From Hyphomonadaceae bacterium TMED5 (GTDB lineage: Bacteria > Pseudomonadota > Alphaproteobacteria > Caulobacterales > Hyphomonadaceae), in contig NHBK01000005.1 in assembly GCA_002173095.1 (NCBI GenBank), positions 1-64,000 of the forward strand: DNA of 64,000 nt, in the 5' to 3' direction. Every line of letters starts with the position of its first letter. Within the stretch, counting starts at the first letter, position 1. A program made the position numbers and the translations under genes. Of the stretch, positions 1 to 64,000 are shown one piece after another. Below the pieces are notes generated by a model that was given only the letters and a program-made list of their open reading frames with translations, ran no database searches and was not told the origin of the DNA.

Positions 1-81
<81 letters not shown>

Positions 82-203
82 AGCGTTCCTGCTCTCAGCT
101 ATGAAAGCAAGGGAAGTGCGTAAGCGCGTCTGATGAAGCTTACAGGATTTGCCACATGATAGAGAGTATTTGAGCCCGACTGTGTTTGCTCCAGCCCCCA
201 GAC

Positions 204-241
204 AAAGAAAAAGCGCGCCACACATCAATGCGGCGCGCTTT
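204..241 (-). terminator. Rho-independent terminator of the catabolic run
   Basis: Read on the minus strand, the arms AAAGCGCGCC and GGCGCGCTTT enclose a 12-base loop and are followed by a T-rich tract (TTTTTCTTT). It lies about 40 bp past the stop codon of the GPH-type symporter, where the minus-strand operon should end. Confidence 0.85.
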
Positions 242-280
242 CGAATTTTGGATGTCTGAGCGAACGCCCAGACGGCTGGA

Positions 281-1717
281 TCAGGCTTCGGCTTCAGCCG
301 CGTCTCTGAGCGCTTTCTCGGCCCGCGCTTCGGCCAGAGCCTTCTCATCGAGCTTATAGAAGCTGAGAATACCGACCGAGACTAAGGCGAAGAAGGCAGG
401 AATATATGCCACGCCGAACAGGGTCGCCTGACGGACCGCTTCATAGTTGTCCACACCAACGTCCGCGCTCTTGTCAAACCCTGCATAGCTGAGGGCAATG
501 CCTACAAGCGCCGGGCCCATCGCACCCGCAGACTTCTCAATGAAGCTGAACGCAGCCGTATACATGCCTTCGCGGTTCATGCCGGTGCGGATGGAGTCGA
601 GCTCGATTGCATCGGTGATCATGGACATGGCGAACATGACATTACCCGCAAAGCCCACGCCCAGAATCATTCCACGAATGGCGAGCATATAGCCTGGCTC
701 GCTCGGATCAGAGAAGATCCAGGAGAGGTAAGACGCACAAGTGAACATCGCAGAGAGGATATAACCCCAACGCTTGCCGAACTTACGCGAAAAGCGGACA
801 AGCAGCGGCGCGGACAGGATAGATACCGCAACCATTGGAAGAGAAAGCAGTGCCATCTGATCGCTGCTTCGTTTCAGCACCTCAACAACCATGAAGAATT
901 GCGCGGTCTGGCTGGCGTATACGGCGATCAACTGAGATGCCTTTACACCGATAATGGTCAGGAAGGACTTATTGCTGAAGAACGATTTCATCTGTTCCCC
1001 ACCCGGGATAGGTTTGCTCGTATTGAAGGTCATCTTCGCTTTGCGCGTACCGTTCCAGGCAATCAACATGCTGACGAGAATGAGCGCACCGAAAATGAGA
1101 GAGAGAATGGTGTAATCACCAGACGTGTTCATCTGAACACCATTCGCGTTGGTACGACCGTCTGCGAGCCAGTCCAGAATGATACCAGCACCCGCGAAAG
1201 CGATCGCCATTCCCATGCCGGCAAAGATAACGCGCCAGCTGTGAATGGAAGAGCGCTCATGATAATCAGACGTCATCTCCGCTGGCATGGCGATGAATGG
1301 AACGTTGAAAATTGTGTAGCCAAGGCCAAAAAAGATCAGTGTAAACAGAACATAGGAGATTGTTTCAACGCCGTCTCCGCGGAACGGAACGTTGAAAATG
1401 AGCAGAATAGAAAGGGCGGAAAGAAAAGCACCGATCAACAGGTAAGGTCGTCGCCGTCCGCCCCATTTATTAGGCGTTTTGTCACTGATATAGCCCATGA
1501 AAGGGTCCGTGGCGGCATCAAGAATCCGGCCTAACGACAGAAGGAGACCAGCAATCCAGCTTTCCATGCCAACGACACTCGCCAGATAATAGACAATCAG
1601 AACACTCACGGAGTTCATCAGGACCGCAGTCCCGAGGGCCCCAATGCCCCAACTGACTTTAATCCCAGTGCTCAGTTTGTCTGTCGCAGCAGGCTCGCTT
1701 GTACTCGTCTCACTCAT
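281..1717 (-). CDS. GPH-type MFS sugar:cation symporter
   Basis: This is a membrane transporter of about 478 residues with roughly 12 hydrophobic segments. It resembles the glycoside-pentoside-hexuronide:cation symporter family (MelB/YicJ type). The N-terminal part has the family-like stretch LGRILDAATDPFMGYISDKT, with the Asp residues typical of the cation-binding helix. The chosen start is the ATG at 1715-1717, because GGAG lies six bases before it; a TTG four codons upstream overlaps that site. It is the last gene of the minus-strand catabolic run, 191 bp after the propeller protein. The substrate is probably the glycoside or related compound handled by its neighbours, but that is inferred. 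Confidence 0.85.
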   Translation of the reverse strand: MSETSTSEPAATDKLSTGIKVSWGIGALGTAVLMNSVSVLIVYYLASVVGMESWIAGLLLSLGRILDAATDPFMGYISDKTPNKWGGRRRPYLLIGAFLSALSILLIFNVPFRGDGVETISYVLFTLIFFGLGYTIFNVPFIAMPAEMTSDYHERSSIHSWRVIFAGMGMAIAFAGAGIILDWLADGRTNANGVQMNTSGDYTILSLIFGALILVSMLIAWNGTRKAKMTFNTSKPIPGGEQMKSFFSNKSFLTIIGVKASQLIAVYASQTAQFFMVVEVLKRSSDQMALLSLPMVAVSILSAPLLVRFSRKFGKRWGYILSAMFTCASYLSWIFSDPSEPGYMLAIRGMILGVGFAGNVMFAMSMITDAIELDSIRTGMNREGMYTAAFSFIEKSAGAMGPALVGIALSYAGFDKSADVGVDNYEAVRQATLFGVAYIPAFFALVSVGILSFYKLDEKALAEARAEKALRDAAEAEA

Positions 1718-1908
1718 CGAATTCTCCAAAACACGCAGCTCACCGTTCCCAGTCTTCTGGTTCTTCGTCCATCCGCGCAGGGCACAGAGACGGGAAATTC
1801 TGCATCAGTCTCCAAATTTTGAGCTGTGAGTAACACCCTCAGGGATTCCTGTAGCGAATGTGCGGAGTAATTTCCCGATCATCGCCTGACGACATTGGAT
1901 CCAGTGAC

Positions 1909-2940
1909 TTATCGAGTGTCGTAACGCTGCAGGCGGCGCAAATCGCCCACCTGACAAGTCGCAAGGCCAATACCGCGCATAGCATCATCTGCGCCCAGGG
2001 ACTGGAAGCCGTAATAATAAAAATAAAGCTTGTCGCCCACAGCAACCAATCGGTTTGCCGCAACGCCATAAGCATCCCATGCATCCGTCTCACCGACATT
2101 AAAAATCGGCTCATCATAAAGGTGATACCAGGCCAGACCATCATCAGATTCGGCGGCAGCGACTGAACGCCCGTGATATTTGTCAGTTGCCGTGTAGACC
2201 ATGAGGAAACGACGACCATCCGGAATGGGATTCAACAGAATCTGGCGTGTAACAATGCCGCCTTCATCATACGGCCGTCCGCCGTCCGCCCAGAAGAGGT
2301 CGTCGCTCCTGGTCCAGTTCAGACCATCATCTGAAACGGCGGTGTGAGTATGAAAATAACTCAGATCCAAAGTCGGTGACGTGTACTGCATGATATAACG
2401 ACGGCCATCGAAGATCACATTCGGCCAAGCCGCATACATGTCTTCATCCGGATAGTCGAACAAAGCACCGCTTATGCGTGGCCCCGGAACGCGCTCCCAT
2501 TCTACGCCGTCTTTACTGCGCGCCAGACCAGGGCGCATGCCGAGGCCCACGACTGCATCACCAAGAAAAGGTGCTTCTGTCTTCTGCGGACGCGTATCTC
2601 CGCCGAAATACCACATCAACCATTCGCCAGCGCCTCGCGTGATGTCTGTTAGACCCACATGGACGCTGTCGAATGCGGACTTATCCGGATTAGGCGCAAG
2701 GACTGATCCCAGTGCCTCCTTGCCCTCAACCCGTGTCCAACTCACGCCATCATCTGAAATGGCGTGAGCTATATATCCTGTCCCAAGAGTGGGCGGACCA
2801 TCAAAGCCACGGTCACGGCAATAGTACCACATACGCCACTTGCTGGTGATGGCATCGTAGTCCACGATGGCTCCACCCAGACGATAACTGTCGCACCGTT
2901 TGCCTTCACTTGCTTTGAAGATCAGACCCAACTCAGACAT
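1909..2940 (-). CDS. Glycosidase-like five-bladed beta-propeller protein
   Basis: The 343-residue soluble protein has no signal peptide. It is built from repeated blades with the pattern SDDGxxWxR/H (AISDDGVSWTR, ARSKDGVEWERV, AVSDDGLNWTR, AESDDGLAWYH). This is typical of the GH43/GH32/GH130-like five-bladed propeller superfamily. No catalytic triad can be assigned with certainty from reading alone. It starts 3 bp after the RidA gene stop, so the two are co-translated. Its place between RidA and a sugar-type symporter suggests action on an imported glycoside, but it may be a binding or isomerase variant of the fold rather than a hydrolase. Confidence 0.7.
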   Translation of the reverse strand: MSELGLIFKASEGKRCDSYRLGGAIVDYDAITSKWRMWYYCRDRGFDGPPTLGTGYIAHAISDDGVSWTRVEGKEALGSVLAPNPDKSAFDSVHVGLTDITRGAGEWLMWYFGGDTRPQKTEAPFLGDAVVGLGMRPGLARSKDGVEWERVPGPRISGALFDYPDEDMYAAWPNVIFDGRRYIMQYTSPTLDLSYFHTHTAVSDDGLNWTRSDDLFWADGGRPYDEGGIVTRQILLNPIPDGRRFLMVYTATDKYHGRSVAAAESDDGLAWYHLYDEPIFNVGETDAWDAYGVAANRLVAVGDKLYFYYYGFQSLGADDAMRGIGLATCQVGDLRRLQRYDTR

Positions 2941-2943
2941 AGC

Positions 2944-4305
2944 TTAGTCCGGGACGTAAGCGATAAGGTCGAGCATCGTGTTCGCACCCTCGACAACCAG
3001 CGGGCCACCGATTTTCATCGTCGTGGAAGCTGGCTTCACGCCCGGGAAGTATTTCGCCCATTCTTCAATAGAATCAGCGAAGTGATCGCCTTCATCATGG
3101 AAGCAAGCGCGACGAACAATGTTCTCCACCTTGGTGCCGCCTGCTTCACAGATCGCTGCGATGTTCTTCATCATGTAAGCCATCTGGTTTTTGCCCGGCA
3201 GGCCATACCAAGGGAAGTTCTTGTGACGGAGCATGCCTTCAGCGAGAACGCCGTTGGAGTCACATGCCATTTGCTGGCTGAGGAAAAGGAAGTTTCCAAC
3301 CTTCACAGCTTGTGGCTCATGGCTGAACGGCTCAGGCGCTTCAGTCGTGTGAATTGTTTCGATCTCGAGCTCGGAATCATCCGCCAGAAGCGTCAGAGCG
3401 ATCTCAATTTTACTACCGCGTGTACCGAGGCCCATATATGGGATCACGACACGTGCTGGTGGGTTGTCCGGGAACCATTTCTTCCAGACTTTATCCATGC
3501 CTTCGTAATCGCTTGGATGCCCGATATAGACTTCAGCTTTCACGACACGCTTGAAAGATCCGCCAGCAGACTCTGCAATTTTCTGGAGCTTCCAGAGCGT
3601 ATAATCCGTCTGAGCTTCGATTTCGGAACCGTACCAGACGTGCGGGTTCACGCGCGCGTCTTTAGCCAGCGCGCTTTCAGGCCCCATACTGCGTGCTTCG
3701 CCATAGTCACCAACCCAGTCAGTCGGTACTTCACCAGCAAGGAAAATCCAGTCACCACGGCGAAGAGCCGGAGAATAACCAGCCAATGGCATCGGAACTT
3801 CCGGGCCCGGTGAGAAGCCCTCAGGCTCTGAACCGTCTGTGATCGCAATCATGTCGATTTCGATATGCGCGTCGCGTACTGGGAGCGCGCGGATGCTGAC
3901 TGCTGTAGACGCTGGACGCGGTTCGAAAATGTACTCGTTACGCGTGTCCAGATACGGCGTGATAGACAGGCCGTCTGGCCAGCTATTGTCGTTCAGGAAG
4001 TCATCATAGGTTGGCGTTTCCCATGGAAGCCACTGCCAGATGCGCGCCACGTCTTTCGAAATGTCTGCACCACCGGCTGCCAGCGTGCGCTTCAGCGTTT
4101 CCATCACGAATTTGGACTGCAGCGCCTGCTCGCTTTCCAGATGCGGGTTTGCCGGAATAGCTTCCGGTGCAATGCCGGTTTTGAAGTCGCTCGCAAGTTG
4201 GCCGGATACAAAAATCCAGTCTGCTGCCTTCACCGCTGGGGAGTAAGGCATGAGCGGTTCTGGAATATCTGGCCAGATCGCAACAGGAGCTTTCGGGTCG
4301 GTCAT
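2944..4305 (-). CDS. Three-domain RidA (YjgF/UK114) family protein
   Basis: The 453-residue protein reads as three RidA-like units, roughly residues 10-155, 165-310 and 320-453. Each opens with a similar strand: YSPAVKAADWIFVSGQLA, YSPALRRGDWIFLAGEVP and PQAVKVGNFLFLSQQMA. RidA proteins are usually single-domain homotrimers of about 130 residues that hydrolyse reactive imines/enamines. Here one chain could form a whole trimer. The Arg that binds carboxylate in RidA lies near the end of the unit (PARVVIPYMGLG in unit 2); units 1 and 3 differ there (EPRPASTAVSI, PASTTMKIGGP), so perhaps only one site is canonical. AAGGA precedes the start. A role in the run's nitrogenous pathway is inferred. 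Confidence 0.8.
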   Translation of the reverse strand: MTDPKAPVAIWPDIPEPLMPYSPAVKAADWIFVSGQLASDFKTGIAPEAIPANPHLESEQALQSKFVMETLKRTLAAGGADISKDVARIWQWLPWETPTYDDFLNDNSWPDGLSITPYLDTRNEYIFEPRPASTAVSIRALPVRDAHIEIDMIAITDGSEPEGFSPGPEVPMPLAGYSPALRRGDWIFLAGEVPTDWVGDYGEARSMGPESALAKDARVNPHVWYGSEIEAQTDYTLWKLQKIAESAGGSFKRVVKAEVYIGHPSDYEGMDKVWKKWFPDNPPARVVIPYMGLGTRGSKIEIALTLLADDSELEIETIHTTEAPEPFSHEPQAVKVGNFLFLSQQMACDSNGVLAEGMLRHKNFPWYGLPGKNQMAYMMKNIAAICEAGGTKVENIVRRACFHDEGDHFADSIEEWAKYFPGVKPASTTMKIGGPLVVEGANTMLDLIAYVPD

Positions 4306-4339
4306 TTTTATATGTCCTTATGAGTAGTGAATTTGGGGA

Positions 4340-5092
4340 TCAGACGAGGCCGCCATCGACGACCACAGAACGGCCGTTCACCCAGCGTGAAGCTGGCGAT
4401 GCGAGGAAAACGATCACGTCGGCGATGTCGTCTGGCATAGAAAGTCGGGACAATGGCGTCGCATCAGAGATGCTTTTCACCATGTCGTCTGGCAGCCACG
4501 CTGTCATAGGCGTGTGGGTCGCGCCCGGTGATACGGCGTTGACAGTAATGCCCTTCTCACCAAGTTCCTTCGCGAAACCATGAGTGAGACAAGCCACGGC
4601 AGACTTGGCCGCGCAATAAGCTGTCATTCCAGGGATTGGCGCGTGAATAAGGTTAGAGCTGACATTCACAACCCGGCCACCATTTTCGAGGTGAGGCGCG
4701 GCGGCCTGTGTCATCAGGATGACGCTTTTCACATTGACCGAGAATTCCTTGTCGATCGCCTCAGCGGTCATTTCGCCAAAAGGGATGAAGGAAGAAATGC
4801 CGGCATTATTGACGAGAATGTCGAGGCCACCGAGTTCAGAAACTGTCTTTTCAACAATCGCTTTGCAGGCAGCTTCATCAGTAACGTCACCGCCAACCGC
4901 GATGGCTGTTCCGCCCGCTGAAGTAATCTGAGCGACAATCTCATTCGCGCTGTCTGCATTTGAATTGTAGTGGACGGCGACTTTCGCACCGGCTTTGGCG
5001 AGACGTCGTGCCGTTTCGCCGCCAATGCCACCAGAAGCGCCTGTAATCAGCGCGGCTTTACCGTTTACATCAGGTGTTTCAGTAGCGGACAT
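4340..5092 (-). CDS. SDR family oxidoreductase (classical)
   Basis: This NAD(P)-dependent short-chain dehydrogenase has about 250 residues. It shows the cofactor motif TGASGGIG near the N-terminus, the structural NNAG motif, an active-site Ser in NVSSN and the catalytic YCAAK (Tyr-x-x-x-Lys). It has the usual length of a classical FabG-like SDR, and the C-terminus ends in VNGRSVVVDGGLV, typical of the family. The start at 5092 is preferred over the ATG at 5104 because GGAG sits about nine bases ahead of it. It lies in the catabolic run, 34 bp before the RidA gene. The substrate is not determinable from sequence. Confidence 0.85.
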   Translation of the reverse strand: MSATETPDVNGKAALITGASGGIGGETARRLAKAGAKVAVHYNSNADSANEIVAQITSAGGTAIAVGGDVTDEAACKAIVEKTVSELGGLDILVNNAGISSFIPFGEMTAEAIDKEFSVNVKSVILMTQAAAPHLENGGRVVNVSSNLIHAPIPGMTAYCAAKSAVACLTHGFAKELGEKGITVNAVSPGATHTPMTAWLPDDMVKSISDATPLSRLSMPDDIADVIVFLASPASRWVNGRSVVVDGGLV

Positions 5093-5189
5093 TCCGGTCT
5101 CCATGAGCTGAATTCAAATTCAGTCTGAGGCCGCCCCGAATACTGCTCCACTGCCTGTTCGGCGTTATTCGTTCTGCGATTAACAGTCG

Positions 5190-6020
5190 TCAGTCAGTAA
5201 TCGTCAGATCATATGCTGCAAGAATATTTCGCGCTGGTTCCATCGCCCGGCGCTCAGCAATCCGCTCCGGCGTCAGCCAGTTAAACAGCTCTCCATGAGC
5301 CTCATTCTGGAGCATGGTGTCAGCGACCCAATCGGCAATGGTTTCAACATGATCGCCAATGATATTCAGCACAGCAGCGCGAGCCGCCGGGATTTTTCCG
5401 CCCGACCGCTCCTGCTCGCGCATAAAGCCTTCAGTGATCACCACCCCCGGCGCAAATGAGTTCACCAGAACCTTAGAGCCATCTGCTTCTGCGACAAATG
5501 ACTTGGTCATGAAGGTCAAACCAGCTTTGGACGTCGCATAGCCAATCATGCCTGGGACCGGATTCCCATCCCAGCCTGCACCGAGCATATTATAGATAGC
5601 GCCGCCGTTTTCTTTCATGCCGTTGAAGGCTGTTTTGCAGCCATTCATGGCGCCCAGCAGATTGATGTTGAGCATGGTCTGGAAGTCATCACTCGGCAGG
5701 TCACTAAGAGTTGGCCCGGTAAGCGCCATGCCGGCATTGTTCAACCAGATATCCACGCCACCAAACGCCTCTACGGCCGCATCCCAAAGCGCCGTCACAT
5801 CTGTTTCTGAGGTCACATCACATGCAACCGCCAGCGCTTTCGCGGTGCCCGCATGTTTCGCATTCAGCTTTTCAACTGCGGCATCGCAGGAGTCCTGGCC
5901 CGGCCCTGAGAGCACAACATTGCAGCCACGCGCCATGAGGCTATCTGCGATTCCATATCCGATACCGCGCGTGCTGCCTGTGACCACAGCCGTTTTTGCC
6001 TTAGCGTCGCTCACTCGCAT
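5190..6020 (-). CDS. SDR family oxidoreductase (second)
   Basis: The 276-residue short-chain dehydrogenase has cofactor motif TGSTRGIG, NNAG, and the catalytic YATSK. Its active-site Ser is not obvious: the usual NISS position reads YNMLGAGWDGN, so the catalytic Ser may be replaced or shifted. It is distinct in sequence from the SDR at 4340. AGGAG precedes the ATG and it starts 9 bp after the amidohydrolase gene, so the two are probably co-translated. Two SDRs in one run suggest successive alcohol/ketone steps of one pathway, which is an inference. Confidence 0.8.
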   Translation of the reverse strand: MRVSDAKAKTAVVTGSTRGIGYGIADSLMARGCNVVLSGPGQDSCDAAVEKLNAKHAGTAKALAVACDVTSETDVTALWDAAVEAFGGVDIWLNNAGMALTGPTLSDLPSDDFQTMLNINLLGAMNGCKTAFNGMKENGGAIYNMLGAGWDGNPVPGMIGYATSKAGLTFMTKSFVAEADGSKVLVNSFAPGVVITEGFMREQERSGGKIPAARAAVLNIIGDHVETIADWVADTMLQNEAHGELFNWLTPERIAERRAMEPARNILAAYDLTITD

Positions 6021-6029
6021 CTCTCCTGA

Positions 6030-7499
6030 TTAGATATAAGACCAGCCACGGAACTCGGATCCGGCGGTTCGTGTTGGAAGGTATTCGTAAAGGCCGGTTT
6101 CTTCTGCGATATCGCGAAGGACGTCATTGGCTTCGGTGACGATCTGCTCTTCATCCCACACGGTCGACCGTCCGCCTTCGACGAGCTTCTTACCCGCGAC
6201 AAAGACAGTATCCACCATGGATGTCTGGCCGCCCCAGACAAGCGCGCCCGGCCCGCGACGTCCATCATAGCCCGGCTGGGCTTCGACTTTGCGCATGTCC
6301 ACCATGACAAGGTCAGCCGCTTTGCCAGCCTCAAGCGATCCGCATTTGTCTTCCATGAAGAGTGTGCGTGCGCCGCCCAGCGTCGCCATTTCGAGGCATT
6401 TTTCTGCCGTCAGCCAATGTTCCCGCGCCGGACGCTCTCCGCCCGCGGCAACGCGCGCTTTTACATTCACATTCTGCGCGAGGATCATCAGGCGCATGAC
6501 TTCGAACGGGTTCTGACTGTCGCTAACCAGAGGAGCATCTGTACCAATGGCAGGAAGTATATCGCGTTTCAGAAACTCATCGACCGGAATGCCCGTCGCA
6601 TCAAAAAAACGCAGCACAGGCACTGGGGACACCCGGCAGTCATGTGCTTTCAGAATATCAAATTCATGCGGCTGAACATTTACGGCCTTGCCCGCATAGA
6701 TCGGCTCTTCGAGCAGATCAAAGCTGCGATAATATTCAACCTGACCGCCTTCAAAGCCGCGCGCTTTTAAAGCTGCGCCCCGGCTATTATCCGTCATGTC
6801 GACACCGAACGCGACGCCAAGCTGATCACACCCCTGACGGATGCGTCGCATATCTTCCGGGTCAGCCAGGAAGTTGAAATTGAGGAAGCCACCCGCCACG
6901 GTGATACGATCGGACTTGAACTTCGCGCCCAGCCGTTCGATCTCCAGCAAACCGGCTTCTGATGTTTCATGACCTTCGTCAGGTACAGACTTACTGTTCG
7001 CGATACATCGGCAGAGATAGCCGCGCATACCGGACTCTTCGATCGCCCGCCATGAGCCATCTACGCTGTCTTTTCGAACATTGGTGAAATGCTCATCATG
7101 TGTCGCGGTATAACCGAGCTTCAGCATTTCCAGCGCGTGAAGGCGCACAATCTTATAGGTCCGCTCCTCATCCATAGCGCCGGCCATGAGGAAGAGTTGC
7201 TGGATGAGCGCGCGTACTGCTGTCGGAATATCAAGCACCGGCCAGCGGTCATCATTGTATCCGCGGAAACAGCTTTGCACGAGGTGATTATGTGCATTTG
7301 CAAAGCCGGGCATGACCATCTGCCCTTCAGCGGAGATCACCTCATCGGCAGTAAACTCACATAGTCGGTCTTCGCCAACTTCCAGAACTTTGCCGTCTTT
7401 AATCGCTATAAAGCCGTCCGTGAAAACCCGGCGCCCCTCATCCATTGTGAGGATGGTGCCATTGCGGATCAGCGTATCAACATGAGTTGGCGCGGCCAT
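6030..7499 (-). CDS. Amidohydrolase family protein (TRZ/ATZ/cytosine deaminase-like)
   Basis: The 489-residue metal-dependent hydrolase matches the ATZ/TRZ deaminase-chlorohydrolase group. The N-terminal sandwich (TLIRNGTILTMDEG) is followed by the metal-binding HxH in GFANAHNHLVQ. Later come a conserved HDEHF, a metal-binding Asp in IGTDAPLVSD and the C-terminal G-x-L-E-x-G-K-A-A-D-L-V motif. Family members deaminate or dechlorinate nitrogen heterocycles or hydrolyse related amides. The ATG overlaps the stop of the upstream serine hydrolase by one base (TAATG), which shows translational coupling. The neighbours (RidA, SDRs, symporter) fit a catabolic pathway that releases an imine or ammonia; the substrate is unknown. 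Confidence 0.82.
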   Translation of the reverse strand: MAAPTHVDTLIRNGTILTMDEGRRVFTDGFIAIKDGKVLEVGEDRLCEFTADEVISAEGQMVMPGFANAHNHLVQSCFRGYNDDRWPVLDIPTAVRALIQQLFLMAGAMDEERTYKIVRLHALEMLKLGYTATHDEHFTNVRKDSVDGSWRAIEESGMRGYLCRCIANSKSVPDEGHETSEAGLLEIERLGAKFKSDRITVAGGFLNFNFLADPEDMRRIRQGCDQLGVAFGVDMTDNSRGAALKARGFEGGQVEYYRSFDLLEEPIYAGKAVNVQPHEFDILKAHDCRVSPVPVLRFFDATGIPVDEFLKRDILPAIGTDAPLVSDSQNPFEVMRLMILAQNVNVKARVAAGGERPAREHWLTAEKCLEMATLGGARTLFMEDKCGSLEAGKAADLVMVDMRKVEAQPGYDGRRGPGALVWGGQTSMVDTVFVAGKKLVEGGRSTVWDEEQIVTEANDVLRDIAEETGLYEYLPTRTAGSEFRGWSYI

Positions 7500-8701
7500 T
7501 ATTCACCCTCTCCCAGGCTATCGAGTGCCCGCATGACGCGGTTTGGCAATTGCGCATCATCCCAGGTCACGCTCGTATTTCCGAGGCGAACAATAACAAG
7601 GTCTTGCTCTTCACTGGTGATGACGCGCTGGCCGCCAAAGCCGTCGAAATAGACCAGATCATCGGTCAGGTATGGCTCGCTCTGCAGCACAGCAAACCCG
7701 GCTTTCTCATCATTGTAGAAGCGCTGTTCCTGCCAGGTCGCGCCGCGCCATATTTGCCAGCCATAGTTTTCATTCGTGATGGCAGGCCCTTTCAGCTCCG
7801 CCATCAGCTCGCTGGAAATGACCTGCTCACCTGCAAACACGCCATTGTCTTTCACCAGAAGGCCAAGACGCAGCCAGTCGAGAGGACGTGCGAGAAATGA
7901 GGCGTAACCCCGTGGGAAGCAGTCTTCTTCAAAATTATAGACATAGGCATCTTCTGCGCCGATTGGTTGCCAGATTTCAGCAGACAGATAATCTGCGTAA
8001 GAACCGCCAATCGCGTTCTCAACGACCATCATCAGAAGCTGGCTGACAGCATTGGCATAATGAAAGTGTGGGCCATCCGCACCTTCTTCCATATGCATGC
8101 CGAGCACCGTCGCGCGTGCATCCAGATTGCCAGCCATGAACTGACGCGCCTGAGAGTCATCGCCGCCCACATAAGACAGCGAAGCAAGGCCAGAAGACAT
8201 GTTCAGAAGCTGGAGAACTGTAATCTCGCCGCGCTCATCGCCCTGCCATTCAGGAATATAAAGGGAGATCGGGTCATCAACGCTGCCGATGAACCCATCC
8301 TCAATCGCTTTTGCCGTGACGAGGCCCAGCACAGATTTGTGCATGGAAGCAGGCTCTGAGCGAACATCAGTGGAATAGCCTGGATAGTAATGTTCCAGCA
8401 CAAGCGAACCCTGCCACCAGACGAGCAGCGCATAGCTTTCGGTCTCCGCGCCATAAGCAATCGCCTCAGCAAACAGTGCTTCAGGGTCTTCAATGCTGAC
8501 ATCACCCGTTTCAGGCAGTGGCGTTGGATTACCAGCCACCAGACCGAGGGTCTGATAGGTTTCCAGAGCATCTGCATTGGTAAAGACAGGCGTTTCGCTT
8601 ACCGCTTCGGTAGTTGGCGTCGGTTCTGGCACCGGCTCAGAGGCAGGACTACATGCGACGGCCAGACCAGCCAGAAGAAGAGAGAGTGATTGCAGTTTCA
8701 T
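7499..8701 (-). CDS. Serine hydrolase, class C beta-lactamase-like lipoprotein
   Basis: The 400-residue protein begins with a signal peptide ending in GLAVACSPAS, a plausible though weak lipobox, so it is probably a lipoprotein of the cell envelope. It carries the SxxK motif in EPASMHKSVLG and the YxN motif in HFHYANAVSQ; the third motif appears as FGG in FDGFGGQRV rather than KTG. This fits the esterase/6-aminohexanoate-dimer-hydrolase branch of the family better than true beta-lactamases. It could cleave an amide or ester of the pathway substrate outside the cytoplasm. It is the second gene of the run, 17 bp after the MFS gene. Confidence 0.8.
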   Translation of the reverse strand: MKLQSLSLLLAGLAVACSPASEPVPEPTPTTEAVSETPVFTNADALETYQTLGLVAGNPTPLPETGDVSIEDPEALFAEAIAYGAETESYALLVWWQGSLVLEHYYPGYSTDVRSEPASMHKSVLGLVTAKAIEDGFIGSVDDPISLYIPEWQGDERGEITVLQLLNMSSGLASLSYVGGDDSQARQFMAGNLDARATVLGMHMEEGADGPHFHYANAVSQLLMMVVENAIGGSYADYLSAEIWQPIGAEDAYVYNFEEDCFPRGYASFLARPLDWLRLGLLVKDNGVFAGEQVISSELMAELKGPAITNENYGWQIWRGATWQEQRFYNDEKAGFAVLQSEPYLTDDLVYFDGFGGQRVITSEEQDLVIVRLGNTSVTWDDAQLPNRVMRALDSLGEGE

Positions 8702-8717
8702 AAGCCTGTCGTCCTTC

Positions 8718-9932
8718 TTAGCGCTTCGCCGTCAGATATTCTGTTGCCCAATAAAGCGTGGTGAGCGCCACAAGGCTGGCCGCAATAGTGACCACCATAA
8801 CCCATCCGCCAAAATCATAAGCGGCAGGTGCGATGAGCGAGCCTGCACCCGCGCCGATGAAAAGGCTGGTCATATACATGGAGTTTGCACGCGCCCGCGC
8901 CTCTGGAAGCTCAGCATAGATCGTCGCCTGCCCCAGCACCTGATTGGCCTGAACGGCTGCGTCGATAATGACGGCAGTCAGCGCAAAGACGATCAGATAT
9001 TTGAAATGCACGAGCGGCAGAGTGAGGCCCAGCGATACCAGAAGAATGATCAGAACCGCTCCCGTCGCGATACGTGTCAGCCCGCGGTCTGCAAATTTGC
9101 CCGCATACGGCGCGGCCAGTGCACCGCCAGCACCGGCAATCGCAAACAGTGCAATCTCCTGATAATTCAGATTGAACTGGTCGGTCAGCACAAGCGAAGA
9201 GGTCGTCCAGAACATGTTGAACACACCAAAGGCGATGCCCTGATAAACACAGCGTCGGCGCAGTGCGTCTGACTTCACCGGCAGGACCAGCATGGATTTA
9301 ATCAGGTTGAAATAGCTACAGCGCGTCTTCGGCGTGTAGCGCGGCGTGTAAACTGCGAGCAGAATGCCAATGCCCGTCATCAGGAAGGCAAACACCAGGA
9401 ATGGCGCGCGCCAGCCCCAAAGGCTTGCCAGAAAACTGGAAGTCGGACGCGCCAGCATAATACCCGTCAAAAGACCTGCCATAATGGTGCCGATCTGAGC
9501 ACCGCGCTTTTCATCATCAGCCAGATTGGCCGCCAGCGGGACGATGATCTGCGTACCAATGGCTGAAATGCCGACAAAGAAGGCCGCAAGCAGAAACATG
9601 AGAGGGGTCGTCGCAAAGGCGATACCCAACATGCCCACAACAACACAGGACACAGAGGTCAGAATAAGACGTTTGTTTTCAGCAATGTCGGCAAGCGGAC
9701 CAGCGAAAAACATGCCGAGCGCATAGCCAACCTGAGTCAGCATGACGATCACGCCGAGCGTAGCCGTGCTCATGCCGAGGTCTTGCCCGATCAGTTCGAT
9801 AATCGGCTGTGCAAGATAAAGATTACCGGCATAAGTACCCGTGGCGAGCGCGAAGACAAAGATGGTGATCGGGCTCAGCTGCCCTTTCGCACTATCGGCC
9901 TTCTCGCCAGAATCAGAACTGACAGCACCCAT
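8718..9932 (-). CDS. MFS transporter (DHA1-like), first gene of the catabolic run
   Basis: This roughly 404-residue protein has 12 predicted membrane segments. The loop between helices 2 and 3, GPLADIAENKRLIL, matches the MFS signature, and GWRAPFLVFA is a typical helix 5-6 element. It resembles the AraJ/YnfM efflux group. I chose the ATG at 9930-9932 because GGAG lies six bases upstream; a GTG four codons earlier overlaps it. It heads the minus-strand run and carries the AAACCGGTTT palindrome just upstream. Import or export direction cannot be read from the sequence. Confidence 0.85.
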   Translation of the reverse strand: MGAVSSDSGEKADSAKGQLSPITIFVFALATGTYAGNLYLAQPIIELIGQDLGMSTATLGVIVMLTQVGYALGMFFAGPLADIAENKRLILTSVSCVVVGMLGIAFATTPLMFLLAAFFVGISAIGTQIIVPLAANLADDEKRGAQIGTIMAGLLTGIMLARPTSSFLASLWGWRAPFLVFAFLMTGIGILLAVYTPRYTPKTRCSYFNLIKSMLVLPVKSDALRRRCVYQGIAFGVFNMFWTTSSLVLTDQFNLNYQEIALFAIAGAGGALAAPYAGKFADRGLTRIATGAVLIILLVSLGLTLPLVHFKYLIVFALTAVIIDAAVQANQVLGQATIYAELPEARARANSMYMTSLFIGAGAGSLIAPAAYDFGGWVMVVTIAASLVALTTLYWATEYLTAKR

Positions 9933-9946
9933 AGATTTCTCCACTC

Positions 9947-9956
9947 AAACCGGTTT
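9947..9956. promoter_or_regulatory. AAACCGGTTT palindrome, likely LacI-family operator
   Basis: A perfect 10-bp palindrome with central CpG lies 15-24 bp before the start codon of the first gene in the catabolic run. Flanking bases extend it to a nearly symmetrical 14-mer (TGAAACCGGTTTGA, minus strand). Central-CG palindromes of this type are typical of LacI-family repressor operators. Its place downstream of the likely promoter would block transcription. No LacI-type gene is in the window. Confidence 0.6.
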
Positions 9957-10141
9957 CAAACGAAGAACCTAGGGTGCGCCATTGGGATGATCGCGACCAC
10001 ATTCAAAACTATTCGGTTGGCGATTACGTCTCCAGCAGCTGGTCCAGCACTTGGGCGACATGAGATTTAAAGCCGGAAAATGCGCCTGACACCTCTACCG
10101 ATGGACTGGCGTCTGATATCAGGCCGGAAACGGAGCGCGCC

Positions 10142-11083
10142 ATGAGTCTTATCGAAATCCTGATCGTTCTGTCTCCGGTTTTCCTACTCATCGCGGGTGG
10201 GTTTGCGGCGGCGCGGTTCGGACTGTTTCGGGAAGACCATGTCACGGGCGTGATGTATTTCGCGCAAAACTTTGCAATCCCGGTACTTCTGTTCGGCGCG
10301 GTCGCGCGCATGGATCTGCAAACCTATTTCGATCCGCAACTGCTCATGTCGTTTTATGGTGGCGCGTTCTGCTCCTTTATTCTGGGCATTGTCGGCGCGC
10401 GCTATGTCTTTCGCCGGACACCGGGGGAATCCGTCGCCATCGGCTTTGCCGCGCTGTTTTCAAACTCACTGCTATTAGGCATTCCCATCACAGAGCGGGC
10501 GCTTGGCGCCGATGCGCTGGGCTCCAACTTCGCCATCATCTCTATTCACTCTCCGTTTTGCTATCTGGTGGGCATCACCTTTATGGAATTTGCCCGCGCC
10601 GATGGGGAAAGTCTGGCGAACACGCTGAAACTGGTTGGCCGCGCCATTCTGCGAAATGCGCTCATGCTGGGCCTCGGCCTTGGATTTATTGTGAACCTGT
10701 CCGGCCTTGAATTGCCCGAACCCTTCTGGGCAGCAGCAGACATGTTTGCCAGAGCCGCCTTACCCGCAGCCCTGTTCGGGCTCGGCGCGATTCTCACGCG
10801 ATACCGGCTGAGCCAATCCTTCGGTGAGACGAGCATGGTGGTCACCCTGTCTCTGATCGTTCACCCGATCATTGTTTTGCTGCTTGGGCGCTATGTCTTC
10901 CATCTGGATGACGGACCGCTTTATTCAGCGATGATCACATCCAGCATGGCGCCCGGCATTAATGCTTTTGTCTTTGCCAGCCTGTATCAGCGCGCCATTG
11001 GCGTTGCCGCCAGCTCAGTTCTGCTCGGAACTGCGATTTCAGTTCTGACCGTGTCTGTCTGGCTGAGGTTTCTGCATATCTGA
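10142..11083 (+). CDS. AEC family (auxin efflux carrier-like) permease
   Basis: The 313-residue membrane protein has about ten hydrophobic segments in two halves, and the family-like middle GFAALFSNSLLLGIPI, where the unwound helix Asn/Pro region lies. Bacterial members export or exchange small organic anions such as malate or malonate. It is divergent from the catabolic run with about 200 bp between start codons, so it might share that regulation. Its 3' end faces the TonB-domain gene only 5 bp away. A second AEC paralogue lies at 45611. Confidence 0.85.
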   Translation: MSLIEILIVLSPVFLLIAGGFAAARFGLFREDHVTGVMYFAQNFAIPVLLFGAVARMDLQTYFDPQLLMSFYGGAFCSFILGIVGARYVFRRTPGESVAIGFAALFSNSLLLGIPITERALGADALGSNFAIISIHSPFCYLVGITFMEFARADGESLANTLKLVGRAILRNALMLGLGLGFIVNLSGLELPEPFWAAADMFARAALPAALFGLGAILTRYRLSQSFGETSMVVTLSLIVHPIIVLLLGRYVFHLDDGPLYSAMITSSMAPGINAFVFASLYQRAIGVAASSVLLGTAISVLTVSVWLRFLHI

Positions 11084-11088
11084 GCGCG

Positions 11089-12294
11089 CTATCGGCGGAT
11101 AATATAGAAGCCAACCGTCTGATAAATCTCTCGCCCCGCAACGCGGCATTGAGACAAATCCTGTCCATCATGCACTTCGAATTTCCACTCAGACACCGTG
11201 TCGAGCACGCGGTCTTCAAAATTGCCCGGAGGCACTGCGGCGAGCAATTTAGGCTCAACCACATTGCCGTCAGCGTCGATCGTGAAGCGCACGATGACTG
11301 TGCCGACCCGCATATTCCAGCCCGCGACGGACGGATAGCTTAGCTCGCGCGTCTGGTTCACACGGCCACGACAGAATGGAAGCGGACGCTCGCCCGGCTC
11401 GTAATATTCCATGCGCGACAGCATTGGTATGGAATAGGCAGAAGACACAGACGCGCGCTGCGCATTGGACATGGATTCCAGTTGATTGCGTACAGCACGG
11501 CCATTCGAGGATGAGGCCTGCCCCTCAAAGGATCGATACATCATATCGGCCGCATGCATCCAGGCGTCACCATACCAGCGTGTATCTTCCAGCCAGTCTG
11601 GAATCTCCTCTCCGGAGTTCCAGACCTGCGCCCAGTACTGCTCGCCTTCCAGCTGCCAGCGATAGAGACGCTCATGCGCTTCAGCAGAGGGCTCATGCAT
11701 GAAGTGAGAGATCGCAGCTGACTCTGTTGCGTTGAAGTAAAGCTGCGGAATGGAGCTCTTGAACGGGCGCATATGGTCGGCAGCCGCACTTGCCGTGCGC
11801 ACGGCATCCCGCCAGCGACTGGATCCGCCATAGCCGGTGTAAAGGTCTATCCAGGCACGCAAGGTCAGCATGCTCGGCTCCGTGACATTCATCAGCGAGG
11901 CTTCAAGTTCGCTACGGCTTTCGCTGGTGGAATCATCACAATACCGCGCATAGGCCAGAAGTACCCGGCGATCTTCCATAAGTGGATGAGATGCTGTCGC
12001 CTGCTGGCGCATCGCGAAATCCGCGCCGGGAATAGCCGCCGCACATTCTTCCTGTTCAGCGAGTTTCAGTGATGCCTCAAACGCCGCCACTGTGGCATCA
12101 GGGTCCGATGGATTGGCCATCGCTTCATTCATCAGGGCTAGGGCAGCCGTTTCTATGCGGCCCGGTGAGCCATTGCTGACCGCATCATTAAACGCGGACA
12201 GAACATCACCATCCATCTGAGCCTGTGCAGTGCCAGAAACACCAAAGGCACAGACGGCCGCTAAAATATATCGGAAACTCAAAACTCGCCCCAC
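11089..12294 (-). CDS. TonB C-terminal-domain periplasmic protein
   Basis: The 401-residue protein starts with a cleavable signal peptide ending in GTAQAQ. The middle (residues 30-290) is alpha-helical and repeat-like, without a family I recognise. The last 90 residues form a TonB C-terminal domain: GWNMRVGTVIVRFTIDADG, then PPGNFEDRVLDTVSEWKFE. Unlike TonB itself it lacks a membrane anchor and a Pro-rich spacer, so it probably does not energise receptors; such proteins occur in alphaproteobacteria as stand-alone periplasmic factors. Conserved Cys near the end (FCRGR, SQCRVAG) may form a disulfide. Confidence 0.7.
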   Translation of the reverse strand: MGRVLSFRYILAAVCAFGVSGTAQAQMDGDVLSAFNDAVSNGSPGRIETAALALMNEAMANPSDPDATVAAFEASLKLAEQEECAAAIPGADFAMRQQATASHPLMEDRRVLLAYARYCDDSTSESRSELEASLMNVTEPSMLTLRAWIDLYTGYGGSSRWRDAVRTASAAADHMRPFKSSIPQLYFNATESAAISHFMHEPSAEAHERLYRWQLEGEQYWAQVWNSGEEIPDWLEDTRWYGDAWMHAADMMYRSFEGQASSSNGRAVRNQLESMSNAQRASVSSAYSIPMLSRMEYYEPGERPLPFCRGRVNQTRELSYPSVAGWNMRVGTVIVRFTIDADGNVVEPKLLAAVPPGNFEDRVLDTVSEWKFEVHDGQDLSQCRVAGREIYQTVGFYIIRR

Positions 12295-12394
12295 TTCTGT
12301 ATTACAGAAGAATAAGACCAGAATTTAGACCATTTCAATTCAAGATTTTCTAAATAATTACAGCAACCAGAACCATACAATGCATGATGCTATC

Positions 12395-13216
12395 TCAGCC
12401 AAACCGCACCGACAGTGTACCGAACGGGTCGGACAAAACACGCAAAAGCGTCGTTCTGAGAACCTTTGGGCTGACCGGTTTGGTCAGGAAATGATCGGCA
12501 CCTGAATGTTCGATCTGCATCCGGCTGAGCTTGTCATTATTCGCTGTAAAAAAAATGACAGGCGTTGAGCTGTCAATCTCAGCTTCGCCAGCCCGGATGG
12601 TGTTCAACAATTCCTTCCCCGTAACCGGAGCCATATTCCAGTCCGTGATGATGACGTCAGGCGCAAAGGATTTCAGCGCCTGCAAAACCTCAAGCCCCGA
12701 TGTCCGGATTTCAAGTTCGCCCACTCCCATATCCTGAAGGTAGTTCTGCAGAATTTCCCGAACATACGGGTCATCATCGGCCACCAGAATACGGCTGCTT
12801 TGCAAAACGGCCTCTTCCACTGAACCCTTATCTGAAGCGTTGAGCTCATCATCTTCGGACAAAAGATCATTTGAGATGAGACGGGAATGCTCCGGCGTCA
12901 CCTCATCCATCAGGTCTTCAATCTTATCGAGCCGCATGATGAGCGCCTCATAAAGGTCATCAAAATTCACCTTGGGAGATTTGATCGCGCGAGCCAGACG
13001 CTCTTCAGCGCGAGAGAACTCTCGTCCCAGCGCCCGGAATCCCATGCACTGCGCCGCTCCGCTCATCCGGTGAAGTTCTGCATGAAGGTCGGAAAGGGTT
13101 TGCTGACTGCAAAGATTTGCGGCGTGACATGCCGTCAAATGCTGTCGAACGGACTCATACTGCGAAGGAAATGCTTCGCAATAGCGCGCTAAAGCTGCTT
13201 CTAGTCTGTGTCGCAA
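12395..13216 (-). CDS. Hpt-REC phosphorelay protein A (copy 1)
   Basis: The 273-residue protein joins an N-terminal helical Hpt-like domain (about 1-110) to a C-terminal CheY-like receiver (about 141-262). The Hpt motif is LHAELHRMSGAAQCMGF, with His49 the likely phospho-acceptor. In the receiver, the acidic cluster is ADDDP, Asp192 is the acceptor in TDWNMAPVTG and Lys246 is in the TKP motif. It starts at a TTG, which matches the length of its paralogue at 19867 within two residues. It follows gene B by about 60 bp and both are divergent from the kinase at 14392. It has no output domain, so it should pass phosphate on or bind a partner protein. Confidence 0.85.
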   Translation of the reverse strand: MRHRLEAALARYCEAFPSQYESVRQHLTACHAANLCSQQTLSDLHAELHRMSGAAQCMGFRALGREFSRAEERLARAIKSPKVNFDDLYEALIMRLDKIEDLMDEVTPEHSRLISNDLLSEDDELNASDKGSVEEAVLQSSRILVADDDPYVREILQNYLQDMGVGELEIRTSGLEVLQALKSFAPDVIITDWNMAPVTGKELLNTIRAGEAEIDSSTPVIFFTANNDKLSRMQIEHSGADHFLTKPVSPKVLRTTLLRVLSDPFGTLSVRFG

Positions 13217-13277
13217 AGTGCCCGCCCGATGATTGCCCGGCTCCGTTCATAGCGAAACTTCCGGCAAATTTGAAGGT

Positions 13278-14126
13278 CTAGTTGCGTGCGCGGCGGCTCA
13301 GTTTGAACCGTTTGGCGACCGTCTCTGCAACTGCATCGATCAGCACCTCAGGAAGAACCGGCTTCCCAAGCAGTTTGTTCGCACCCGCCTTCAGCGCCTT
13401 GCGGCGATCATCTCGCGTTTTATGCGCGGAGAACAAGAGGATCGGCGTATCGCGCGGAATGGGCGTGCGGCCATTGCGGATAACCTGACACAATTCCAGC
13501 CCGTTCACAGGTGACATTTCCCAATCCGTGATGATCAGAGTTGGCTGGTATTCTTTCAAAGCCTTGATCGCGTCTTCGCAATTGCGCGCCGTTTCGATCT
13601 GCTCAATGCCGGAATCCTCAAACGTGCGCGCTACAAGTGCGCGAATATAGGGATCGTCATCCACAAACAGAATGCGCTCACGGTTCAGAAGACGAATGCG
13701 TGAGGCATCACGCACCTTCATCGCCTCGGTATCTGCCTCGCCCTCGCGCAGAACTTCCAGCGCCGTTGCCCGGTTCAGGAGTTTGGACCCGGAAGGATGC
13801 AGATCTCCGCGATAGGCTTTCAGCGACTCGATACGCTTGCGCACATCCGTCAGGCAGTTCGTGTCATCCAGATTGGGCATATCGAGATAGCGCTGGATCA
13901 GCTTGTCGACATCCTCAATCTCACCGCCCAGGAACCTGAATCCCATACAGTGTGCGGCGCCGCCAAGCCGGTGCGTCTCAACATGCAGATCGGCCAGGGT
14001 AGAAAAGGCTCCTGCGGCGTCGCGCTCAGCATCATCCATCAGCTTTTCGAGGGCCTGAATCTCGCTTTCATAATTGGTGCAAAATCGAGACACGATTTCA
14101 TACATCTGATCTTGTTGCGCACTCAT
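13278..14126 (-). CDS. Hpt-REC phosphorelay protein B (copy 1)
   Basis: About 282 residues from the ATG at 14126, which has AGGTAAGG upstream; an upstream in-frame start would add 26 unlikely residues. The Hpt motif HVETHRLGGAAHCMGF carries His52. The receiver begins with FVDDDPY and has Asp201 in TDWEMSPVNG and a final GKPVLP Lys. It aligns without a gap around both phospho-sites with the protein at 20775 (also His52 and Asp201), making the two direct counterparts of the duplicated cassette. It is the first gene of the minus-strand pair. Confidence 0.87.
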   Translation of the reverse strand: MSAQQDQMYEIVSRFCTNYESEIQALEKLMDDAERDAAGAFSTLADLHVETHRLGGAAHCMGFRFLGGEIEDVDKLIQRYLDMPNLDDTNCLTDVRKRIESLKAYRGDLHPSGSKLLNRATALEVLREGEADTEAMKVRDASRIRLLNRERILFVDDDPYIRALVARTFEDSGIEQIETARNCEDAIKALKEYQPTLIITDWEMSPVNGLELCQVIRNGRTPIPRDTPILLFSAHKTRDDRRKALKAGANKLLGKPVLPEVLIDAVAETVAKRFKLSRRARN

Positions 14127-14391
14127 GGCCTTACCTCCCGGGACGGTCTTTGAAACAGGACCTAACAGGTAAAATTTAAAGAAATTAAAATTAAGATTTT
14201 CCAAATCCGAAGTGCAGGTAAGACGTCGTTAGTCAACCAAAGGTTAAACCCCGCCCTCAAATTACCTACCCAAAATAAACTATTGAAAAATATGAATTAA
14301 ATTTCGAAATTCATTCCCGGGTAACAGTTTTATACGCCGCATTCATCTTTTTTCACTAATCGTGAATGGCTGCACAGACCGGGGAACCGCA

Positions 14392-17300
14392 ATGCCATTC
14401 AACACAGTTTCAAATTCGTCACTGCGCCTGAAAATCATTGGCCTTTGTTTCAGCTTCGCACTGATTGGAACCTTGTTTCTCGCTGTGCTCAATCATTCGA
14501 AAAATCTCGAACTGGCCGAGGCCAATGTAGAAACCATCCTGAGCGCCGACAGTCTTGTCGTATCGACCCGTCTTCGTGAAGAACTGCTTACGCTGGTCGA
14601 AGACGCGCGCGTGGTATCTCTCACCCCCCCAATTCGAGGTATTGTTCGCGCATCCGAAAATGAAGGCATCGACCCGTTTGACGGTTCAACAGAAGAACTT
14701 TGGCGCAGCCGTCTATCCACGATTTTCACGTCATTGCTGGGCGTGCGCTCGCACTACTCGCAGATGCGGTATATCGAATTCGCGAATAATGGGCGCGAGC
14801 TTGTACGCGTAAACCGTATCGGTAGCTCGGTCTTCACCGTTCCGATGGATGAGCTGCAGCAAAAGGGCGAAGAGCCTTATATGCGTCAGGCGATGCAATT
14901 GCAGCCCGGCGAAGCGAGTTTCTCCGAAATCACTCAGAACCGGGAGAATGGCGAAGTCGAACCGAATGCATCCCCTACTTTGCGCGTTATGCTACCAGTC
15001 TTCGACAGTTTGGGACATGCTTTCGGTGTCATCGTCATCAATGCCGATTACAGAGCGCTCGTTTTCGACGTTCTGAACGAGACGAAACCAGAGTTTGATA
15101 CGTTCGTGCTGGATGCATCAGGCAATGTGGCGGCCTATGAAGGTGCAACTCAGACACCTGAATTCATGTTTCCAGGAAGCATTCCCGGTGATTTGGCTAC
15201 ATCATTGATGAGCCTGCGCCAGAACGAAATGCGCACGCTGCAATCATCTGACGATAACTATGCGATCGCGAACCGCCTTGACCATCTGCTACCCAACTCC
15301 GAGTTTCACCTGGACATCGTGGTCCAGGGCAAGCGATCAGAGCTGTTCGCTGGCGTTCGAAATGCGCAATGGCTCTCAGTTATTCTGACTTTAATACTGC
15401 TCGTAGGCCTGTCAGCCGTCGCAGCAATACTCGCGGCCCGGCTCACACGCCCGCTGAAAAAGATGACAGATTCCATTGAGCTCTATGCGAGCGATCCTGA
15501 CAATCAGGAACTTGTTCTGCCCACAGAGTCGGGCACCGAAATCGGCGCTCTTTCCCGCTCATTTACTCATCTGATTGGCGAATTGAATGACGCCAAGAAG
15601 ATGAAGCGCAATGTGATTGATTATGCGGTAGATGGCTTGATCGTGATCACGCAAACCGGCGTCATCAAAACCTTCAATCCGGCGTGCGAAGAGATTTTCG
15701 GCTATAAGTCGCAGGATGTTCTGGGGCGAAACATCAAAATGCTTATGCCACCGGCATCGGCAGACAAACACGATCAATATATCTCCGAAGCCAAAAGTGA
15801 CGTTGAAAGGCACATTATTGGCCGCACGCGCACCATATCCGCACGCAAAGCTGACGGCACCGACTTCCCGGTAGAGATATCCATCAGCCGCTTCACGCAA
15901 GGCGATCAAACCTATTTCTGCGGCGTTGTTCGCGATATTTCAGACATCGTAAAAGCCAATAACGACCTGGCAGAGCAAAAACGCACACTGGACCTCACCA
16001 TGGAAGGGGGCCGCATCGGCACCTGGAGTTTCCATGTAATGAGCGGCCAGATCGACTTCTGTGAACGCTCTGCTGCTCTGCTCGGCTATTCAGCCGAAGA
16101 GCTCGGCGCAGGCGGTCTGAACTGGTACCGCATGATTGAGCCGTCCCAGTATGAGCGGGTGATGGAGGAGCTTCGCGCCTTTATCGTCGGCGACACGCAC
16201 GCCTTCGAGACTGAATACAAAATGCAAAAACGAACTGGCGACTGGATCTGGGTTCAGTCGCGCGCCACGGTCTCAGATCGTGACGCCCAGGGGTTCGTCA
16301 CCCGTCTGACCGGCCTGCACTTTGACATTACCGAACGCAAAAGCAGCGAACTGGAAACCATTGAGAACAACCGACAGCTGGAGCTTGCAGAGACGGTTGC
16401 CGAAATGGGCCATTGGAGCATGGACGGTGCCACGGGTGAGCTCTACTGGTCTGAAGGTATTTACCGCATTCACGGACTGTCATCAGACTCAATGGACCCA
16501 AATGTCGACGATGCGGTTCAGCATTATCATCCTGATGACCGAGCTGCCGTCGCTGAGTTCGTTCAGGAAGCGACGATGAATGGCACACCGTTTTCCTTTC
16601 AGATGCGCCTTATCCGCCCGGATGGTGAAATTCGTCACGTGCTTTCCAAGGGCGACTGTTTCCCGAACCCGGATAATCCGCGACGGTTCAACGTTTTCGG
16701 CATCTTCCAGGACGTCACTGATAAGGTCATCACTGACTCCCGTCTTGCCGCGAGCGAGGAGAAGACCCGACTGGTTCTGGAAAACATTGTCGATGGTGTT
16801 CTGACCGTAAATGAAGATGGTCTCATCGACACCTGCAACCCAGCCTGTGCGTCGATTTTCGGCTATGAAGGCGATGAGCTGATCGGTCAGCCACTGACCA
16901 TTCTGGTTCCAGACGAGTTTGCCGATGCCCACCGCGCCGGCTTCCGCAGAGTCATTGAAACGGGCGAAAGCCGGATCATTGGCAAAACGCTGGAGCTGGA
17001 AGGCGTACGCAAAGACGGCCAACGCTTTGCGCTGGAGCTGGCCATCAGTCGCTCGGAGCTTGGCGGCCGTAATATGTTCACCGGCATTCTGCGAGACATC
17101 ACTGAACGCAAGAATATGGAAACGATGAAGAATGAGTTCGTCTCAACCGTCAGCCATGAACTGCGCACGCCGCTGACATCCATTTACGGGTCACTTGATC
17201 TGCTCAAAGGTCTGTCCACTGGCAAGCTGGACCCGAAATGTGAGCGACTTGTCAGCCTAGCACACGATGGCTGCGGACGTCTCAGCAACCTTGTGAACGA

Positions 17301-17850
17301 CATTCTCGACGTCGAGAAAATCGCTGCCGGTAAGATGGATTACGCGATGGAAGACGTTGAGCTGAAACCGCTTATCACCAGCATAGTTGAAGGCAATGAG
17401 GCGCTCGCTCAACGTTTCGGTGTCAACTTCGTTCTGGACCAGCATCTGGAAGACCATCACGTCAAAATGGACCCGGCTCGCTTCACGCAAGCTATGGTGA
17501 ACCTGCTCTCCAATGCGGCGAAATTCTCGCCATCGGGCGGCGACGTCATCATTAGAACGCAGCGTATTTCGGCACACACGGTTCGTATTGGTGTTACCGA
17601 TTTCGGCCCGGGTATTCCAAAAGCCTTTCAGGACCGTATTTTCGAACGCTTCTCTCAAGCCACCGGTCTGAAAAGCCCGAAGCAGGCGGGCACCGGGCTC
17701 GGCCTGAACATCACGAAATCCATCATCGAAGCCTTTAATGGCCAGGTATCATTTGAAACACAGGAAGGCGTGGGGACGACCTTCTATTTCGATCTGCCAA
17801 TTCACGGACAGCGCCTCGCGCCGCCGCACACACTGGCATTTGCGATCTAG
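14392..17850 (+). CDS. Membrane histidine kinase with four PAS domains (copy 1)
   Basis: The 1152-residue sensor kinase has a membrane helix at about 10-30, a periplasmic sensor region to about 325, a second helix near 330-350 and a HAMP linker. Four PAS units follow (about 405-515, 535-650, 660-780, 790-905). The HisKA motif is VSTVSHELRTPL with His922, followed by an HATPase domain with NLLSNAAKFSP, TDFGPGIP and GTGLGLNITK. There is no receiver in the chain, so it is not a hybrid kinase. The start at 14392 is chosen for GGGGAA upstream. Its partners are probably the receiver gene 30 bp downstream and the Hpt-REC proteins around it. Confidence 0.92.
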   Translation: MPFNTVSNSSLRLKIIGLCFSFALIGTLFLAVLNHSKNLELAEANVETILSADSLVVSTRLREELLTLVEDARVVSLTPPIRGIVRASENEGIDPFDGSTEELWRSRLSTIFTSLLGVRSHYSQMRYIEFANNGRELVRVNRIGSSVFTVPMDELQQKGEEPYMRQAMQLQPGEASFSEITQNRENGEVEPNASPTLRVMLPVFDSLGHAFGVIVINADYRALVFDVLNETKPEFDTFVLDASGNVAAYEGATQTPEFMFPGSIPGDLATSLMSLRQNEMRTLQSSDDNYAIANRLDHLLPNSEFHLDIVVQGKRSELFAGVRNAQWLSVILTLILLVGLSAVAAILAARLTRPLKKMTDSIELYASDPDNQELVLPTESGTEIGALSRSFTHLIGELNDAKKMKRNVIDYAVDGLIVITQTGVIKTFNPACEEIFGYKSQDVLGRNIKMLMPPASADKHDQYISEAKSDVERHIIGRTRTISARKADGTDFPVEISISRFTQGDQTYFCGVVRDISDIVKANNDLAEQKRTLDLTMEGGRIGTWSFHVMSGQIDFCERSAALLGYSAEELGAGGLNWYRMIEPSQYERVMEELRAFIVGDTHAFETEYKMQKRTGDWIWVQSRATVSDRDAQGFVTRLTGLHFDITERKSSELETIENNRQLELAETVAEMGHWSMDGATGELYWSEGIYRIHGLSSDSMDPNVDDAVQHYHPDDRAAVAEFVQEATMNGTPFSFQMRLIRPDGEIRHVLSKGDCFPNPDNPRRFNVFGIFQDVTDKVITDSRLAASEEKTRLVLENIVDGVLTVNEDGLIDTCNPACASIFGYEGDELIGQPLTILVPDEFADAHRAGFRRVIETGESRIIGKTLELEGVRKDGQRFALELAISRSELGGRNMFTGILRDITERKNMETMKNEFVSTVSHELRTPLTSIYGSLDLLKGLSTGKLDPKCERLVSLAHDGCGRLSNLVNDILDVEKIAAGKMDYAMEDVELKPLITSIVEGNEALAQRFGVNFVLDQHLEDHHVKMDPARFTQAMVNLLSNAAKFSPSGGDVIIRTQRISAHTVRIGVTDFGPGIPKAFQDRIFERFSQATGLKSPKQAGTGLGLNITKSIIEAFNGQVSFETQEGVGTTFYFDLPIHGQRLAPPHTLAFAI

Positions 17851-17880
17851 TAAAATCACGGGGAACAGGGACCAAAACAT

Positions 17881-18288
17881 ATGGACAGCATGCCGAACAA
17901 GATACTGTATCTTGAAGACGACGCACATATCTCGGAAATCGCCATTATGGCGCTGGAGGACTTCTCAGATTTCAATGTACGTCATTGTTCACATGGCAGC
18001 ATGGCGATTGAAACTTTTCGCGCTTATCAGCCAGATCTCTTGCTGTTTGATGTCATGCTCCCGGATATTGACGGCGTCGAAACCTTGCGACGTATCCGCC
18101 AACTACCAGGCGGCGAGCATATTCCGGTCATCTTCATGACGGCCAAAGTTCAGAAGCACGAACAGCAAGCCTATATGGATCTTGGCGCGCTGTCCGTGAT
18201 CGTAAAGCCGTTTGATGCGCTCAACCTTGGTGATCAGATCAAGTCGATATGGTCGGCCAGACAAACACCATCTGTCTTATCCACATAA
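17881..18288 (+). CDS. Single-domain response regulator (copy 1)
   Basis: The 135-residue protein is a receiver domain only. It has acidic YLEDDAH, phospho-acceptor Asp57 in LLFDVMLPDIDG, a Thr switch in FMTAK and Lys in VKPFD. With no output domain, it fits a CheY- or Spo0F-like shuttle that takes phosphate from the kinase encoded immediately upstream and passes it to an Hpt protein. All catalytic residues are present, unlike the copy-2 counterpart at 24212. Confidence 0.92.
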   Translation: MDSMPNKILYLEDDAHISEIAIMALEDFSDFNVRHCSHGSMAIETFRAYQPDLLLFDVMLPDIDGVETLRRIRQLPGGEHIPVIFMTAKVQKHEQQAYMDLGALSVIVKPFDALNLGDQIKSIWSARQTPSVLST

Positions 18289-18342
18289 TCGACACCTCGC
18301 CTTAGGATTCCATCTACTTTCTTCTGTTGAGCTGACTTTATT

Positions 18343-19158
18343 ATGAGCGCCACGGACATCATCACCCGATATTGCGCGAGCCTTGATACGCAACTGATCG
18401 AGCTCGCTGAAATCCTCAAAAACGCAGCAGAAGGCGTGACCAGCATCACATCTGCGCTGGTCACCCTGCATGGCGAGCTTCATCGCATGGGCGGAGCGGC
18501 GCTGTGCATGGGGTATTCGCATTTCGGAAACCGCATCAAAAGTTTTGAGCGCGACGTAGAGGCAACCATTCTCTCTGAAATCGAACCGGAACGGGAACTT
18601 CTGGGCATATATTTCGAAGAAATCGCGACAATCGCGCGCCTTGCAGAACATGTCCAACCGAAAAACTCACTGCTGTTGCGCCAAAAAAAATTGGAAAGCC
18701 AAAGTGCTCTGAAGCCAGCGGTCAACATGATCCGGACGGCTCAGAAGGACGTGCTTCAGTCACAACGGGTGTTATTCGCAGATGATGACGCATCCATACG
18801 CGATCTGATGCAAGATATTCTGGTCTCTTTGCAGGTTGAAGCCGTCGCGACGGCATGTGACGGCGAAGAATTGCTGAATAAAGCGCCGGACTTCTCTCCA
18901 ACAATCATCATAACCGACTGGCATATGCTGCCGTGTGACGGAATGCAGGTTCTGAGCCGCATCCGTTCAGGCGAAGCTGGTATTGATAAACAGACACCAG
19001 TGATCTTCCTCACTTCAGAGCGGACGTTGAGCGAAGTGCAACATGTGATCTCCAGCGGAGCAGATCAGTTCCTGGTCAAACCCTTCAGCATGCGCACTGT
19101 TGAACGGGTGCTGAAGGACGCCGGCGTGCAGTCCATCGGCTCCTACGCGCACGGCTAG
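18343..19158 (+). CDS. Hpt-REC phosphorelay protein C (copy 1)
   Basis: This 271-residue protein is the third Hpt-REC protein of the first cassette. The Hpt motif LHGELHRMGGAALCMGY has His47. The receiver has FADDDAS, Asp192 in TDWHMLPCDG and Lys246 in LVKPFS. It lies 54 bp after the receiver gene in the kinase operon. Its partner in copy 2 (24654) is the closest relative in the window, sharing HRMGG[AS]ALCMGY. A Cys follows the phospho-acceptor region in every paralogue, which is not part of usual Hpt motifs. Confidence 0.87.
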   Translation: MSATDIITRYCASLDTQLIELAEILKNAAEGVTSITSALVTLHGELHRMGGAALCMGYSHFGNRIKSFERDVEATILSEIEPERELLGIYFEEIATIARLAEHVQPKNSLLLRQKKLESQSALKPAVNMIRTAQKDVLQSQRVLFADDDASIRDLMQDILVSLQVEAVATACDGEELLNKAPDFSPTIIITDWHMLPCDGMQVLSRIRSGEAGIDKQTPVIFLTSERTLSEVQHVISSGADQFLVKPFSMRTVERVLKDAGVQSIGSYAHG

Positions 19159-19492
19159 CGAAATTATATATGATTTTCATGTCGCTTAGGTTGCAACGTC
19201 AGGCGAAATGAGCACATAACACGAATACATCTCAAGGTTGCCGTAATGACAGTTCTTAATGCCTTCGCCTGCCCAGAATTCGAGATTTTAATCGAATTTT
19301 CAAATAAACTATCGTAATCAAACGCTCACAGCGACAGAAAGTAGCTTATTTTACTGGCAATTTTGGCGACATAGCGGATATTTTTGTCGCTTCGCAGCGC
19401 TTTATTTGATCATGTGTAATTATTTATTTCGAATTGTCTTTTGAAATGTTATGGGAAGCTTGGGCAGGCGCAAAGTTGATCAAGAGCTTTAT
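19159..19492. other. AT-rich intergenic region between cassette copies
   Basis: About 330 bp without a convincing gene. It contains AAATAAACTAT at 19302-19312, the same 11-mer that occurs at 14273-14283 ahead of the copy-1 kinase, followed in both cases by AT-rich sequence. It is a plausible promoter region for the lone receiver gene at 19493. No terminator hairpin is evident. Confidence 0.4.
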
Positions 19493-19870
19493 ATGATCAT
19501 CCACTATCTAGAAGACAATCTTGACTGGTGTTTTCAGCTTCATCACTCCGTATCCAAACGACTTGATGCAGCTCTGACCACCAGCCAGAATTTAGAAGAA
19601 ATGTGCGATTATCTGTCCCGCAATGACGCCGACCTCATCCTGGTGGATATTCGTCGACCGGACGCCTTGTCTCTGAAGGACGATGTTCAGCATATCCGGA
19701 AATTTTCCAAAAAGCCGATCCTGTTCATAACGAATGCAAATTGCGATCTGACAGAAGAAAGGGCGCGGCAAAGCGGCGCCCTTGGTGTTCTGGATAAGAA
19801 CCAGGTGTCTATTGATGGCTTTCTGGACGAAGTCACTGCCATTTATGACGAACAGATCCGCCGCGTTTAG
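19493..19870 (+). CDS. Lone receiver-domain protein between the two cassettes
   Basis: About 125 residues from the ATG at 19493. An earlier ATG at 19451 would add 14 residues with no ribosome-binding signal, and the chosen start matches that of the other lone receivers. The receiver features are HYLEDNLDW, Asp in LILVDIRRPD, Thr in FITNA and Lys in VLDKNQV. The LPxxDG loop of classical receivers is missing and the region after Asp is divergent, so it may be a specialised or weakly active receiver. Its stop overlaps that of the opposite-strand gene at 19867 by 4 bp. It has no counterpart after copy 2. Confidence 0.7.
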   Translation: MIIHYLEDNLDWCFQLHHSVSKRLDAALTTSQNLEEMCDYLSRNDADLILVDIRRPDALSLKDDVQHIRKFSKKPILFITNANCDLTEERARQSGALGVLDKNQVSIDGFLDEVTAIYDEQIRRV

Positions 19871-20724
19871 GACGTCGCCTCGACCTCGGACCTTGCATCC
19901 TGCTCAACGGCCACGCCGGCTCGGCGTTTAAGAATATCAATCAGCGCAAACTTCACGACACGCGGGCTGACCGGTTTGGTCAGATGCTTGTCTGCACCAT
20001 TGCATTCAATTTCCATTCGGCTTCGCCCATCACGGCTCGACGTAAAGAACACAACGATTGTATCCTCTGCCAGGTCTGTTCCGCCATTGCGAATGCACTG
20101 AAGAAGCTCCAGCCCGGACACAGGCTTCATTTTCCAGTCTGTTATGATGATATCGGGCCTGAAATCGCTTGCCGCGTTGATCACCTCCAGCCCCGAAGAG
20201 ACTGCCATGACGCGCTTCACACCGATATCCATCAGATAAGTCGAGAGAATTTTCTGAATGAATGGGTCATCATCAGCCAGAACGATGCGCTGATCGCGCA
20301 GGACATCCAGCCATTCCTCGTCGCGGCCTTCTTCCAGCAATTCCTGCTGGTTCCAGTCCTCCACCAGATTATTCATGATGAGACGCGACTTGTCCGGAGT
20401 GATATCGGAAAGCATCAGATCCAGACGCGCAATACGAAATTCGAGCTCATCCAGCGTTTCCTGAATCCCGCGCGTGTGCAGACGAAGGGATTTGGAAATT
20501 TTGGTATCCATGCGTGAAAGTTCGCGCCCGAATTTCCGATACCCCATGCAATGGGCCGCGCCTTTCATGCGGTGCAGCTCAACATGCAAATTGCGAGCAA
20601 TATCCTTGGGATGGATCGAGGAATATTTCCGGGTGTTGTACAAATCATAGAGGCTCGCCAACTGATCAGGCAGCTTCTCACAATAGTCACCCAGTATTTG
20701 TCGAAGTGTTTCATCAGTCTGCAT
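19867..20724 (-). CDS. Hpt-REC phosphorelay protein A' (copy 2)
   Basis: This 285-residue protein is the copy-2 counterpart of 12395-13216. They share LH[AV]ELHRM[SK]GAA, a TPxxSRLI segment after the Hpt domain and GAD[HK][FH]LTKPVSP at the end. Likely phospho-sites are His51 and Asp196 (TDWKMKPVSG). AAGGAT precedes the ATG. It is the second gene of the minus-strand pair, 50 bp after its neighbour. A C-terminal extension of about 20 residues is unlike copy 1. Confidence 0.86.
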   Translation of the reverse strand: MQTDETLRQILGDYCEKLPDQLASLYDLYNTRKYSSIHPKDIARNLHVELHRMKGAAHCMGYRKFGRELSRMDTKISKSLRLHTRGIQETLDELEFRIARLDLMLSDITPDKSRLIMNNLVEDWNQQELLEEGRDEEWLDVLRDQRIVLADDDPFIQKILSTYLMDIGVKRVMAVSSGLEVINAASDFRPDIIITDWKMKPVSGLELLQCIRNGGTDLAEDTIVVFFTSSRDGRSRMEIECNGADKHLTKPVSPRVVKFALIDILKRRAGVAVEQDARSEVEATS

Positions 20725-20774
20725 TTTTTATATCCTTTTCAGACCGGCCTTCTGATTGCCGAACCCGCGACAGC

Positions 20775-21629
20775 TCAGCCTACATCCCAGACCTTGTTCC
20801 GCGTTTGAAAGCGCTTGCCGACAACTTTCAGAACAGCCTCTGAGAGCTCAGACGGAAGGAGAGGCTTAGACAGAAGCTGATTCAGACCATATCGGTTGGC
20901 TTCCATAATGCCTTTACGGTCCTTCACAGCTGTAAAGAACATCACCGGCGTATCACGCTCGAGCGAAGTACGGCCCTGGCGGATACGTTTCAGAAGCTCA
21001 AGGCCACTCACCGGTTCCATATTCCAGTCCGTAACAAGGACGGTCGGCTCGAAAGTTTCCAGCATATCGAGAACTTCACGACCTGAAGAAGCCACGGCGA
21101 TGTCGTTCACACCCAGCTCAGTCAGGGTTTGCTCCATCAGTTCGCGCACATATGGATCATCATCAGCGAAGAGGACCTTCTCACGGCCCAGAATACGCAT
21201 TTTGGCATTCTCGGAGGCACGCTCCAGCTCGCCGTCTTTCTCAGCTGCTTCCAGCTCTTCTAGCGCAGATGCGCGGTTGATTAGCTTGGAGCGTGCTGGC
21301 GACAACCATCCAAACTCGCGGTTCACCGCTTCCAGTTTGCGTCGAATGATCGGTAGCGTCTGACGAACACGGTCCGGTGATGCCCCATTAAGCGACATCA
21401 CTTCACGGTCAATTTTTTCGAGCTCACGGCCCACCTGCAGAAAACCCATACAGTGCGACGCACCGCATAGTCTGTGAGTTTCTGCGTGGAGTTTATGCAG
21501 ATTTGTAAAATGCTCGGGCGCCGTACTCATATCTTCCGGGATCAGACTGATCAGGCCTTCAACCTGACCGGAAAAATCATTGCAGAACCGAGAAACGACA
21601 CTCAACATTTGGTTGTTTATATTTCGCAT
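20775..21629 (-). CDS. Hpt-REC phosphorelay protein B' (copy 2)
   Basis: About 284 residues from the ATG at 21629, chosen because the copy-1 counterpart begins at the same aligned position (MRNINNQM against MSAQQDQM). The Hpt motif HAETHRLCGASHCMGF has His52. The receiver has Asp201 in TDWNMEPVSG and the SKPLLP Lys. An ATG at 21638 is also possible. It is divergent from the frameshifted kinase at 21906 across about 275 bp of AT-rich sequence that should hold promoters for both directions. Confidence 0.86.
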   Translation of the reverse strand: MRNINNQMLSVVSRFCNDFSGQVEGLISLIPEDMSTAPEHFTNLHKLHAETHRLCGASHCMGFLQVGRELEKIDREVMSLNGASPDRVRQTLPIIRRKLEAVNREFGWLSPARSKLINRASALEELEAAEKDGELERASENAKMRILGREKVLFADDDPYVRELMEQTLTELGVNDIAVASSGREVLDMLETFEPTVLVTDWNMEPVSGLELLKRIRQGRTSLERDTPVMFFTAVKDRKGIMEANRYGLNQLLSKPLLPSELSEAVLKVVGKRFQTRNKVWDVG

Positions 21630-21905
21630 GGTCTCCATCCCAATTACTTCAGGCTTCAACTGGTGATAGGCTATCAATACGGGATTAATTAATAAAAACG
21701 CGAAATCCTAATCCCTGAAGGCAATTTCAAAAGCCATTAATTAAATATCTCTTAAAATCCATTCTTCACTTATCTATACTTGAAGCTGATTAAGTGGAGT
21801 TTCCGGTCTTGCCTTCAACGTAACCCCACATTAACGTGTTTAAGCGTGTTGTTAACATATTCGCCTACAGAATAAGTCCAGTGTCAGGGTCTAAAGGTGT
21901 TTACC

Positions 21906-24196
21906 ATGCACAACGACAGGTTTCATATTAATTCGCTGTCCGCAAAGATTATCTTGCTCTGCGGGGTTATCGCTTTGCTCGGAATGGGCGGCGTTATCTG
22001 GATGAACTCCATTCGGGCGCACAATCAGGCCTTTTATACTGCCGAAGCTCAAATGCGCTCAGAAGGTCGACTTATTACAGAGAACGTCGAAAGTGTCCTT
22101 CACACCCTGCGCGAGGACACCGAGATCGTCGCTCTTTCGCCTGATGTTCAGCTGATTGCGGATCACTTTTCCGGCCAATTCGAAGAGACCACGGACTACA
22201 TTACCTTACAGAATGCCCTGAGCACGACGTCACAACTCTTCATGAATGTGATGGAGCGCAGACCCCACGTCTTCCACTACGCCTGATCTCGACCGCCGAT
22301 AACGGTCGCGAGATCGTCCGGGTCAACCGCTTTGGCGACACGCTGGTTACGGTGAGCAATTCAGAGCTTCAGGATAAGGGCGAAGAACCATACATGCAGC
22401 TCGCGCGCACTTTGGCACCGGGACAGGTTGCGTTCTCCGAAATCGATCTAAACCGTGAGAATGGCGTTGTAGACCCGACAAGAACGCCGACAATCCGGGC
22501 CATCACACCTGTCTCAACACGAAATAGCGCAGTGCCCGGCGCCGCGGTCGTGATCAATGCAGATTATGGCGCCATTCTTCAGGACATGGTCAGTTCCATG
22601 AATATTGAAGTTGATACGCTTATCTTCAACGAAGAAGGCGATTCACTTCGCTATGATCCAGCGACAGGCATGTCAGAATTGCTTCTGGCGGAAGAGGCAC
22701 CTGAATATCTTAAAAACTTCATTGCCGATTTTGCAGATGCGCCAAACGAGCAAATTTTCCAACGGGATGGTGTTTTCTACCATGCTTCCACGGACCAGAC
22801 TCTGGTCAACAATCCCGGACGCAGCTTCACCGTTCTTCAGACCGTTCCAAATGAGCTGATCTATTCAGAGTTTGCTTCCAACTTTGCAGAAAACTTCGCT
22901 TTTGCCGGGCTTTTAATGGCAATCTTTCTGGCATGCGCCACAATCGCCGCCTCAAGGCTCACAGCGCCTTTACGCTCGGTCACTTCGACTCTGCGCACTT
23001 TCCCGACAGGCCATGACGTCGATGAGCTGAACCTTCCATACGATCGCAATGATGAGATTGGCGATATGTCCGTCGCCTTCCGTGACCTCATGAATGAACT
23101 CGCACGGGAGAGGATGCAAAAGCAGAAATTCTTCCAACACGCTGTCGACGCTTTTGCCATGATCGACCGCAACGGCATCATTCAGTCCGTCAATCCAGCC
23201 TGTGAAGAGTTGTTCGGCTATAGCGAAGAAGAATTACTGGGCCAGAATGTCAAAATGCTGATGCCAATGCCCTATAGCGGTGAGCACGATCAGTATCTTG
23301 CGAACTATCAACGCACTGGAAAAGCCAAGATTATCGGGATTGGCCGAGACGTTGAAGCGACACATAAAGACGGGTCAACTTTCCCAATCAGTCTTTCCAT
23401 TTCCCAATTCTATCAGAACGGCCAAGTCTATTATTGCGGCTCCATGCGGGACATCTCAAACCGCAAGCAAATGGAACGCATGAAGGATGAGTTCGTCTCT
23501 ACCGTGAACCATGAACTCCGGACTCCGCTCACCTCGATCTTTGGCTCTCTCGACCTCCTGCGCCGTATGTCGGAAGGAAAACTGGATGAGCGCTGCGAGC
23601 GTCTTATCACTCTGGCACACGAAGGCTGTAGCCGCCTCACCAATCTGGTGAATGACATTCTGGATCTGGAAAAAATTGCTGCAGGCAAGATGGAATATCA
23701 TCTTCAAACGCTCAGCGCCCAGGAATTGGTCGAAGACGTTGTTCGTCGCCATGAGACCCTGGCAGATCGGTTTGGCGTTCGCTTCCTGGTGCAACATTTT
23801 TGCGAAGACCAGACGGTCACGGTGGATGCCAACCGGTTCAATCAGGCGTCAGTCAATCTATTATCCAACGCTGCGAAGTTCTCTCCGGATGGTGGCGTGG
23901 TCTCTATCTGGACAGAAGCAAACGCGGATAAATTCATTCGCATCTGTGTTCGCGATGAAGGCCCGGGAATTCCAGACAATTTCAAAACTCGAATTTTTGA
24001 GAAGTTTGCGCAGGCGGACGGGTCTAATCAGCGCAAAACACAAGGCACTGGCCTTGGCCTGAACATCACGAAAACGATTATTGAAGCATTTGGTGGTAAA
24101 ATCGCTTTCGAAACAGAAATCGATAAAGGAACGACATTCTATTTCGACCTGCCGGAGAGTGCTGAACTCGACCAGCCCCTGCAGGTCGCATCATAA
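21906..24196 (+). pseudogene. Membrane histidine kinase (copy 2), single-base frameshift
   Basis: This is the counterpart of the copy-1 kinase. The first part reads from the ATG at 21906 (AAGGTG upstream) to a stop at 22284-22286. The second part continues in another frame to 24196. The break lies at about 22280: adding one C (CTAC-CGC-CTG) restores a continuous match to copy 1 (RLISTADNGRE against RYIEFANNGRE). Domains after repair are two membrane helices with a periplasmic sensor, HAMP, one PAS, HisKA (VNHELRTPL) and an HATPase domain (NLLSNAAKFSP, GTGLGLNITK). It has one PAS where copy 1 has four. The break could be real decay or a sequencing error. Confidence 0.85.
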
Positions 24197-24211
24197 GGAA
24201 AGGAATGCATT

Positions 24212-24613
24212 ATGGGAGCTGATTTACAAAGGGTCCTCTATCTTGAGGATGATCCGAACATCGCCGAAATCGCACAGATGGCGATGGTCGACATCTCCGG
24301 GCTGAACGTCCTTCACTGCGCTTCTGGTGGCGCCGCCATAGAGAATTACGCGCGTTTCCAGCCGGATCTCCTGCTGTTCGAAGTCATGCTGCCTGATATG
24401 GATGGCGTTGAGACCCTTCATGCCATTCGCGAAGCTCATGGCTCGAGCACACCGGTTATCTTTATGACCGCAAAGGCTCAGACGCACGAACAGCAGAAAT
24501 ACATGGACGAAGGCGCACTCAGCGTAATCGTCAAGCCGTTCGACGCCTTCCATCTGGGAGATCAACTCAAATCTCTCTGGTCTGCGCGAGCGCCATTGAA
24601 AATGGGCGCATAG
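24212..24613 (+). CDS. Single-domain response regulator (copy 2) with Glu57 in place of Asp
   Basis: This 133-residue receiver is close to the copy-1 protein throughout (YLEDD, PDLLLF-VMLPD-DGVETL, FMTAKAQ/V, SVIVKPFDA). The phospho-acceptor position reads Glu57 (GAA, in LLFEVMLPDMDG), where copy 1 has Asp57 (GAT). Acidic residues that coordinate magnesium, the Thr and the Lys remain. Such a receiver cannot be phosphorylated at the usual site. Asp-to-Glu changes in some receivers mimic the active form, so it may be locked on. It lies 15 bp after the kinase gene. Confidence 0.9.
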   Translation: MGADLQRVLYLEDDPNIAEIAQMAMVDISGLNVLHCASGGAAIENYARFQPDLLLFEVMLPDMDGVETLHAIREAHGSSTPVIFMTAKAQTHEQQKYMDEGALSVIVKPFDAFHLGDQLKSLWSARAPLKMGA

Positions 24614-24653
24614 ACCGGCGCAAAAAGCGCTATGTCTTCCAGAAAGGAACCCA

Positions 24654-25486
24654 ATGCCCTCAGAAGAGAACAAAGCGTCGACAATTGTCGGCGATTACTG
24701 TGTGAAACTGCCCGACGAGATGCGCAGCGTTACCAATCTCATGGAACGCGCATCAAAGGATCAGCTCGACAGTCTGAATGCACTGAAAGCTCTCTACGCC
24801 GAACTTCACCGAATGGGCGGAAGTGCGCTGTGCATGGGCTATCCGTTTCTGGGTGAATCCATGCGCGAACTCTCCAATGTATTGGCCGAAAAAATTGCCT
24901 CTACAGAGCAGGCTAATGGACGCTTCTACGTCAACATCGCGCAGCAAATGGAATCTCTGGCGCGGCTTGCCTCTCATATTCGACCGGAGCAGTCTCAGTT
25001 TCTTCAAACGGCCCAGCGTCGCGACTCTGCGACCGCTGAGAACGCCAATGCAAAGCCCACAACGGCAAAGCCAGAGGACTTTTCATTACGGCGCGTCGCA
25101 TTTGCAGATGACGATTCCACCATACGAGCGCTCATGCGCAACATTCTGAGCGATCTCGAACTTGAAGCGTTTGAGGTTTACGAGAATGGCGAAAAGCTTC
25201 TACTGAAGGCGCCGCTTCTGAAACCTGATCTGATCATTACAGACTGGTTGATGGCCCCTGTTTCGGGTCTTGATCTGGTGCAAACCGTGCGAAGTGGAAA
25301 GTCAGTCTGCCGAAGGAAACCAAGATTATTCTTCTCACGTCAATCAACACTCTGGACAAGGTTGAACTGGCCGTGAAACAGGGGGCAGACCATTTTCTGG
25401 TCAAGCCATTCTCCGTGGGCGGCGTCGCAAAAGCGATCCAACGGGTGAGCAAGCAAACAAGCCCGGCAACCGCTAGCGCGGCGTAA
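24654..25486 (+). pseudogene. Hpt-REC phosphorelay protein C' (copy 2), frameshifted
   Basis: Counterpart of the gene at 18343. The intact part has the Hpt motif YAELHRMGGSALCMGY (His52) and receiver Asp197 in TDWLMAPVSG. Near 25295-25303 the frame is lost: one missing A in GGAAAG would restore it. The following frame then gives KIILLTS, GADHFLVKPFS and a stop at 25484-25486, all expected receiver features. Without repair the protein ends at 25376 after an unrelated tail and lacks the Thr and Lys of the receiver. Its 3' end overlaps the convergent receiver gene by 14 bp. Confidence 0.83.
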
Positions 25487-25871
25487 ACTCCAAGGCGAGC
25501 TGTTCCAGTGCGGCAGTCGTGATCGGCTTAGACACGAATGTGTCTATAAGCGGATGCGCCTCTGCCCGTCGCACATCTTCCGGATCAATCGTGCCGGACA
25601 CCATGACCAGCAGAGTTCCCTTGCGAAGCTCCTCATACAACTCGCCATAGGCATCCAGAAACTCCCAGCCATTCATGCGCGGCATATTGATGTCCAGGAA
25701 AATAGCATCGATCTGAGACCGGCCGGCATTTTTCAAATAAGCCAGAGCATCATCTGCATAAATGAACTCCAGAATCTCGTTTGCAGCGTCAGCCTGTCGG
25801 AGAACGCACGCATGCAGAAAATTGTCATTGGCATTGTCATCAATGAGCATGACAGTCCCGAATTTCTGCAT
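25473..25871 (-). CDS. Single-domain response regulator, Rcp1-like
   Basis: The 132-residue receiver has MLIDDNANDN, acceptor Asp in IFLDINMPRMNGWEFL, Ser/Gly in MVSGT and Lys in VSKPIT. The DDN-x-x-D and NMPRMNG pattern is like the Rcp1-type receivers that sit beside phytochrome-like or PAS kinases. It starts 18 bp after the stop of the CheB-CheR-kinase gene, so both are one operon and are probably partners. It belongs to a different receiver subfamily from the cassette proteins. Confidence 0.88.
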   Translation of the reverse strand: MQKFGTVMLIDDNANDNFLHACVLRQADAANEILEFIYADDALAYLKNAGRSQIDAIFLDINMPRMNGWEFLDAYGELYEELRKGTLLVMVSGTIDPEDVRRAEAHPLIDTFVSKPITTAALEQLALEFTPR

Positions 25872-25889
25872 TGCGCATCCCTCCCCTCG

Positions 25890-28800
25890 TTATTTTTTCA
25901 AAGCAATTTTGAACAGCGTTCCCGGCTCATCCTGATCGTCTATCCAGATGCGCCCGCCATGCAGCAGCAGAATCCTGCGACAGGCCGCCAACCCCAGTCC
26001 GATGCCGTCATATTCATGCATGGCATGCAGCCGCGAGAACATCTCAAAGACCTTTTCGCGATACTGGCCGCCAATCCCAATCCCGTTATCGGAAATGGAA
26101 ATGATATGCTCAGTCGCAGTTTCTTTCGCCGTCACGACAATACGCGGAGGCTTTTCCGGATCGCGATATTTCAGTGAATTAGACGACAGATTTAAAGCAA
26201 CCTGCGTCAGGAGGCCCGGCTTGCCCCTTACAGTGGGAAGTGGCGTCAGCGTAAGCTAGGCGCCATTCTCCTTGAACTTGTTCTCGAGCATACGCTCGGC
26301 TTCTGTGAACACGCTTTTCAGTTCAACAGCCCCGAATTCCTGCTGATCATTAAACAGGCTTCCGAATTCCAGAATACCAATGATCAGCTTGCGCATGCGC
26401 TGATTACCCTGACGGATGGTGTCCATCATCCTTGTGGTGAACTCATCCGCCTGTTCAGACAGATGGTCATTCAGCATGTTGATATAATTGTCGTTGGTCG
26501 TGAGCGGTTCGCGCAGATCGTGCGCCGCAATAAAGGTGAAGCGGCGAATTTCTTCCGCATCCTTTTTCACCTGCTCCTCGCGCTCTTTCAGCGATGTAAT
26601 ATCGACATGGCATCCCACCATGCGAACCGGGTCACCCTCTTCCGTCCATTCAACCACGGCGCCTCTGCACCATACCCAAACGATGGATCCGTCCTTATGG
26701 CGATAGCGCACCTCATTATCATAAGGGATTTCACCATGTGATTTCACATGCGCATCAAAGGTCTCAAGAACGCCCGGAAGATCTTCCGGATGGATGAGCT
26801 CCTGCCAGGCTTCCGGCGTATTCTCGACTTCATGATCTTCATAACCGAACATCTTTTTGAAGGCCGGGCTCAGATACTCGGTATTGTCTGGAATATTCCA
26901 ATCCCAATACCCCGCCATCTGCGCTTCAAGAACGCCCTCAAGAACCTGGTTATTGTCTTCAAGCTCATCCCGCAGGTGTTTCTGCTCCGTCACATCGACA
27001 AAGCTCACCATCACACCACGCGCACGTCCGCTGGCATCGCCATAGGCATCGATACGAGCGATATAGAAATTGCCTGCTATGTCTTCGCATTGGAACTGAT
27101 TTCCTGGCCGCGGCGCGGGGCGATCAATACCAACCTGTTGAGCATCATACGTCCATCCGATACTGGCATCGATCGCATCCAGCAGTTTGCTGTGATCAGA
27201 TGATTTCAGGCGCGATGAGAAGTGCCTGAGCGGACGGCCAACATCATTCGGCGTCAGCGCGAATAGTGTGTTGCTGTGCTCGCTGAAGCGACGAACGCAC
27301 ATCCGGGCGTCCACAAACACGGCGTGCACGGAAGCGTTTGCCAACAGGTTATCGATGTCGGCATTCGCCGCTTCCAGCTCGTTAATTTTCTCTGTGAACT
27401 CAGCGTTGATGGCATAGAGCTCTTCATTGACGCTCTGCATCTCTTCGTTCGTGGCCTGAAGCTCTTCATTGGTGGCCATGAGTTCTTCATTGGTCGTCTG
27501 AAGCTCCTCGTTGGAATCCGCCAACTCTGAAATACTGGTTTCCAATGCCTGGCGCGTAATGCGCAGTTCGGCTTCCAGCTTTCCTTCCCGTTCACTCGAT
27601 TTCTCATGTTCTGAGTAGCCGGCCTCATCACCGGAAGAGAAAGAAAGCGGCTCGAAACGGATCGCAATAATACTCTGCGCATGCGCCCCCATGGAATTTC
27701 CCATGGCCCTGATATGGATATTCAGAGACAGGCTCTCATTGTCGATTTCAAACGGAATTTTAGTGTGCCAGCCATCTCCGTTGGTCGCTGCATTGCTGCG
27801 CAAACCCTGATTGACGACCGTATTCAACGGGTGAGGCAGCAGCTCTGACAGATTATCTGAAAATCCGGAATCAGGCAGGTTCAGAACCCTGCGATACTCG
27901 CCCACTGTTTTGATGACGCGATTGTTTGCATCCACCACAATTGCACAAGTGCTTGATACCCGCAGGATCTGGTCCACAAATGACAGGTCTTTCAGATCCT
28001 GACTTGCACGCGAGACCGCACCTGTGGAGCCCCCCCGGCCTTCGCCACCTGCCATTGGGACAAAATACTTGCCGCTTCGTACCGCGCTGGCCGTCGGGCG
28101 ACGTTGCGGGAAGTCGTTCACGTAAATCCGGAAGCGCTTATTCAATGTGGAGAAATGGACCGTTCCGCGGTCGGCTGACTCACTCAACCCGAGAAACAGA
28201 ACACCACCTTCATTCAGCGAATATGAAAAATTGTCGACCAGACGGTTATGCTCAGACGTCGACAAGTAAATCAACGTGTTTCGGCAGATGATCAGGTCTG
28301 TGCCGATATAGGGCGGATGCTGTGTCGCATCATGCGGCGCCACAATCACCCGTTTCCGGATTTCAGGACTAACGCTCACACCTTCCGACATGAAGCGAAA
28401 CATACGTCCACGAAACTCTGCGGGCACATCCGCCAACACAGAGGACGGGTAAATAGCATGGCGCGCAAACTCGATTGAGGCCGCGTTCAAATCTGTGGCA
28501 AACACGCGAAAATCACGCTTGATACCGCGCGTTTCCCGATACATGTCGAGCATGCAGGCGATCGTGTAGGCTTCCTCACCTGTACTACACCCGACGCTCC
28601 AGACCTTGAGAGGTTGATCTTCGGGTCCTGACGCAAATAATCGCCCAAACGCCTTTTCCCGGAGCGCGTCCCAGGCAGGCATGTCACGGAAAAAGCTGGT
28701 AACCCCGACAAGAAACTCCCGACCGAGTTTCAGACATTCATCCGGGTCGGCTTGCAGGCGGTCCAGATATGGTTGAAGGCCATCATGCTCGCCAAGCACC

Positions 28801-29690
28801 ATACGCCGCGCAATACGACGCCTGAGTGTTGGCATCTTATAGCAGGTGTAATTCACCTGAGTATGCTTGGAGACGGTTGAGAGGATCGAGTTGATCAGGT
28901 CCTCATCAACCTCAGATGAGAAAATATCGTCGAGATCAATATGGCCGGATCGGGCTTTGAAATAGCGGTTTAGTTCGCCAGCCAATTCCGCGGCCGGAGC
29001 GATCAGGTCGACCCCGCCAGACTGAATGGCCGCAGTCGGCATGCCAGTAAACTCAGCCGTTTCAGGCTGCTGCGCCAGAACGAAGCCACCCACATCTTTC
29101 ACGGTCATCAGACCACGGCTACCGTCTGACCCGGCACCAGAAAGAATAATCGCAACAGCCCGGTCACCCACCGCTTCTGCGAGCGAATGGAAGAAGAGGT
29201 CAATTGGAAGGTTCAACTGATGGCGCAAAGGCTGACTTAGCAGCTCAAACTTCATCGGCGCATCCGAACGTTCTTCAACGTCCTGCACCGCAGTCATCGC
29301 ATTGGCCGACGTGCCCTGAATGATGATGTTCGATTTTGGCGGAATCAGATAGATATGGCGGGGCTCGACCTCCATACCCTGCTCCACCTCTTTCACCTTA
29401 AGAGGCGTCTCTCTTTGCAAGAGCTCACGCATGAGGGACTTATAATCAGGCGCAAGGTGCTGCACGATAACGAGCGAATGCGGCCAATCATCTGGAATTT
29501 CAGACAATAGCGATTTGATGGCATCCAGCCCGCCAGCTGAAGCACCCACACCAACAAGATAAAAGCTGGGATCCAGTTTACCTAAGGTTGCGCCGTTTTC
29601 TCCGTCTCCAGAAGAAGAAAACGCTGTCCCCGCATCCTCGTTTTGGTTCGGCTCCTCCGACGGAGCGCCCCCATCCTCCCCAATTGTCAT
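25890..29690 (-). pseudogene. CheB-CheR-PAS-histidine kinase fusion with in-frame amber codon
   Basis: One continuous frame of 1266 codons is interrupted by a single TAG at 26256-26258. Before the stop come a CheB methylesterase domain (GVGASAGGLDA, VIVQHLAPD, LSGAGSDGSRG), a CheR methyltransferase domain (VGCSTGEEAY, FATDLN, CRNTLIYL), a coiled coil of repeated TNEEL(Q/M)AT units, a PAS-like and a PAS/PAC unit, and a HisKA domain (AAHDLREPL, His about 1057). After the stop lies the ATPase domain (NLSSNSLKY, SDNGIGIGG, GIGLGLAACR). Without read-through the kinase lacks its ATP-binding part. The chosen start (29690) has AGGCGG upstream. Proteins with this plan are common hybrid sensors, not chemotaxis proteins proper. 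Confidence 0.85.
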
Positions 29691-29857
29691 TATGCCGCCT
29701 GTAAACAATAGCCGCTTAAATACTGAAGCGAGCCGTAGAAAAAATCAACCTAAAGTCGGCCCCGGAATATATGGACCGGTTCCCGACCTTAAAGGCATTC
29801 CCATGATGAGCAAATTATTGATCGAAACCTGAAATACCAGCATCAGGCCATCATGGG

Positions 29858-30109
29858 TCAGCTGACAGGAGGCGGACCATTTCCAATTGTCATGATGATG
29901 AAAACCATCACGCGGACCAAAACAGTAGCAATGCCGGTCATTGCGAGCTTCCGGAAGAAGACCAGCCCGAATACCACGCCTAAAAACGCACACCCCAATG
30001 ACGCCAGCCAGAAACCGGTGGCATTAAAAGCACCGAGCCCCAGATAAAAAAGAACGGACAGTCCAAAGGACAGGATGAGCGCAAGCCCGATATGGCGAAG
30101 CAGTGTCAT
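29858..30109 (-). CDS. Small membrane protein, function unknown
   Basis: About 83 residues from the ATG at 30109, which has AAGGACG seven bases upstream. It is strongly hydrophobic, with three likely membrane segments (LALILSFGLSVLFYLGL, WLASLGCAFLGVVFGLVFF, GIATVLVRVMVFIIMTIG). I recognise no family. Its neighbours are the CheB-CheR-kinase gene, whose start lies about 170 bp downstream, and a divergent GNAT gene. Confidence 0.6.
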   Translation of the reverse strand: MTLLRHIGLALILSFGLSVLFYLGLGAFNATGFWLASLGCAFLGVVFGLVFFRKLAMTGIATVLVRVMVFIIMTIGNGPPPVS

Positions 30110-30219
30110 GAGGCGTCCTTTCAATTACGACCCAGACGGTCTAGCTCCGCGCTTACAGCTCTTCCATTCGACGTTTTGACGCGTTAGCAAAGCGCGCAGA
30201 ATGCAGCAGGAGTTTAGGC

Positions 30220-30804
30220 GTGCAGGTTATCACTCTTCGAGGTCCAGATCAGATCCGCCCCTTCCTTGAAGACATTGCGCGCTTGCGCATCGCAGTCTTC
30301 CGTGAATGGCCATACCTCTATGACGGCACGATGGAAGAAGAAGAGAAATATCTCGGTCATTTTGCATCCTCCCCTCACGCTGTTATCGGCATAGCCCGCG
30401 AGAATGACGAAATCGTCGGCGCGACCACGGCAGAACCGTTCAGCTCCGCTCATGGCGACTTTCGCGCCCCGTTCGAAGCCGCAGACATGAAGACTGAAAA
30501 AATCTTCTATTTCGGCGAATCCATTCTCCTGCCTGAATATCGCGGCCTTGGCGTTGGACACGCCTTTTTCGACCTGCGCGAAGCGGCGGCGCGCGACTGG
30601 GGCGCGGACATGACAGCCTTTTGCGCGGTTCAGCGCCCTGCATCTCATCCTGCAAAGCCTGCCGACTACCGCCCATTAGATGCATTCTGGCAGGGACGCG
30701 GATATGAAAAACGCGACGATCTCGTCTGTTCATTCAGCTGGAAAGATGTCGGCGCGGCAACCGAAAGCCGAAAGCCTATGACATTCTGGGTCCGCGCACT
30801 CTGA
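30220..30804 (+). CDS. GNAT family N-acetyltransferase
   Basis: The 194-residue protein begins at a GTG with CAGGAG upstream. It has the GNAT fold, with a central strand and the acetyl-CoA loop in ESILLPEYRGLGVGHAFFDLRE, matching the R/Q-x-x-G-x-G/A motif. The substrate is not evident. It is 69 bp ahead of the nnr gene on the same strand, which may be the same transcript. Confidence 0.82.
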   Translation: MQVITLRGPDQIRPFLEDIARLRIAVFREWPYLYDGTMEEEEKYLGHFASSPHAVIGIARENDEIVGATTAEPFSSAHGDFRAPFEAADMKTEKIFYFGESILLPEYRGLGVGHAFFDLREAAARDWGADMTAFCAVQRPASHPAKPADYRPLDAFWQGRGYEKRDDLVCSFSWKDVGAATESRKPMTFWVRAL

Positions 30805-30873
30805 AACGATCGGAACAAATCCACAGCCCTCTTCAATTGAGCCCTTGTCAGCGCACTGATCCGCAATAGGCTC

Positions 30874-32415
30874 ATGGCCATGGACAGACACTCTCCGCTG
30901 CACAGCGCCCTTCTTTCGCCCGACCAGATGCATCTCATGGATCTGATGGCGATAGACAATGGTGTGCCCGGATTTGAGCTGATGAAGAATGCGGGCCGTG
31001 CCGTCTTTGACCGCCTGATCGCTGCATTTCCAGATGTTGAACTGATCCATATCTTTTGTGGCCCGGGCAATAACGGAGGCGATGGCTATATCGTCGCCGA
31101 ATTGCTGAGGCAGGCCGGTCGCTCTGTACGCGTGTTTGCACTTGGTGACCCGGAACAGCTTCCAGGCGATGGCGGGTTTGCCTTTCGCCAATGGCGTGGG
31201 GAAACCTTTCCCATTTCAGAAATGGAGCCAGACGCCGCCGAACTTGTCGTCGATGCGCTGTTCGGCGCAGGGCTCGCCCGGGACATTGAAGGCGAGACAG
31301 CCGCCATCATCAACGAGATCAACGAGTCCGGAACACCCGTACTTTCCATCGACCTTCCCAGTGGCATAAGCGGCGCGTCTGGCAAGGTTTGCGGCGTCGG
31401 CATTCTGGCCGAAGAAACAGTGACCTTTTTCCGGCAAAAGCCGGGACATGTTCTGAACCCCGGCAAAGGTCATTGCGGGCAGATCACCATTGCCGACATA
31501 GGCATTGCGGACAAATTTCTGGAAACGCTATCCGTTACGACCTTTGAGAATGCCACCGGCCTCTGGCAGGCCGTCTGGCCCGGCTACACGCCCGACAGCA
31601 ACAAATATACGCGCGGCCATGCCGTCATTTTGTCTGGCGGTGAGTTTTCAACCGGCGCGTCACGGCTAAGTGCGACCGCTGCCCTGCGCGCAGGTGCCGG
31701 GCTGGTTTCCGTCACAGGCGACCGCACGGCTCTTCGCGTGCATGCTGCGCACCTGACGGCGGTCATGCTGAAGCCGGCCGACACGCTGGATGAGCTAAGC
31801 GACATTCTCTCAGATCTGCGCATCACTGCGATTGGCGCAGGCCCCGGCCTCGGCACCGATCAATCCGCCCGTGCCAAGCTTGATGCCGTATTGGCAACAT
31901 CGGCTGCACTGACACTCGACGCGGATGTGTTCACCCTGTTCGCCGATTCGCCGGAGGTGCTGTTCGAGCAGCTTAAATCCCGCGACAGGATGAGTGTGCT
32001 GACGCCGCATGAAGGTGAATTCAAACGAATTTTCGGCCCGCTGCCCGCAGATGCAGATAAAATGGAAATCGCCAAAAGCGCAGCCGAACGTTCAACTTCT
32101 GTCGTCGTATTGAAAGGGTCCGATACGGTCATCGCGGCGCCCGATGGACGCATTGCCATCAATTCGAATGCCCCGCCATGGCTTTCGACCGCTGGATCAG
32201 GTGATGTGCTCACCGGGATCATAACTGGCCTGTTGGCGCAAGGCATGCCCGCCTTCGAAGCCGCCTGCGCAGGCGTATGGCTGCATGGCGAAGCCGGAAA
32301 CCGGTGCGGCCCCTATCTTACAGCCGACGATCTGGAGTCAGGCCTTGCAGAGCTACTCGAAGAAGACAGCCATGACTGGGCCGAAGACATCGACGCCGAA
32401 GAGACCGAGGATTAA
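30874..32415 (+). CDS. nnr: Bifunctional NAD(P)H-hydrate epimerase / ADP-dependent dehydratase
   Basis: The 513-residue enzyme repairs damaged NADHX and NADPHX. The N-terminal YjeF epimerase domain (about 1-215) has FCGPGNNGGDGYIVAELL and a catalytic-type VVDALFGAGL. The C-terminal ribokinase-like dehydratase domain (about 220-500) has AIGAGPGLGTD, LTPHEGEFKRIFG and the catalytic STAGSGDVLTGIITGLLAQG. This fusion is the normal bacterial form and the length is usual. The small membrane protein gene follows 5 bp after. Confidence 0.95.
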   Translation: MAMDRHSPLHSALLSPDQMHLMDLMAIDNGVPGFELMKNAGRAVFDRLIAAFPDVELIHIFCGPGNNGGDGYIVAELLRQAGRSVRVFALGDPEQLPGDGGFAFRQWRGETFPISEMEPDAAELVVDALFGAGLARDIEGETAAIINEINESGTPVLSIDLPSGISGASGKVCGVGILAEETVTFFRQKPGHVLNPGKGHCGQITIADIGIADKFLETLSVTTFENATGLWQAVWPGYTPDSNKYTRGHAVILSGGEFSTGASRLSATAALRAGAGLVSVTGDRTALRVHAAHLTAVMLKPADTLDELSDILSDLRITAIGAGPGLGTDQSARAKLDAVLATSAALTLDADVFTLFADSPEVLFEQLKSRDRMSVLTPHEGEFKRIFGPLPADADKMEIAKSAAERSTSVVVLKGSDTVIAAPDGRIAINSNAPPWLSTAGSGDVLTGIITGLLAQGMPAFEAACAGVWLHGEAGNRCGPYLTADDLESGLAELLEEDSHDWAEDIDAEETED

Positions 32416-32420
32416 GCCGC

Positions 32421-32663
32421 GTGCGCTACGCCCTCAATGGCGATGAATTCGGGCTCGCCTTTCTGCCGCTTGCTATCCTGTTTCTGCTATGGCGCCTGTC
32501 GAAAATGATACTGGCCGGGCGCTGGCGGGGCGTTCGCATGAAACCACCATTTGGGGGCAAATACCGCCACATCCCCAACAGCCTCTATTGGTTATGGGCG
32601 TTCATCGCATCCCTGATCTGGGCTGGAGGATATTCCGCCTGGGTGATTCTCAACGAGCATTGA
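32421..32663 (+). CDS. Small two-helix membrane protein, function unknown
   Basis: The 80-residue protein starts at a GTG five bases past the nnr stop, so it is probably co-translated. There are two hydrophobic segments (FLPLAILFLLWRLSKMIL and LYWLWAFIASLIWAGGYSAW) separated by a basic loop. I do not recognise a family. Its tight coupling to nnr and the lack of a better frame make it likely to be real. Confidence 0.6.
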   Translation: MRYALNGDEFGLAFLPLAILFLLWRLSKMILAGRWRGVRMKPPFGGKYRHIPNSLYWLWAFIASLIWAGGYSAWVILNEH

Positions 32664-32692
32664 GAAGACGGTCTATAGTATTTGAAGGAAAA

Positions 32693-32769
32693 TGGTGGTT
32701 CGGGGGAGACTTGAACTCCCGACCTCGCGATTATGAGTCGCGCGCTCTAACCAGCTGAGCTACCGAACC
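32693..32769 (-). tRNA. tRNA with CAU anticodon (elongator Met likely, Ile2 possible)
   Basis: On the minus strand the acceptor stem GGTTCGG pairs with CCGAACC, followed by discriminator A and an encoded CCA. The D arm has TAGCTCAGCTGGTTAGAGC, the anticodon stem-loop is CGCGA-CTCATAA-TCGCG, and the T loop has GTTCAAGTC. The anticodon is CAT. It is not the initiator, because the acceptor stem starts with a full G-C pair. Elongator Met and lysidine-modified Ile2 both have this anticodon. Confidence 0.95.
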
Positions 32770-33137
32770 AAACCGTTCAATGAGCCGCGCTATATACGCG
32801 GGCTCTTTCGATGACACAAGCGCTGAATCACAAGTTTTCGCGGGCAATTTCGTCTCTTTTCAAATCGGCCTCGCCTGACGGACAGAGTTTAACAAAAACG
32901 CAGGCCGATAAGCCCTGCAGCCCATCTGATTCTACGCCGTATTTCCTGAGAAACCGGCCTGACTGATATTTCAGAAAATAATCTGCACTCAGATCATTCA
33001 GACTTGCTTAAAATCACCCCTTGCCATTGGAAGGTTCTTTCTGTTTATAGCCCAATTGGGAAAGAGACTTGCAAATTACGCCGGATTAATCGCATTAAAG
33101 GCAACGAAGGCGAACATTTTTATACGACGAGGGAAAA
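32770..33137. other. Intergenic region between tRNA and Lrp-type regulator
   Basis: About 370 bp with no convincing gene. It should carry the promoter of the minus-strand tRNA at its left end and the promoter of the lrp-like gene at its right end, where AGGGAAAA precedes the ATG. I see no strong hairpin or repeat in it. Confidence 0.5.
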
Positions 33138-33641
33138 ATGTTATCTGTCGAACTGGACCAAATTGACAAAAACATTCTGGAGCTAGTCCAGAATGATGCG
33201 AGCCTTTCCGTCGCAGATATTGCTGACAAGGTTGGCCTGTCATCTTCTCCATGCTGGCGCCGTATCAAGCGCATGGAAGAACAAGGCGTTATTCAGCGCC
33301 GTGTCACCGTTCTGGACCGCAATGCGCTGGGCCTGAACTTTGAAGTGGTTGCGTCTGTAAAGCTGCAGCTTCCAAACCGTGAGAACCTTGAACTGTTCGA
33401 GCAAGCCGTCGATGGCTGGCCGGAAGTCGTCGAATGCATGACCGTCACCGGCGCAGTCGACTATATTATCCGCGTGCTGACACTCGACATGCATGCCTAT
33501 GATGACTTCCTGCGCGACAAACTTCTGTCACTCGGCCTCGTCTCCGATGTGCAGTCCCGCATTATTGTTCGCGTCTCTAAACGCACGACAGCTGTTCCGC
33601 TGTCTCTTGTCGAAGATTCCAGCTCTTCCAATACAAAATAG
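33138..33641 (+). CDS. Lrp/AsnC family transcriptional regulator
   Basis: The 167-residue protein has an N-terminal winged helix-turn-helix (LDQIDKNILELVQNDASLSV, then VGLSSSPCWRRIKRMEEQGVI) and a C-terminal RAM/AsnC ligand domain (VVECMTVTGAVDYIIRVLT). The pattern SSSPCWRR is typical of Lrp-type proteins of proteobacteria that regulate amino-acid metabolism. The acidic/Ser-rich tail (SLVEDSSSSNTK) is dispensable-looking. It is a single gene, and its targets are not evident from the neighbours. Confidence 0.92.
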   Translation: MLSVELDQIDKNILELVQNDASLSVADIADKVGLSSSPCWRRIKRMEEQGVIQRRVTVLDRNALGLNFEVVASVKLQLPNRENLELFEQAVDGWPEVVECMTVTGAVDYIIRVLTLDMHAYDDFLRDKLLSLGLVSDVQSRIIVRVSKRTTAVPLSLVEDSSSSNTK

Positions 33642-33802
33642 GCTCTGACAGGCGCGCCTCAGCGCCTTCACTGCCCTTTTCCAATACAGATTGATCCGCC
33701 CCCCGGTTTCATGCAGCATCTGCATAAGCCTTTGTAATGCCTCATATCCGCCCGGATTGAAGGCCCTACAAAGAGTGAATAAATTTCGGGAGAGCGGCAC
33801 TC

Positions 33803-36778
33803 ATGTCTCGACACACTCTGATCGGGTCGTTTCTAAGCGTATCACTTCTGGCACTCGGTGCCAGCGCAGGTTTTGCGCAGTCTAATCCGGAGCTTAGCTC
33901 TGTCAGCTATTTCACGACAGATGGGCGCCAGGAAACAAATGAGCTGCTTTTAAAGTCGCTCGACATCTCTGTGCACGTGAATGACGGCTTTGCCGAAACC
34001 ACCGCAATTGCCGAATTCAGAAACCCGACCAATCAGACGCTTGAAGGCAATTTCACCTTCGACATGCCCGCTGGTTCTATGCTCGTCGGCTATGGGCTGG
34101 ATATAAACGGCACGCTTCGTGACGGCGTCATAGTTGAAAAGCTGCAGGCAGAACGCGCCTTCAATGAGCGGATCCGGCGTGGCGTGGACCCGGGCCTAGC
34201 TGAAGTCAGCCGTACAAACGCGTTCGAAACGCGGGTCTTCCCAATCCTGCCAGATCAGACACGACAGATTTCAGTCACCTTCATCACACCGGTCAGCCCG
34301 GACGAGCCTTATATTCTTCCACTGGAATCGGGTGTCTCTCCGAATATACTGAATATTGAGGTGACCGGCGATATCACGCTGGCAGATGTCCAGATGCCAG
34401 GCGCGCATGCAGCTGAATGGGATGCCAGCATTGATAGCGCCGTGCTGCATGCAGAAGGTGTACCTCTCAACGGCACGCTGGCCATCACGCCTGAAAGCCC
34501 GGAGCGATATTCTGTCAGCCGACATTCCAGCGGCCGCCCATTTCTGAGCGTCAATATTCCCTCAGAAGCCGGCCCCCGCTTCACGCCAGAATCTGTACGC
34601 ATTCTTTGGGATGTCTCTTATTCGCACGAAGCCTCCAGCGACGTTCCGCTCGACTTTCTCACACAACTATTCTTCGAGGTTCGTCCTTACGCTCTGGAGC
34701 TGATTCCGTTTTCGCGCGGCATTACCGACCGTGGGCGCATCGATATGCGACCGGAACCAGAAGAACTCCGCTATTTCGTTGAAGACCTCGACTTTGATGG
34801 CCCGACAGATCTCGCCGCTATTTTTGCAGCAGAAGCCGACCGGTCTCGTGCCGACATCTGTTTTCTGGTGACCGATGGCCGGGTCACTCTGGGTGATTTG
34901 CCAACCCATCGCCTGCCCTGCCAGCTGCATGTGATTTCAGCCGCTGAAGATGCCGATGATGCAGCGCTGGAAATGATCGCAGAGCGTGGCGGCGGGCACT
35001 ATCTGGACCTTACCGAGTTAAACTTCCAGACAGCCGAACGCCGCCTGTCTCAATCTGTTCTGTCGCCTAGGCAGGTCATGGTTGATGGTCGCAATGTGCT
35101 GGCGGATGCTGAATGGGTGGACGATGGCGACAGGTTCCGCCTCTTCGTACCCATCTCACCCAGCGCGCGCAGTTTCTCTGTCGGCGTTGGGTCGGCCAAT
35201 CTGGCTGGCGCGCTCAATCCTTCACGAGCACCTCGCAATGATGGGGCGGGCGCAAGCTGGGCGCGTGAACGCATTGCATCTGAGCGGGCGCTCGGCGCAA
35301 GCCGGGACGAACTTGTCGACCTCTCACGCACGTACTCAGTGGTGACCGATGAGACTTCACTGCTCGTTCTGGAAACGATTTCAGATTATGTCGAAAACGG
35401 CATTGCTCTGCCGGAAGACAGTTTCACCAAAGACGAACAGGACCGTTATGCGGAACTGATGACGTCGCGCGAACAAATGCTCGCCCGCGAACAAAGAGAC
35501 CGCCTGGAGCGCGTATCCTCACTCTGGGCAAGACAGCTGAGCTGGTATGAGCGCGACTTCAGCCTGACCTCTGCAGACGACACGCCATCAGATTATGTCG
35601 AGGGAGAAACAGGCTCTATTGATGAGGCATGGATGTCGGACATTCCGCCTCCACCTCCACCTCCTCCTCCGCCACCACCACCTCCGCCGCCGCCGGAAGA
35701 CGCGATGCCAACCACTCCGCCGACGATGAACATGCAGCGCATCACCCCCGCGCCGGCACCACATGCGGAGATGGCCACAGGCGAGAGCCTCAATGTCACA
35801 GCTTCTCAAGCACCCGAGACGATTGCACTGAACGTTCAGCCATGGACGCCTGATCGGCCCTATCTTGCCGAAGCCGGCGACTTCTGCGCGCCTGTTCTGG
35901 AAGATGTCTATATGAGCGAGCGCCGCGAATATGGCGTCCTGCCAAGCTATTTCCTTGAAATGGCAGACCTGTTCGAGCGCTGCGGAGATTCTGCACGCGC
36001 TGCGAATGTGGTGCTGACGGCGCTGGAACTGCCGACCCGCAATGCAGACACGCTAACAGCCGTCGCTTACCGTTTGCTACGCTATGGCGATAGCGACCGC
36101 GCGATTGATCTGTTCCGGGAGGTCCTGACGATTGACCCGAACCGTCCACAGCCATGGCGCGATCTGGCCCTTGCTCTGTACCAGAGCACTGAACTGCCGG
36201 GCCTCACATCTTCTGAAAAGCGCGCGCGACTGGCAGAAGCCATTGAGCACCTCAACCATGTTATCTCAACGCCATGGTCAGGCGCATATGACGGCATTGA
36301 AGCCATTGCCACCGTCGAAGCCAATCGCATTCTGGAACGACTGGAAGCCGTTGGCGGTGAAGCCGAGCTCGCCTCCGACACGCTTCTAACGCCTATGCCT
36401 GTCGATCTGCGCATTGTCGTATCGTGGAATGTCGATGAAGTGGATATGGACCTCTGGGTGACTGAGCCAACCGGTGAGACCGTCAAATACTCTAATCCGC
36501 TATCCCGGATTGGCGGTCGCCTTTCCAACGACATGACGGATGGATACGGCCCGGAAGAATACCTGCTGCGCAACGCCATGCCGGGCACTTATGAGGTGCG
36601 CATGGATTACTTCTCAACTGATGTTGTAAACCCGAATGGCGCGGTCGCAATTCAGGCTGAAATCTGGAGAAATTACGGGCAGCCTGGCGAAAGCATGGAA
36701 CGTGTAGAATTGGAATTCACAGACATGAACCAGTCTGAATATCTGATCGCGACAATCGACGTTTCCGATGATGAATAG
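33803..36778 (+). CDS. VIT/VWA-domain protein with poly-proline tract and DUF2135 domain
   Basis: The 991-residue exported protein has a signal peptide ending in GASAGFAQ. A VIT domain (about 45-160) has the pattern FTFDMPAGSMLVGYGLDINGT. The VWA-like domain (about 265-410) keeps the MIDAS motif as WDVSYSHE and TDGR. A run of 17 prolines occurs at about 615-632. Then come TPR-like repeats (about 710-840) and a C-terminal DUF2135 domain (VVSWNVDEVDMDLWVTEPTGE). The combination suggests a periplasmic or surface adhesion/assembly factor. The proline run predicts dependence on EF-P, whose gene is 6 kb away. The next gene overlaps its end by 11 bp. Confidence 0.85.
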   Translation: MSRHTLIGSFLSVSLLALGASAGFAQSNPELSSVSYFTTDGRQETNELLLKSLDISVHVNDGFAETTAIAEFRNPTNQTLEGNFTFDMPAGSMLVGYGLDINGTLRDGVIVEKLQAERAFNERIRRGVDPGLAEVSRTNAFETRVFPILPDQTRQISVTFITPVSPDEPYILPLESGVSPNILNIEVTGDITLADVQMPGAHAAEWDASIDSAVLHAEGVPLNGTLAITPESPERYSVSRHSSGRPFLSVNIPSEAGPRFTPESVRILWDVSYSHEASSDVPLDFLTQLFFEVRPYALELIPFSRGITDRGRIDMRPEPEELRYFVEDLDFDGPTDLAAIFAAEADRSRADICFLVTDGRVTLGDLPTHRLPCQLHVISAAEDADDAALEMIAERGGGHYLDLTELNFQTAERRLSQSVLSPRQVMVDGRNVLADAEWVDDGDRFRLFVPISPSARSFSVGVGSANLAGALNPSRAPRNDGAGASWARERIASERALGASRDELVDLSRTYSVVTDETSLLVLETISDYVENGIALPEDSFTKDEQDRYAELMTSREQMLAREQRDRLERVSSLWARQLSWYERDFSLTSADDTPSDYVEGETGSIDEAWMSDIPPPPPPPPPPPPPPPPPEDAMPTTPPTMNMQRITPAPAPHAEMATGESLNVTASQAPETIALNVQPWTPDRPYLAEAGDFCAPVLEDVYMSERREYGVLPSYFLEMADLFERCGDSARAANVVLTALELPTRNADTLTAVAYRLLRYGDSDRAIDLFREVLTIDPNRPQPWRDLALALYQSTELPGLTSSEKRARLAEAIEHLNHVISTPWSGAYDGIEAIATVEANRILERLEAVGGEAELASDTLLTPMPVDLRIVVSWNVDEVDMDLWVTEPTGETVKYSNPLSRIGGRLSNDMTDGYGPEEYLLRNAMPGTYEVRMDYFSTDVVNPNGAVAIQAEIWRNYGQPGESMERVELEFTDMNQSEYLIATIDVSDDE

Positions 36779-37241
36779 CCTTCCCGAAGAGCTCATCCTC
36801 AGGCCTGCACGGTTTGAGGATGTACCCGCCATTCTGGACCTGATTGTCAAAGGCGCGCCGGGTGATGAAGTCCGGGTAGAGAACGCGCCGGAGGCCGCTT
36901 ATCGCGCGGCCTTTGACGCCATTGAAGCAGACAATAATCAAATGCTTTACGTAGGCGAATTCCCGGAAAAAGGCGTGGTCTGCACCATGCAGCTCATCTT
37001 TATTCCAACCTTGGTGAAAGGTGGCCAATGGCGGATGGAAATGGAAAGCGTCCACGTAAACCCGGATTATCGCGGCCTGGGTTTAGGCGGGCAAATGCTG
37101 GATAAAGCGGTTGAAATCGCCAAGTCGCGCGGATGTGGCCTCATCCAGCTAACCAGCAACAAACTAAGGCTCGATGCCCACCGCTTCTATGAACGTTATG
37201 GCTTTGCCAAATCGCATGAAGGCTTCAAATTTCAGCTCTGA
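36768..37241 (+). CDS. GNAT family N-acetyltransferase
   Basis: The 157-residue protein has the GNAT signature in MESVHVNPDYRGLGLGGQMLDKAVEIAKSRG, written here in parts: MESVHVNPDYRGLGLGG holds the acetyl-CoA pyrophosphate loop, and HRFYERYGFAKSHEGFKF is the usual family ending. Its ATG lies 11 bp inside the preceding VIT-protein gene, indicating translational coupling. The substrate is unknown; the ending resembles small-molecule or antibiotic-type acetyltransferases. Confidence 0.88.
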   Translation: MMNSLPEELILRPARFEDVPAILDLIVKGAPGDEVRVENAPEAAYRAAFDAIEADNNQMLYVGEFPEKGVVCTMQLIFIPTLVKGGQWRMEMESVHVNPDYRGLGLGGQMLDKAVEIAKSRGCGLIQLTSNKLRLDAHRFYERYGFAKSHEGFKFQL

Positions 37242-37822
37242 GGCTCACCCGGCTGATACCGCGCCATGACACCCTTCATGATTGGAATGGACAGCGTGAC
37301 TGGCGGTTTGGTGGGCCTGAAGCTCCAGCTCAGAAAGGCACCGAATAGCCCCATCAGTCCGAGCGGCAGCATCACCTCTTCAAGGTCATTACCTCTGTCG
37401 GCGAGGAGCGCCACGGCCATCCCCACAGTGAAGATCAGACACGCAAGACCCAGAATGAAATAGATCCAGCGATTGCGCGATGGTTGGCCGTAGGCGATGC
37501 GCATGTCAGGGCGCTGGCTTTCTAGCGACGCCAGAATGTTCTCAAGAAATGTAAGAAACTGAAGCTGGCGACTATCCTGCCCGACGCTGCCTAAAGGTGT
37601 ATTCAGATTGAGCTCGACCTTTTGATCGTCGTCGCTAATCAGCTGCAGTCCCTCAAAATGCATGGCCTGCATTCGCATGGTCCAATAGCGGGCCGACTTC
37701 AAAGACGCCCACTCAATCCGCTTTGAAGAGCCATTCCCTGTTAAAGTAAGACCAGCATCATCCAGCTCAGCTGTGATCTCAGACGAAAGGCTGGAGGGTT
37801 TGTATGTAAGCGAATCCATCAT
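37232..37822 (-). CDS. Two-helix membrane protein, function unknown
   Basis: The 196-residue protein has a soluble N-terminal half (about 1-115, beta-rich, LTGNGSSKRIEWASLKSARYW) that recalls YcxB/PH-like domains, then two membrane helices (WIYFILGLACLIFTVGMAVALL and LPLGLMGLFGAFLSW). I cannot name a family firmly. Its 3' end overlaps the convergent GNAT gene by 10 bp. It is 57 bp from the ABC-F gene but transcribed downstream-to-upstream relative to it, so the two could be one minus-strand unit. Confidence 0.6.
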   Translation of the reverse strand: MMDSLTYKPSSLSSEITAELDDAGLTLTGNGSSKRIEWASLKSARYWTMRMQAMHFEGLQLISDDDQKVELNLNTPLGSVGQDSRQLQFLTFLENILASLESQRPDMRIAYGQPSRNRWIYFILGLACLIFTVGMAVALLADRGNDLEEVMLPLGLMGLFGAFLSWSFRPTKPPVTLSIPIMKGVMARYQPGEPQS

Positions 37823-37879
37823 GCCCAGCAGAGTAGACAGAATTCACCTTTCCGCGTCCTCAGAACAGGGGATTAGCGC

Positions 37880-39790
37880 TTAATCTTCGCTGACCGCCTG
37901 CTCATAGGCTTCTAATGCTTCAAGCCATTCCATTTCAGCCGTTTCCGCCGCCGCGACTTCTTCGCCGCGCGACTTCATCAAAGTCTGCATCTGGTCAGAT
38001 GAAAGGCCGGGCTTGATGAGTTCAGCATCAATTTCAGCGATGCGCTTATTTGCTTTTTCAAGGCGCTTTTCAGCGGTATCGGCAGCCTTTTTGAGCGGAG
38101 CTGCAGCCTTGCGAGCCTCAGCAGCCTTCTGGCGGTTCGCCGACTTATCGACCTTTGGCGCGGGCGCCGCGACGACCACCTCTGCTGGCTTAGTCTTTTC
38201 CTTTGCAGCCCCCCGGTCAGCCGACATCACCAACTGCTTATAGTCGTCCAGATTACCGCCATAGACATTGGCTTTGCCGTCTTTGACGAGCCATAGTTCA
38301 TCGGCTGTCCCTTCGGCCAGATAGACATCGTGGGTGATGAGCAGAACAGCGCCGCGATAATCATTCAACGCATAAATGAGCGCCTCCCGGCTATCGATAT
38401 CAAGGTGAGAGGTCGGCTCGTCGAGGATCAGAATATGCGGCTCTTCCATGGACATAAGGCCCATGAGCAGACGCACTTTCTCGCCACCGGAAAGTTTCTC
38501 AACTTTGGTTTCAACCTTCTCAACAGAGAAGCCCAGTTGAGCCGCCTTGCCCCTCGCCTTACCCGGCAAAGTGCCTTTCGGCATGGCGCGCAGAACGTGG
38601 TCATACACGGTATCACCCGGCACGAGCTCATCCATCTGGTCCTGACTGAAATAGCCGATCTTGATAGAGCCCGGCGCAATGCACTGCCCCGCCATCAGCT
38701 CGAGCTTTTTGGCGATGGATTTCACCAGCGTCGTCTTGCCCTGACCATTTGTGCCAACGATTGCGATCCGGTCTTCCGGGTCCACTCTCAGGTTCACATC
38801 ACGCAGAATTATGGCCTGTTCGCCATATCCAAGGTCCGCTCCGCGTAGTTCAAGCAAAGGCGGCGCGAGCTGAGACTCTGGCGCAGAAAAATGAAATGGC
38901 GTCGTCCGCTCTGACACCGGAATAGCGATGTCTTTCATCTTCTCGATCATTTTAATGCGAGACTGGGCCTGCGTTGCCTTAGAAGCTTTCGCGCGGAAAC
39001 GGTCCACAAAGCTTTGCAAATGGGCGCGCTCTGCGTCCTGCTTCTTCTTCATCGACTCCAGTTGAGCGAGCTTGATTGCGCGCATTTTCAGATAGTCGTC
39101 ATAGCCGCCCGTGGTGAGCGTCAGATTCTTGAACTCCACCGCCAGCGTATGCGTGACACACGCATTCAGCATTTCACGGTCGTGGCTCACCAATAGCACG
39201 GTGTTTGGATAGCTTCGCAGATAACCTTCCAACCAGGCGGCACCTTCAAGGTCCAGATAGTTGGTCGGCTCGTCCAGCATCAACACATCAGGCTGAGCGA
39301 ACAGAACGCCGGCAATGGCCGCACGCATGCGCCAGCCGCCGGAGAATTCACGCGTTGGCCGATAAAGGTCTTCCGGCGTAAAGCCCAGCCCCATCAGGAC
39401 TTCGCTTGCGCGCGCCTCACCCGACCATGCGTCAATGTCCAGAAGGCGCTCATGGATATAACCAATCCGGTCCGGATCGGTTGCCGTTTCGCTTTCTTCC
39501 ATCAGCGCATGACGTTCCGCATCGGCTTTCAGAACCACGTCGAGGATGGTCTCATCGGTCGCGGCAACTTCCTGCGCAACCCAGCCCAGAGTAGCCCCCT
39601 CATTGAAGCGGATGGCTGTGTCTTTTTCCTTAGTCGTATGCGCCTCACGGATGAGGCGTAACAACGTGGACTTACCCGTGCCATTACGGCCGATCAGCCC
39701 TACCTTCCAGCCTTTGGCCAGCTGAGCTGATGCGCCCTCAAAGAGCGTGCGGGTGCCAAAGGCGAACTGAAGGTCTGTAATCGTCAACAT
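37880..39790 (-). CDS. yheS: ABC-F family ATPase, YheS-like
   Basis: The 636-residue soluble protein has two ABC domains and no membrane segments. Walker A motifs are GRNGTGKSTLL and GTNGQGKTTLV; signature motifs are FSGGWRMR and LSGGEKVR; Walker B motifs are LMLDEPTNYLDL and LILDEPTSHLDI. The linker has SFVDRFRAKASKATQAQSR, close to E. coli YheS. A charged coiled coil (about 540-636) ends the protein, as in YheS and Uup. ABC-F proteins act on ribosomes at stalled or difficult sequences. Its presence near efp is compatible with a translation role. Confidence 0.9.
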   Translation of the reverse strand: MLTITDLQFAFGTRTLFEGASAQLAKGWKVGLIGRNGTGKSTLLRLIREAHTTKEKDTAIRFNEGATLGWVAQEVAATDETILDVVLKADAERHALMEESETATDPDRIGYIHERLLDIDAWSGEARASEVLMGLGFTPEDLYRPTREFSGGWRMRAAIAGVLFAQPDVLMLDEPTNYLDLEGAAWLEGYLRSYPNTVLLVSHDREMLNACVTHTLAVEFKNLTLTTGGYDDYLKMRAIKLAQLESMKKKQDAERAHLQSFVDRFRAKASKATQAQSRIKMIEKMKDIAIPVSERTTPFHFSAPESQLAPPLLELRGADLGYGEQAIILRDVNLRVDPEDRIAIVGTNGQGKTTLVKSIAKKLELMAGQCIAPGSIKIGYFSQDQMDELVPGDTVYDHVLRAMPKGTLPGKARGKAAQLGFSVEKVETKVEKLSGGEKVRLLMGLMSMEEPHILILDEPTSHLDIDSREALIYALNDYRGAVLLITHDVYLAEGTADELWLVKDGKANVYGGNLDDYKQLVMSADRGAAKEKTKPAEVVVAAPAPKVDKSANRQKAAEARKAAAPLKKAADTAEKRLEKANKRIAEIDAELIKPGLSSDQMQTLMKSRGEEVAAAETAEMEWLEALEAYEQAVSED

Positions 39791-39829
39791 GGCGCGCGGT
39801 TTGGCACGGCCAGAGGCTTTTGGAAAGTG

Positions 39830-41002
39830 TCAGTCTTTCAATGCTGGCAGACGCCATAGACATAAGAGCGCGAGCCCCTCAATCAGGAGCGCCATAACGG
39901 CCACACTGAGCAATCCCTGTTCAATCACAGGCGCCAGCAAAGCCGTCCCGCCGGACGCCACCGCGAAGATGGTGAGCACCACCAGAGATGAAGCCCGGTC
40001 ATCCTGACCATCAGCCGAAATGACGGCCCGCAAAAAGCCCGGAGGCCCCCGAAAACCAAGCCCCATATTGAGCGGAATGAAGAGAAGAATCACACCGATT
40101 GGTTCTGCAAAACCGCTCAAAGCATAGAGCACCATGCCAAGCGGACTGATCGCGCTGACCAGCGTACCGAACCAGATCAGGCGTTCCGCACCGAAACGGT
40201 CAATCAGCCAGCCTGCAGAATTCGAGGCAATGATGAAGGTCGTCACGCCACAGACCTGCATGGCAATGAAATCGTGAAGGCTACCGCCCAGACCTTGCTC
40301 CAGCATAACCGGCGCGGACATCACAAACATGATGAGCCCGCCCACACAGAACGCCTGAGACAGCGCATAACGCATATAGACCGGTGACTTGAGCAGTGAG
40401 AGATAGCTTCCCTTTGGCTCCGTCCGCTCAGTGCGGTGAACCCAGCCTGACAGTACCAGAAGTGCGCCGACGAGCAAAAGCGAAATCACACCCAAAAGCG
40501 TAAAGGACAGCGTCCATCCACCTATGGCCAACAGGCCGGACCCCGCAATCGGTCCCAGAGCCGGTGCCAGCGCCTCAAGGCTTCCCAGAACACCAATCGC
40601 CCGGGTCGCGCCTGTTTCAGAGAACATCTGACGCAAAATACCCGGCCCGATAACGGCAGGCACCATAGAGAGAAAGCCCTGAAAGAAGCGCAGCACAATC
40701 AGCTGCCAGATGCCAGTCACCTGCGTGCAGGCCAGTGAGACCAGCGCAAACAGGAAGAGCGAGACCATGAGCAGTTTCTTGCGATCAAACCGCCAGCTGA
40801 TCGCGCCAAACACATAGAGGCCCAGCGCACCGCCCGCGATGAAACTCGCCAGAACGAACTGACCTTCTTCAAAGTCACCACCCAGAATGCCCGGCAGATC
40901 AGGAATCGCAGGCAGGACGAGATCTGTCGCCAGAAACGCACAAAGCGATCCGACAAGCAGAAGCGCGCATATGACTGCGCGTGATGCAGGTGAAGTGGTC
41001 AT
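39830..41002 (-). CDS. MFS transporter, Bcr/CflA-type drug efflux
   Basis: The 390-residue membrane protein has about 12 hydrophobic segments. The N-terminal LATDLVLPAIPDL is the TxxxPALP-type motif of the Bcr/CflA drug efflux group, and GAISWRFDRKKLL is the loop 2-3 signature. The helix 5 stretch GSLEALAPALGPIAGSGLL fits the motif C of antiporters. It is a monocistronic minus-strand gene. Substrate unknown. Confidence 0.85.
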   Translation of the reverse strand: MTTSPASRAVICALLLVGSLCAFLATDLVLPAIPDLPGILGGDFEEGQFVLASFIAGGALGLYVFGAISWRFDRKKLLMVSLFLFALVSLACTQVTGIWQLIVLRFFQGFLSMVPAVIGPGILRQMFSETGATRAIGVLGSLEALAPALGPIAGSGLLAIGGWTLSFTLLGVISLLLVGALLVLSGWVHRTERTEPKGSYLSLLKSPVYMRYALSQAFCVGGLIMFVMSAPVMLEQGLGGSLHDFIAMQVCGVTTFIIASNSAGWLIDRFGAERLIWFGTLVSAISPLGMVLYALSGFAEPIGVILLFIPLNMGLGFRGPPGFLRAVISADGQDDRASSLVVLTIFAVASGGTALLAPVIEQGLLSVAVMALLIEGLALLCLWRLPALKD

Positions 41003-41098
41003 TGCAATAGGTCTCCTGCGGCCCCGGTCCGCGGCGTTCAGGTCAGTCTTTCAGTGGATTTGTCGGATGAATATGTCAGCCGTATACACGTGTATACA

Positions 41099-41485
41099 TT
41101 ATTCTGGCTGAATGAGATCCCACAGATTGCCAAACGGGTCGCGGAACACGACCACACGACCATACTCTTCATTCCGCACCGGGCCGGTGAATTGGCATCC
41201 GGCGGCCTCAATCGCCTCATATTCGCGATCAAAATTGTCGGTATGAAGGAAAAAGGCCACCCGTCCACCCGTCTGATACCCGATAGCAGCCTTCTGCTCA
41301 TCACTCGTGGCTTTGGCTAGCAAGAGACACGTATCACCACCGGGCGGTGCTACTCTCACCCAGCGCTTATCCATTTCGATCTGAGTGTCTTCAACCATGT
41401 CGAAGCCGAGCACACCGCAATAAAAGGCGATGGCCTGATCATAATCCGGAACGAGAAGCGTGATATTGGCAAGAATAACAGACAT
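41099..41485 (-). CDS. VOC (glyoxalase/bleomycin resistance) family protein
   Basis: The 128-residue protein has the paired beta-alpha-beta-beta-beta fold of VOC proteins: ITLLVPDYDQAIAFYCGVLGFDMVED begins the first module and YGRVVVFRDPFGNLWDLIQ ends the second. The metal-type Glu/His positions (His absent in the first strand; Glu about residue 35) are only partly conserved. It follows the GFA-family gene by 9 bp and may be co-transcribed with it, forming a small detoxification unit with the GST gene upstream. Confidence 0.82.
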   Translation of the reverse strand: MSVILANITLLVPDYDQAIAFYCGVLGFDMVEDTQIEMDKRWVRVAPPGGDTCLLLAKATSDEQKAAIGYQTGGRVAFFLHTDNFDREYEAIEAAGCQFTGPVRNEEYGRVVVFRDPFGNLWDLIQPE

Positions 41486-41494
41486 TGGACGTAC

Positions 41495-41875
41495 TCATTT
41501 CCACTCTGGAAGGTCTGAAAGGTGACGGGTAAAGGCCAGAGCCTCTTCCTCAAAGGCGCTCTTCTCTGGCGCAAAGGCATCAGGGTCTTCAAGGCTGGCG
41601 GTATAAAGATCGATCTGGTCGGTTCGAGACGCGCTGACATAGGCGAGCTGTGATCCGCATTTCGGGCAAAACAACCGCGTCGCGCGCTCGCTATGTTGGT
41701 ACTCAGCGGGTACACCGCCTGACCATTTTACAGCTTCCCGTGGGAAACCGACAAAGGCTGTCAAAGGAGAAGACGTAGCGCGGCGACAGCTCTCGCAGTG
41801 ACAGACGGCCCGCCAGAGCGGCGCACCCTCAACTTCGAACTGTACAGATCCACAAAAACAGCGACCTTTAGTCAT
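41495..41875 (-). CDS. GFA family (CENP-V/formaldehyde-activating-like) zinc protein
   Basis: The 126-residue protein has the zinc-binding cysteine sets of the GFA family: GRCFCGSVQFEVEG, VCHCESCRRA and FCPKCGSQLAYV. The fold serves in glutathione-linked aldehyde handling in some members, but most members have no proven activity. The downstream VOC gene and the upstream GST-like gene make a glutathione-related role reasonable, although this is inferred. Confidence 0.88.
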   Translation of the reverse strand: MTKGRCFCGSVQFEVEGAPLWRAVCHCESCRRATSSPLTAFVGFPREAVKWSGGVPAEYQHSERATRLFCPKCGSQLAYVSASRTDQIDLYTASLEDPDAFAPEKSAFEEEALAFTRHLSDLPEWK

Positions 41876-41967
41876 GCCGGGCTCCTGAACGCCCCCCGCA
41901 AAATAAGACTGAACGCGTTTGCTCGGGTTGACAAGTCCCGGATTTCTAACAGGTATTTCGGCTAGCC

Positions 41968-42606
41968 TCAGTCTGTTTCAGGCCAGGCGATTTCCTGCAT
42001 ACGCATCATCTTCTGAAATGACGGGCGCTCTCGGGTCGCTTCAATAATGGCCCCCAACCTGTCCCATCTGGTCATTGGAATTTCCATGATGACGGTCCAG
42101 CGCGCCAGCATGGTGAGATATATATCCAGCGCGGTAAAACCAAAGGGCATGAAACTGCCTTGTGCGACATGGGATTCCATGAAGTCACACTGATGGATCA
42201 GCTTCACCATGCCATTATGGCGGACCTTTTCCCGGTCTTCTTCGCTCGTCGCCCAGCGCTCCGGCGTATAATATTCCAACAGGCTCTGCTGCGGGGTGGT
42301 GATGAGATAGAACAACCATTGCAGGAACCGCGAACCATCGGGCGAGCCATAGGCCGGCATCATGTAAGACGCTTCCTGCTTAGCCAGAATGTGGAGAATG
42401 ATCGCGCCGGTTTCAAACACGACCTCTGTTCCATCTACCAGCGCAGGTGCGCGACGAGACGGAATATTGTGAAGCAAAGGTTGTTCGCCGCTGGGTGGCT
42501 CACGCGCATCCAAGCGACGCAGCTCATAGTCCAGTACTGCTTCTTCCAGCAGAACGTGCGGGACCTGAGCCCCGGAACCTGGCGAATAATAAAGTAAAAT
42601 GGACAC
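41968..42606 (-). CDS. Glutathione S-transferase family protein
   Basis: The 212-residue protein has an N-terminal thioredoxin-like domain (LLYYSPGSGAQVPHVLLEE, then SRRAPALVDGTEVVFETGAI, with the cis-Pro and the E-T/S glutathione contact) and an all-alpha C-terminal domain. A Ser near residue 9 could be the catalytic residue of a beta/zeta-like GST. It lies 92 bp ahead of the GFA gene on the same strand. Confidence 0.85.
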   Translation of the reverse strand: MSILLYYSPGSGAQVPHVLLEEAVLDYELRRLDAREPPSGEQPLLHNIPSRRAPALVDGTEVVFETGAIILHILAKQEASYMMPAYGSPDGSRFLQWLFYLITTPQQSLLEYYTPERWATSEEDREKVRHNGMVKLIHQCDFMESHVAQGSFMPFGFTALDIYLTMLARWTVIMEIPMTRWDRLGAIIEATRERPSFQKMMRMQEIAWPETD

Positions 42607-42728
42607 GCCTTCCCCGAAACATCGACTTATCCTGAGTTCAGAATAGGCACGTTTCGCGCGGAAGGCGAAGTCAGATCATCTGCCGTCTGATGAACTGGTC
42701 ACCAGACAGGCAAATTAGCAGCGAAAGA

Positions 42729-43301
42729 TTAGTCTTTCGAGCGTTCCAGATAGCTGTTGTCTTCTGTGTTTACGACAATACGCGTGCCCGCATCAATGTG
42801 CGGAGGCACCATAACGCGCACACCAACATCAGTCATAGCTGGCTTATAGGAAGAAGACGCGGTCTGACCTTTAACAACAGGCTCAGTCTCAACAACCTCA
42901 ACCGTCACGCGTGGCGGCAGAGTGACAGACACCGGGTCGCCGTTAAAGATTTGCAGAATGCAGACCATGTTTTCCTGAAGGAATGGTGCGCCGTCGCCAA
43001 CCATAGAAGCAGAAACGTAAAGCTGCTCAAACGTTTCAGGGTGCATGAACACATAGTTCTCGCCATCCTGATACAGATAGGTGAAATCCACTTCCTCAAC
43101 GAAGGCCTTTTCCAGCTTTTCCTGAGTTTTCGTGGTGATCACTGTTTTCACACCATCAGAGATACGACGCATTTCAATCGTCGTTGTCGGCGTGCCCTTA
43201 CCCGGACGGAAGGATTCAGCCTTCAGGACCACATACAGGTGTCCATCAGTGTGTTCGATAATGTTGCCTTTGCGAATATTCGCTGCGACTTCTACGGCCA
43301 T
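42729..43301 (-). CDS. efp: Elongation factor P
   Basis: The 190-residue protein has the KOW-like N-terminal domain, with the modification loop [11 protein letters not shown] in which Lys35 is the expected site of beta-lysylation. Two OB domains follow ([20 protein letters not shown] and the ending [16 protein letters not shown]). It rescues ribosomes stalled at polyproline. It is divergent from epmA, the gene for the enzyme that modifies Lys35, with about 145 bp between starts. Confidence 0.97.
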
Positions 43302-43445
43302 GTCGTATTCCCGAGTTGCCCATAAAGGGGCTGGTAGTGTACAGCGCTCCGTACTGGAGCAGCTAAATCTCGGTTTGCCTTAGACGTGATCGCGCGGTTT
43401 TCCAAGCTCCACGTGCAAGATTCAGCAATATCAGAGGCGATAACG

Positions 43446-44471
43446 ATGACTGGCGATCCTTGGTGGCATTCCGAACGGCATGCAGATCGCCGCGTTTTCC
43501 TGACCGGTCGCAACCGCATTAAGCGCGCGCTGGAAGCCTGGTTTGACGGCGAAGACTTCATGCCGGTTGAGTGCAGCGCGCTTCAGATCTCGCCCGGAAA
43601 CGAAACCCATCTGCATGCTTTTGCGACCGAATTCCGTACAGCAGACGGCCAGACCCATCCGTTTTATCTCCACACCTCGCCTGAGTTTGCGTGCAAGAAA
43701 CTCCTCGCCGCGGGCGAAGAACGTATTGTGGATTTTGCCCGCGTCTATCGCAATCGCGAGACGGGCCCACTCCACTCACCGGAGTTCACAATGCTTGAAT
43801 GGTATCGCACGGGCGTTGGTCTGCGCGCGGTCGTTGAGGATGCCATTGCACTTTGCCGTGCCGCACAGGACGTCACGAAAATCCGCCAATTTGAATGGAA
43901 GGGTAAAACCTGCGACCCGCGCGCCGATGTGGAATTTATCACTCTGGACGATGCATTCCTCCGCTATGCAGATATTGATCTTCAATCGCTTCTGACAGAG
44001 CGCAAACTATTCGCCGAAGTCGCTGCGGATGCAGGCGTTCCGGTTTCCAAGGATGCAAGCTGGTCTGATATTTTCTCAGCCGTTCTGGTTTCAAAAATCG
44101 AGCCTCACCTTGGCGATGGACGCCTGACTGTTCTCTATCGCTATCCCATTTGCGAGGCGGCGCTGGCAGCACCTTGCGCTGATGACCCGCGCTATGCAGA
44201 CCGGTTTGAGCTGTATGCCTGCGGCGTTGAACTGGCCAATGGCTTTCACGAGCTGACAGATCCGGTCGTTCAGCGCGCCCGCTTCGAAGAAGACATGGTT
44301 TTGAAGGAAAAGCTCTATGGAGAGCGTTATCCGCTCGATGAGGATTTTCTAAACGCGCTGGAACACATGCCAAATGCGAGCGGCGTTGCGCTGGGCTTTG
44401 ACCGGCTCGTCATGCTGGCAACTGGCGCGCCGAGCGTACACCACGTCATGTGGACGCCCTTCACTTTATGA
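43446..44471 (+). CDS. epmA: EF-P beta-lysine ligase EpmA (PoxA/GenX)
   Basis: This enzyme of about 341 residues is a class II lysyl-tRNA-synthetase-like ligase without an anticodon-binding domain. It has PGNETHLHAFATEF, motif 2 in FARVYRNRETGPLHSPEFTM, and motif 3 in GVALGFDRLVML. It attaches (R)-beta-lysine to EF-P. I prefer the start at 43446 (MTGDPWWH) to one 20 codons upstream, because AGAGG precedes it and it gives the family N-terminus. It overlaps epmB by the ATGA junction at 44468. Confidence 0.93.
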   Translation: MTGDPWWHSERHADRRVFLTGRNRIKRALEAWFDGEDFMPVECSALQISPGNETHLHAFATEFRTADGQTHPFYLHTSPEFACKKLLAAGEERIVDFARVYRNRETGPLHSPEFTMLEWYRTGVGLRAVVEDAIALCRAAQDVTKIRQFEWKGKTCDPRADVEFITLDDAFLRYADIDLQSLLTERKLFAEVAADAGVPVSKDASWSDIFSAVLVSKIEPHLGDGRLTVLYRYPICEAALAAPCADDPRYADRFELYACGVELANGFHELTDPVVQRARFEEDMVLKEKLYGERYPLDEDFLNALEHMPNASGVALGFDRLVMLATGAPSVHHVMWTPFTL

Positions 44472-45523
44472 GCCCGACACGCCCACTCAATTCCCCAACC
44501 GCATTGGCAAATGCTGGCCTGATCACAGCTGAGCGGGCTGCGAGCCTTAAACCCGTCGCAGATCATTATGCCATCGCGGTGACACCCTTTCTGGCGAACC
44601 AGTTGAAGGATCAGGCAGAGGGTTCACCTCTGTCGCGCATGTTCCTGCCGACGGAAGCTGAGCTGACACGACTGCCCGAAGAATTGAACGATCCCATCGG
44701 CGATGAGGCAAACTCACCCGTGCCGGGCATTGTGCACCGCTATCCAAACCGGGTCCTCTTAAAGCCCGTTGCGGTCTGCCCCGTCTATTGCCGGTTTTGC
44801 TTCCGGCGGGAAATGGTTGGCCCCGACCTTGGCGATGCGCTGTCTCCCAAAGCCCTCAATGCCGCCCTCGACTACGTACGCGCGCATCCGGAAGTGAAGG
44901 AAGTCATTCTGACCGGCGGCGACCCGTTCATGCTGTCGGCACGTCGCGCCAAAGCACTGACCGAGTCGCTGGCTGATATTCCACATTTGAAGATCATTCG
45001 ATGGCATACCCGTATGCCTGTCGCAGATCCGGCACGTGTGACACCCGCCTTCGTGGATGCCCTCAAGACAAGAGATGCCGCGGTCTATGTTTCCATCCAT
45101 ATCAATCATCTGGATGAGCTTTCAGAAGAGACAATCGCCGCCGCCGACCTTATGGCCGATGCCGGTCTGGTTCTCATTTCCCAAAGCGTCCTTCTCAAAG
45201 ACGTCAATGACAGCGTTGAGGCGCTCGCAGACCTGTTTCAAGGCCTCGTCGAAGCACGTATTCGCCCTTACTATCTGCATCATCCAGACCTTGCGCCCGG
45301 CACATCACACTTCCGCCTAAGCGTTGAGGCCGGACAAGCCCTCTATGAGGCGCTGCGCGACCGCGTGACCGGCCTTGCTGTCCCCCGTTATGTGATCGAT
45401 ATTCCGGGCGGCGTTTCCAAGGCGAATGCAGCGACCTCAGACCTGCGCGATACGCCTGAAGGCCCCGCACTTCGTGGGCGCGACGGCAAACTTCATCCGT
45501 ATCAGCGAAGAATTGCTCCTTAA
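44468..45523 (+). CDS. epmB: EF-P-(lysine) 2,3-aminomutase EpmB
   Basis: The 351-residue radical SAM enzyme converts lysine to beta-lysine for EpmA. The iron-sulfur motif is CPVYCRFCFR (C-x3-C-x2-C); PLP-dependent members of this family also show the conserved later segments LTGGDPFMLSARRAKALTE (shown in part) and YLHHPDLAPGTSHFR. The start at 44468 overlaps the epmA stop as ATGA, which indicates translational coupling. The E. coli hydroxylase EpmC has no gene in the window. Confidence 0.94.
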   Translation: MSPTRPLNSPTALANAGLITAERAASLKPVADHYAIAVTPFLANQLKDQAEGSPLSRMFLPTEAELTRLPEELNDPIGDEANSPVPGIVHRYPNRVLLKPVAVCPVYCRFCFRREMVGPDLGDALSPKALNAALDYVRAHPEVKEVILTGGDPFMLSARRAKALTESLADIPHLKIIRWHTRMPVADPARVTPAFVDALKTRDAAVYVSIHINHLDELSEETIAAADLMADAGLVLISQSVLLKDVNDSVEALADLFQGLVEARIRPYYLHHPDLAPGTSHFRLSVEAGQALYEALRDRVTGLAVPRYVIDIPGGVSKANAATSDLRDTPEGPALRGRDGKLHPYQRRIAP

Positions 45524-45610
45524 CATGTTGAACTTTGCTCCCTCGCTTGCAGAGCGCTGACATGTCATGCATGGCGAAGAGATAAGATACCCAATTCTGT
45601 CTGACCGCTT

Positions 45611-46558
45611 ATGCTTTCCACGCTCTTCATTGTCCTTCCCATTTTCGCCCTGATCTTTGCAGGGTGGGCGGCCCGCCGTTTTGGCGCGCTCGGGCCAACG
45701 GCTTTGCGGGAAATCAATCGATTTGTGGTCTATCTCGCTTTGCCCGCTCTGATGTTTGACGTCATCGCGACCTCGACGATTGAACAGATTTGGCTGCCGG
45801 GCTTTATCCTCGCCTATTCAACCGGCTGTTTTTCCATCTTCATCGTGGCAGTGCTTATCCGCCTGAAACAGAAAGCTGCTCTGGCAGATGCAGCCGTGGA
45901 TGGTTTGAGCGCTGGGTATGCGAACACCGCCTATATGGGCTTTCCGCTTTTGCTGGCCGTTTATGGCGAGCCGGGCCTGACACCCGCTCTCATCGCCTCC
46001 ATTCTGACGGTCACCATTATCTTCTGTTTTGCTCTGGTCCTGATTGAGTGCAGCATTCAGACAGGTGGAAACGCGTTTCAGATTGCGCGCAAAGCGACAC
46101 TGTCTCTCATCTCAAACCCGCTGCTTATCGCACCCGCAGCTGGCGCAGTGGTTTTGTTGAGCGGCTTCACTCTCCCCTCACCGGTCACATCATTTCTGGA
46201 TTTGCTCGGCAGCGCCGCCTCACCCTGCGCGCTTGTGGCACTGGGCCTGTTCTTTGCCGAGAGCAGTGACAAGCAGGAAGGCACCAGCGCCTCCATCGTC
46301 AATGTCACCTGGCTGACCGTACTGAAGCTTTTCATCCAGCCTTTTATCACATGGGTGCTTGCGGGCCCGGTTCTGAACCTGCCGCCATTCCTGCTGTATT
46401 CGTCAGTTTTCATTGCGGCCATGCCAACGGGCACAGGCCCGTTCATGCTTGCCGAATTTTATGGACGTAATGCACGGCTGTCAGGACAGGTTATTCTGGT
46501 CTCCACCATCATCTCCATCCTGACATTGTCCATCTTCCTGCAATGGATTGAGCACTAA
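45611..46558 (+). CDS. AEC family permease (second)
   Basis: The 315-residue membrane protein has about ten hydrophobic segments and is homologous in layout to the protein at 10142 (start MLSTLFIVLPIFALIFAGWAARRFG against MSLIEILIVLSPVFLLIAGG in part). It has the middle GYANTAYMGFPLLLAVYG. The two AEC proteins are not close in sequence, so they are probably old paralogues or independent. The stop codon overlaps that of the opposite-strand gene by 4 bp. Confidence 0.85.
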   Translation: MLSTLFIVLPIFALIFAGWAARRFGALGPTALREINRFVVYLALPALMFDVIATSTIEQIWLPGFILAYSTGCFSIFIVAVLIRLKQKAALADAAVDGLSAGYANTAYMGFPLLLAVYGEPGLTPALIASILTVTIIFCFALVLIECSIQTGGNAFQIARKATLSLISNPLLIAPAAGAVVLLSGFTLPSPVTSFLDLLGSAASPCALVALGLFFAESSDKQEGTSASIVNVTWLTVLKLFIQPFITWVLAGPVLNLPPFLLYSSVFIAAMPTGTGPFMLAEFYGRNARLSGQVILVSTIISILTLSIFLQWIEH

Positions 46559-46857
46559 GCCCCTTTGGCAGCTTTGCGCGCCTTAAAGGCCGCCATTTGT
46601 TCAGGCGTTGCGTCCGGTTGAGCCGCTTTCCAGTCTGCATAGGGCATGCCGTGTGTATAGTCGCGCGCCTCATCGCGGCTGATCTCCACGCCGTTTTGAG
46701 CCGCGGCTTCAGCATACCAGTCCGCCAGACAGTTCCGGCAAAAATCCGCCGTGATCATCAGATCGATATTTTGCACATCCGGATTGTCTGCGAGATGCTT
46801 TAAAAGGCGTCGGAAGGCTGCCGCTTCAATGGCATTCTGAGTGGTCTGATCAGTCAT
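46555..46857 (-). CDS. DUF1244 family protein
   Basis: The 100-residue protein has the conserved DUF1244 core: FRRLLKHLADNPDVQNIDLM, FCRNCLADWY and HGMPYADWKA. The family is widespread in alphaproteobacteria and gammaproteobacteria without an assigned role. The start at 46857 follows AAGGATACGCC; an upstream frame extension of 23 residues is not supported. The Cys pair FCRNC suggests metal or redox binding, but I cannot show that. Confidence 0.88.
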   Translation of the reverse strand: MTDQTTQNAIEAAAFRRLLKHLADNPDVQNIDLMITADFCRNCLADWYAEAAAQNGVEISRDEARDYTHGMPYADWKAAQPDATPEQMAAFKARKAAKGA

Positions 46858-46934
46858 GGCGTATCCTTTGCTGACTTCAGATATGGGAGAGCGCACAGCA
46901 CTGTCCATAGCCCGGATAGCTTTCAATTTCGATT

Positions 46935-47357
46935 TCAGGCCTGCGCTGCTGTGTTCTTCATAAACACCGTTGAGAGAACGCGCCGCGCGTTTTCACCGCA
47001 ATCCATATCGTCTGGTTTGTCCTCAATCTCATTGATCAGATGAACCAGTTGCTTCCGGCTTTTAGCGAGCCTTTTCTCCATCGCCTGAATGTCCGTGACC
47101 TTCTTTTTGATGGCTTCGAGAAGGCTGTCGTGTTCCCAGGTATCAAAATCGGTGGGAACAAGATTTCGGATTTCATCAAGGCTGAATCCCGCCCTCTGTG
47201 AACTGGTAATGATATCCAGAACAACCACCGCCTCTTCCGGATAGGTGCGATATCCATTTGATCGCCGATCCACGAATGTCAGCAATCCGATACGTTCATA
47301 AAAGCGGATCTTTGAAGCGGTTAACCCCGTACGTTCTGCCAGTTCACCAATCTTCAT
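46935..47357 (-). CDS. MerR family transcriptional regulator
   Basis: The 140-residue protein begins with the MerR winged helix (MKIGELAERTGLTASKIRFY, then YERIGLL and NGYRTY) and ends in a coiled-coil dimer helix (residues 80-115). The single Cys in DDMDCGENAR is far from the usual metal-ligand pattern of MerR/CueR, so it may sense a redox-active or electrophilic compound. It is divergent from the old yellow enzyme gene, with an operator-like dyad in the stretched promoter between them. Confidence 0.9.
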   Translation of the reverse strand: MKIGELAERTGLTASKIRFYERIGLLTFVDRRSNGYRTYPEEAVVVLDIITSSQRAGFSLDEIRNLVPTDFDTWEHDSLLEAIKKKVTDIQAMEKRLAKSRKQLVHLINEIEDKPDDMDCGENARRVLSTVFMKNTAAQA

Positions 47358-47378
47358 CTCAGTCTCTCAAAATGACGC

Positions 47379-47409
47379 TTGACCTTAAACTTAACTCAAA
47401 GGTTAGGCT
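47379..47409 (+). promoter_or_regulatory. MerR-type promoter with 19-bp spacer and operator dyad
   Basis: A -35 box TTGACC (47379-47384) and -10 box TAGGCT (47404-47409) are separated by exactly 19 bp, longer than the usual 17. Inverted arms ACCTT (47382-47386) and AAGGT (47399-47403) lie inside the spacer. This is the classical arrangement that needs a MerR-family activator to twist the DNA. It sits between the merR-like gene and the flavin oxidoreductase gene and points to the latter. Confidence 0.8.
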
Positions 47410-47438
47410 GCGTCAAAATCTGATGAATGGAGAGCCAA

Positions 47439-48665
47439 ATGGCACTTTTCTCAACTCTGGTTCTGCCGAATGGCAATGAAATCAAAAACCGTATTGGCAA
47501 GGCCGCTATGGAAGAGAACATGGCGGATGCGGATCAGGCACCGTCCGAACAGCTCTATCGGCTCTATGACAGCTGGGCGAAAGGAGGCTCAGGACTAATA
47601 ATCTCCGGAAACGTGATGGTGGACGGCCGGGCAATGACTGGTCCTGGCGGCGTTGTTCTGGAAGATGAGAGTCAGCTCGACAAATTCACACGCTGGGCCA
47701 AAATCGGTACGCAAAATGGCGCACAATTCTGGATGCAGATCAATCATCCGGGCCGTCAAATGCCCGGCTCACTCGGTCAGGAAGCCATAGCACCTTCGGC
47801 CGTCGCACTGGATCTTGGCGCACAATCCGGGCGCTTTCCCACACCTCGCGCAATGACAGCCGAAGACATTGCCGACATTCAACGCCGTTTCACGAACACG
47901 GCTGTGCTTGCACAAAAGGCCGGCTTTTCAGGCGTTCAGATACACGCAGCTCATGGTTATCTTTTGAGCCAGTTTCTTTCGCCTCTCGTCAATAAGCGGG
48001 AGGATGAATGGGGCGGATCTCTGGAAAACCGCGCACGGCTGCTTATCGACATTGTGAAGTCTGTACGCGCTGAGGTGCGCCTGGACTTCGCTGTGGCTGT
48101 GAAAATCAATTCTGCCGACTTCCAGCGCGGTGGCTTTTCTGAAGATGACGCCCGGCAAGTTGTACAATGGCTAAATCCGCTTGGCGTTGACCTGATAGAA
48201 TTATCCGGAGGCAGTTATGAAGCTCCGGCGATGATGGGCAAAGCTCGCGATGAACGCTCCCTCGCAAGAGAAGCCTATTTCCTCGATTTCGCGACCGAGG
48301 TTCGTAAAGTCGCCACCATGCCGGTCATGGTGACGGGCGGCGTCCGTCGTATCGAAGTTGCCAATACGGTGATCGACAGCGGCGTGGATATGGTTGGCAT
48401 AGCGACCGCCCTCGCTATTTGTCCGGATTTGCCAAAATGCTGGAAAGCCGGTGAAACACCCGTGCCAGTCATGCGGCCTGTCAAACTCAAAGATAAAGCC
48501 CTGGCCTCTGCAGCGCAAATGTCAGCTGTCCGCTTTCAAATGGCCAAACTCTCCAAGGGCAAACGGACCAACCCGAATGTATGGCCGATTTATGCATTGG
48601 TCACATCGGAACTGGAGGCGAAATCCCGCGCAAAACGCTATCGTAGCTGGGCCGCTACAAAGTAA
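47439..48665 (+). CDS. NADH:flavin oxidoreductase, old yellow enzyme family
   Basis: The 408-residue FMN-dependent TIM-barrel enzyme has the substrate His-pair region in IHAAHGYLLSQFLSPLVNKR and the FMN-binding WMQINHPGRQMPG. The end RPVKLKD precedes a C-terminal extension beyond the usual family length of about 370. GGAG precedes the chosen ATG by six bases; an ATG at 47427 lacks a site. Enoate or nitro reduction is the usual activity. The divergent MerR gene and the 19-bp-spacer promoter imply induction by a small electrophile. Confidence 0.92.
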   Translation: MALFSTLVLPNGNEIKNRIGKAAMEENMADADQAPSEQLYRLYDSWAKGGSGLIISGNVMVDGRAMTGPGGVVLEDESQLDKFTRWAKIGTQNGAQFWMQINHPGRQMPGSLGQEAIAPSAVALDLGAQSGRFPTPRAMTAEDIADIQRRFTNTAVLAQKAGFSGVQIHAAHGYLLSQFLSPLVNKREDEWGGSLENRARLLIDIVKSVRAEVRLDFAVAVKINSADFQRGGFSEDDARQVVQWLNPLGVDLIELSGGSYEAPAMMGKARDERSLAREAYFLDFATEVRKVATMPVMVTGGVRRIEVANTVIDSGVDMVGIATALAICPDLPKCWKAGETPVPVMRPVKLKDKALASAAQMSAVRFQMAKLSKGKRTNPNVWPIYALVTSELEAKSRAKRYRSWAATK

Positions 48666-48792
48666 CCTACCATCAGGAAGACGGTCGATCAGACAGTCTT
48701 CCCTCTGGCCATCCCTGCCACACTGGTCCAACATTCCGGAAACAAAGGACCATCGCGCACCTCATAAAGCGGGGCCAAAAGGGAGAGAAATC

Positions 48793-49803
48793 ATGATTTA
48801 CAAGATCGCCGCACTAGCGGGCCTTATGCTGTGCACGGCAGCCAATGCAGACCCGGTGCATGTAGGCCCTCATAACTTTGTTCGAGCTGAATCCGACCGT
48901 TACATGGCGGGCATCGTGGAAGACGGAGGTTTCGGCGAAATTTCTCTCGGTCGTGAGCCTGTTGATCTTGCCGATCAGCCCGTCATCCGCATGAATCTCG
49001 ACACCATCTACTCTTCTGGCGTTTTTGATATGGAGGCCGGCCCGGTGAGCATCACACTGCCGGACGCTCCTGATGGCCGTTATATGTCTGCTCAGATCCT
49101 GACACAGGACCATCTCACTGTTGGCGTCTATCATGATGGCACAAACACCTTCAGCGCAGAGGACGTAGATACCCGGTATGCCGTGGTGATCATCCGCGTA
49201 TTCATGGACGCAACCGATCCGGACGACATAGCTTACGCCAATCAGATTCAAGAGAACATCATCGTAGAACAGAACGACGAAGGTGAATTCAACGTTCCAA
49301 TCTATGATGAGGGATCACTCAACCGGACACGCATGGCGCTCCTTCAACTTGGTGCGCTTGCACGCGGCAATTTCGGCACCCGTATGGGCACACGCGAAGA
49401 GATCGACCCGATTGCTCACCTCATCGTAACGGCTGTAGGTTGGGGCTTGTTGCCCGAAGCAGAAGCCGCTTATTTCGGTGGTGCGCCAGTTGCTGGCCAT
49501 GCTGCTCTACCGCATGAGCTTATCCTTTCAGACGTACCCACAAACGCCTTCTGGTCCGTCACCGTGTATAATGCGCGCGGCTTCATGGTCGCCAATGATC
49601 TGGGCGTGAACGCCATCAACAATGTGAATGGGGTGCAAAGCGCGGACGGCAGCTATCGCGTACAATTCGGAGACTGCGATGAGAATTCAGTCAACTGTAT
49701 TCCAGTCCCGGAGGGATGGAACTACGTGTTGCGAACCTATCAACCAAGCGCAGCCATCTTATCCGGTGAGTGGCAGGCACCTGCGCTTCAGCTCATCGAC
49801 TAG
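48793..49803 (+). CDS. DUF1254/DUF1214-domain periplasmic protein
   Basis: The 336-residue protein has a signal peptide ending in CTAANA. The N-terminal DUF1254-like part has VIRMNLDTIYSSGVFDM and SAQILTQDHLT; the C-terminal DUF1214 part has DVPTNAFWSVTVYNARGFMV and EGWNYVLRTYQPSA. Members are often annotated as murein-related or plasmid-conjugal without evidence. The start at 48793 gives a signal peptide; the longer upstream frame does not look coding. Its stop overlaps the proC stop by 4 bp. Confidence 0.85.
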   Translation: MIYKIAALAGLMLCTAANADPVHVGPHNFVRAESDRYMAGIVEDGGFGEISLGREPVDLADQPVIRMNLDTIYSSGVFDMEAGPVSITLPDAPDGRYMSAQILTQDHLTVGVYHDGTNTFSAEDVDTRYAVVIIRVFMDATDPDDIAYANQIQENIIVEQNDEGEFNVPIYDEGSLNRTRMALLQLGALARGNFGTRMGTREEIDPIAHLIVTAVGWGLLPEAEAAYFGGAPVAGHAALPHELILSDVPTNAFWSVTVYNARGFMVANDLGVNAINNVNGVQSADGSYRVQFGDCDENSVNCIPVPEGWNYVLRTYQPSAAILSGEWQAPALQLID

Positions 49804-50603
49804 TCTTCCCCGCGGGCCAGTGCCTGATCACGGGCGACCGCAGCCGCGATGGCTCTGGTCGCCAAAGGCGTGAGGCCGCCCTCCCCCATAAAGACATCCA
49901 ATGCGGCAGCAGTCACACCCTTAGGTGAGGTTACAGCTTCGCGGAGAGCTGAAGCCTCCTCAGGCGAGCCATCCAGCAATGCACCCGCGCCAATCACGCC
50001 CTGGCGTGCCAGCCGCATGGCAAGTTCTGGCTCAAGTCCGTTCGCAATGCCCGCCGCAGCGAGCGCTTCGACCATGTTGAAGATGTAGGCCGGTCCGGAC
50101 CCGGAAATGGTCATTGCAACCTGAAGCGTCTCTTCCGGCATAGGGCCCTCCACCCAGCCAAGAGGCGAGAGCAGATCATTGACGAGGCCAAGCTGCTGCT
50201 CACTGACACTTTCATCACAGCTCAATAGCGTGACGCCTTTGCCAACTGAGCCCGGCGTGCTTGGCAGAGCACGCACAATACGCCGCGTGCCAAGCGCCTC
50301 TACCAACCGGTCGACAGACCAGGCGGCCATGACGGAAATCACCAGCGTATTTTCATCGCAAAGCGGGCGGGCTTCGTCCAGAATACTGCCAAACACTTGC
50401 GGCTTGACTGCCACGACCAGAATATCAGCTGGCTCGCGCACTGGATTGAGAACGACCTCACCCTTTCCAGCCCACTCAGAAACGAGCGGTGTCGGCCGGG
50501 GCGCATAGACAGAAATCTGCGGCTTATCTTCTGCGTTCAGCCAGCCCTGCGCCATAGCAGAGCCCATTCGCCCACATCCAAGCAGCGCGATCTTCTGTGT
50601 CAT
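49800..50603 (-). CDS. proC: Pyrroline-5-carboxylate reductase
   Basis: The 267-residue enzyme catalyses the last step of proline synthesis. It has an N-terminal Rossmann motif (ALLGCGRMGSAMAQGW), VVAVKPQVFGSIL, RALPSTPGSVGKG and the C-terminal helical domain with SGSGPAYIFNMVEALA and the family signature TSPKGVTAAALDVF. The ATG at 50603 follows GGGGGAA; an upstream frame extension of 13 residues is unlikely. Convergent with the DUF1254 gene. Confidence 0.95.
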   Translation of the reverse strand: MTQKIALLGCGRMGSAMAQGWLNAEDKPQISVYAPRPTPLVSEWAGKGEVVLNPVREPADILVVAVKPQVFGSILDEARPLCDENTLVISVMAAWSVDRLVEALGTRRIVRALPSTPGSVGKGVTLLSCDESVSEQQLGLVNDLLSPLGWVEGPMPEETLQVAMTISGSGPAYIFNMVEALAAAGIANGLEPELAMRLARQGVIGAGALLDGSPEEASALREAVTSPKGVTAAALDVFMGEGGLTPLATRAIAAAVARDQALARGED

Positions 50604-50613
50604 CAGTTCCCCC

Positions 50614-51060
50614 TCAAACGTCCTGAAAACGCGTGGCGACATACACGATCGCTACGGTCGCACCATGCGAGATCAGACCGACCGTCCACCAGAGTGTTGG
50701 CCATTTCATCACCCAGTAATCCGCATTTGACCCGAGGCTGATCGCGGCAAACACGGCCATGCCAATCACCCAGCCTGCCAGATGGATGAAGAATGACATC
50801 TGCACTGCGGCATTGGCCTTTGCATTCTTCTGACGAATGATCTCGGCTGCTTCTGCTTCCGGGTCGATATAAAGCGCTGCGACATCCACCTGAAACGCGC
50901 TCGCCAGCGCCTTCAGCGAGTCGCCTGACGCCTGCTGCCCCGTTTCAATACGCTGCAGCGTGCGCAGGCCCACGCCCGCCATGTCTGCAAGGTGTTCCTG
51001 CGACCAGTGACGCTCTTCGCGCCAGCGTTTGATTTTTGCGGTGTCTGTTTTGAGTGACAT
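50614..51060 (-). CDS. HTH (XRE) regulator with two membrane helices
   Basis: The 148-residue protein has an XRE helix-turn-helix at residues 8-65 (RWREERHWSQEHLADMAGVG, LRTLQRIETGQQASGDS). A C-terminal 2TM unit follows (FIHLAGWVIGMAVFAAIS and WWTVGLISHGATVAIVYVA) like the 2TM-domain family. The short spacer suggests a membrane-tethered regulator. It starts 10 bp ahead of the proC gene on the same strand, so the two may share a transcript. Targets unknown. Confidence 0.85.
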   Translation of the reverse strand: MSLKTDTAKIKRWREERHWSQEHLADMAGVGLRTLQRIETGQQASGDSLKALASAFQVDVAALYIDPEAEAAEIIRQKNAKANAAVQMSFFIHLAGWVIGMAVFAAISLGSNADYWVMKWPTLWWTVGLISHGATVAIVYVATRFQDV

Positions 51061-51198
51061 GATGTGCTCCTGAGAAAAGTCGATAACAGAATTTCCTCAA
51101 AAGACGCAAAGCCCCGTGTTTCCGCCACGCCAGAGACCCGCCACCATGCCGCCAGAGGGCCGCCAGCCCTCCGCCAGCGGCCATTTGAGACGCGTGGC

Positions 51199-52071
51199 CT
51201 AGTCCTCAGACAGCGTCACACTTTCGAGGGCGGAATACGGAAAATCTACATTGGAGATATCAACTCCGGAAGCCTCACGCATTGCATCCAGATACTCGCC
51301 GAATGCGGCGCTGCGTAACTCCTGTTCCAGCTGGCTGCGCACCGCTTCGAAAGCCTCAGGCGGCGTCGAGCGCGTATCATTCAGCTTGATCACATGCCAG
51401 CCAAACTGGGTCTGAACAGGCCCTGCCACCTCGCCCACTTCCATCTCTTTGACGGCCGCATCAAACGGCCCAACCATTGCGCCGGACGCAAACCAGTTCA
51501 GGTTTCCGCCATTTGGCCCTGTTGGTCCGGTCGAATGGATACGGGCCAGTTCAGCAAAGTCTGCACCCGTATTCAGCTCTTCAATCAGGGTCAGCGCTTC
51601 AGCTTCAGTCGCGACCAGAATGTGAGAGGCATTAAACTCGCTGCGGCTGGCATCATCGGCAACATACTCGGCATAGGCCGCCTGAATATCTGCCTCTGAA
51701 ACGCCCTGGTCGAAGACGGCTTCAGCCTGTGCGCTGGCCAGCAGTCTCCACCGCGACACATCCATAGCCAGTTGCGCTGCGCGTGTATCAGCAATGCCGT
51801 TTGCCTCGGCCGCTTGCGCCAGAACCAGCTCCGTCACGGCCTGATCAAGCAGCGCCGGGAAGCGGGCCTCTTCCGGCAGGCGGGCAAAATATCCGCCAGA
51901 CTGCTCATTGAGCAGTGCCAGATGCCCAAGCGTGATCTCGTCCTCACCCAGCGTGACCAACACCATATCCGCGTCATATTCCGAAGCTGTTGCAGCCTCC
52001 TGCGCGAAAGCTGGTGTGCTCCACGCCATAATGAGAGCTGCAAGGCTGGTGGTAAGAACGGAATGACGCAT
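51199..52071 (-). CDS. PpiC-type peptidyl-prolyl cis-trans isomerase
   Basis: The 290-residue exported protein has a signal peptide ending in STPAFAQ. A SurA-like helical part (about 30-150) precedes a parvulin domain at about 165-260 (ASHILVATEAEALTLIEELN, GPNGGNLNWFASGAMVGPF, FGWHVIKLND). It helps outer-membrane protein folding, which suits a TonB-receptor-rich alphaproteobacterium. AGAGGAT precedes the start at 52071; the upstream frame extension lacks this. The C-terminus is short. Confidence 0.92.
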   Translation of the reverse strand: MRHSVLTTSLAALIMAWSTPAFAQEAATASEYDADMVLVTLGEDEITLGHLALLNEQSGGYFARLPEEARFPALLDQAVTELVLAQAAEANGIADTRAAQLAMDVSRWRLLASAQAEAVFDQGVSEADIQAAYAEYVADDASRSEFNASHILVATEAEALTLIEELNTGADFAELARIHSTGPTGPNGGNLNWFASGAMVGPFDAAVKEMEVGEVAGPVQTQFGWHVIKLNDTRSTPPEAFEAVRSQLEQELRSAAFGEYLDAMREASGVDISNVDFPYSALESVTLSED

Positions 52072-52261
52072 AATATCCTCTGACTGTATCGGAGTTTCGG
52101 TTTGTAAGCTGGGCGCACCATGCATGGCTTGCCCCCTCACCGCAACAAACCGGCGCAGTGTTTCCATCCTGCCCCCAATCACTCGCCGCTAACGGGTGCA
52201 CATTTTCGTCAAAGCCCCTATCTAGACTGCTTCTTATGCCCTCAAATATGGAAACTGGCGC

Positions 52262-52897
52262 ATGACCGTGAATTCTGATGGACCGCATTTCTACGAACCG
52301 AACAACGGCCACGGCCTTCCACATGATCCGTTCAACGCCATTATCGGCCCACGTCCGATTGGCTGGATTGGCTCGCTCAGCGCAGACGGCATTCCAAACC
52401 TTGCGCCCTACAGCTTTTTCAACGCCTTCAACTACACCCCGCCGATTATTGGCTTTGCGAGCGTCGGCAGCAAAAAGGACAGCCTTCGCAACATCGAAGC
52501 GACGGGCGAATTTAGCTGGAACTTGGCCACGCGCCTGCTTGCCGAAGCGATGAATGAAAGCTGCGCGCCTATCCCTGCCGACGAAAGCGAGTTTGTGCGC
52601 GCCGGGCTGGAAGAGGCCCCTTCCCGACTGATCAAAGCCCCACGCGTTGCCGCCAGCCCTGTGTCATTTGAATGCAAGCTCACCCAGATTGTTCAGCTGA
52701 AAACTCAATCCGGTGAGGATGTGCCGACATGGGTCGCCTTTGGCGAAGTCGTCGGCGTGCATATCGCAGACGGCGTTCTGGTAGACGGCATTTATGACCC
52801 GGCCCGCGTGCAAACCATTTTACGCGCCGGTGGACCGGCCAGCTATTACGAGATCACACCGCAAAGCCAGTGTGAGATGATCCGACCTAAAAGCTAA
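52262..52897 (+). CDS. Flavin reductase family protein
   Basis: The 211-residue protein has the flavin reductase-like split barrel: FNAIIGPRPIGWIGSLSADG, NLAPYSFFNAFNYTPPIIGF, and ANLATRLLAEAMNESCA-like FMN contact region. It probably reduces or binds FMN without being membrane bound. It is divergent from the PpiC gene and its stop codon overlaps that of the desaturase gene by 4 bp. Confidence 0.9.
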   Translation: MTVNSDGPHFYEPNNGHGLPHDPFNAIIGPRPIGWIGSLSADGIPNLAPYSFFNAFNYTPPIIGFASVGSKKDSLRNIEATGEFSWNLATRLLAEAMNESCAPIPADESEFVRAGLEEAPSRLIKAPRVAASPVSFECKLTQIVQLKTQSGEDVPTWVAFGEVVGVHIADGVLVDGIYDPARVQTILRAGGPASYYEITPQSQCEMIRPKS

Positions 52898-53802
52898 GCC
52901 GTAACGGCGTCTTCATCCCAGCGGACGGCTTTTCTCAGCACGTCACCATAGCCCGTCGCAATACAGGGAATGCCCTCATAGAAGCCACGTGACGCCAGAA
53001 TGCGATGCAGCTTTGGCAAGTTGTAGGGCGGCACAGCGGCCAGATAATGGTGCTCCAGATGATAGTTCACATCATTTGGGGCCAGGAAGATACGCTGCCA
53101 GAAAGGCGCCACCGTCGTACCCGTATTCAGGCGCGGATCGAGGCTCGTTCGGTCAGGTGCGGTGCCGTGCTCACCGATCTGACGAAGACGCACAATTGCC
53201 GGAAAGACGCAAAGCTCAGCCACCCACCACATCAGATACGCCCAGGGCGCGCCAACCGCAGTCAGCGTCGCTAACAGCAGGACGTGAAAGGTGAGCCATG
53301 GCCAGTTCCGCGACAGTTTGAATTTCCGGATCTTCATCACCGTTTCCCGAAACCCGGTCTGGCCGGTAAAATCGCGGATGAACTTGCGCTGGATGCTGGA
53401 CTTTGAAACCGGGTAATTCTTCACAAAGCCAATATCCGGGTCATTCGGTGTGCCCGCATGTTTATGATGTTTCAGATGATAGGCCCGATAGGCGTGCAGC
53501 GAGATATTCATAGGCGCGCCCACAATGTAGTGGCCGACAAATTCATCCACTTTCTGGCTTTTGAAGAAGGCATGGTGCGCGCAATCATGATTGATCACGC
53601 CCAGCGCCAGCTGGCGTCCGCCTAACAGAGCAATGCCCAGAATGATGGTCAGAGGATTGGTCCAGACAATCGCCATCGCAAATGCGGCGACGATCAGCGC
53701 CCATGTCCACATAAGAGACGACAGCGCTCTGATATCTGACTTCTTGCTAAGTTCCCGCAACTCATCTCTTGTGAGTACGTCTGAGAGTTTCAGCGAATTC
53801 AT
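52894..53802 (-). CDS. Membrane fatty acid desaturase
   Basis: The 302-residue protein starts at the ATG at 53802, with GAGGAAA upstream; the longer reading frame beyond it is not coding. It has hydrophobic segments and three His boxes: HDCAHHAF, HLKHHKHAG and HLEHHYLAAVP, typical of integral membrane di-iron desaturases. It introduces a double bond in a fatty acyl chain, probably of membrane lipids. It is divergent from the PaaX-like gene, with 57 bp between starts, and carries a promoter there. Confidence 0.92.
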   Translation of the reverse strand: MNSLKLSDVLTRDELRELSKKSDIRALSSLMWTWALIVAAFAMAIVWTNPLTIILGIALLGGRQLALGVINHDCAHHAFFKSQKVDEFVGHYIVGAPMNISLHAYRAYHLKHHKHAGTPNDPDIGFVKNYPVSKSSIQRKFIRDFTGQTGFRETVMKIRKFKLSRNWPWLTFHVLLLATLTAVGAPWAYLMWWVAELCVFPAIVRLRQIGEHGTAPDRTSLDPRLNTGTTVAPFWQRIFLAPNDVNYHLEHHYLAAVPPYNLPKLHRILASRGFYEGIPCIATGYGDVLRKAVRWDEDAVTA

Positions 53803-53827
53803 GGGCGTTTCCTCGTTATTGACGGGA

Positions 53828-53856
53828 TTGCTACACCTTTTTACACAATATGTCAA
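53828..53856 (-). promoter_or_regulatory. Sigma-70-type promoter of the desaturase gene
   Basis: On the minus strand TTGACA (53851-53856) and TAGCAA (53828-53833) are separated by 17 bp. It lies 26 bp before the desaturase ATG. The -35 box nearly touches the start of the divergent PaaX-like gene (53860), so one bound repressor would cover both starts. Confidence 0.65.
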
Positions 53857-53859
53857 ATT

Positions 53860-54675
53860 ATGTATCATTTTAAGCCTCTCAACCCCGACGACGTCACGGC
53901 ACGCGCGCTCATCCTTTCTGTGTTGAACACGATAGGAACGGACCAGCAGTCCATTGCCGAACTCATCCACACCGGGGATGTTTTCGGCATTGACGCCAAG
54001 GCCATGCGGGTCGCGGCAACGCGTCTGGTGAAGGAAGGGCTTTTGGACAGCCCCCAACGCGGCGTTTATCAGCGCGGGCAAAAGGCTGAAGGCATCACCC
54101 GACATGTGCGCAAATGGCAAAACGTTTCAGACGCTATCGGCGACTGGGACGGCAACTGGATCATCAATTTCAGCCAGCATTTAGGGCGAACAGACCGCAA
54201 GAAACTCCGCTCTGCCGAACGCGCTTACGGCCTGCTTGGCTATCAACAAGCAGAACCGGGTATGTGGGTCAGGCCAGACAATCTGACCGAAGATCTGGCA
54301 GGCCATCGGGGCCGTCTCATCGAGCTTGGTGCGGACGCTGATACTTTGACCATAGCGACCAAGGCAACGGCGCTGCCGCCCGAAACAGACTGGCGTGAGC
54401 TCTGGTCCGTCAACGACCTTCAACACAGCTATCAGGCGGCCATTGAGGAAATGGATAAAAGCCTTGCCCGCCTTGATCAGCTCTCTGCACCAGAGGCTGC
54501 GCGCGAAACGCTTCTTGTCGGGCAAGCTGTGATCAGAGCGATCAATCTAGACCCGCTTTTGCCGAAAGAATTCGGCGTGCTCGAAACGCTGCTTTCAATG
54601 GTGGAGAAGATGAAGGTCTATAACACGGCTGGCCGCGCCGCCTGGAAAAACTATCGAAGCCTGAGAGCGAACTGA
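53860..54675 (+). CDS. PaaX family transcriptional regulator
   Basis: The 271-residue protein fits the PaaX family: winged helix (VTARALILSVLNTIG, AMRVAATRLVKEGLLDSPQRG), a central domain (WDGNWIINFSQHLGRTDRKK) and a C-terminal helical domain with LDPLLPKE. PaaX represses phenylacetate genes in E. coli, but no such genes are here. There is no clear ribosome-binding site before the ATG. The divergent desaturase is the likely target, by position. Confidence 0.9.
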   Translation: MYHFKPLNPDDVTARALILSVLNTIGTDQQSIAELIHTGDVFGIDAKAMRVAATRLVKEGLLDSPQRGVYQRGQKAEGITRHVRKWQNVSDAIGDWDGNWIINFSQHLGRTDRKKLRSAERAYGLLGYQQAEPGMWVRPDNLTEDLAGHRGRLIELGADADTLTIATKATALPPETDWRELWSVNDLQHSYQAAIEEMDKSLARLDQLSAPEAARETLLVGQAVIRAINLDPLLPKEFGVLETLLSMVEKMKVYNTAGRAAWKNYRSLRAN

Positions 54676-54688
54676 AACGCTGCTCAAC

Positions 54689-54733
54689 GTGTCATCCCGG
54701 AATGGCCGAGGGACATATCCGGGACCCAGTAGA
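54689..54733. repeat. Short hairpin repeat, REP-like
   Basis: TCCCGGA (54695-54701) and TCCGGGA (54718-54724) form a 7-bp stem with a 16-base loop. The core GTCATCCCGGAATGG...ATATCCGGGACCCAG matches my memory of a dispersed palindromic repeat common in alphaproteobacterial intergenic regions. It lies between the PaaX stop and the metH2 stop. The copy number elsewhere is unknown. Confidence 0.6.
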
Positions 54734-54757
54734 CAAGGTTTCGTAGTCTAATTCCGC

Positions 54758-57379
54758 TCAAACCTCATTCGGGTCATAGTTGAGAATTGGCCCCAGCCAT
54801 TTTTCAGCCTTTGAGACTTCCCAGCCTTTGCGTTCGGCATAGCTTTCGACCTGATCGCGCTCGATACGGCCTACTGCAAAATAGACGCTTTCCGGATGTG
54901 AGAGATAAAGCCCTGAGACGGAAGCTGGCGGGGTCATCGCATAGCTGGAGGTGAGCTGAGTGCCGATACGGTCTGTCGCGCCGAGCAGGCGGAAGATGGT
55001 CTCTTTTTCGGTATGGTCTGGCTGGCACGGATAGCCGGGCGCCGGGCGAATGCCTGTATAGGCTTCCTTGATCAGCTCATCAGACGAAAAAGTCTCATCA
55101 GAGGCATAACCCCAATGGGTTTTCCGAACCTGCTCATGCAGAGCCTCTGCTGCCGCTTCAGCAAACCGGTCGGCCAGTGACTTCACCAGAATGGACGAAT
55201 AATCGTCATTGGCATCTTCAAAGCGTTTCGCGTGTTCAGACTCGCCAAAGACAGACACACAGAAAGCGCCAATATGGTCGCCGCCTTCCGGACTGACATA
55301 GTCTGCCAGCGCGAAGTTCGGCTTCTGATTATCTTTCACCATTTGCTGGCGCAGCGTGTAGAGCGTTTCGCCGTTTTCCAGCGCAATATCATCGCCGACG
55401 GATTTCGCAGGCCAGAACCCGCACACGCCTTTGGCCTCAAACCAGCCTTCGCCGATGATTTGCTGCAGCATGGCCTGCGCGTCATTCCAGAGGCTGGTTG
55501 CCGCCTCGCCGACCACGGCATCCTCAAGGATTTGCGGGAAACGCCCCGCCAGAGACCAGCTGGCAAAGAATGGTGTCCAGTCGATATAGCGCTTCAGATC
55601 GCCCAGATCGAAGCTTACCTCTTTTACGCCGGTGAAAGCAGGCGCAGGTGGGGTGTAGGATTTCCAGTCGATCGGCACATGCTTTTCGCGCGCTTCAGCG
55701 ATTGGAAGGCGCGGCTTAGGCGGGCCACCGGCGCGGCTTTCGCGAATGCGGGAATATTTGGACCGAACGGTTTCCCAGTAATGGTGCTTCTCATGCTCGT
55801 TCAGCAAGGATGACACCACACCCACGGCGCGGCTGGCATCATTCACATGTACAACGGGCTGGCGCAGAAAGGCTGGCTCAATCTTGATGGCTGTGTGCGC
55901 AGGTGATGTCGTCGCGCCGCCAATGAGCAGCGGAATATCCATGCCGCGGCGCTCCATCTCAGCAGCCACAACGACCATTTCATCAAGGCTCGGCGTGATG
56001 AGGCCAGACAGGCCGATCATGTCGGCATTTTCTTTTTCAGCCGTGTCGAGAATAGTTTCCACCGGCACCATGACGCCAAGGTCGACAATCTCATAACCGT
56101 TACAGGCCAGCACGACGCCGACAATGTTCTTGCCAATGTCGTGCACATCGCCCTTCACCGTTGCGAGGATGATTTTGCCGTTGGATTTGTTCTCCATCCC
56201 CATCCGGCGCTTTTCCTCTTCCATAAACGGAATAAGGTGTGCGACGGCGGCTTTCATCACACGTGCAGATTTCACAACCTGTGGCAGGAACATTTTACCC
56301 GCACCGAACAGGTCACCCACCACATTCATGCCGCCCATAAGCGGGCCTTCAATGACGTGCAGAGGGCGTTCAACAGACTGACGGGCTTCTTCTGTATCGT
56401 CGACAATGTATTCGGTGATGCCGTTAACCAGCGCGTGCTTCAGGCGCTCTGCCACTGGCCGTTCACGCCAGGACAGATCCTTCTCGACTGTTTTGCCCTT
56501 TTGGCCGCGAAACTTCTCAGCAATTTCGAGAAGACGTTCGGTGGAATCTGACCGGCGATTGAGGATCACATCCTCAACATGCTCGCGCAGGTCTGGTTCG
56601 ATCTCGTCATAAATGTCGAGCTGGCCCGCATTCACAATGCCCATATCCATACCTGCCGGAATGGCGTGGTAGAGGAAGACAGAGTGCATGGCACGGCGGA
56701 CAGGCTCATTGCCCCGGAAGGAGAATGAGACATTGGAAAGACCGCCTGAGATATGACAGCCCGGGCAGGTCTGGCGGATTTCGCGGGTCGCCTCGATAAA
56801 GTCGACGGCGTAATTGTCGTGTTCTTCAATCCCGGTTGCGACGGCGAAGATATTCGGGTCAAAGATAATATCTTCAGCCGGGAAGCCGACGGTTTCGGTC
56901 AGAATGCGATAGGCGCGCTGGCAGATTTCCACCTTGCGCGCCTGTGTGTCTGCCTGCCCTGTTTCATCGAACGCCATGACCACGACAGCTGCGCCATAAG
57001 CGAGACACTTACGGGCATGGTCGAGGAATTGCTCTTCACCCTCTTTCAGAGAAATTGAGTTCACAATCGCCTTGCCCTGCACGCATTTCAGGCCCGCCTC
57101 GATCACTTCCCATTTGGAGCTGTCGATCATTACAGGCACGCGAGCGATATCTGGTTCAGACGCGATCAGATTGAGGAAGGTCTTCATCGCCTCAACCGAA
57201 TCAAGAAGACCGGCATCCATATTGATGTCGATGATCTGCGCGCCGTTTTCGACCTGCTCACGCGCGACTGAAAGCGCGGTGGTGTAGTCACCCTTTTCGA
57301 TCAGCTTACGGAATTTCGCAGAACCGGTGACATTGGTACGCTCGCCCACATTTACGAAGCTGGCAGTCTGTTCAGTCAT
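54758..57379 (-). CDS. metH: Methionine synthase, pterin/cobalamin/activation part
   Basis: The 873-residue protein is the C-terminal two-thirds of a cobalamin-dependent methionine synthase. A pterin-binding domain ([19 protein letters not shown]) comes first, then the cobalamin module with the ligand motif [10 protein letters not shown], then the SAM-binding activation domain with [15 protein letters not shown]. The homocysteine domain is missing by design: a separate gene for it begins at the right edge of the window. This split form (MetH in two genes) is typical of alphaproteobacteria. No gene of the split pair lies directly next to it here. Confidence 0.95.
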
Positions 57380-58092
57380 GAGTTTTCAGGTCTTCCAATG
57401 GGCCAGCAGCGCGGCGGGCGGCTTTAGAGTTCAGTCGATTATAGAGTTGCGTGCGTTTCAGCCGCCTCATCTATCGCGTTGCGGCGCGAATTTCCACCCG
57501 GATTGAGGCATGAATCATTGAGTTTTCCTGAAGGGTCCGAATGAGAATCGACCATGGACGCTACGTAAAGTCCGGAGCCATTGATGAAGACAGCCAATTA
57601 TAGGACATTCTCACCAATAGGTATAATTTACGAATACTGAACACCCAACACGAAAACTGAGAATTTGGGCTATTTTTATATAGCTAACCTACACGAAATC
57701 CTGATCCGGTTTACAGAGTATATCCGTTGTCTCACCATTTAGCCGCCGCCCCAATTCTGGCTTCAACAGTAACGGCCCGCCGCAACGGTAAGTATTATAT
57801 GCATTCGCGCACACTGAAATGTGTGACTTATTTCCCATATTTCAGGAAAAACCCGGCTATGAAAACCGAATACACAACCCCTGATTTCGCAGGCTAAATG
57901 CATTCAAAAATCTATATTTTCCGCAACAAATACAATGCGATAACAACCACCCGATCCGGAATACCGCTTATTCCTTTATGGCATTTTAACCGCAAAACTG
58001 TCTTGACGGCCTCACAATAGCAGTGCAGATGCAATGTTAAGTCCAAGTAATAAAGGACTGCCAAAAAAATATACCATAGGGAGGTAACTCGT
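57380..58092. other. Long intergenic region between metH2 and the TonB-dependent receptor
   Basis: About 710 bp with no convincing gene. The left part is GC-rich and could hold the metH2 leader: it has a 7-bp inverted pair (GGCGGCT/AGCCGCC) and a short potential 30-codon reading frame overlapping the metH2 start. The right part is AT-rich and contains an inverted repeat at 57958-57974 and a possible promoter ahead of the receptor. I saw no B12-box or SAM-type riboswitch consensus. Confidence 0.5.
57958..57974. promoter_or_regulatory. Inverted repeat GGAATA-n5-TATTCC upstream of receptor
   Basis: Perfect 6-bp arms with a CCGCT centre, 17 bp in all, lie about 118 bp before the TonB-dependent receptor start. 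It could be a transcription-factor operator. The factor is unknown. Confidence 0.35.
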
Positions 58093-61000
58093 ATGAAACG
58101 CTTGTTTTCAACATGCGCGCAGTCGGCTTTTTGGCTGACTCTCGGGCTGGGCATGGCTATGCCAGCAGCTGCCCAGGAAGATGACACCGCTCCAGCGACG
58201 ATCGAAGAACCAGAAGCAGCTGAAGAAGCTGCGGTGCAGACACGCGTTGTTGTTACCGGGTCATTCATTGCGGGAACACCGGAAGATTCCGCGCTTCCGG
58301 TAGACGTGTTCGGCCGCGCCGAACTTGAAGAGACCGGCATCAGCTCACCACTGGAATTCATCAAATCTCTGCCATCTGTTGGCTCGGTTCTTGGTGACTC
58401 CAACCAATTCTCCGCATCCGCACAGGGCGATCAGGGCGTCGGCTCCATCAACCTGCGTAACCTTGGCCAGACACGTAACCTTGTGCTGGTAAATGGTCTG
58501 CGCACCATCTCCGCTCCTGGCGACGGCTTCGCGAACACACAGCTCATTCCGATGTTCGCGCTCGATCGCGTCGAACTTCTGAAAGACGGTGCGGCAGCGA
58601 CTTACGGTTCAGACGCGATTTCCGGCGTTGTGAACTTCATTACGCGCGACAATTTCGAAGGTGTTGAGCTCTCTGGCGACTTTACAGCCATTGACGGCGC
58701 TGATGGCGACTATGAAGTGTCTGCGCTCTGGGGCCGCAACTTCGAGAACGGCAACATCATGTTCGGTATCGGCCAGCAGCACCGCTCCGAGCTCGCGAAC
58801 ATTGAGCGCGACTGGGTATTCCAGGACTATGACACCAACCCTGCTGGCTGGTCTGCGCTCGGCAACCCTGGCACTTACCTGCCAATGCTTGGTGATATCT
58901 CACAGGGCGCAGCAGGCACCGTGCTTGGTCTTGCAGTAGACGGCTCCGATCTGGATGCATGTGGCGAAACCGGCGGCATCAACGGGACGACAAGCGGTCT
59001 TCCGATTTGTCGCTTCTCCTACATTCCGTTCGGCAACCTCGTTGAGGAGCAGGACCGTACGCAGGTTTACGCTCAGTTCGACGCAGATCTGTCTCCGGAA
59101 TTCCGCATTAATGCGAACGCGCTCTATGCACGGACCGAGCAGAACAATAACCGTTATTCTCCATCCTTCCCGCCAACTCAGGGCCCTGAAGGTCCAGGCT
59201 ATCTCTATGCCTTCTTCGTGCCTGACACGAACCCTGGCTATCAGGACTTCATCGACCAATCCGGTCTGTCTGGCGGCGTAGCTGACCCGGCAACCCCTGG
59301 CTCTTTTGCAAACCTTCTCGGCTCTTATTCTTCCATCCTGCTCGGTCGTCCGATCGGTAATGGCGGCGCAGAAGAACTGTTCGGTGGCCTTGGTGGCCAA
59401 ATCGGCGAGTCTCAGGATGATGCGTTCCGCGTTTCCGGTGGCTTTGAATGGGATGTGACCGAAAACTCTATGTGGTCTACCGACATCACATTCTATCAGA
59501 CCAACCGTCTGTTCTATAACTACGACATTGTCGGCCAGCGTCTGCAGGACTCTCTAGAAGGCTTTGGCGGTTATGACTGTGACCGCGTAAACGGCACAGC
59601 TGGTCAGGATGGCTGTCTGTACTTCAACCCGTTCATCAACGGTCATGCGTCTAACGCTGCACTGGGTCTCGATAACCCTGCTTATGTGGCAGGCAATGAG
59701 AACAGCTATGAAGTTCTGGACTATATCTACCAGCCAAACGGCACAGACCAGTCTGAAGACGTATTGGTGATCGATTCGGTTTACAGCGGTCTTTCCGGTC
59801 TGGACTTCGGTGCGGGTGAACTTGCTTACGCTGTTGGCGCGCAATACCGTCACTCAAACTTCTCAAGCGACCCGATCAACGATCTGTCCAACGCTGATAT
59901 TCACCCATGCGCTGCCGAAGGCGACAACTCATGTCTGACCAGCTCTGATCCGGCAATCGGCCCTTGGATCTTCCTCGGTCAATCTTCGGAATCCCGCCTC
60001 CAGCAGAGCGTATACGCTGTGTTCGGTGAGCTGAACATTCCAATGACGGACACGCTGGAAGCTACTGTCGCGCTCCGTTACGAAGATTATGGCGGGCTGA
60101 CTGGCTCAACAACTGACCCGAAAGTGTCTATCCGTTGGGAACCAACTGACTTCCTGGTACTACGTGCATCTACCGGCACAACGTTCCGTGGTCCGCTTCC
60201 AAGCAATCTGATTGACGGTCGCGCATTCACGAACCTGTCCGGCATTCAGGCTGCAGGCAACAACTTCAAATCTGTTGACCGTTACGGCAATCCAGAGCTC
60301 GCTCCGGAGACGGCCTTCACGTTCAACGTTGGTGCAGTGTTTGACTTTGGCGGCTTCGAAGCCAGCGTCGACTATTGGAGCTATGACTTCGAAGACGAGA
60401 TCGTGAGCGTTCCTGCTCAGGCTATCGCGAACGAAGTTGCGAACGGCCCGGCTGATGGTACCCAGCTCGTCGATTGTACACACCCGCTTGCATACCTGAT
60501 CACCTTCTCCGGCGACCAGTGTACTCAGGGTGTCACAACCGGTCTTGATATTGCTCGCGTCCGTTCTGACCTGATCAACGGTCCGGGTATCAAAACCTCT
60601 GGTATCGACTTCTCTGCAAGCTATGGCTGGGATCTTGGCCCAGGCTTCATGCTCGTCGGTGGTGCTGGTACATACACGCTTGAGTACGAAGTACGCGAAC
60701 TGTTCATGGACGGCGTTTCAGTCGCTGAAGCTTATGACGCTGTGGGTTACAACAACTTCGACCGGACCGCGCCAGCGATCTCCGAGCTGAAGGGTAACCT
60801 CTATGCGAACTATAGTCTGGACGACATGAACTTCCGCTATCAGATCGAGTACATCTCAGGCACGGAAGATAACCGCAGCGGCATCATCTACGGCGCAGGC
60901 GCGTCTGATTATGTCCAGCACGATCTTCACGCATTCTGGGAAGTTCCGGTTGATTTCGCTGATGTTCGCATCAACGGCTCAGTCGAGAACATCTTCGACG

Positions 61001-61098
61001 AAGATCCTGCTCCAGCTCAGCTCGAACTGTCCTACAACCCATTCGTAGGCAACGCGCTTGGACGCACATTCACAATCGGCGCGACCATCCAGTACTAG
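58093..61098 (+). CDS. TonB-dependent receptor
   Basis: The 1001-residue outer-membrane receptor has a signal peptide ending in PAAAQ, a plug domain at about 45-170 (VVVTGSFIAGTPEDSALPVDVF, RNLGQTRNLVLVNGLRT, LLKDGAAATYGSDAISGVVN) and a long beta barrel. The last strand ends in TFTIGATIQY with an aromatic C-terminus, as expected. Its TonB box-like acidic stretch precedes the plug. GGGAGG precedes the ATG. Strong bias to preferred codons suggests high expression. The substrate (siderophore, vitamin or a glycan) is not evident. Confidence 0.93.
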   Translation: MKRLFSTCAQSAFWLTLGLGMAMPAAAQEDDTAPATIEEPEAAEEAAVQTRVVVTGSFIAGTPEDSALPVDVFGRAELEETGISSPLEFIKSLPSVGSVLGDSNQFSASAQGDQGVGSINLRNLGQTRNLVLVNGLRTISAPGDGFANTQLIPMFALDRVELLKDGAAATYGSDAISGVVNFITRDNFEGVELSGDFTAIDGADGDYEVSALWGRNFENGNIMFGIGQQHRSELANIERDWVFQDYDTNPAGWSALGNPGTYLPMLGDISQGAAGTVLGLAVDGSDLDACGETGGINGTTSGLPICRFSYIPFGNLVEEQDRTQVYAQFDADLSPEFRINANALYARTEQNNNRYSPSFPPTQGPEGPGYLYAFFVPDTNPGYQDFIDQSGLSGGVADPATPGSFANLLGSYSSILLGRPIGNGGAEELFGGLGGQIGESQDDAFRVSGGFEWDVTENSMWSTDITFYQTNRLFYNYDIVGQRLQDSLEGFGGYDCDRVNGTAGQDGCLYFNPFINGHASNAALGLDNPAYVAGNENSYEVLDYIYQPNGTDQSEDVLVIDSVYSGLSGLDFGAGELAYAVGAQYRHSNFSSDPINDLSNADIHPCAAEGDNSCLTSSDPAIGPWIFLGQSSESRLQQSVYAVFGELNIPMTDTLEATVALRYEDYGGLTGSTTDPKVSIRWEPTDFLVLRASTGTTFRGPLPSNLIDGRAFTNLSGIQAAGNNFKSVDRYGNPELAPETAFTFNVGAVFDFGGFEASVDYWSYDFEDEIVSVPAQAIANEVANGPADGTQLVDCTHPLAYLITFSGDQCTQGVTTGLDIARVRSDLINGPGIKTSGIDFSASYGWDLGPGFMLVGGAGTYTLEYEVRELFMDGVSVAEAYDAVGYNNFDRTAPAISELKGNLYANYSLDDMNFRYQIEYISGTEDNRSGIIYGAGASDYVQHDLHAFWEVPVDFADVRINGSVENIFDEDPAPAQLELSYNPFVGNALGRTFTIGATIQY

Positions 61099-61117
61099 GA
61101 TCCCGCGCAGACTGCAG

Positions 61118-61150
61118 AAAAGCCCGCCATTCCCCTGGCGGGCTTTTTTT
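61118..61150. terminator. Bidirectional hairpin terminator
   Basis: AAAGCCCGCCA and TGGCGGGCTTT pair in an 11-bp stem around a six-base loop (TTCCCC), followed by a T-run on the plus strand. The A-rich start gives a T-run in the minus direction too, so it can end both the receptor gene and the minus-strand small gene at 61169. Confidence 0.92.
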
Positions 61151-61168
61151 GTGCCTGATTTTCAGGGG

Positions 61169-61363
61169 TCAGATTTCATCATCTGGATCGACCGAATAGC
61201 CAAGAACGGAGCCAACACCGTAAAAGGCGATTGCGGCAAACCCACCGGCAAGAAGTCCTGCGAGATACACATTCGAGCCAGCTATCACCATACCCAGATA
61301 GGACAGGCCATAAACGGCAACTGGCACTGCAATGCCGGTGAAGAATTTCCAGAAGTCGCTCAT
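61169..61363 (-). CDS. Small membrane protein, function unknown
   Basis: The 64-residue protein has two hydrophobic stretches (FFTGIAVPVAVYGLSYLGMV and VYLAGLLAGGFAAIAFYGVG) and an acidic end (SVDPDDEI). It lies in a tight minus-strand set with the genes at 61387 and 61671. I recognise no family. Confidence 0.55.
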   Translation of the reverse strand: MSDFWKFFTGIAVPVAVYGLSYLGMVIAGSNVYLAGLLAGGFAAIAFYGVGSVLGYSVDPDDEI

Positions 61364-61386
61364 GAAAGGGTCATGTTCTGAGGTGC

Positions 61387-61656
61387 TCAGAAGCCTCCAT
61401 CAGAGCCGCCATCAAATCCTCCGCCGCCTCCACTAAAGCCGGAATCGTGATTATGCCCACCAGCTCCATGCCCACCGGACCCACCTCCTCCGCCTTTACC
61501 GAAGAGGGCAACCAGACCCGCAAACAACGCGCCGCCAATAGCTGCCAGCTGGGCCAGGACTTTGTTCTCCAGAAACAAACCGGCCATTACACTCACGACG
61601 AAGTAGAAGAATGCCGCAAAGAAAACCGCGACAATGCCCTTCAACACCCACTTCAT
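61387..61656 (-). CDS. Small membrane protein with Gly/His-rich tail
   Basis: The 89-residue protein has two membrane segments (VLKGIVAVFFAAFFYFVV and LAQLAAIGGALFAGLVALFG) and a C-terminal tail of about 35 residues rich in Gly with His, Asp and Ser (GGGGGSGGHGAGGHNH, then FSGGGGGFDGG). The tail may bind metal or be disordered. It lies about 14 bp after the cyclotransferase gene and is probably in the same operon. No family is recognised. Confidence 0.55.
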   Translation of the reverse strand: MKWVLKGIVAVFFAAFFYFVVSVMAGLFLENKVLAQLAAIGGALFAGLVALFGKGGGGGSGGHGAGGHNHDSGFSGGGGGFDGGSDGGF

Positions 61657-61670
61657 GCATTCCCCTCCGC

Positions 61671-62081
61671 CTAAGGGGAGCCCGCACCCAACGGCCAGTT
61701 CCCCGTTTTTAGTCGAGGGAAAGAATGTACCGGCTGGTTAAACCAGTAAACCCATGCGCGTTGGCCGACAGGCTCGCCCGCCTCATTCAAAACATCTCGT
61801 AAAATACGTCGATAGAGCGAACCCGCCGGATCATCTGGCACAACGTCTTCGAATTCATCGAGTGCAGTCAGAAGCGCCAGATCATCGAGACGGTAGAGGA
61901 CACCTGTTACCAGCCCCTCGCCCTCTACAATGCCCGGATAGCCGCCGACATCAAAAAGGTCGCCGCGCAGGAAAGCGGGCCCCAGGAATTCGCCACCCGC
62001 TTCCAGATCAATATGCTCAGGCGCACCGACAGCGCCCCGTTTCAAAAGACCATAGAATACAAAAAGTGCCGATTTCGTCAT
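61671..62081 (-). CDS. Gamma-glutamylcyclotransferase family protein
   Basis: The 136-residue protein has the GGCT fold: FVFYGLLKRGAVGAP at the N-terminus (the YGxLxxG loop), the inner YPGIVEGEG, and the acidic LTALDEFEDV that holds the catalytic Glu in the family. The C-terminal RAWVYWFNQPVHS is typical. The start at 62081 is chosen because the upstream frame begins without a start codon or site. It may degrade gamma-glutamyl compounds, or may be an inactive relative. Confidence 0.82.
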   Translation of the reverse strand: MTKSALFVFYGLLKRGAVGAPEHIDLEAGGEFLGPAFLRGDLFDVGGYPGIVEGEGLVTGVLYRLDDLALLTALDEFEDVVPDDPAGSLYRRILRDVLNEAGEPVGQRAWVYWFNQPVHSFPRLKTGNWPLGAGSP

Positions 62082-62187
62082 CAAATGTGCGCCCCGATTT
62101 AAAATCACTTCGCCACGTTTGACTTACCAATCCGACGCCTTTTAGGAAAACTTTTGATCAGGCCCCCACCCACAAAATGAGCCGTCC

Positions 62188-63792
62188 ATGATCCTCTCTC
62201 ATGCCCAGAAATACATTTTCCTGAAAAATAAGAAGGTCGCAGGCTCAACCGTCGAGTTTTATCTGTCCCGTTTCAGTGGACCAGATGACATCGTCACACA
62301 GATTGGCAGTGAACCTGAACGTATCCCTCCCAGCCTGCGTTATTTATTCGGACGCGATACACGCTTCCAGAATTCAGCCGGATACAAAAACCATATGGGA
62401 GGGACCCGCGTACGCGCTAAAATTCCAACGGAGGTTTGGGACACCTATTTCAAATTTTGCATTGAACGCGAACCACTCTCCAAAACCGTCTCAGCTTTTC
62501 ATTTCAAAACCTGGCAGATCAGCGATAAGGGCGATGCGGTATCCACATTTCTGGACTACGCCTTTCCCAATTTTTATTCCGATATTTTTCGGTATTTCGA
62601 AAACGGCAAACTGATTGCCGACAAAGTGGTTAATTTCAGCCGCCTGACCGAAGACATGACAGATGTCTGCACCCGACTCAAAATTCCGTTTGAGGGCGAT
62701 TTCGGTTTTAAATCAAAATCATTCCAGAAGCAGAAGAGCCATCAGAGCCTCAATCTTACAGAAGAACTCAAGCAAGAGTTCGCAGATGGGTATGCGCTGG
62801 AAGCCGAAATCCTGCCCTTCATGAAGATTGCTGGCTGCTCACCCTCCTCTCCTGCTGTTCTGCCGTGGAATGAGGCCCGTGTCGCTCGACTGCAAGATGA
62901 TTTCGAGACTGGCTTAAAGCACGTAAATCGAGCCTTGAGGCGGGATAAGGACTATGTACCCGCGATCAGAGAGAAGGCGCTAATTCTCAGCAAGGCAGGC
63001 GAAGCTGAACGGGCAATCAAACTTATAACACGCGCGAGTGAAGCAGCGCCCGAACGAACGAGATATCTTATAGACCTCGCCCAGATTTCAGCGTCAGCAG
63101 GTGACACAGACAAAGCTGAACGCGCTTTCCGCGATGCTATTGCGCTTTCCCCCAAGAACCCGCAACTCAGAACGGACTTTTCAAATTTTCTGGCCGCAAA
63201 TGGGCAATCAGATCTCGCAGCTAAAGAAGCAACGTCAATTTTGCCTTTGATAGAGCCCGATTTGAATGAGCACTTCAAAACAAGATTGAATAGACTCGTC
63301 TGGAACAAGCAATTCAAGAAAGCTCTTGATCTGATAGACGCCCAGACGCTCGAGCCAGAAGATGGCACCAGCTTCGAGCCTCCTCCCGGCACAGTTTCTC
63401 ATGTCCGCAAACTTCGCTGGCGCGAAAGTGTCGGTTTGAACATGCTTCGGGCCGGAGACCTCGAAGGAGCTGGCAAAATTTTGCTCTCAGAAGAATTATT
63501 CATCGCTGACAAAGGTAACGGCTTCGCCAAATTTATGGAGACTGCCGCGCAGTCTGCCAGCGCGAGCGAAACCGAAGACCTGATAGGACAAGGCCTTTCC
63601 TGGAATCCGACGGGCACGAATTTTTACAATACTGCGATCGAGCTATTAGTCGACAGCCAAAACCTCCAGCTCATTGATCAGCTTTGCTCAATCGCGCAGG
63701 AACAATGCGGGCATATTTCCGGCCTCATGGCACGATGCGCCCGCCTCCGAAAGAAGGCTAGCGCACGCGGCTCCTCAGTGACGCCGAACTGA
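62188..63792 (+). CDS. Sulfotransferase-like protein with TPR domain
   Basis: The 534-residue protein starts with a sulfotransferase-like region: FLKNKKVAGSTVEFYLSRF is the expected 5'-phosphosulfate loop and FKFCIEREPLSKTVSAFHF the 3'-phosphate site. The C-terminal half (about 225-400) is TPR-like (VNRALRRDKDYVPAIREKAL, LAQISASAGDTDKAERAFRD). It could sulfate a glycan or protein in a targeted way. The usual KxGTS pattern is KVAGS here, so activity should be tested. It is convergent with the metH1 gene, one base apart. Confidence 0.78.
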   Translation: MILSHAQKYIFLKNKKVAGSTVEFYLSRFSGPDDIVTQIGSEPERIPPSLRYLFGRDTRFQNSAGYKNHMGGTRVRAKIPTEVWDTYFKFCIEREPLSKTVSAFHFKTWQISDKGDAVSTFLDYAFPNFYSDIFRYFENGKLIADKVVNFSRLTEDMTDVCTRLKIPFEGDFGFKSKSFQKQKSHQSLNLTEELKQEFADGYALEAEILPFMKIAGCSPSSPAVLPWNEARVARLQDDFETGLKHVNRALRRDKDYVPAIREKALILSKAGEAERAIKLITRASEAAPERTRYLIDLAQISASAGDTDKAERAFRDAIALSPKNPQLRTDFSNFLAANGQSDLAAKEATSILPLIEPDLNEHFKTRLNRLVWNKQFKKALDLIDAQTLEPEDGTSFEPPPGTVSHVRKLRWRESVGLNMLRAGDLEGAGKILLSEELFIADKGNGFAKFMETAAQSASASETEDLIGQGLSWNPTGTNFYNTAIELLVDSQNLQLIDQLCSIAQEQCGHISGLMARCARLRKKASARGSSVTPN

Positions 63793-63793
63793 A

Positions 63794-64000
63794 TTAAGCG
63801 ACCTCGAACGGCTCAAGCCCTGAAAGGCGAAGTGTCTGACGGCTTTCAGCGGGCTTGCGCGGCGCAACACCCTCAACAGCTTTTGCAATCGCTTCGATGT
63901 GCGCGGGCGTCGTACCACAGCATCCACCCACAATGTTCAGCAATCCATCACGCGCCCATTTTCCAAGATGCGCCGCCGTTTGCTCGGGTGTCTCATCATA
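63794..64000 (-). CDS. metH: Methionine synthase homocysteine-binding part (3' end only)
   Basis: Only the last 68 codons lie in the window. The frame reads [20 protein letters not shown] and ends in SGLEPFEVA, then TAA at 63794-63796. The GGCCGTTP motif holds two zinc-binding Cys of the homocysteine S-methyltransferase domain (N-terminal MetH). It complements the metH part at 54758; the split pair is separated here by more than 6 kb. The gene continues past the right edge. Confidence 0.9.

What the first reader, a model, noticed from the sequence alone, without database searches (positions are those of the whole stretch)
12395..25486. Two collinear copies of a five-gene phosphorelay cassette
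Two minus-strand Hpt-REC genes (B then A) diverge from kinase, single receiver and a third Hpt-REC gene, and this layout recurs at 19867-25486 in the same order and orientation. Each gene matches its counterpart best: A with A', B with B', C with C', by shared motifs around both phospho-sites. Tandem duplication of a whole HK/REC/triple Hpt-REC unit is not a standard two-component layout that I know. The protein logic suggests kinase to receiver to Hpt to terminal receiver, perhaps with three parallel outputs.
Basis: partly seen in the sequence, partly recalled or inferred. Interest (0 to 1): 0.85.

Follow-up and report, generated by a model that had tools for sequence, protein, structure and literature searches.

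The report
Paired branched phosphorelay cassettes in Ponticaulis
A marine bacterium carries, side by side, two old and very different versions of a five-gene signalling cassette in which one sensor kinase probably feeds three small two-part switch proteins; relatives carry one version, and the second version here is partly broken.

Summary
The layout is real. B-A on the minus strand diverge from kinase-receiver-C on the plus strand at 12395-19158, and the same order and orientation recur at 19867-25486. Trees of 26 Hpt-REC proteins separate A, B and C completely. Every other Ponticaulis genome held (six) has the cassette, once; two genomes of other genera in the family have only kinase-receiver-C. 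The cassette is therefore a conserved unit, and the doubling is special to this genome.

The copies are not a recent tandem duplicate: they differ from each other as much as cassettes of different species do (35-42% in A, B, C and kinase, against rpoB 91-94%), and their joint descent is not supported. And copy 2 is damaged: one frameshift in its kinase, one in C', and Asp to Glu at the receiver's phospho-acceptor site.

Best reading: a split, branched phosphorelay, kinase to single receiver to CheA-P1-like Hpt to CheY-like receiver, with three parallel outputs. It rests on conserved kinase and Hpt docking helices, paralogue-specific REC output faces, and a beta5 residue that marks R as intermediary and C (mostly B) as terminal. 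No biochemistry exists. New variant of a known kind.

The parts
12395..13216 (-). B1: Hpt-REC protein, 273 aa
   Evidence: Response_reg E 7e-23, Hpt E 5e-5; in B group of tree; phospho-His H49, Asp D192, Lys K246 invariant
13278..14204 (-). A1: Hpt-REC protein (ORF from TTG 14204; likely start ATG at 14126)
   Evidence: Response_reg E 5e-25, weak Hpt; A group
14362..17850 (+). K1: membrane sensor histidine kinase, sensor (PF21623-like)-HAMP-PAS x about 4-HisKA-HATPase, 1162 aa
   Evidence: HisKA phospho-His at residue 932
17881..18288 (+). R1: single-domain receiver, phospho-Asp intact (LLLFDVMLPD)
18343..19158 (+). C1: Hpt-REC protein, 271 aa; modelled (pLDDT 88 whole, 95.5 Hpt alone)
19451..19870 (+). 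Rx: degenerate receiver-like gene between the copies, distant from R1/R2
   Evidence: Response_reg 25.8 bits, below cut-off; 32% over 63 aa to R1
19867..20724 (-). B2: Hpt-REC protein, 285 aa, intact
20775..21677 (-). A2: Hpt-REC protein, intact (likely start ATG near 21629)
21897..24196 (+). K2: sensor histidine kinase, one PAS, about 755 aa, split by a one-base frameshift at about 22277
   Evidence: two frames joined by homology to K1
24212..24613 (+). R2: single-domain receiver with phospho-acceptor Asp changed to Glu (GAA, codon at 24380)
24654..25486 (+). C2: Hpt-REC protein split by a one-base frameshift at about 25300

Best explanation
The cassette is a split and branched four-step phosphorelay. 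The membrane kinase K autophosphorylates on its HisKA histidine and passes the phosphoryl group to the single receiver R, which acts only as an intermediary. R passes it to the CheA-P1-like Hpt domains of A, B and C, which share the docking helix around the phospho-histidine. Each Hpt passes it on to a CheY-like receiver, probably its own, whose alpha4-beta5-alpha5 face has diverged in A, B and C. With no DNA-binding or enzymatic domain in any protein, these receivers would act by binding different targets; motility (a CheY-type effect) is a guess. This genome holds two anciently diverged versions of the cassette. In copy 2 the kinase and C' are frameshifted and the receiver has lost its phospho-Asp, so at most A' and B' still work, perhaps fed by K1-R1. 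Shown: gene content, conservation, lesions in the sequence, domain folds (as models), residue patterns. Inferred: order of transfer, branching, targets, decay as the cause of the lesions.
For: Same five-gene order in all six other Ponticaulis genomes, and K-R-C alone in G015 and G067. In genus g24 of another family a K-R pair lies opposite two Hpt-REC genes. N-domain: four-helix bundle, pLDDT 95.5, nearest natural folds CheA P1 (1tqg Z 14.5, 2.6 A over 105), and profile hits to CheA P1 (2ld6 E 8e-7, 1tqg 8e-6). REC: CheY fold Z about 20, CheY best by profile. Phospho-His, Asp and Lys invariant in 26 of 26 Hpt-RECs. Conservation across diverged cassettes: kinase DHp 76%, sensor 32%, R 57%. The helix with the phospho-His is as alike between A, B and C (46-50%) as within each (44-60%), but the REC alpha4-beta5-alpha5 segments are 38-51% within and 18-33% between. 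Beta5 switch residue (S/T-Y/F coupling, PMC9981736): R has Val in 10 of 10, C Phe in 10 of 10, B Phe in 6 of 8, A Leu/Val in 8 of 8, which fits R as intermediary and C (mostly B) as terminal. Lesions of copy 2; none in about 20 matched flank genes. All nine carriers in the family have FliM, and none of 80 FliM-less genomes carries the cassette.
Against: No phosphotransfer data. A lacks the beta5 aromatic, so it may not be a standard switch. The helix around any catalytic His is expected to be conserved, so shared docking is suggestive only. The motility link rests on 3-5 independent lineages and no physical linkage to flagellar genes. The flanking genes differ between species and give no hint of a target.
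Confidence: 0.55

Rival explanations
1. Reverse order: K phosphorylates the REC domains of A/B/C, their Hpt domains pass phosphate on, and the single receiver R (or distant regulators) is the terminal output, as in relays of the order kinase-REC-Hpt-receiver.
For: Canonical order in hybrid-kinase relays is kinase-REC-Hpt-REC, and a relay with an Hpt-REC protein and a further response regulator is known (CbbRRS, cited in PMC3018481). R has no output domain, so it could itself be a CheY/DivK-like effector.
Against: R always lies next to K and is well conserved (57%), like a direct kinase partner. R lacks the beta5 aromatic in 10 of 10 while C has it in 10 of 10. The output faces of A/B/C are paralogue-specific.
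Confidence: 0.2
2. Phosphate sinks or insulators: one or more of A, B, C drain phosphate back through R to set signal duration, and only one is a true output.
For: A lacks the beta5 aromatic in 8 of 8; receiver proteins as phosphate sinks are established in alphaproteobacterial chemotaxis (own knowledge).
Against: All three keep complete active sites and paralogue-specific conserved REC faces over the whole genus.
Confidence: 0.15
3. On the origin of the pair: the two cassettes arose by recent tandem duplication in this lineage.
For: Adjacent, collinear, same orientation; best reciprocal matches; joint clade not rejected in the five-gene set (p-AU 0.07) and recovered when G3 is left out (98/98).
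Against: 35-42% identity, no closer than to other species; different kinase layouts; clade rejected at p-AU 0.025-0.033 for K-R-C with outgroups and for K alone; kinase affinities differ (K2 with G3, 96/94; K1 with G1/G2/G5).
Confidence: 0.1
4. On the damage: the frameshifts and the stop near 26256 are sequencing or assembly errors and copy 2 is functional.
For: Single-base lesions in a draft assembly of 27 contigs; catalytic residues otherwise kept in K2 and C2.
Against: Three breaks fall within 4 kb while about 20 matched flank genes and A1, B1, K1, R1, C1, A2, B2 show none; no long homopolymer at the breaks; R2 Asp to Glu is an independent lesion in the same operon.
Confidence: 0.2

Closest known systems
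Spo0 phosphorelay of Bacillus (KinA-Spo0F-Spo0B-Spo0A; own knowledge, Spo0F also in PMC9981736)
   Same: His-Asp-His-Asp transfer carried by separate proteins, with a kinase lacking its own receiver and a single-domain intermediary receiver
   Different: Here Hpt and terminal receiver are fused, there are three of them, the Hpt is CheA-P1-like, and no protein has a DNA-binding domain
CckA-ChpT-CtrA/CpdR phosphorelay of Caulobacter (described in PMC9981736)
   Same: One phosphotransfer step serving more than one terminal receiver (branching), in an alphaproteobacterium
   Different: There a hybrid kinase and one Hpt serve two receivers; here three Hpt-REC fusions and a separate receiver
CbbRRS of Rhodopseudomonas palustris (PR protein CbbRR1; cited in PMC3018481)
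   Same: Contains a protein made of an Hpt and a receiver domain
   Different: Kinase is a hybrid, one PR protein only, further response regulator; no triple set
CheA P1 domain and CheY
   Same: Folds and profile matches of the Hpt and REC domains
   Different: No CheA kinase, P2-P5 or CheW in the cassette; Hpt and CheY-like domain fused in one chain; kinase is of HisKA type
MrrA single-receiver hub of Caulobacter (PMC5964349, abstract only)
   Same: Single-domain receiver placed between kinases and further phosphotransfer partners
   Different: R here lacks the FATGUY motif reported for MrrA-type receivers and has a dedicated adjacent kinase

Membership tests
Hpt (phosphotransfer) domain | Four-helix bundle with a phospho-histidine in an HxxKG-like motif | tested here: met
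   Bundle predicted at pLDDT 95.5; CheA P1 nearest natural fold; His invariant in 26 of 26, motif HR[ML]xG; Pfam Hpt 14-24 bits, just below cut-off for single proteins and absent for C1
Receiver domain (REC) | CheY fold with acidic pair, phospho-Asp, S/T and Lys | tested here: met
   Response_reg above cut-off in all six Hpt-RECs and R1/R2; invariant residues; R2 fails the phospho-Asp
Multistep phosphorelay | His-Asp-His-Asp phosphotransfer | not testable with these tools
   All four domain types are encoded together and conserved; transfer needs in vitro assays
Intermediary receiver (Rec-inter, PMC9981736) | Loss of the conserved aromatic on beta5 | tested here: met
   Val in 10 of 10 R proteins; the criterion is suggestive, not strict
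Terminal receiver (Rec-term) | S/T plus aromatic on beta5 | tested here: inconclusive
   C 10 of 10 and B 6 of 8 Phe, A 0 of 8
FATGUY single receivers (MrrA/SdrG) | FATGUY motif at the end of beta4 | tested here: not met
   R proteins read P[VA][IV]FMTAKAQ at this place
Chemotaxis system | CheA with P3-P5, CheW and receptors in the same cluster | tested here: not met
   No such domains in the cassette or the flanking genes scanned

The most novel reading that the evidence does not exclude
The Hpt-REC proteins form an undescribed, order-restricted family of CheA-P1/CheY fusions that fan one sensor signal out to several flagellum-related targets, and this genome shows two co-resident, cross-talking versions of it in which the second has lost its input half but kept two output proteins for the first kinase to drive.
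Probability: 0.2. Interest if true: 0.65.

Novelty: new variant of a known kind. Interest (0 to 1): 0.45.

Why it matters
If the relay works as inferred, it is a compact natural case of one kinase signal being split among three parallel terminal receivers through a shared receiver, with docking surfaces conserved and output surfaces diverged. It would be useful for studying how branching and insulation evolve, and the single-copy, double-copy and K-R-C-only genomes give a natural series. The two co-resident versions, with conserved kinase DHp (78% between the copies), make cross-talk directly testable.

Tried and rejected
Promoter motifs in the A-K divergent regions (EcfG, CtrA, sigma54, sigma70, shared 8-mers): nothing above chance. 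Plasmid records: no full-length relatives beyond 25% identity. Foreign composition: GC3 of both copies is within the range of flank genes. Functional clues from cassette neighbours in G1, G2, G3, G5, G15: unrelated genes. REC-only profile hits in other families that were opened lack the HRM-CMG motif, and those readable are REC-first proteins, not Hpt-RECs. Class-wide search (385 genomes): no full-length relative outside the order. The Caulobacter HmrABCX pathway was read and set aside: hybrid kinase with separate HPTs, other architecture. Structure comparison of the whole C1 model listed only receiver-type chains, so the Hpt domain was modelled and compared alone.

Full report
What is there. 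The window is contig C12 of a 3.55 Mb genome of the genus Ponticaulis, as the named records of three congeners show (PABS01000046, NZUJ01000027, PBNO01000008, which match G002, G005 and G006 in contig length). At 12395-19158 two minus-strand Hpt-REC genes (B1, A1) diverge from a sensor kinase (K1), a single receiver (R1) and a third Hpt-REC gene (C1). At 19867-25486 the same order and orientation recur. BLAST pairs A/A', B/B', C/C' best, and R1/R2 are 67% identical. The genome has no full-length Hpt-REC relative outside these six.

The cassette is a conserved unit. All six other Ponticaulis genomes held carry the five genes once, in the same order (G002 has a second contig with near-identical K-R-C, on an assembly with 6% contamination). 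In 105 genomes of the family only two others have a full-length relative, G015 and G067, and both have K-R-C without A and B. In another family of the order, three genomes of genus g24 have a K-R pair opposite two Hpt-REC genes, and G289 has K-R-C. None of 385 genomes drawn over the class has a full-length match outside this order. In a tree of 26 proteins, A, B and C are three clean groups. K-R-C is thus probably the older core and A/B were added in Ponticaulis (inference).

The doubling is old, or was brought together from two sources. Between the two copies, A, B and C are 35-41% identical and K 42%, the same as between species, whereas rpoB is 91-94% identical in the genus. rpoB places this genome next to G1/G4/G6 (100/99), but the five-gene tree puts both copies with G3 (100/99), and joining either copy to G1/G4/G6 is rejected there (p-AU 0.005 and 0.0002). 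With outgroups and K-R-C only, that is not decided for copy 1 (p 0.30). By kinase, copy 2 goes with G3 (96/94) and copy 1 with the rest; by A+B it is copy 1 that goes with G3 (93/90). This could be exchange between the copies or long-branch noise, and I leave it open. Composition does not mark either copy as foreign. From 30220 rightwards the region is core genome in the genus; G3's cassette lies 15 kb beyond the same flank gene but inverted, and the left flank is not shared.

Copy 2 carries lesions. K2 is broken by one missing base at about 22277 and C2 by one at about 25300; R2 reads GAA (Glu) at the phospho-acceptor codon, Asp in every other R. The neighbouring CheB-CheR-PAS kinase has an in-frame TAG at 26256-26258 just before its ATPase domain. 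About 20 flank genes compared with relatives show no frame break, so general sequence error is unlikely, though not excluded. A2 and B2 are intact; with so few lesions in all, that is not by itself evidence of selection.

How it most likely works. Each Hpt-REC has a four-helix N-domain whose nearest natural folds are CheA P1 domains (also by sequence profile), and a CheY-like receiver. The models are of C1; A and B follow by alignment. Residues needed for both phospho-sites are invariant. Across diverged cassettes the kinase DHp is 76% identical and R 57%, against 32% for the sensor part. The helix that carries the phospho-His is as alike between A, B and C as within each, while the receiver's alpha4-beta5-alpha5 segments are paralogue-specific. 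This is what one common donor and three different targets would leave. A published feature helps to separate intermediary from terminal receivers, the aromatic on beta5 that couples to S/T (PMC9981736). R has Val in 10 of 10; C has Phe in 10 of 10, B in 6 of 8, A in none of 8. So R looks like the intermediary, C and B like terminal switches, and A is unclear. I therefore infer K to R to Hpt(A,B,C) to REC(A,B,C). The order, the branching and the targets are not shown. All nine carriers in the family have FliM and none of the 80 FliM-less genomes has the cassette; these are only three independent lineages (five with the other family), so a motility output is a lead, no more.

Comparison. Split relays (Spo0), branched relays (CckA-ChpT-CtrA/CpdR) and Hpt-REC ('PR') proteins (125 in a 2010 census, PMC3018481) are known. 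I found no description of a kinase-receiver pair with three such fusions, but the library searched is open-access only and the searches were few. I rate it a new variant of a known kind.

Noticed in passing
window 25473-25871, 25890-29708 (-): A CheB-CheR-PAS-HisKA-HATPase fusion kinase with a downstream single receiver, next to copy 2; the kinase has an in-frame TAG at 26256-26258 just before the ATPase domain. Only G002 among congeners has relatives (35-37%).
   Followed up: partly
window 12395-25486, all Hpt-REC genes (B1 residues 13 and 57): Two cysteines in the Hpt domain are invariant in 26 of 26 Hpt-RECs at 25-40% overall identity, also in the g24 C-type proteins; G289 lacks the first. 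By helix register they should lie near each other at the end of the first helical hairpin. Possible redox or metal site; unexplained.
   Followed up: partly
window 19451-19870: A degenerate receiver gene lies between the two cassettes and overlaps the end of B2 by 4 bases; no counterpart seen in other cassettes. Possibly a remnant of a rearrangement.
   Followed up: partly
window 11089-12294 (-): The TonB-C domain gene beside B1 sits between homologues of the 30220 and 30874 genes in G3 and G5, but not in this genome or G1: a local rearrangement at the cassette locus.
   Followed up: partly
L167 6015-7655, L168 6306-7943, L169 6134-7772: In genus g24 of another family a second, different Hpt-REC (254 aa, Hpt above the Pfam cut-off, without the cysteines) stands beside the C-type Hpt-REC opposite K-R: a two-output version.
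   Followed up: partly
L029-L035 kinases, window 14362-17850: The kinases of the cassette differ in PAS number between species and copies, while the DHp domain hardly changes.
   Followed up: yes
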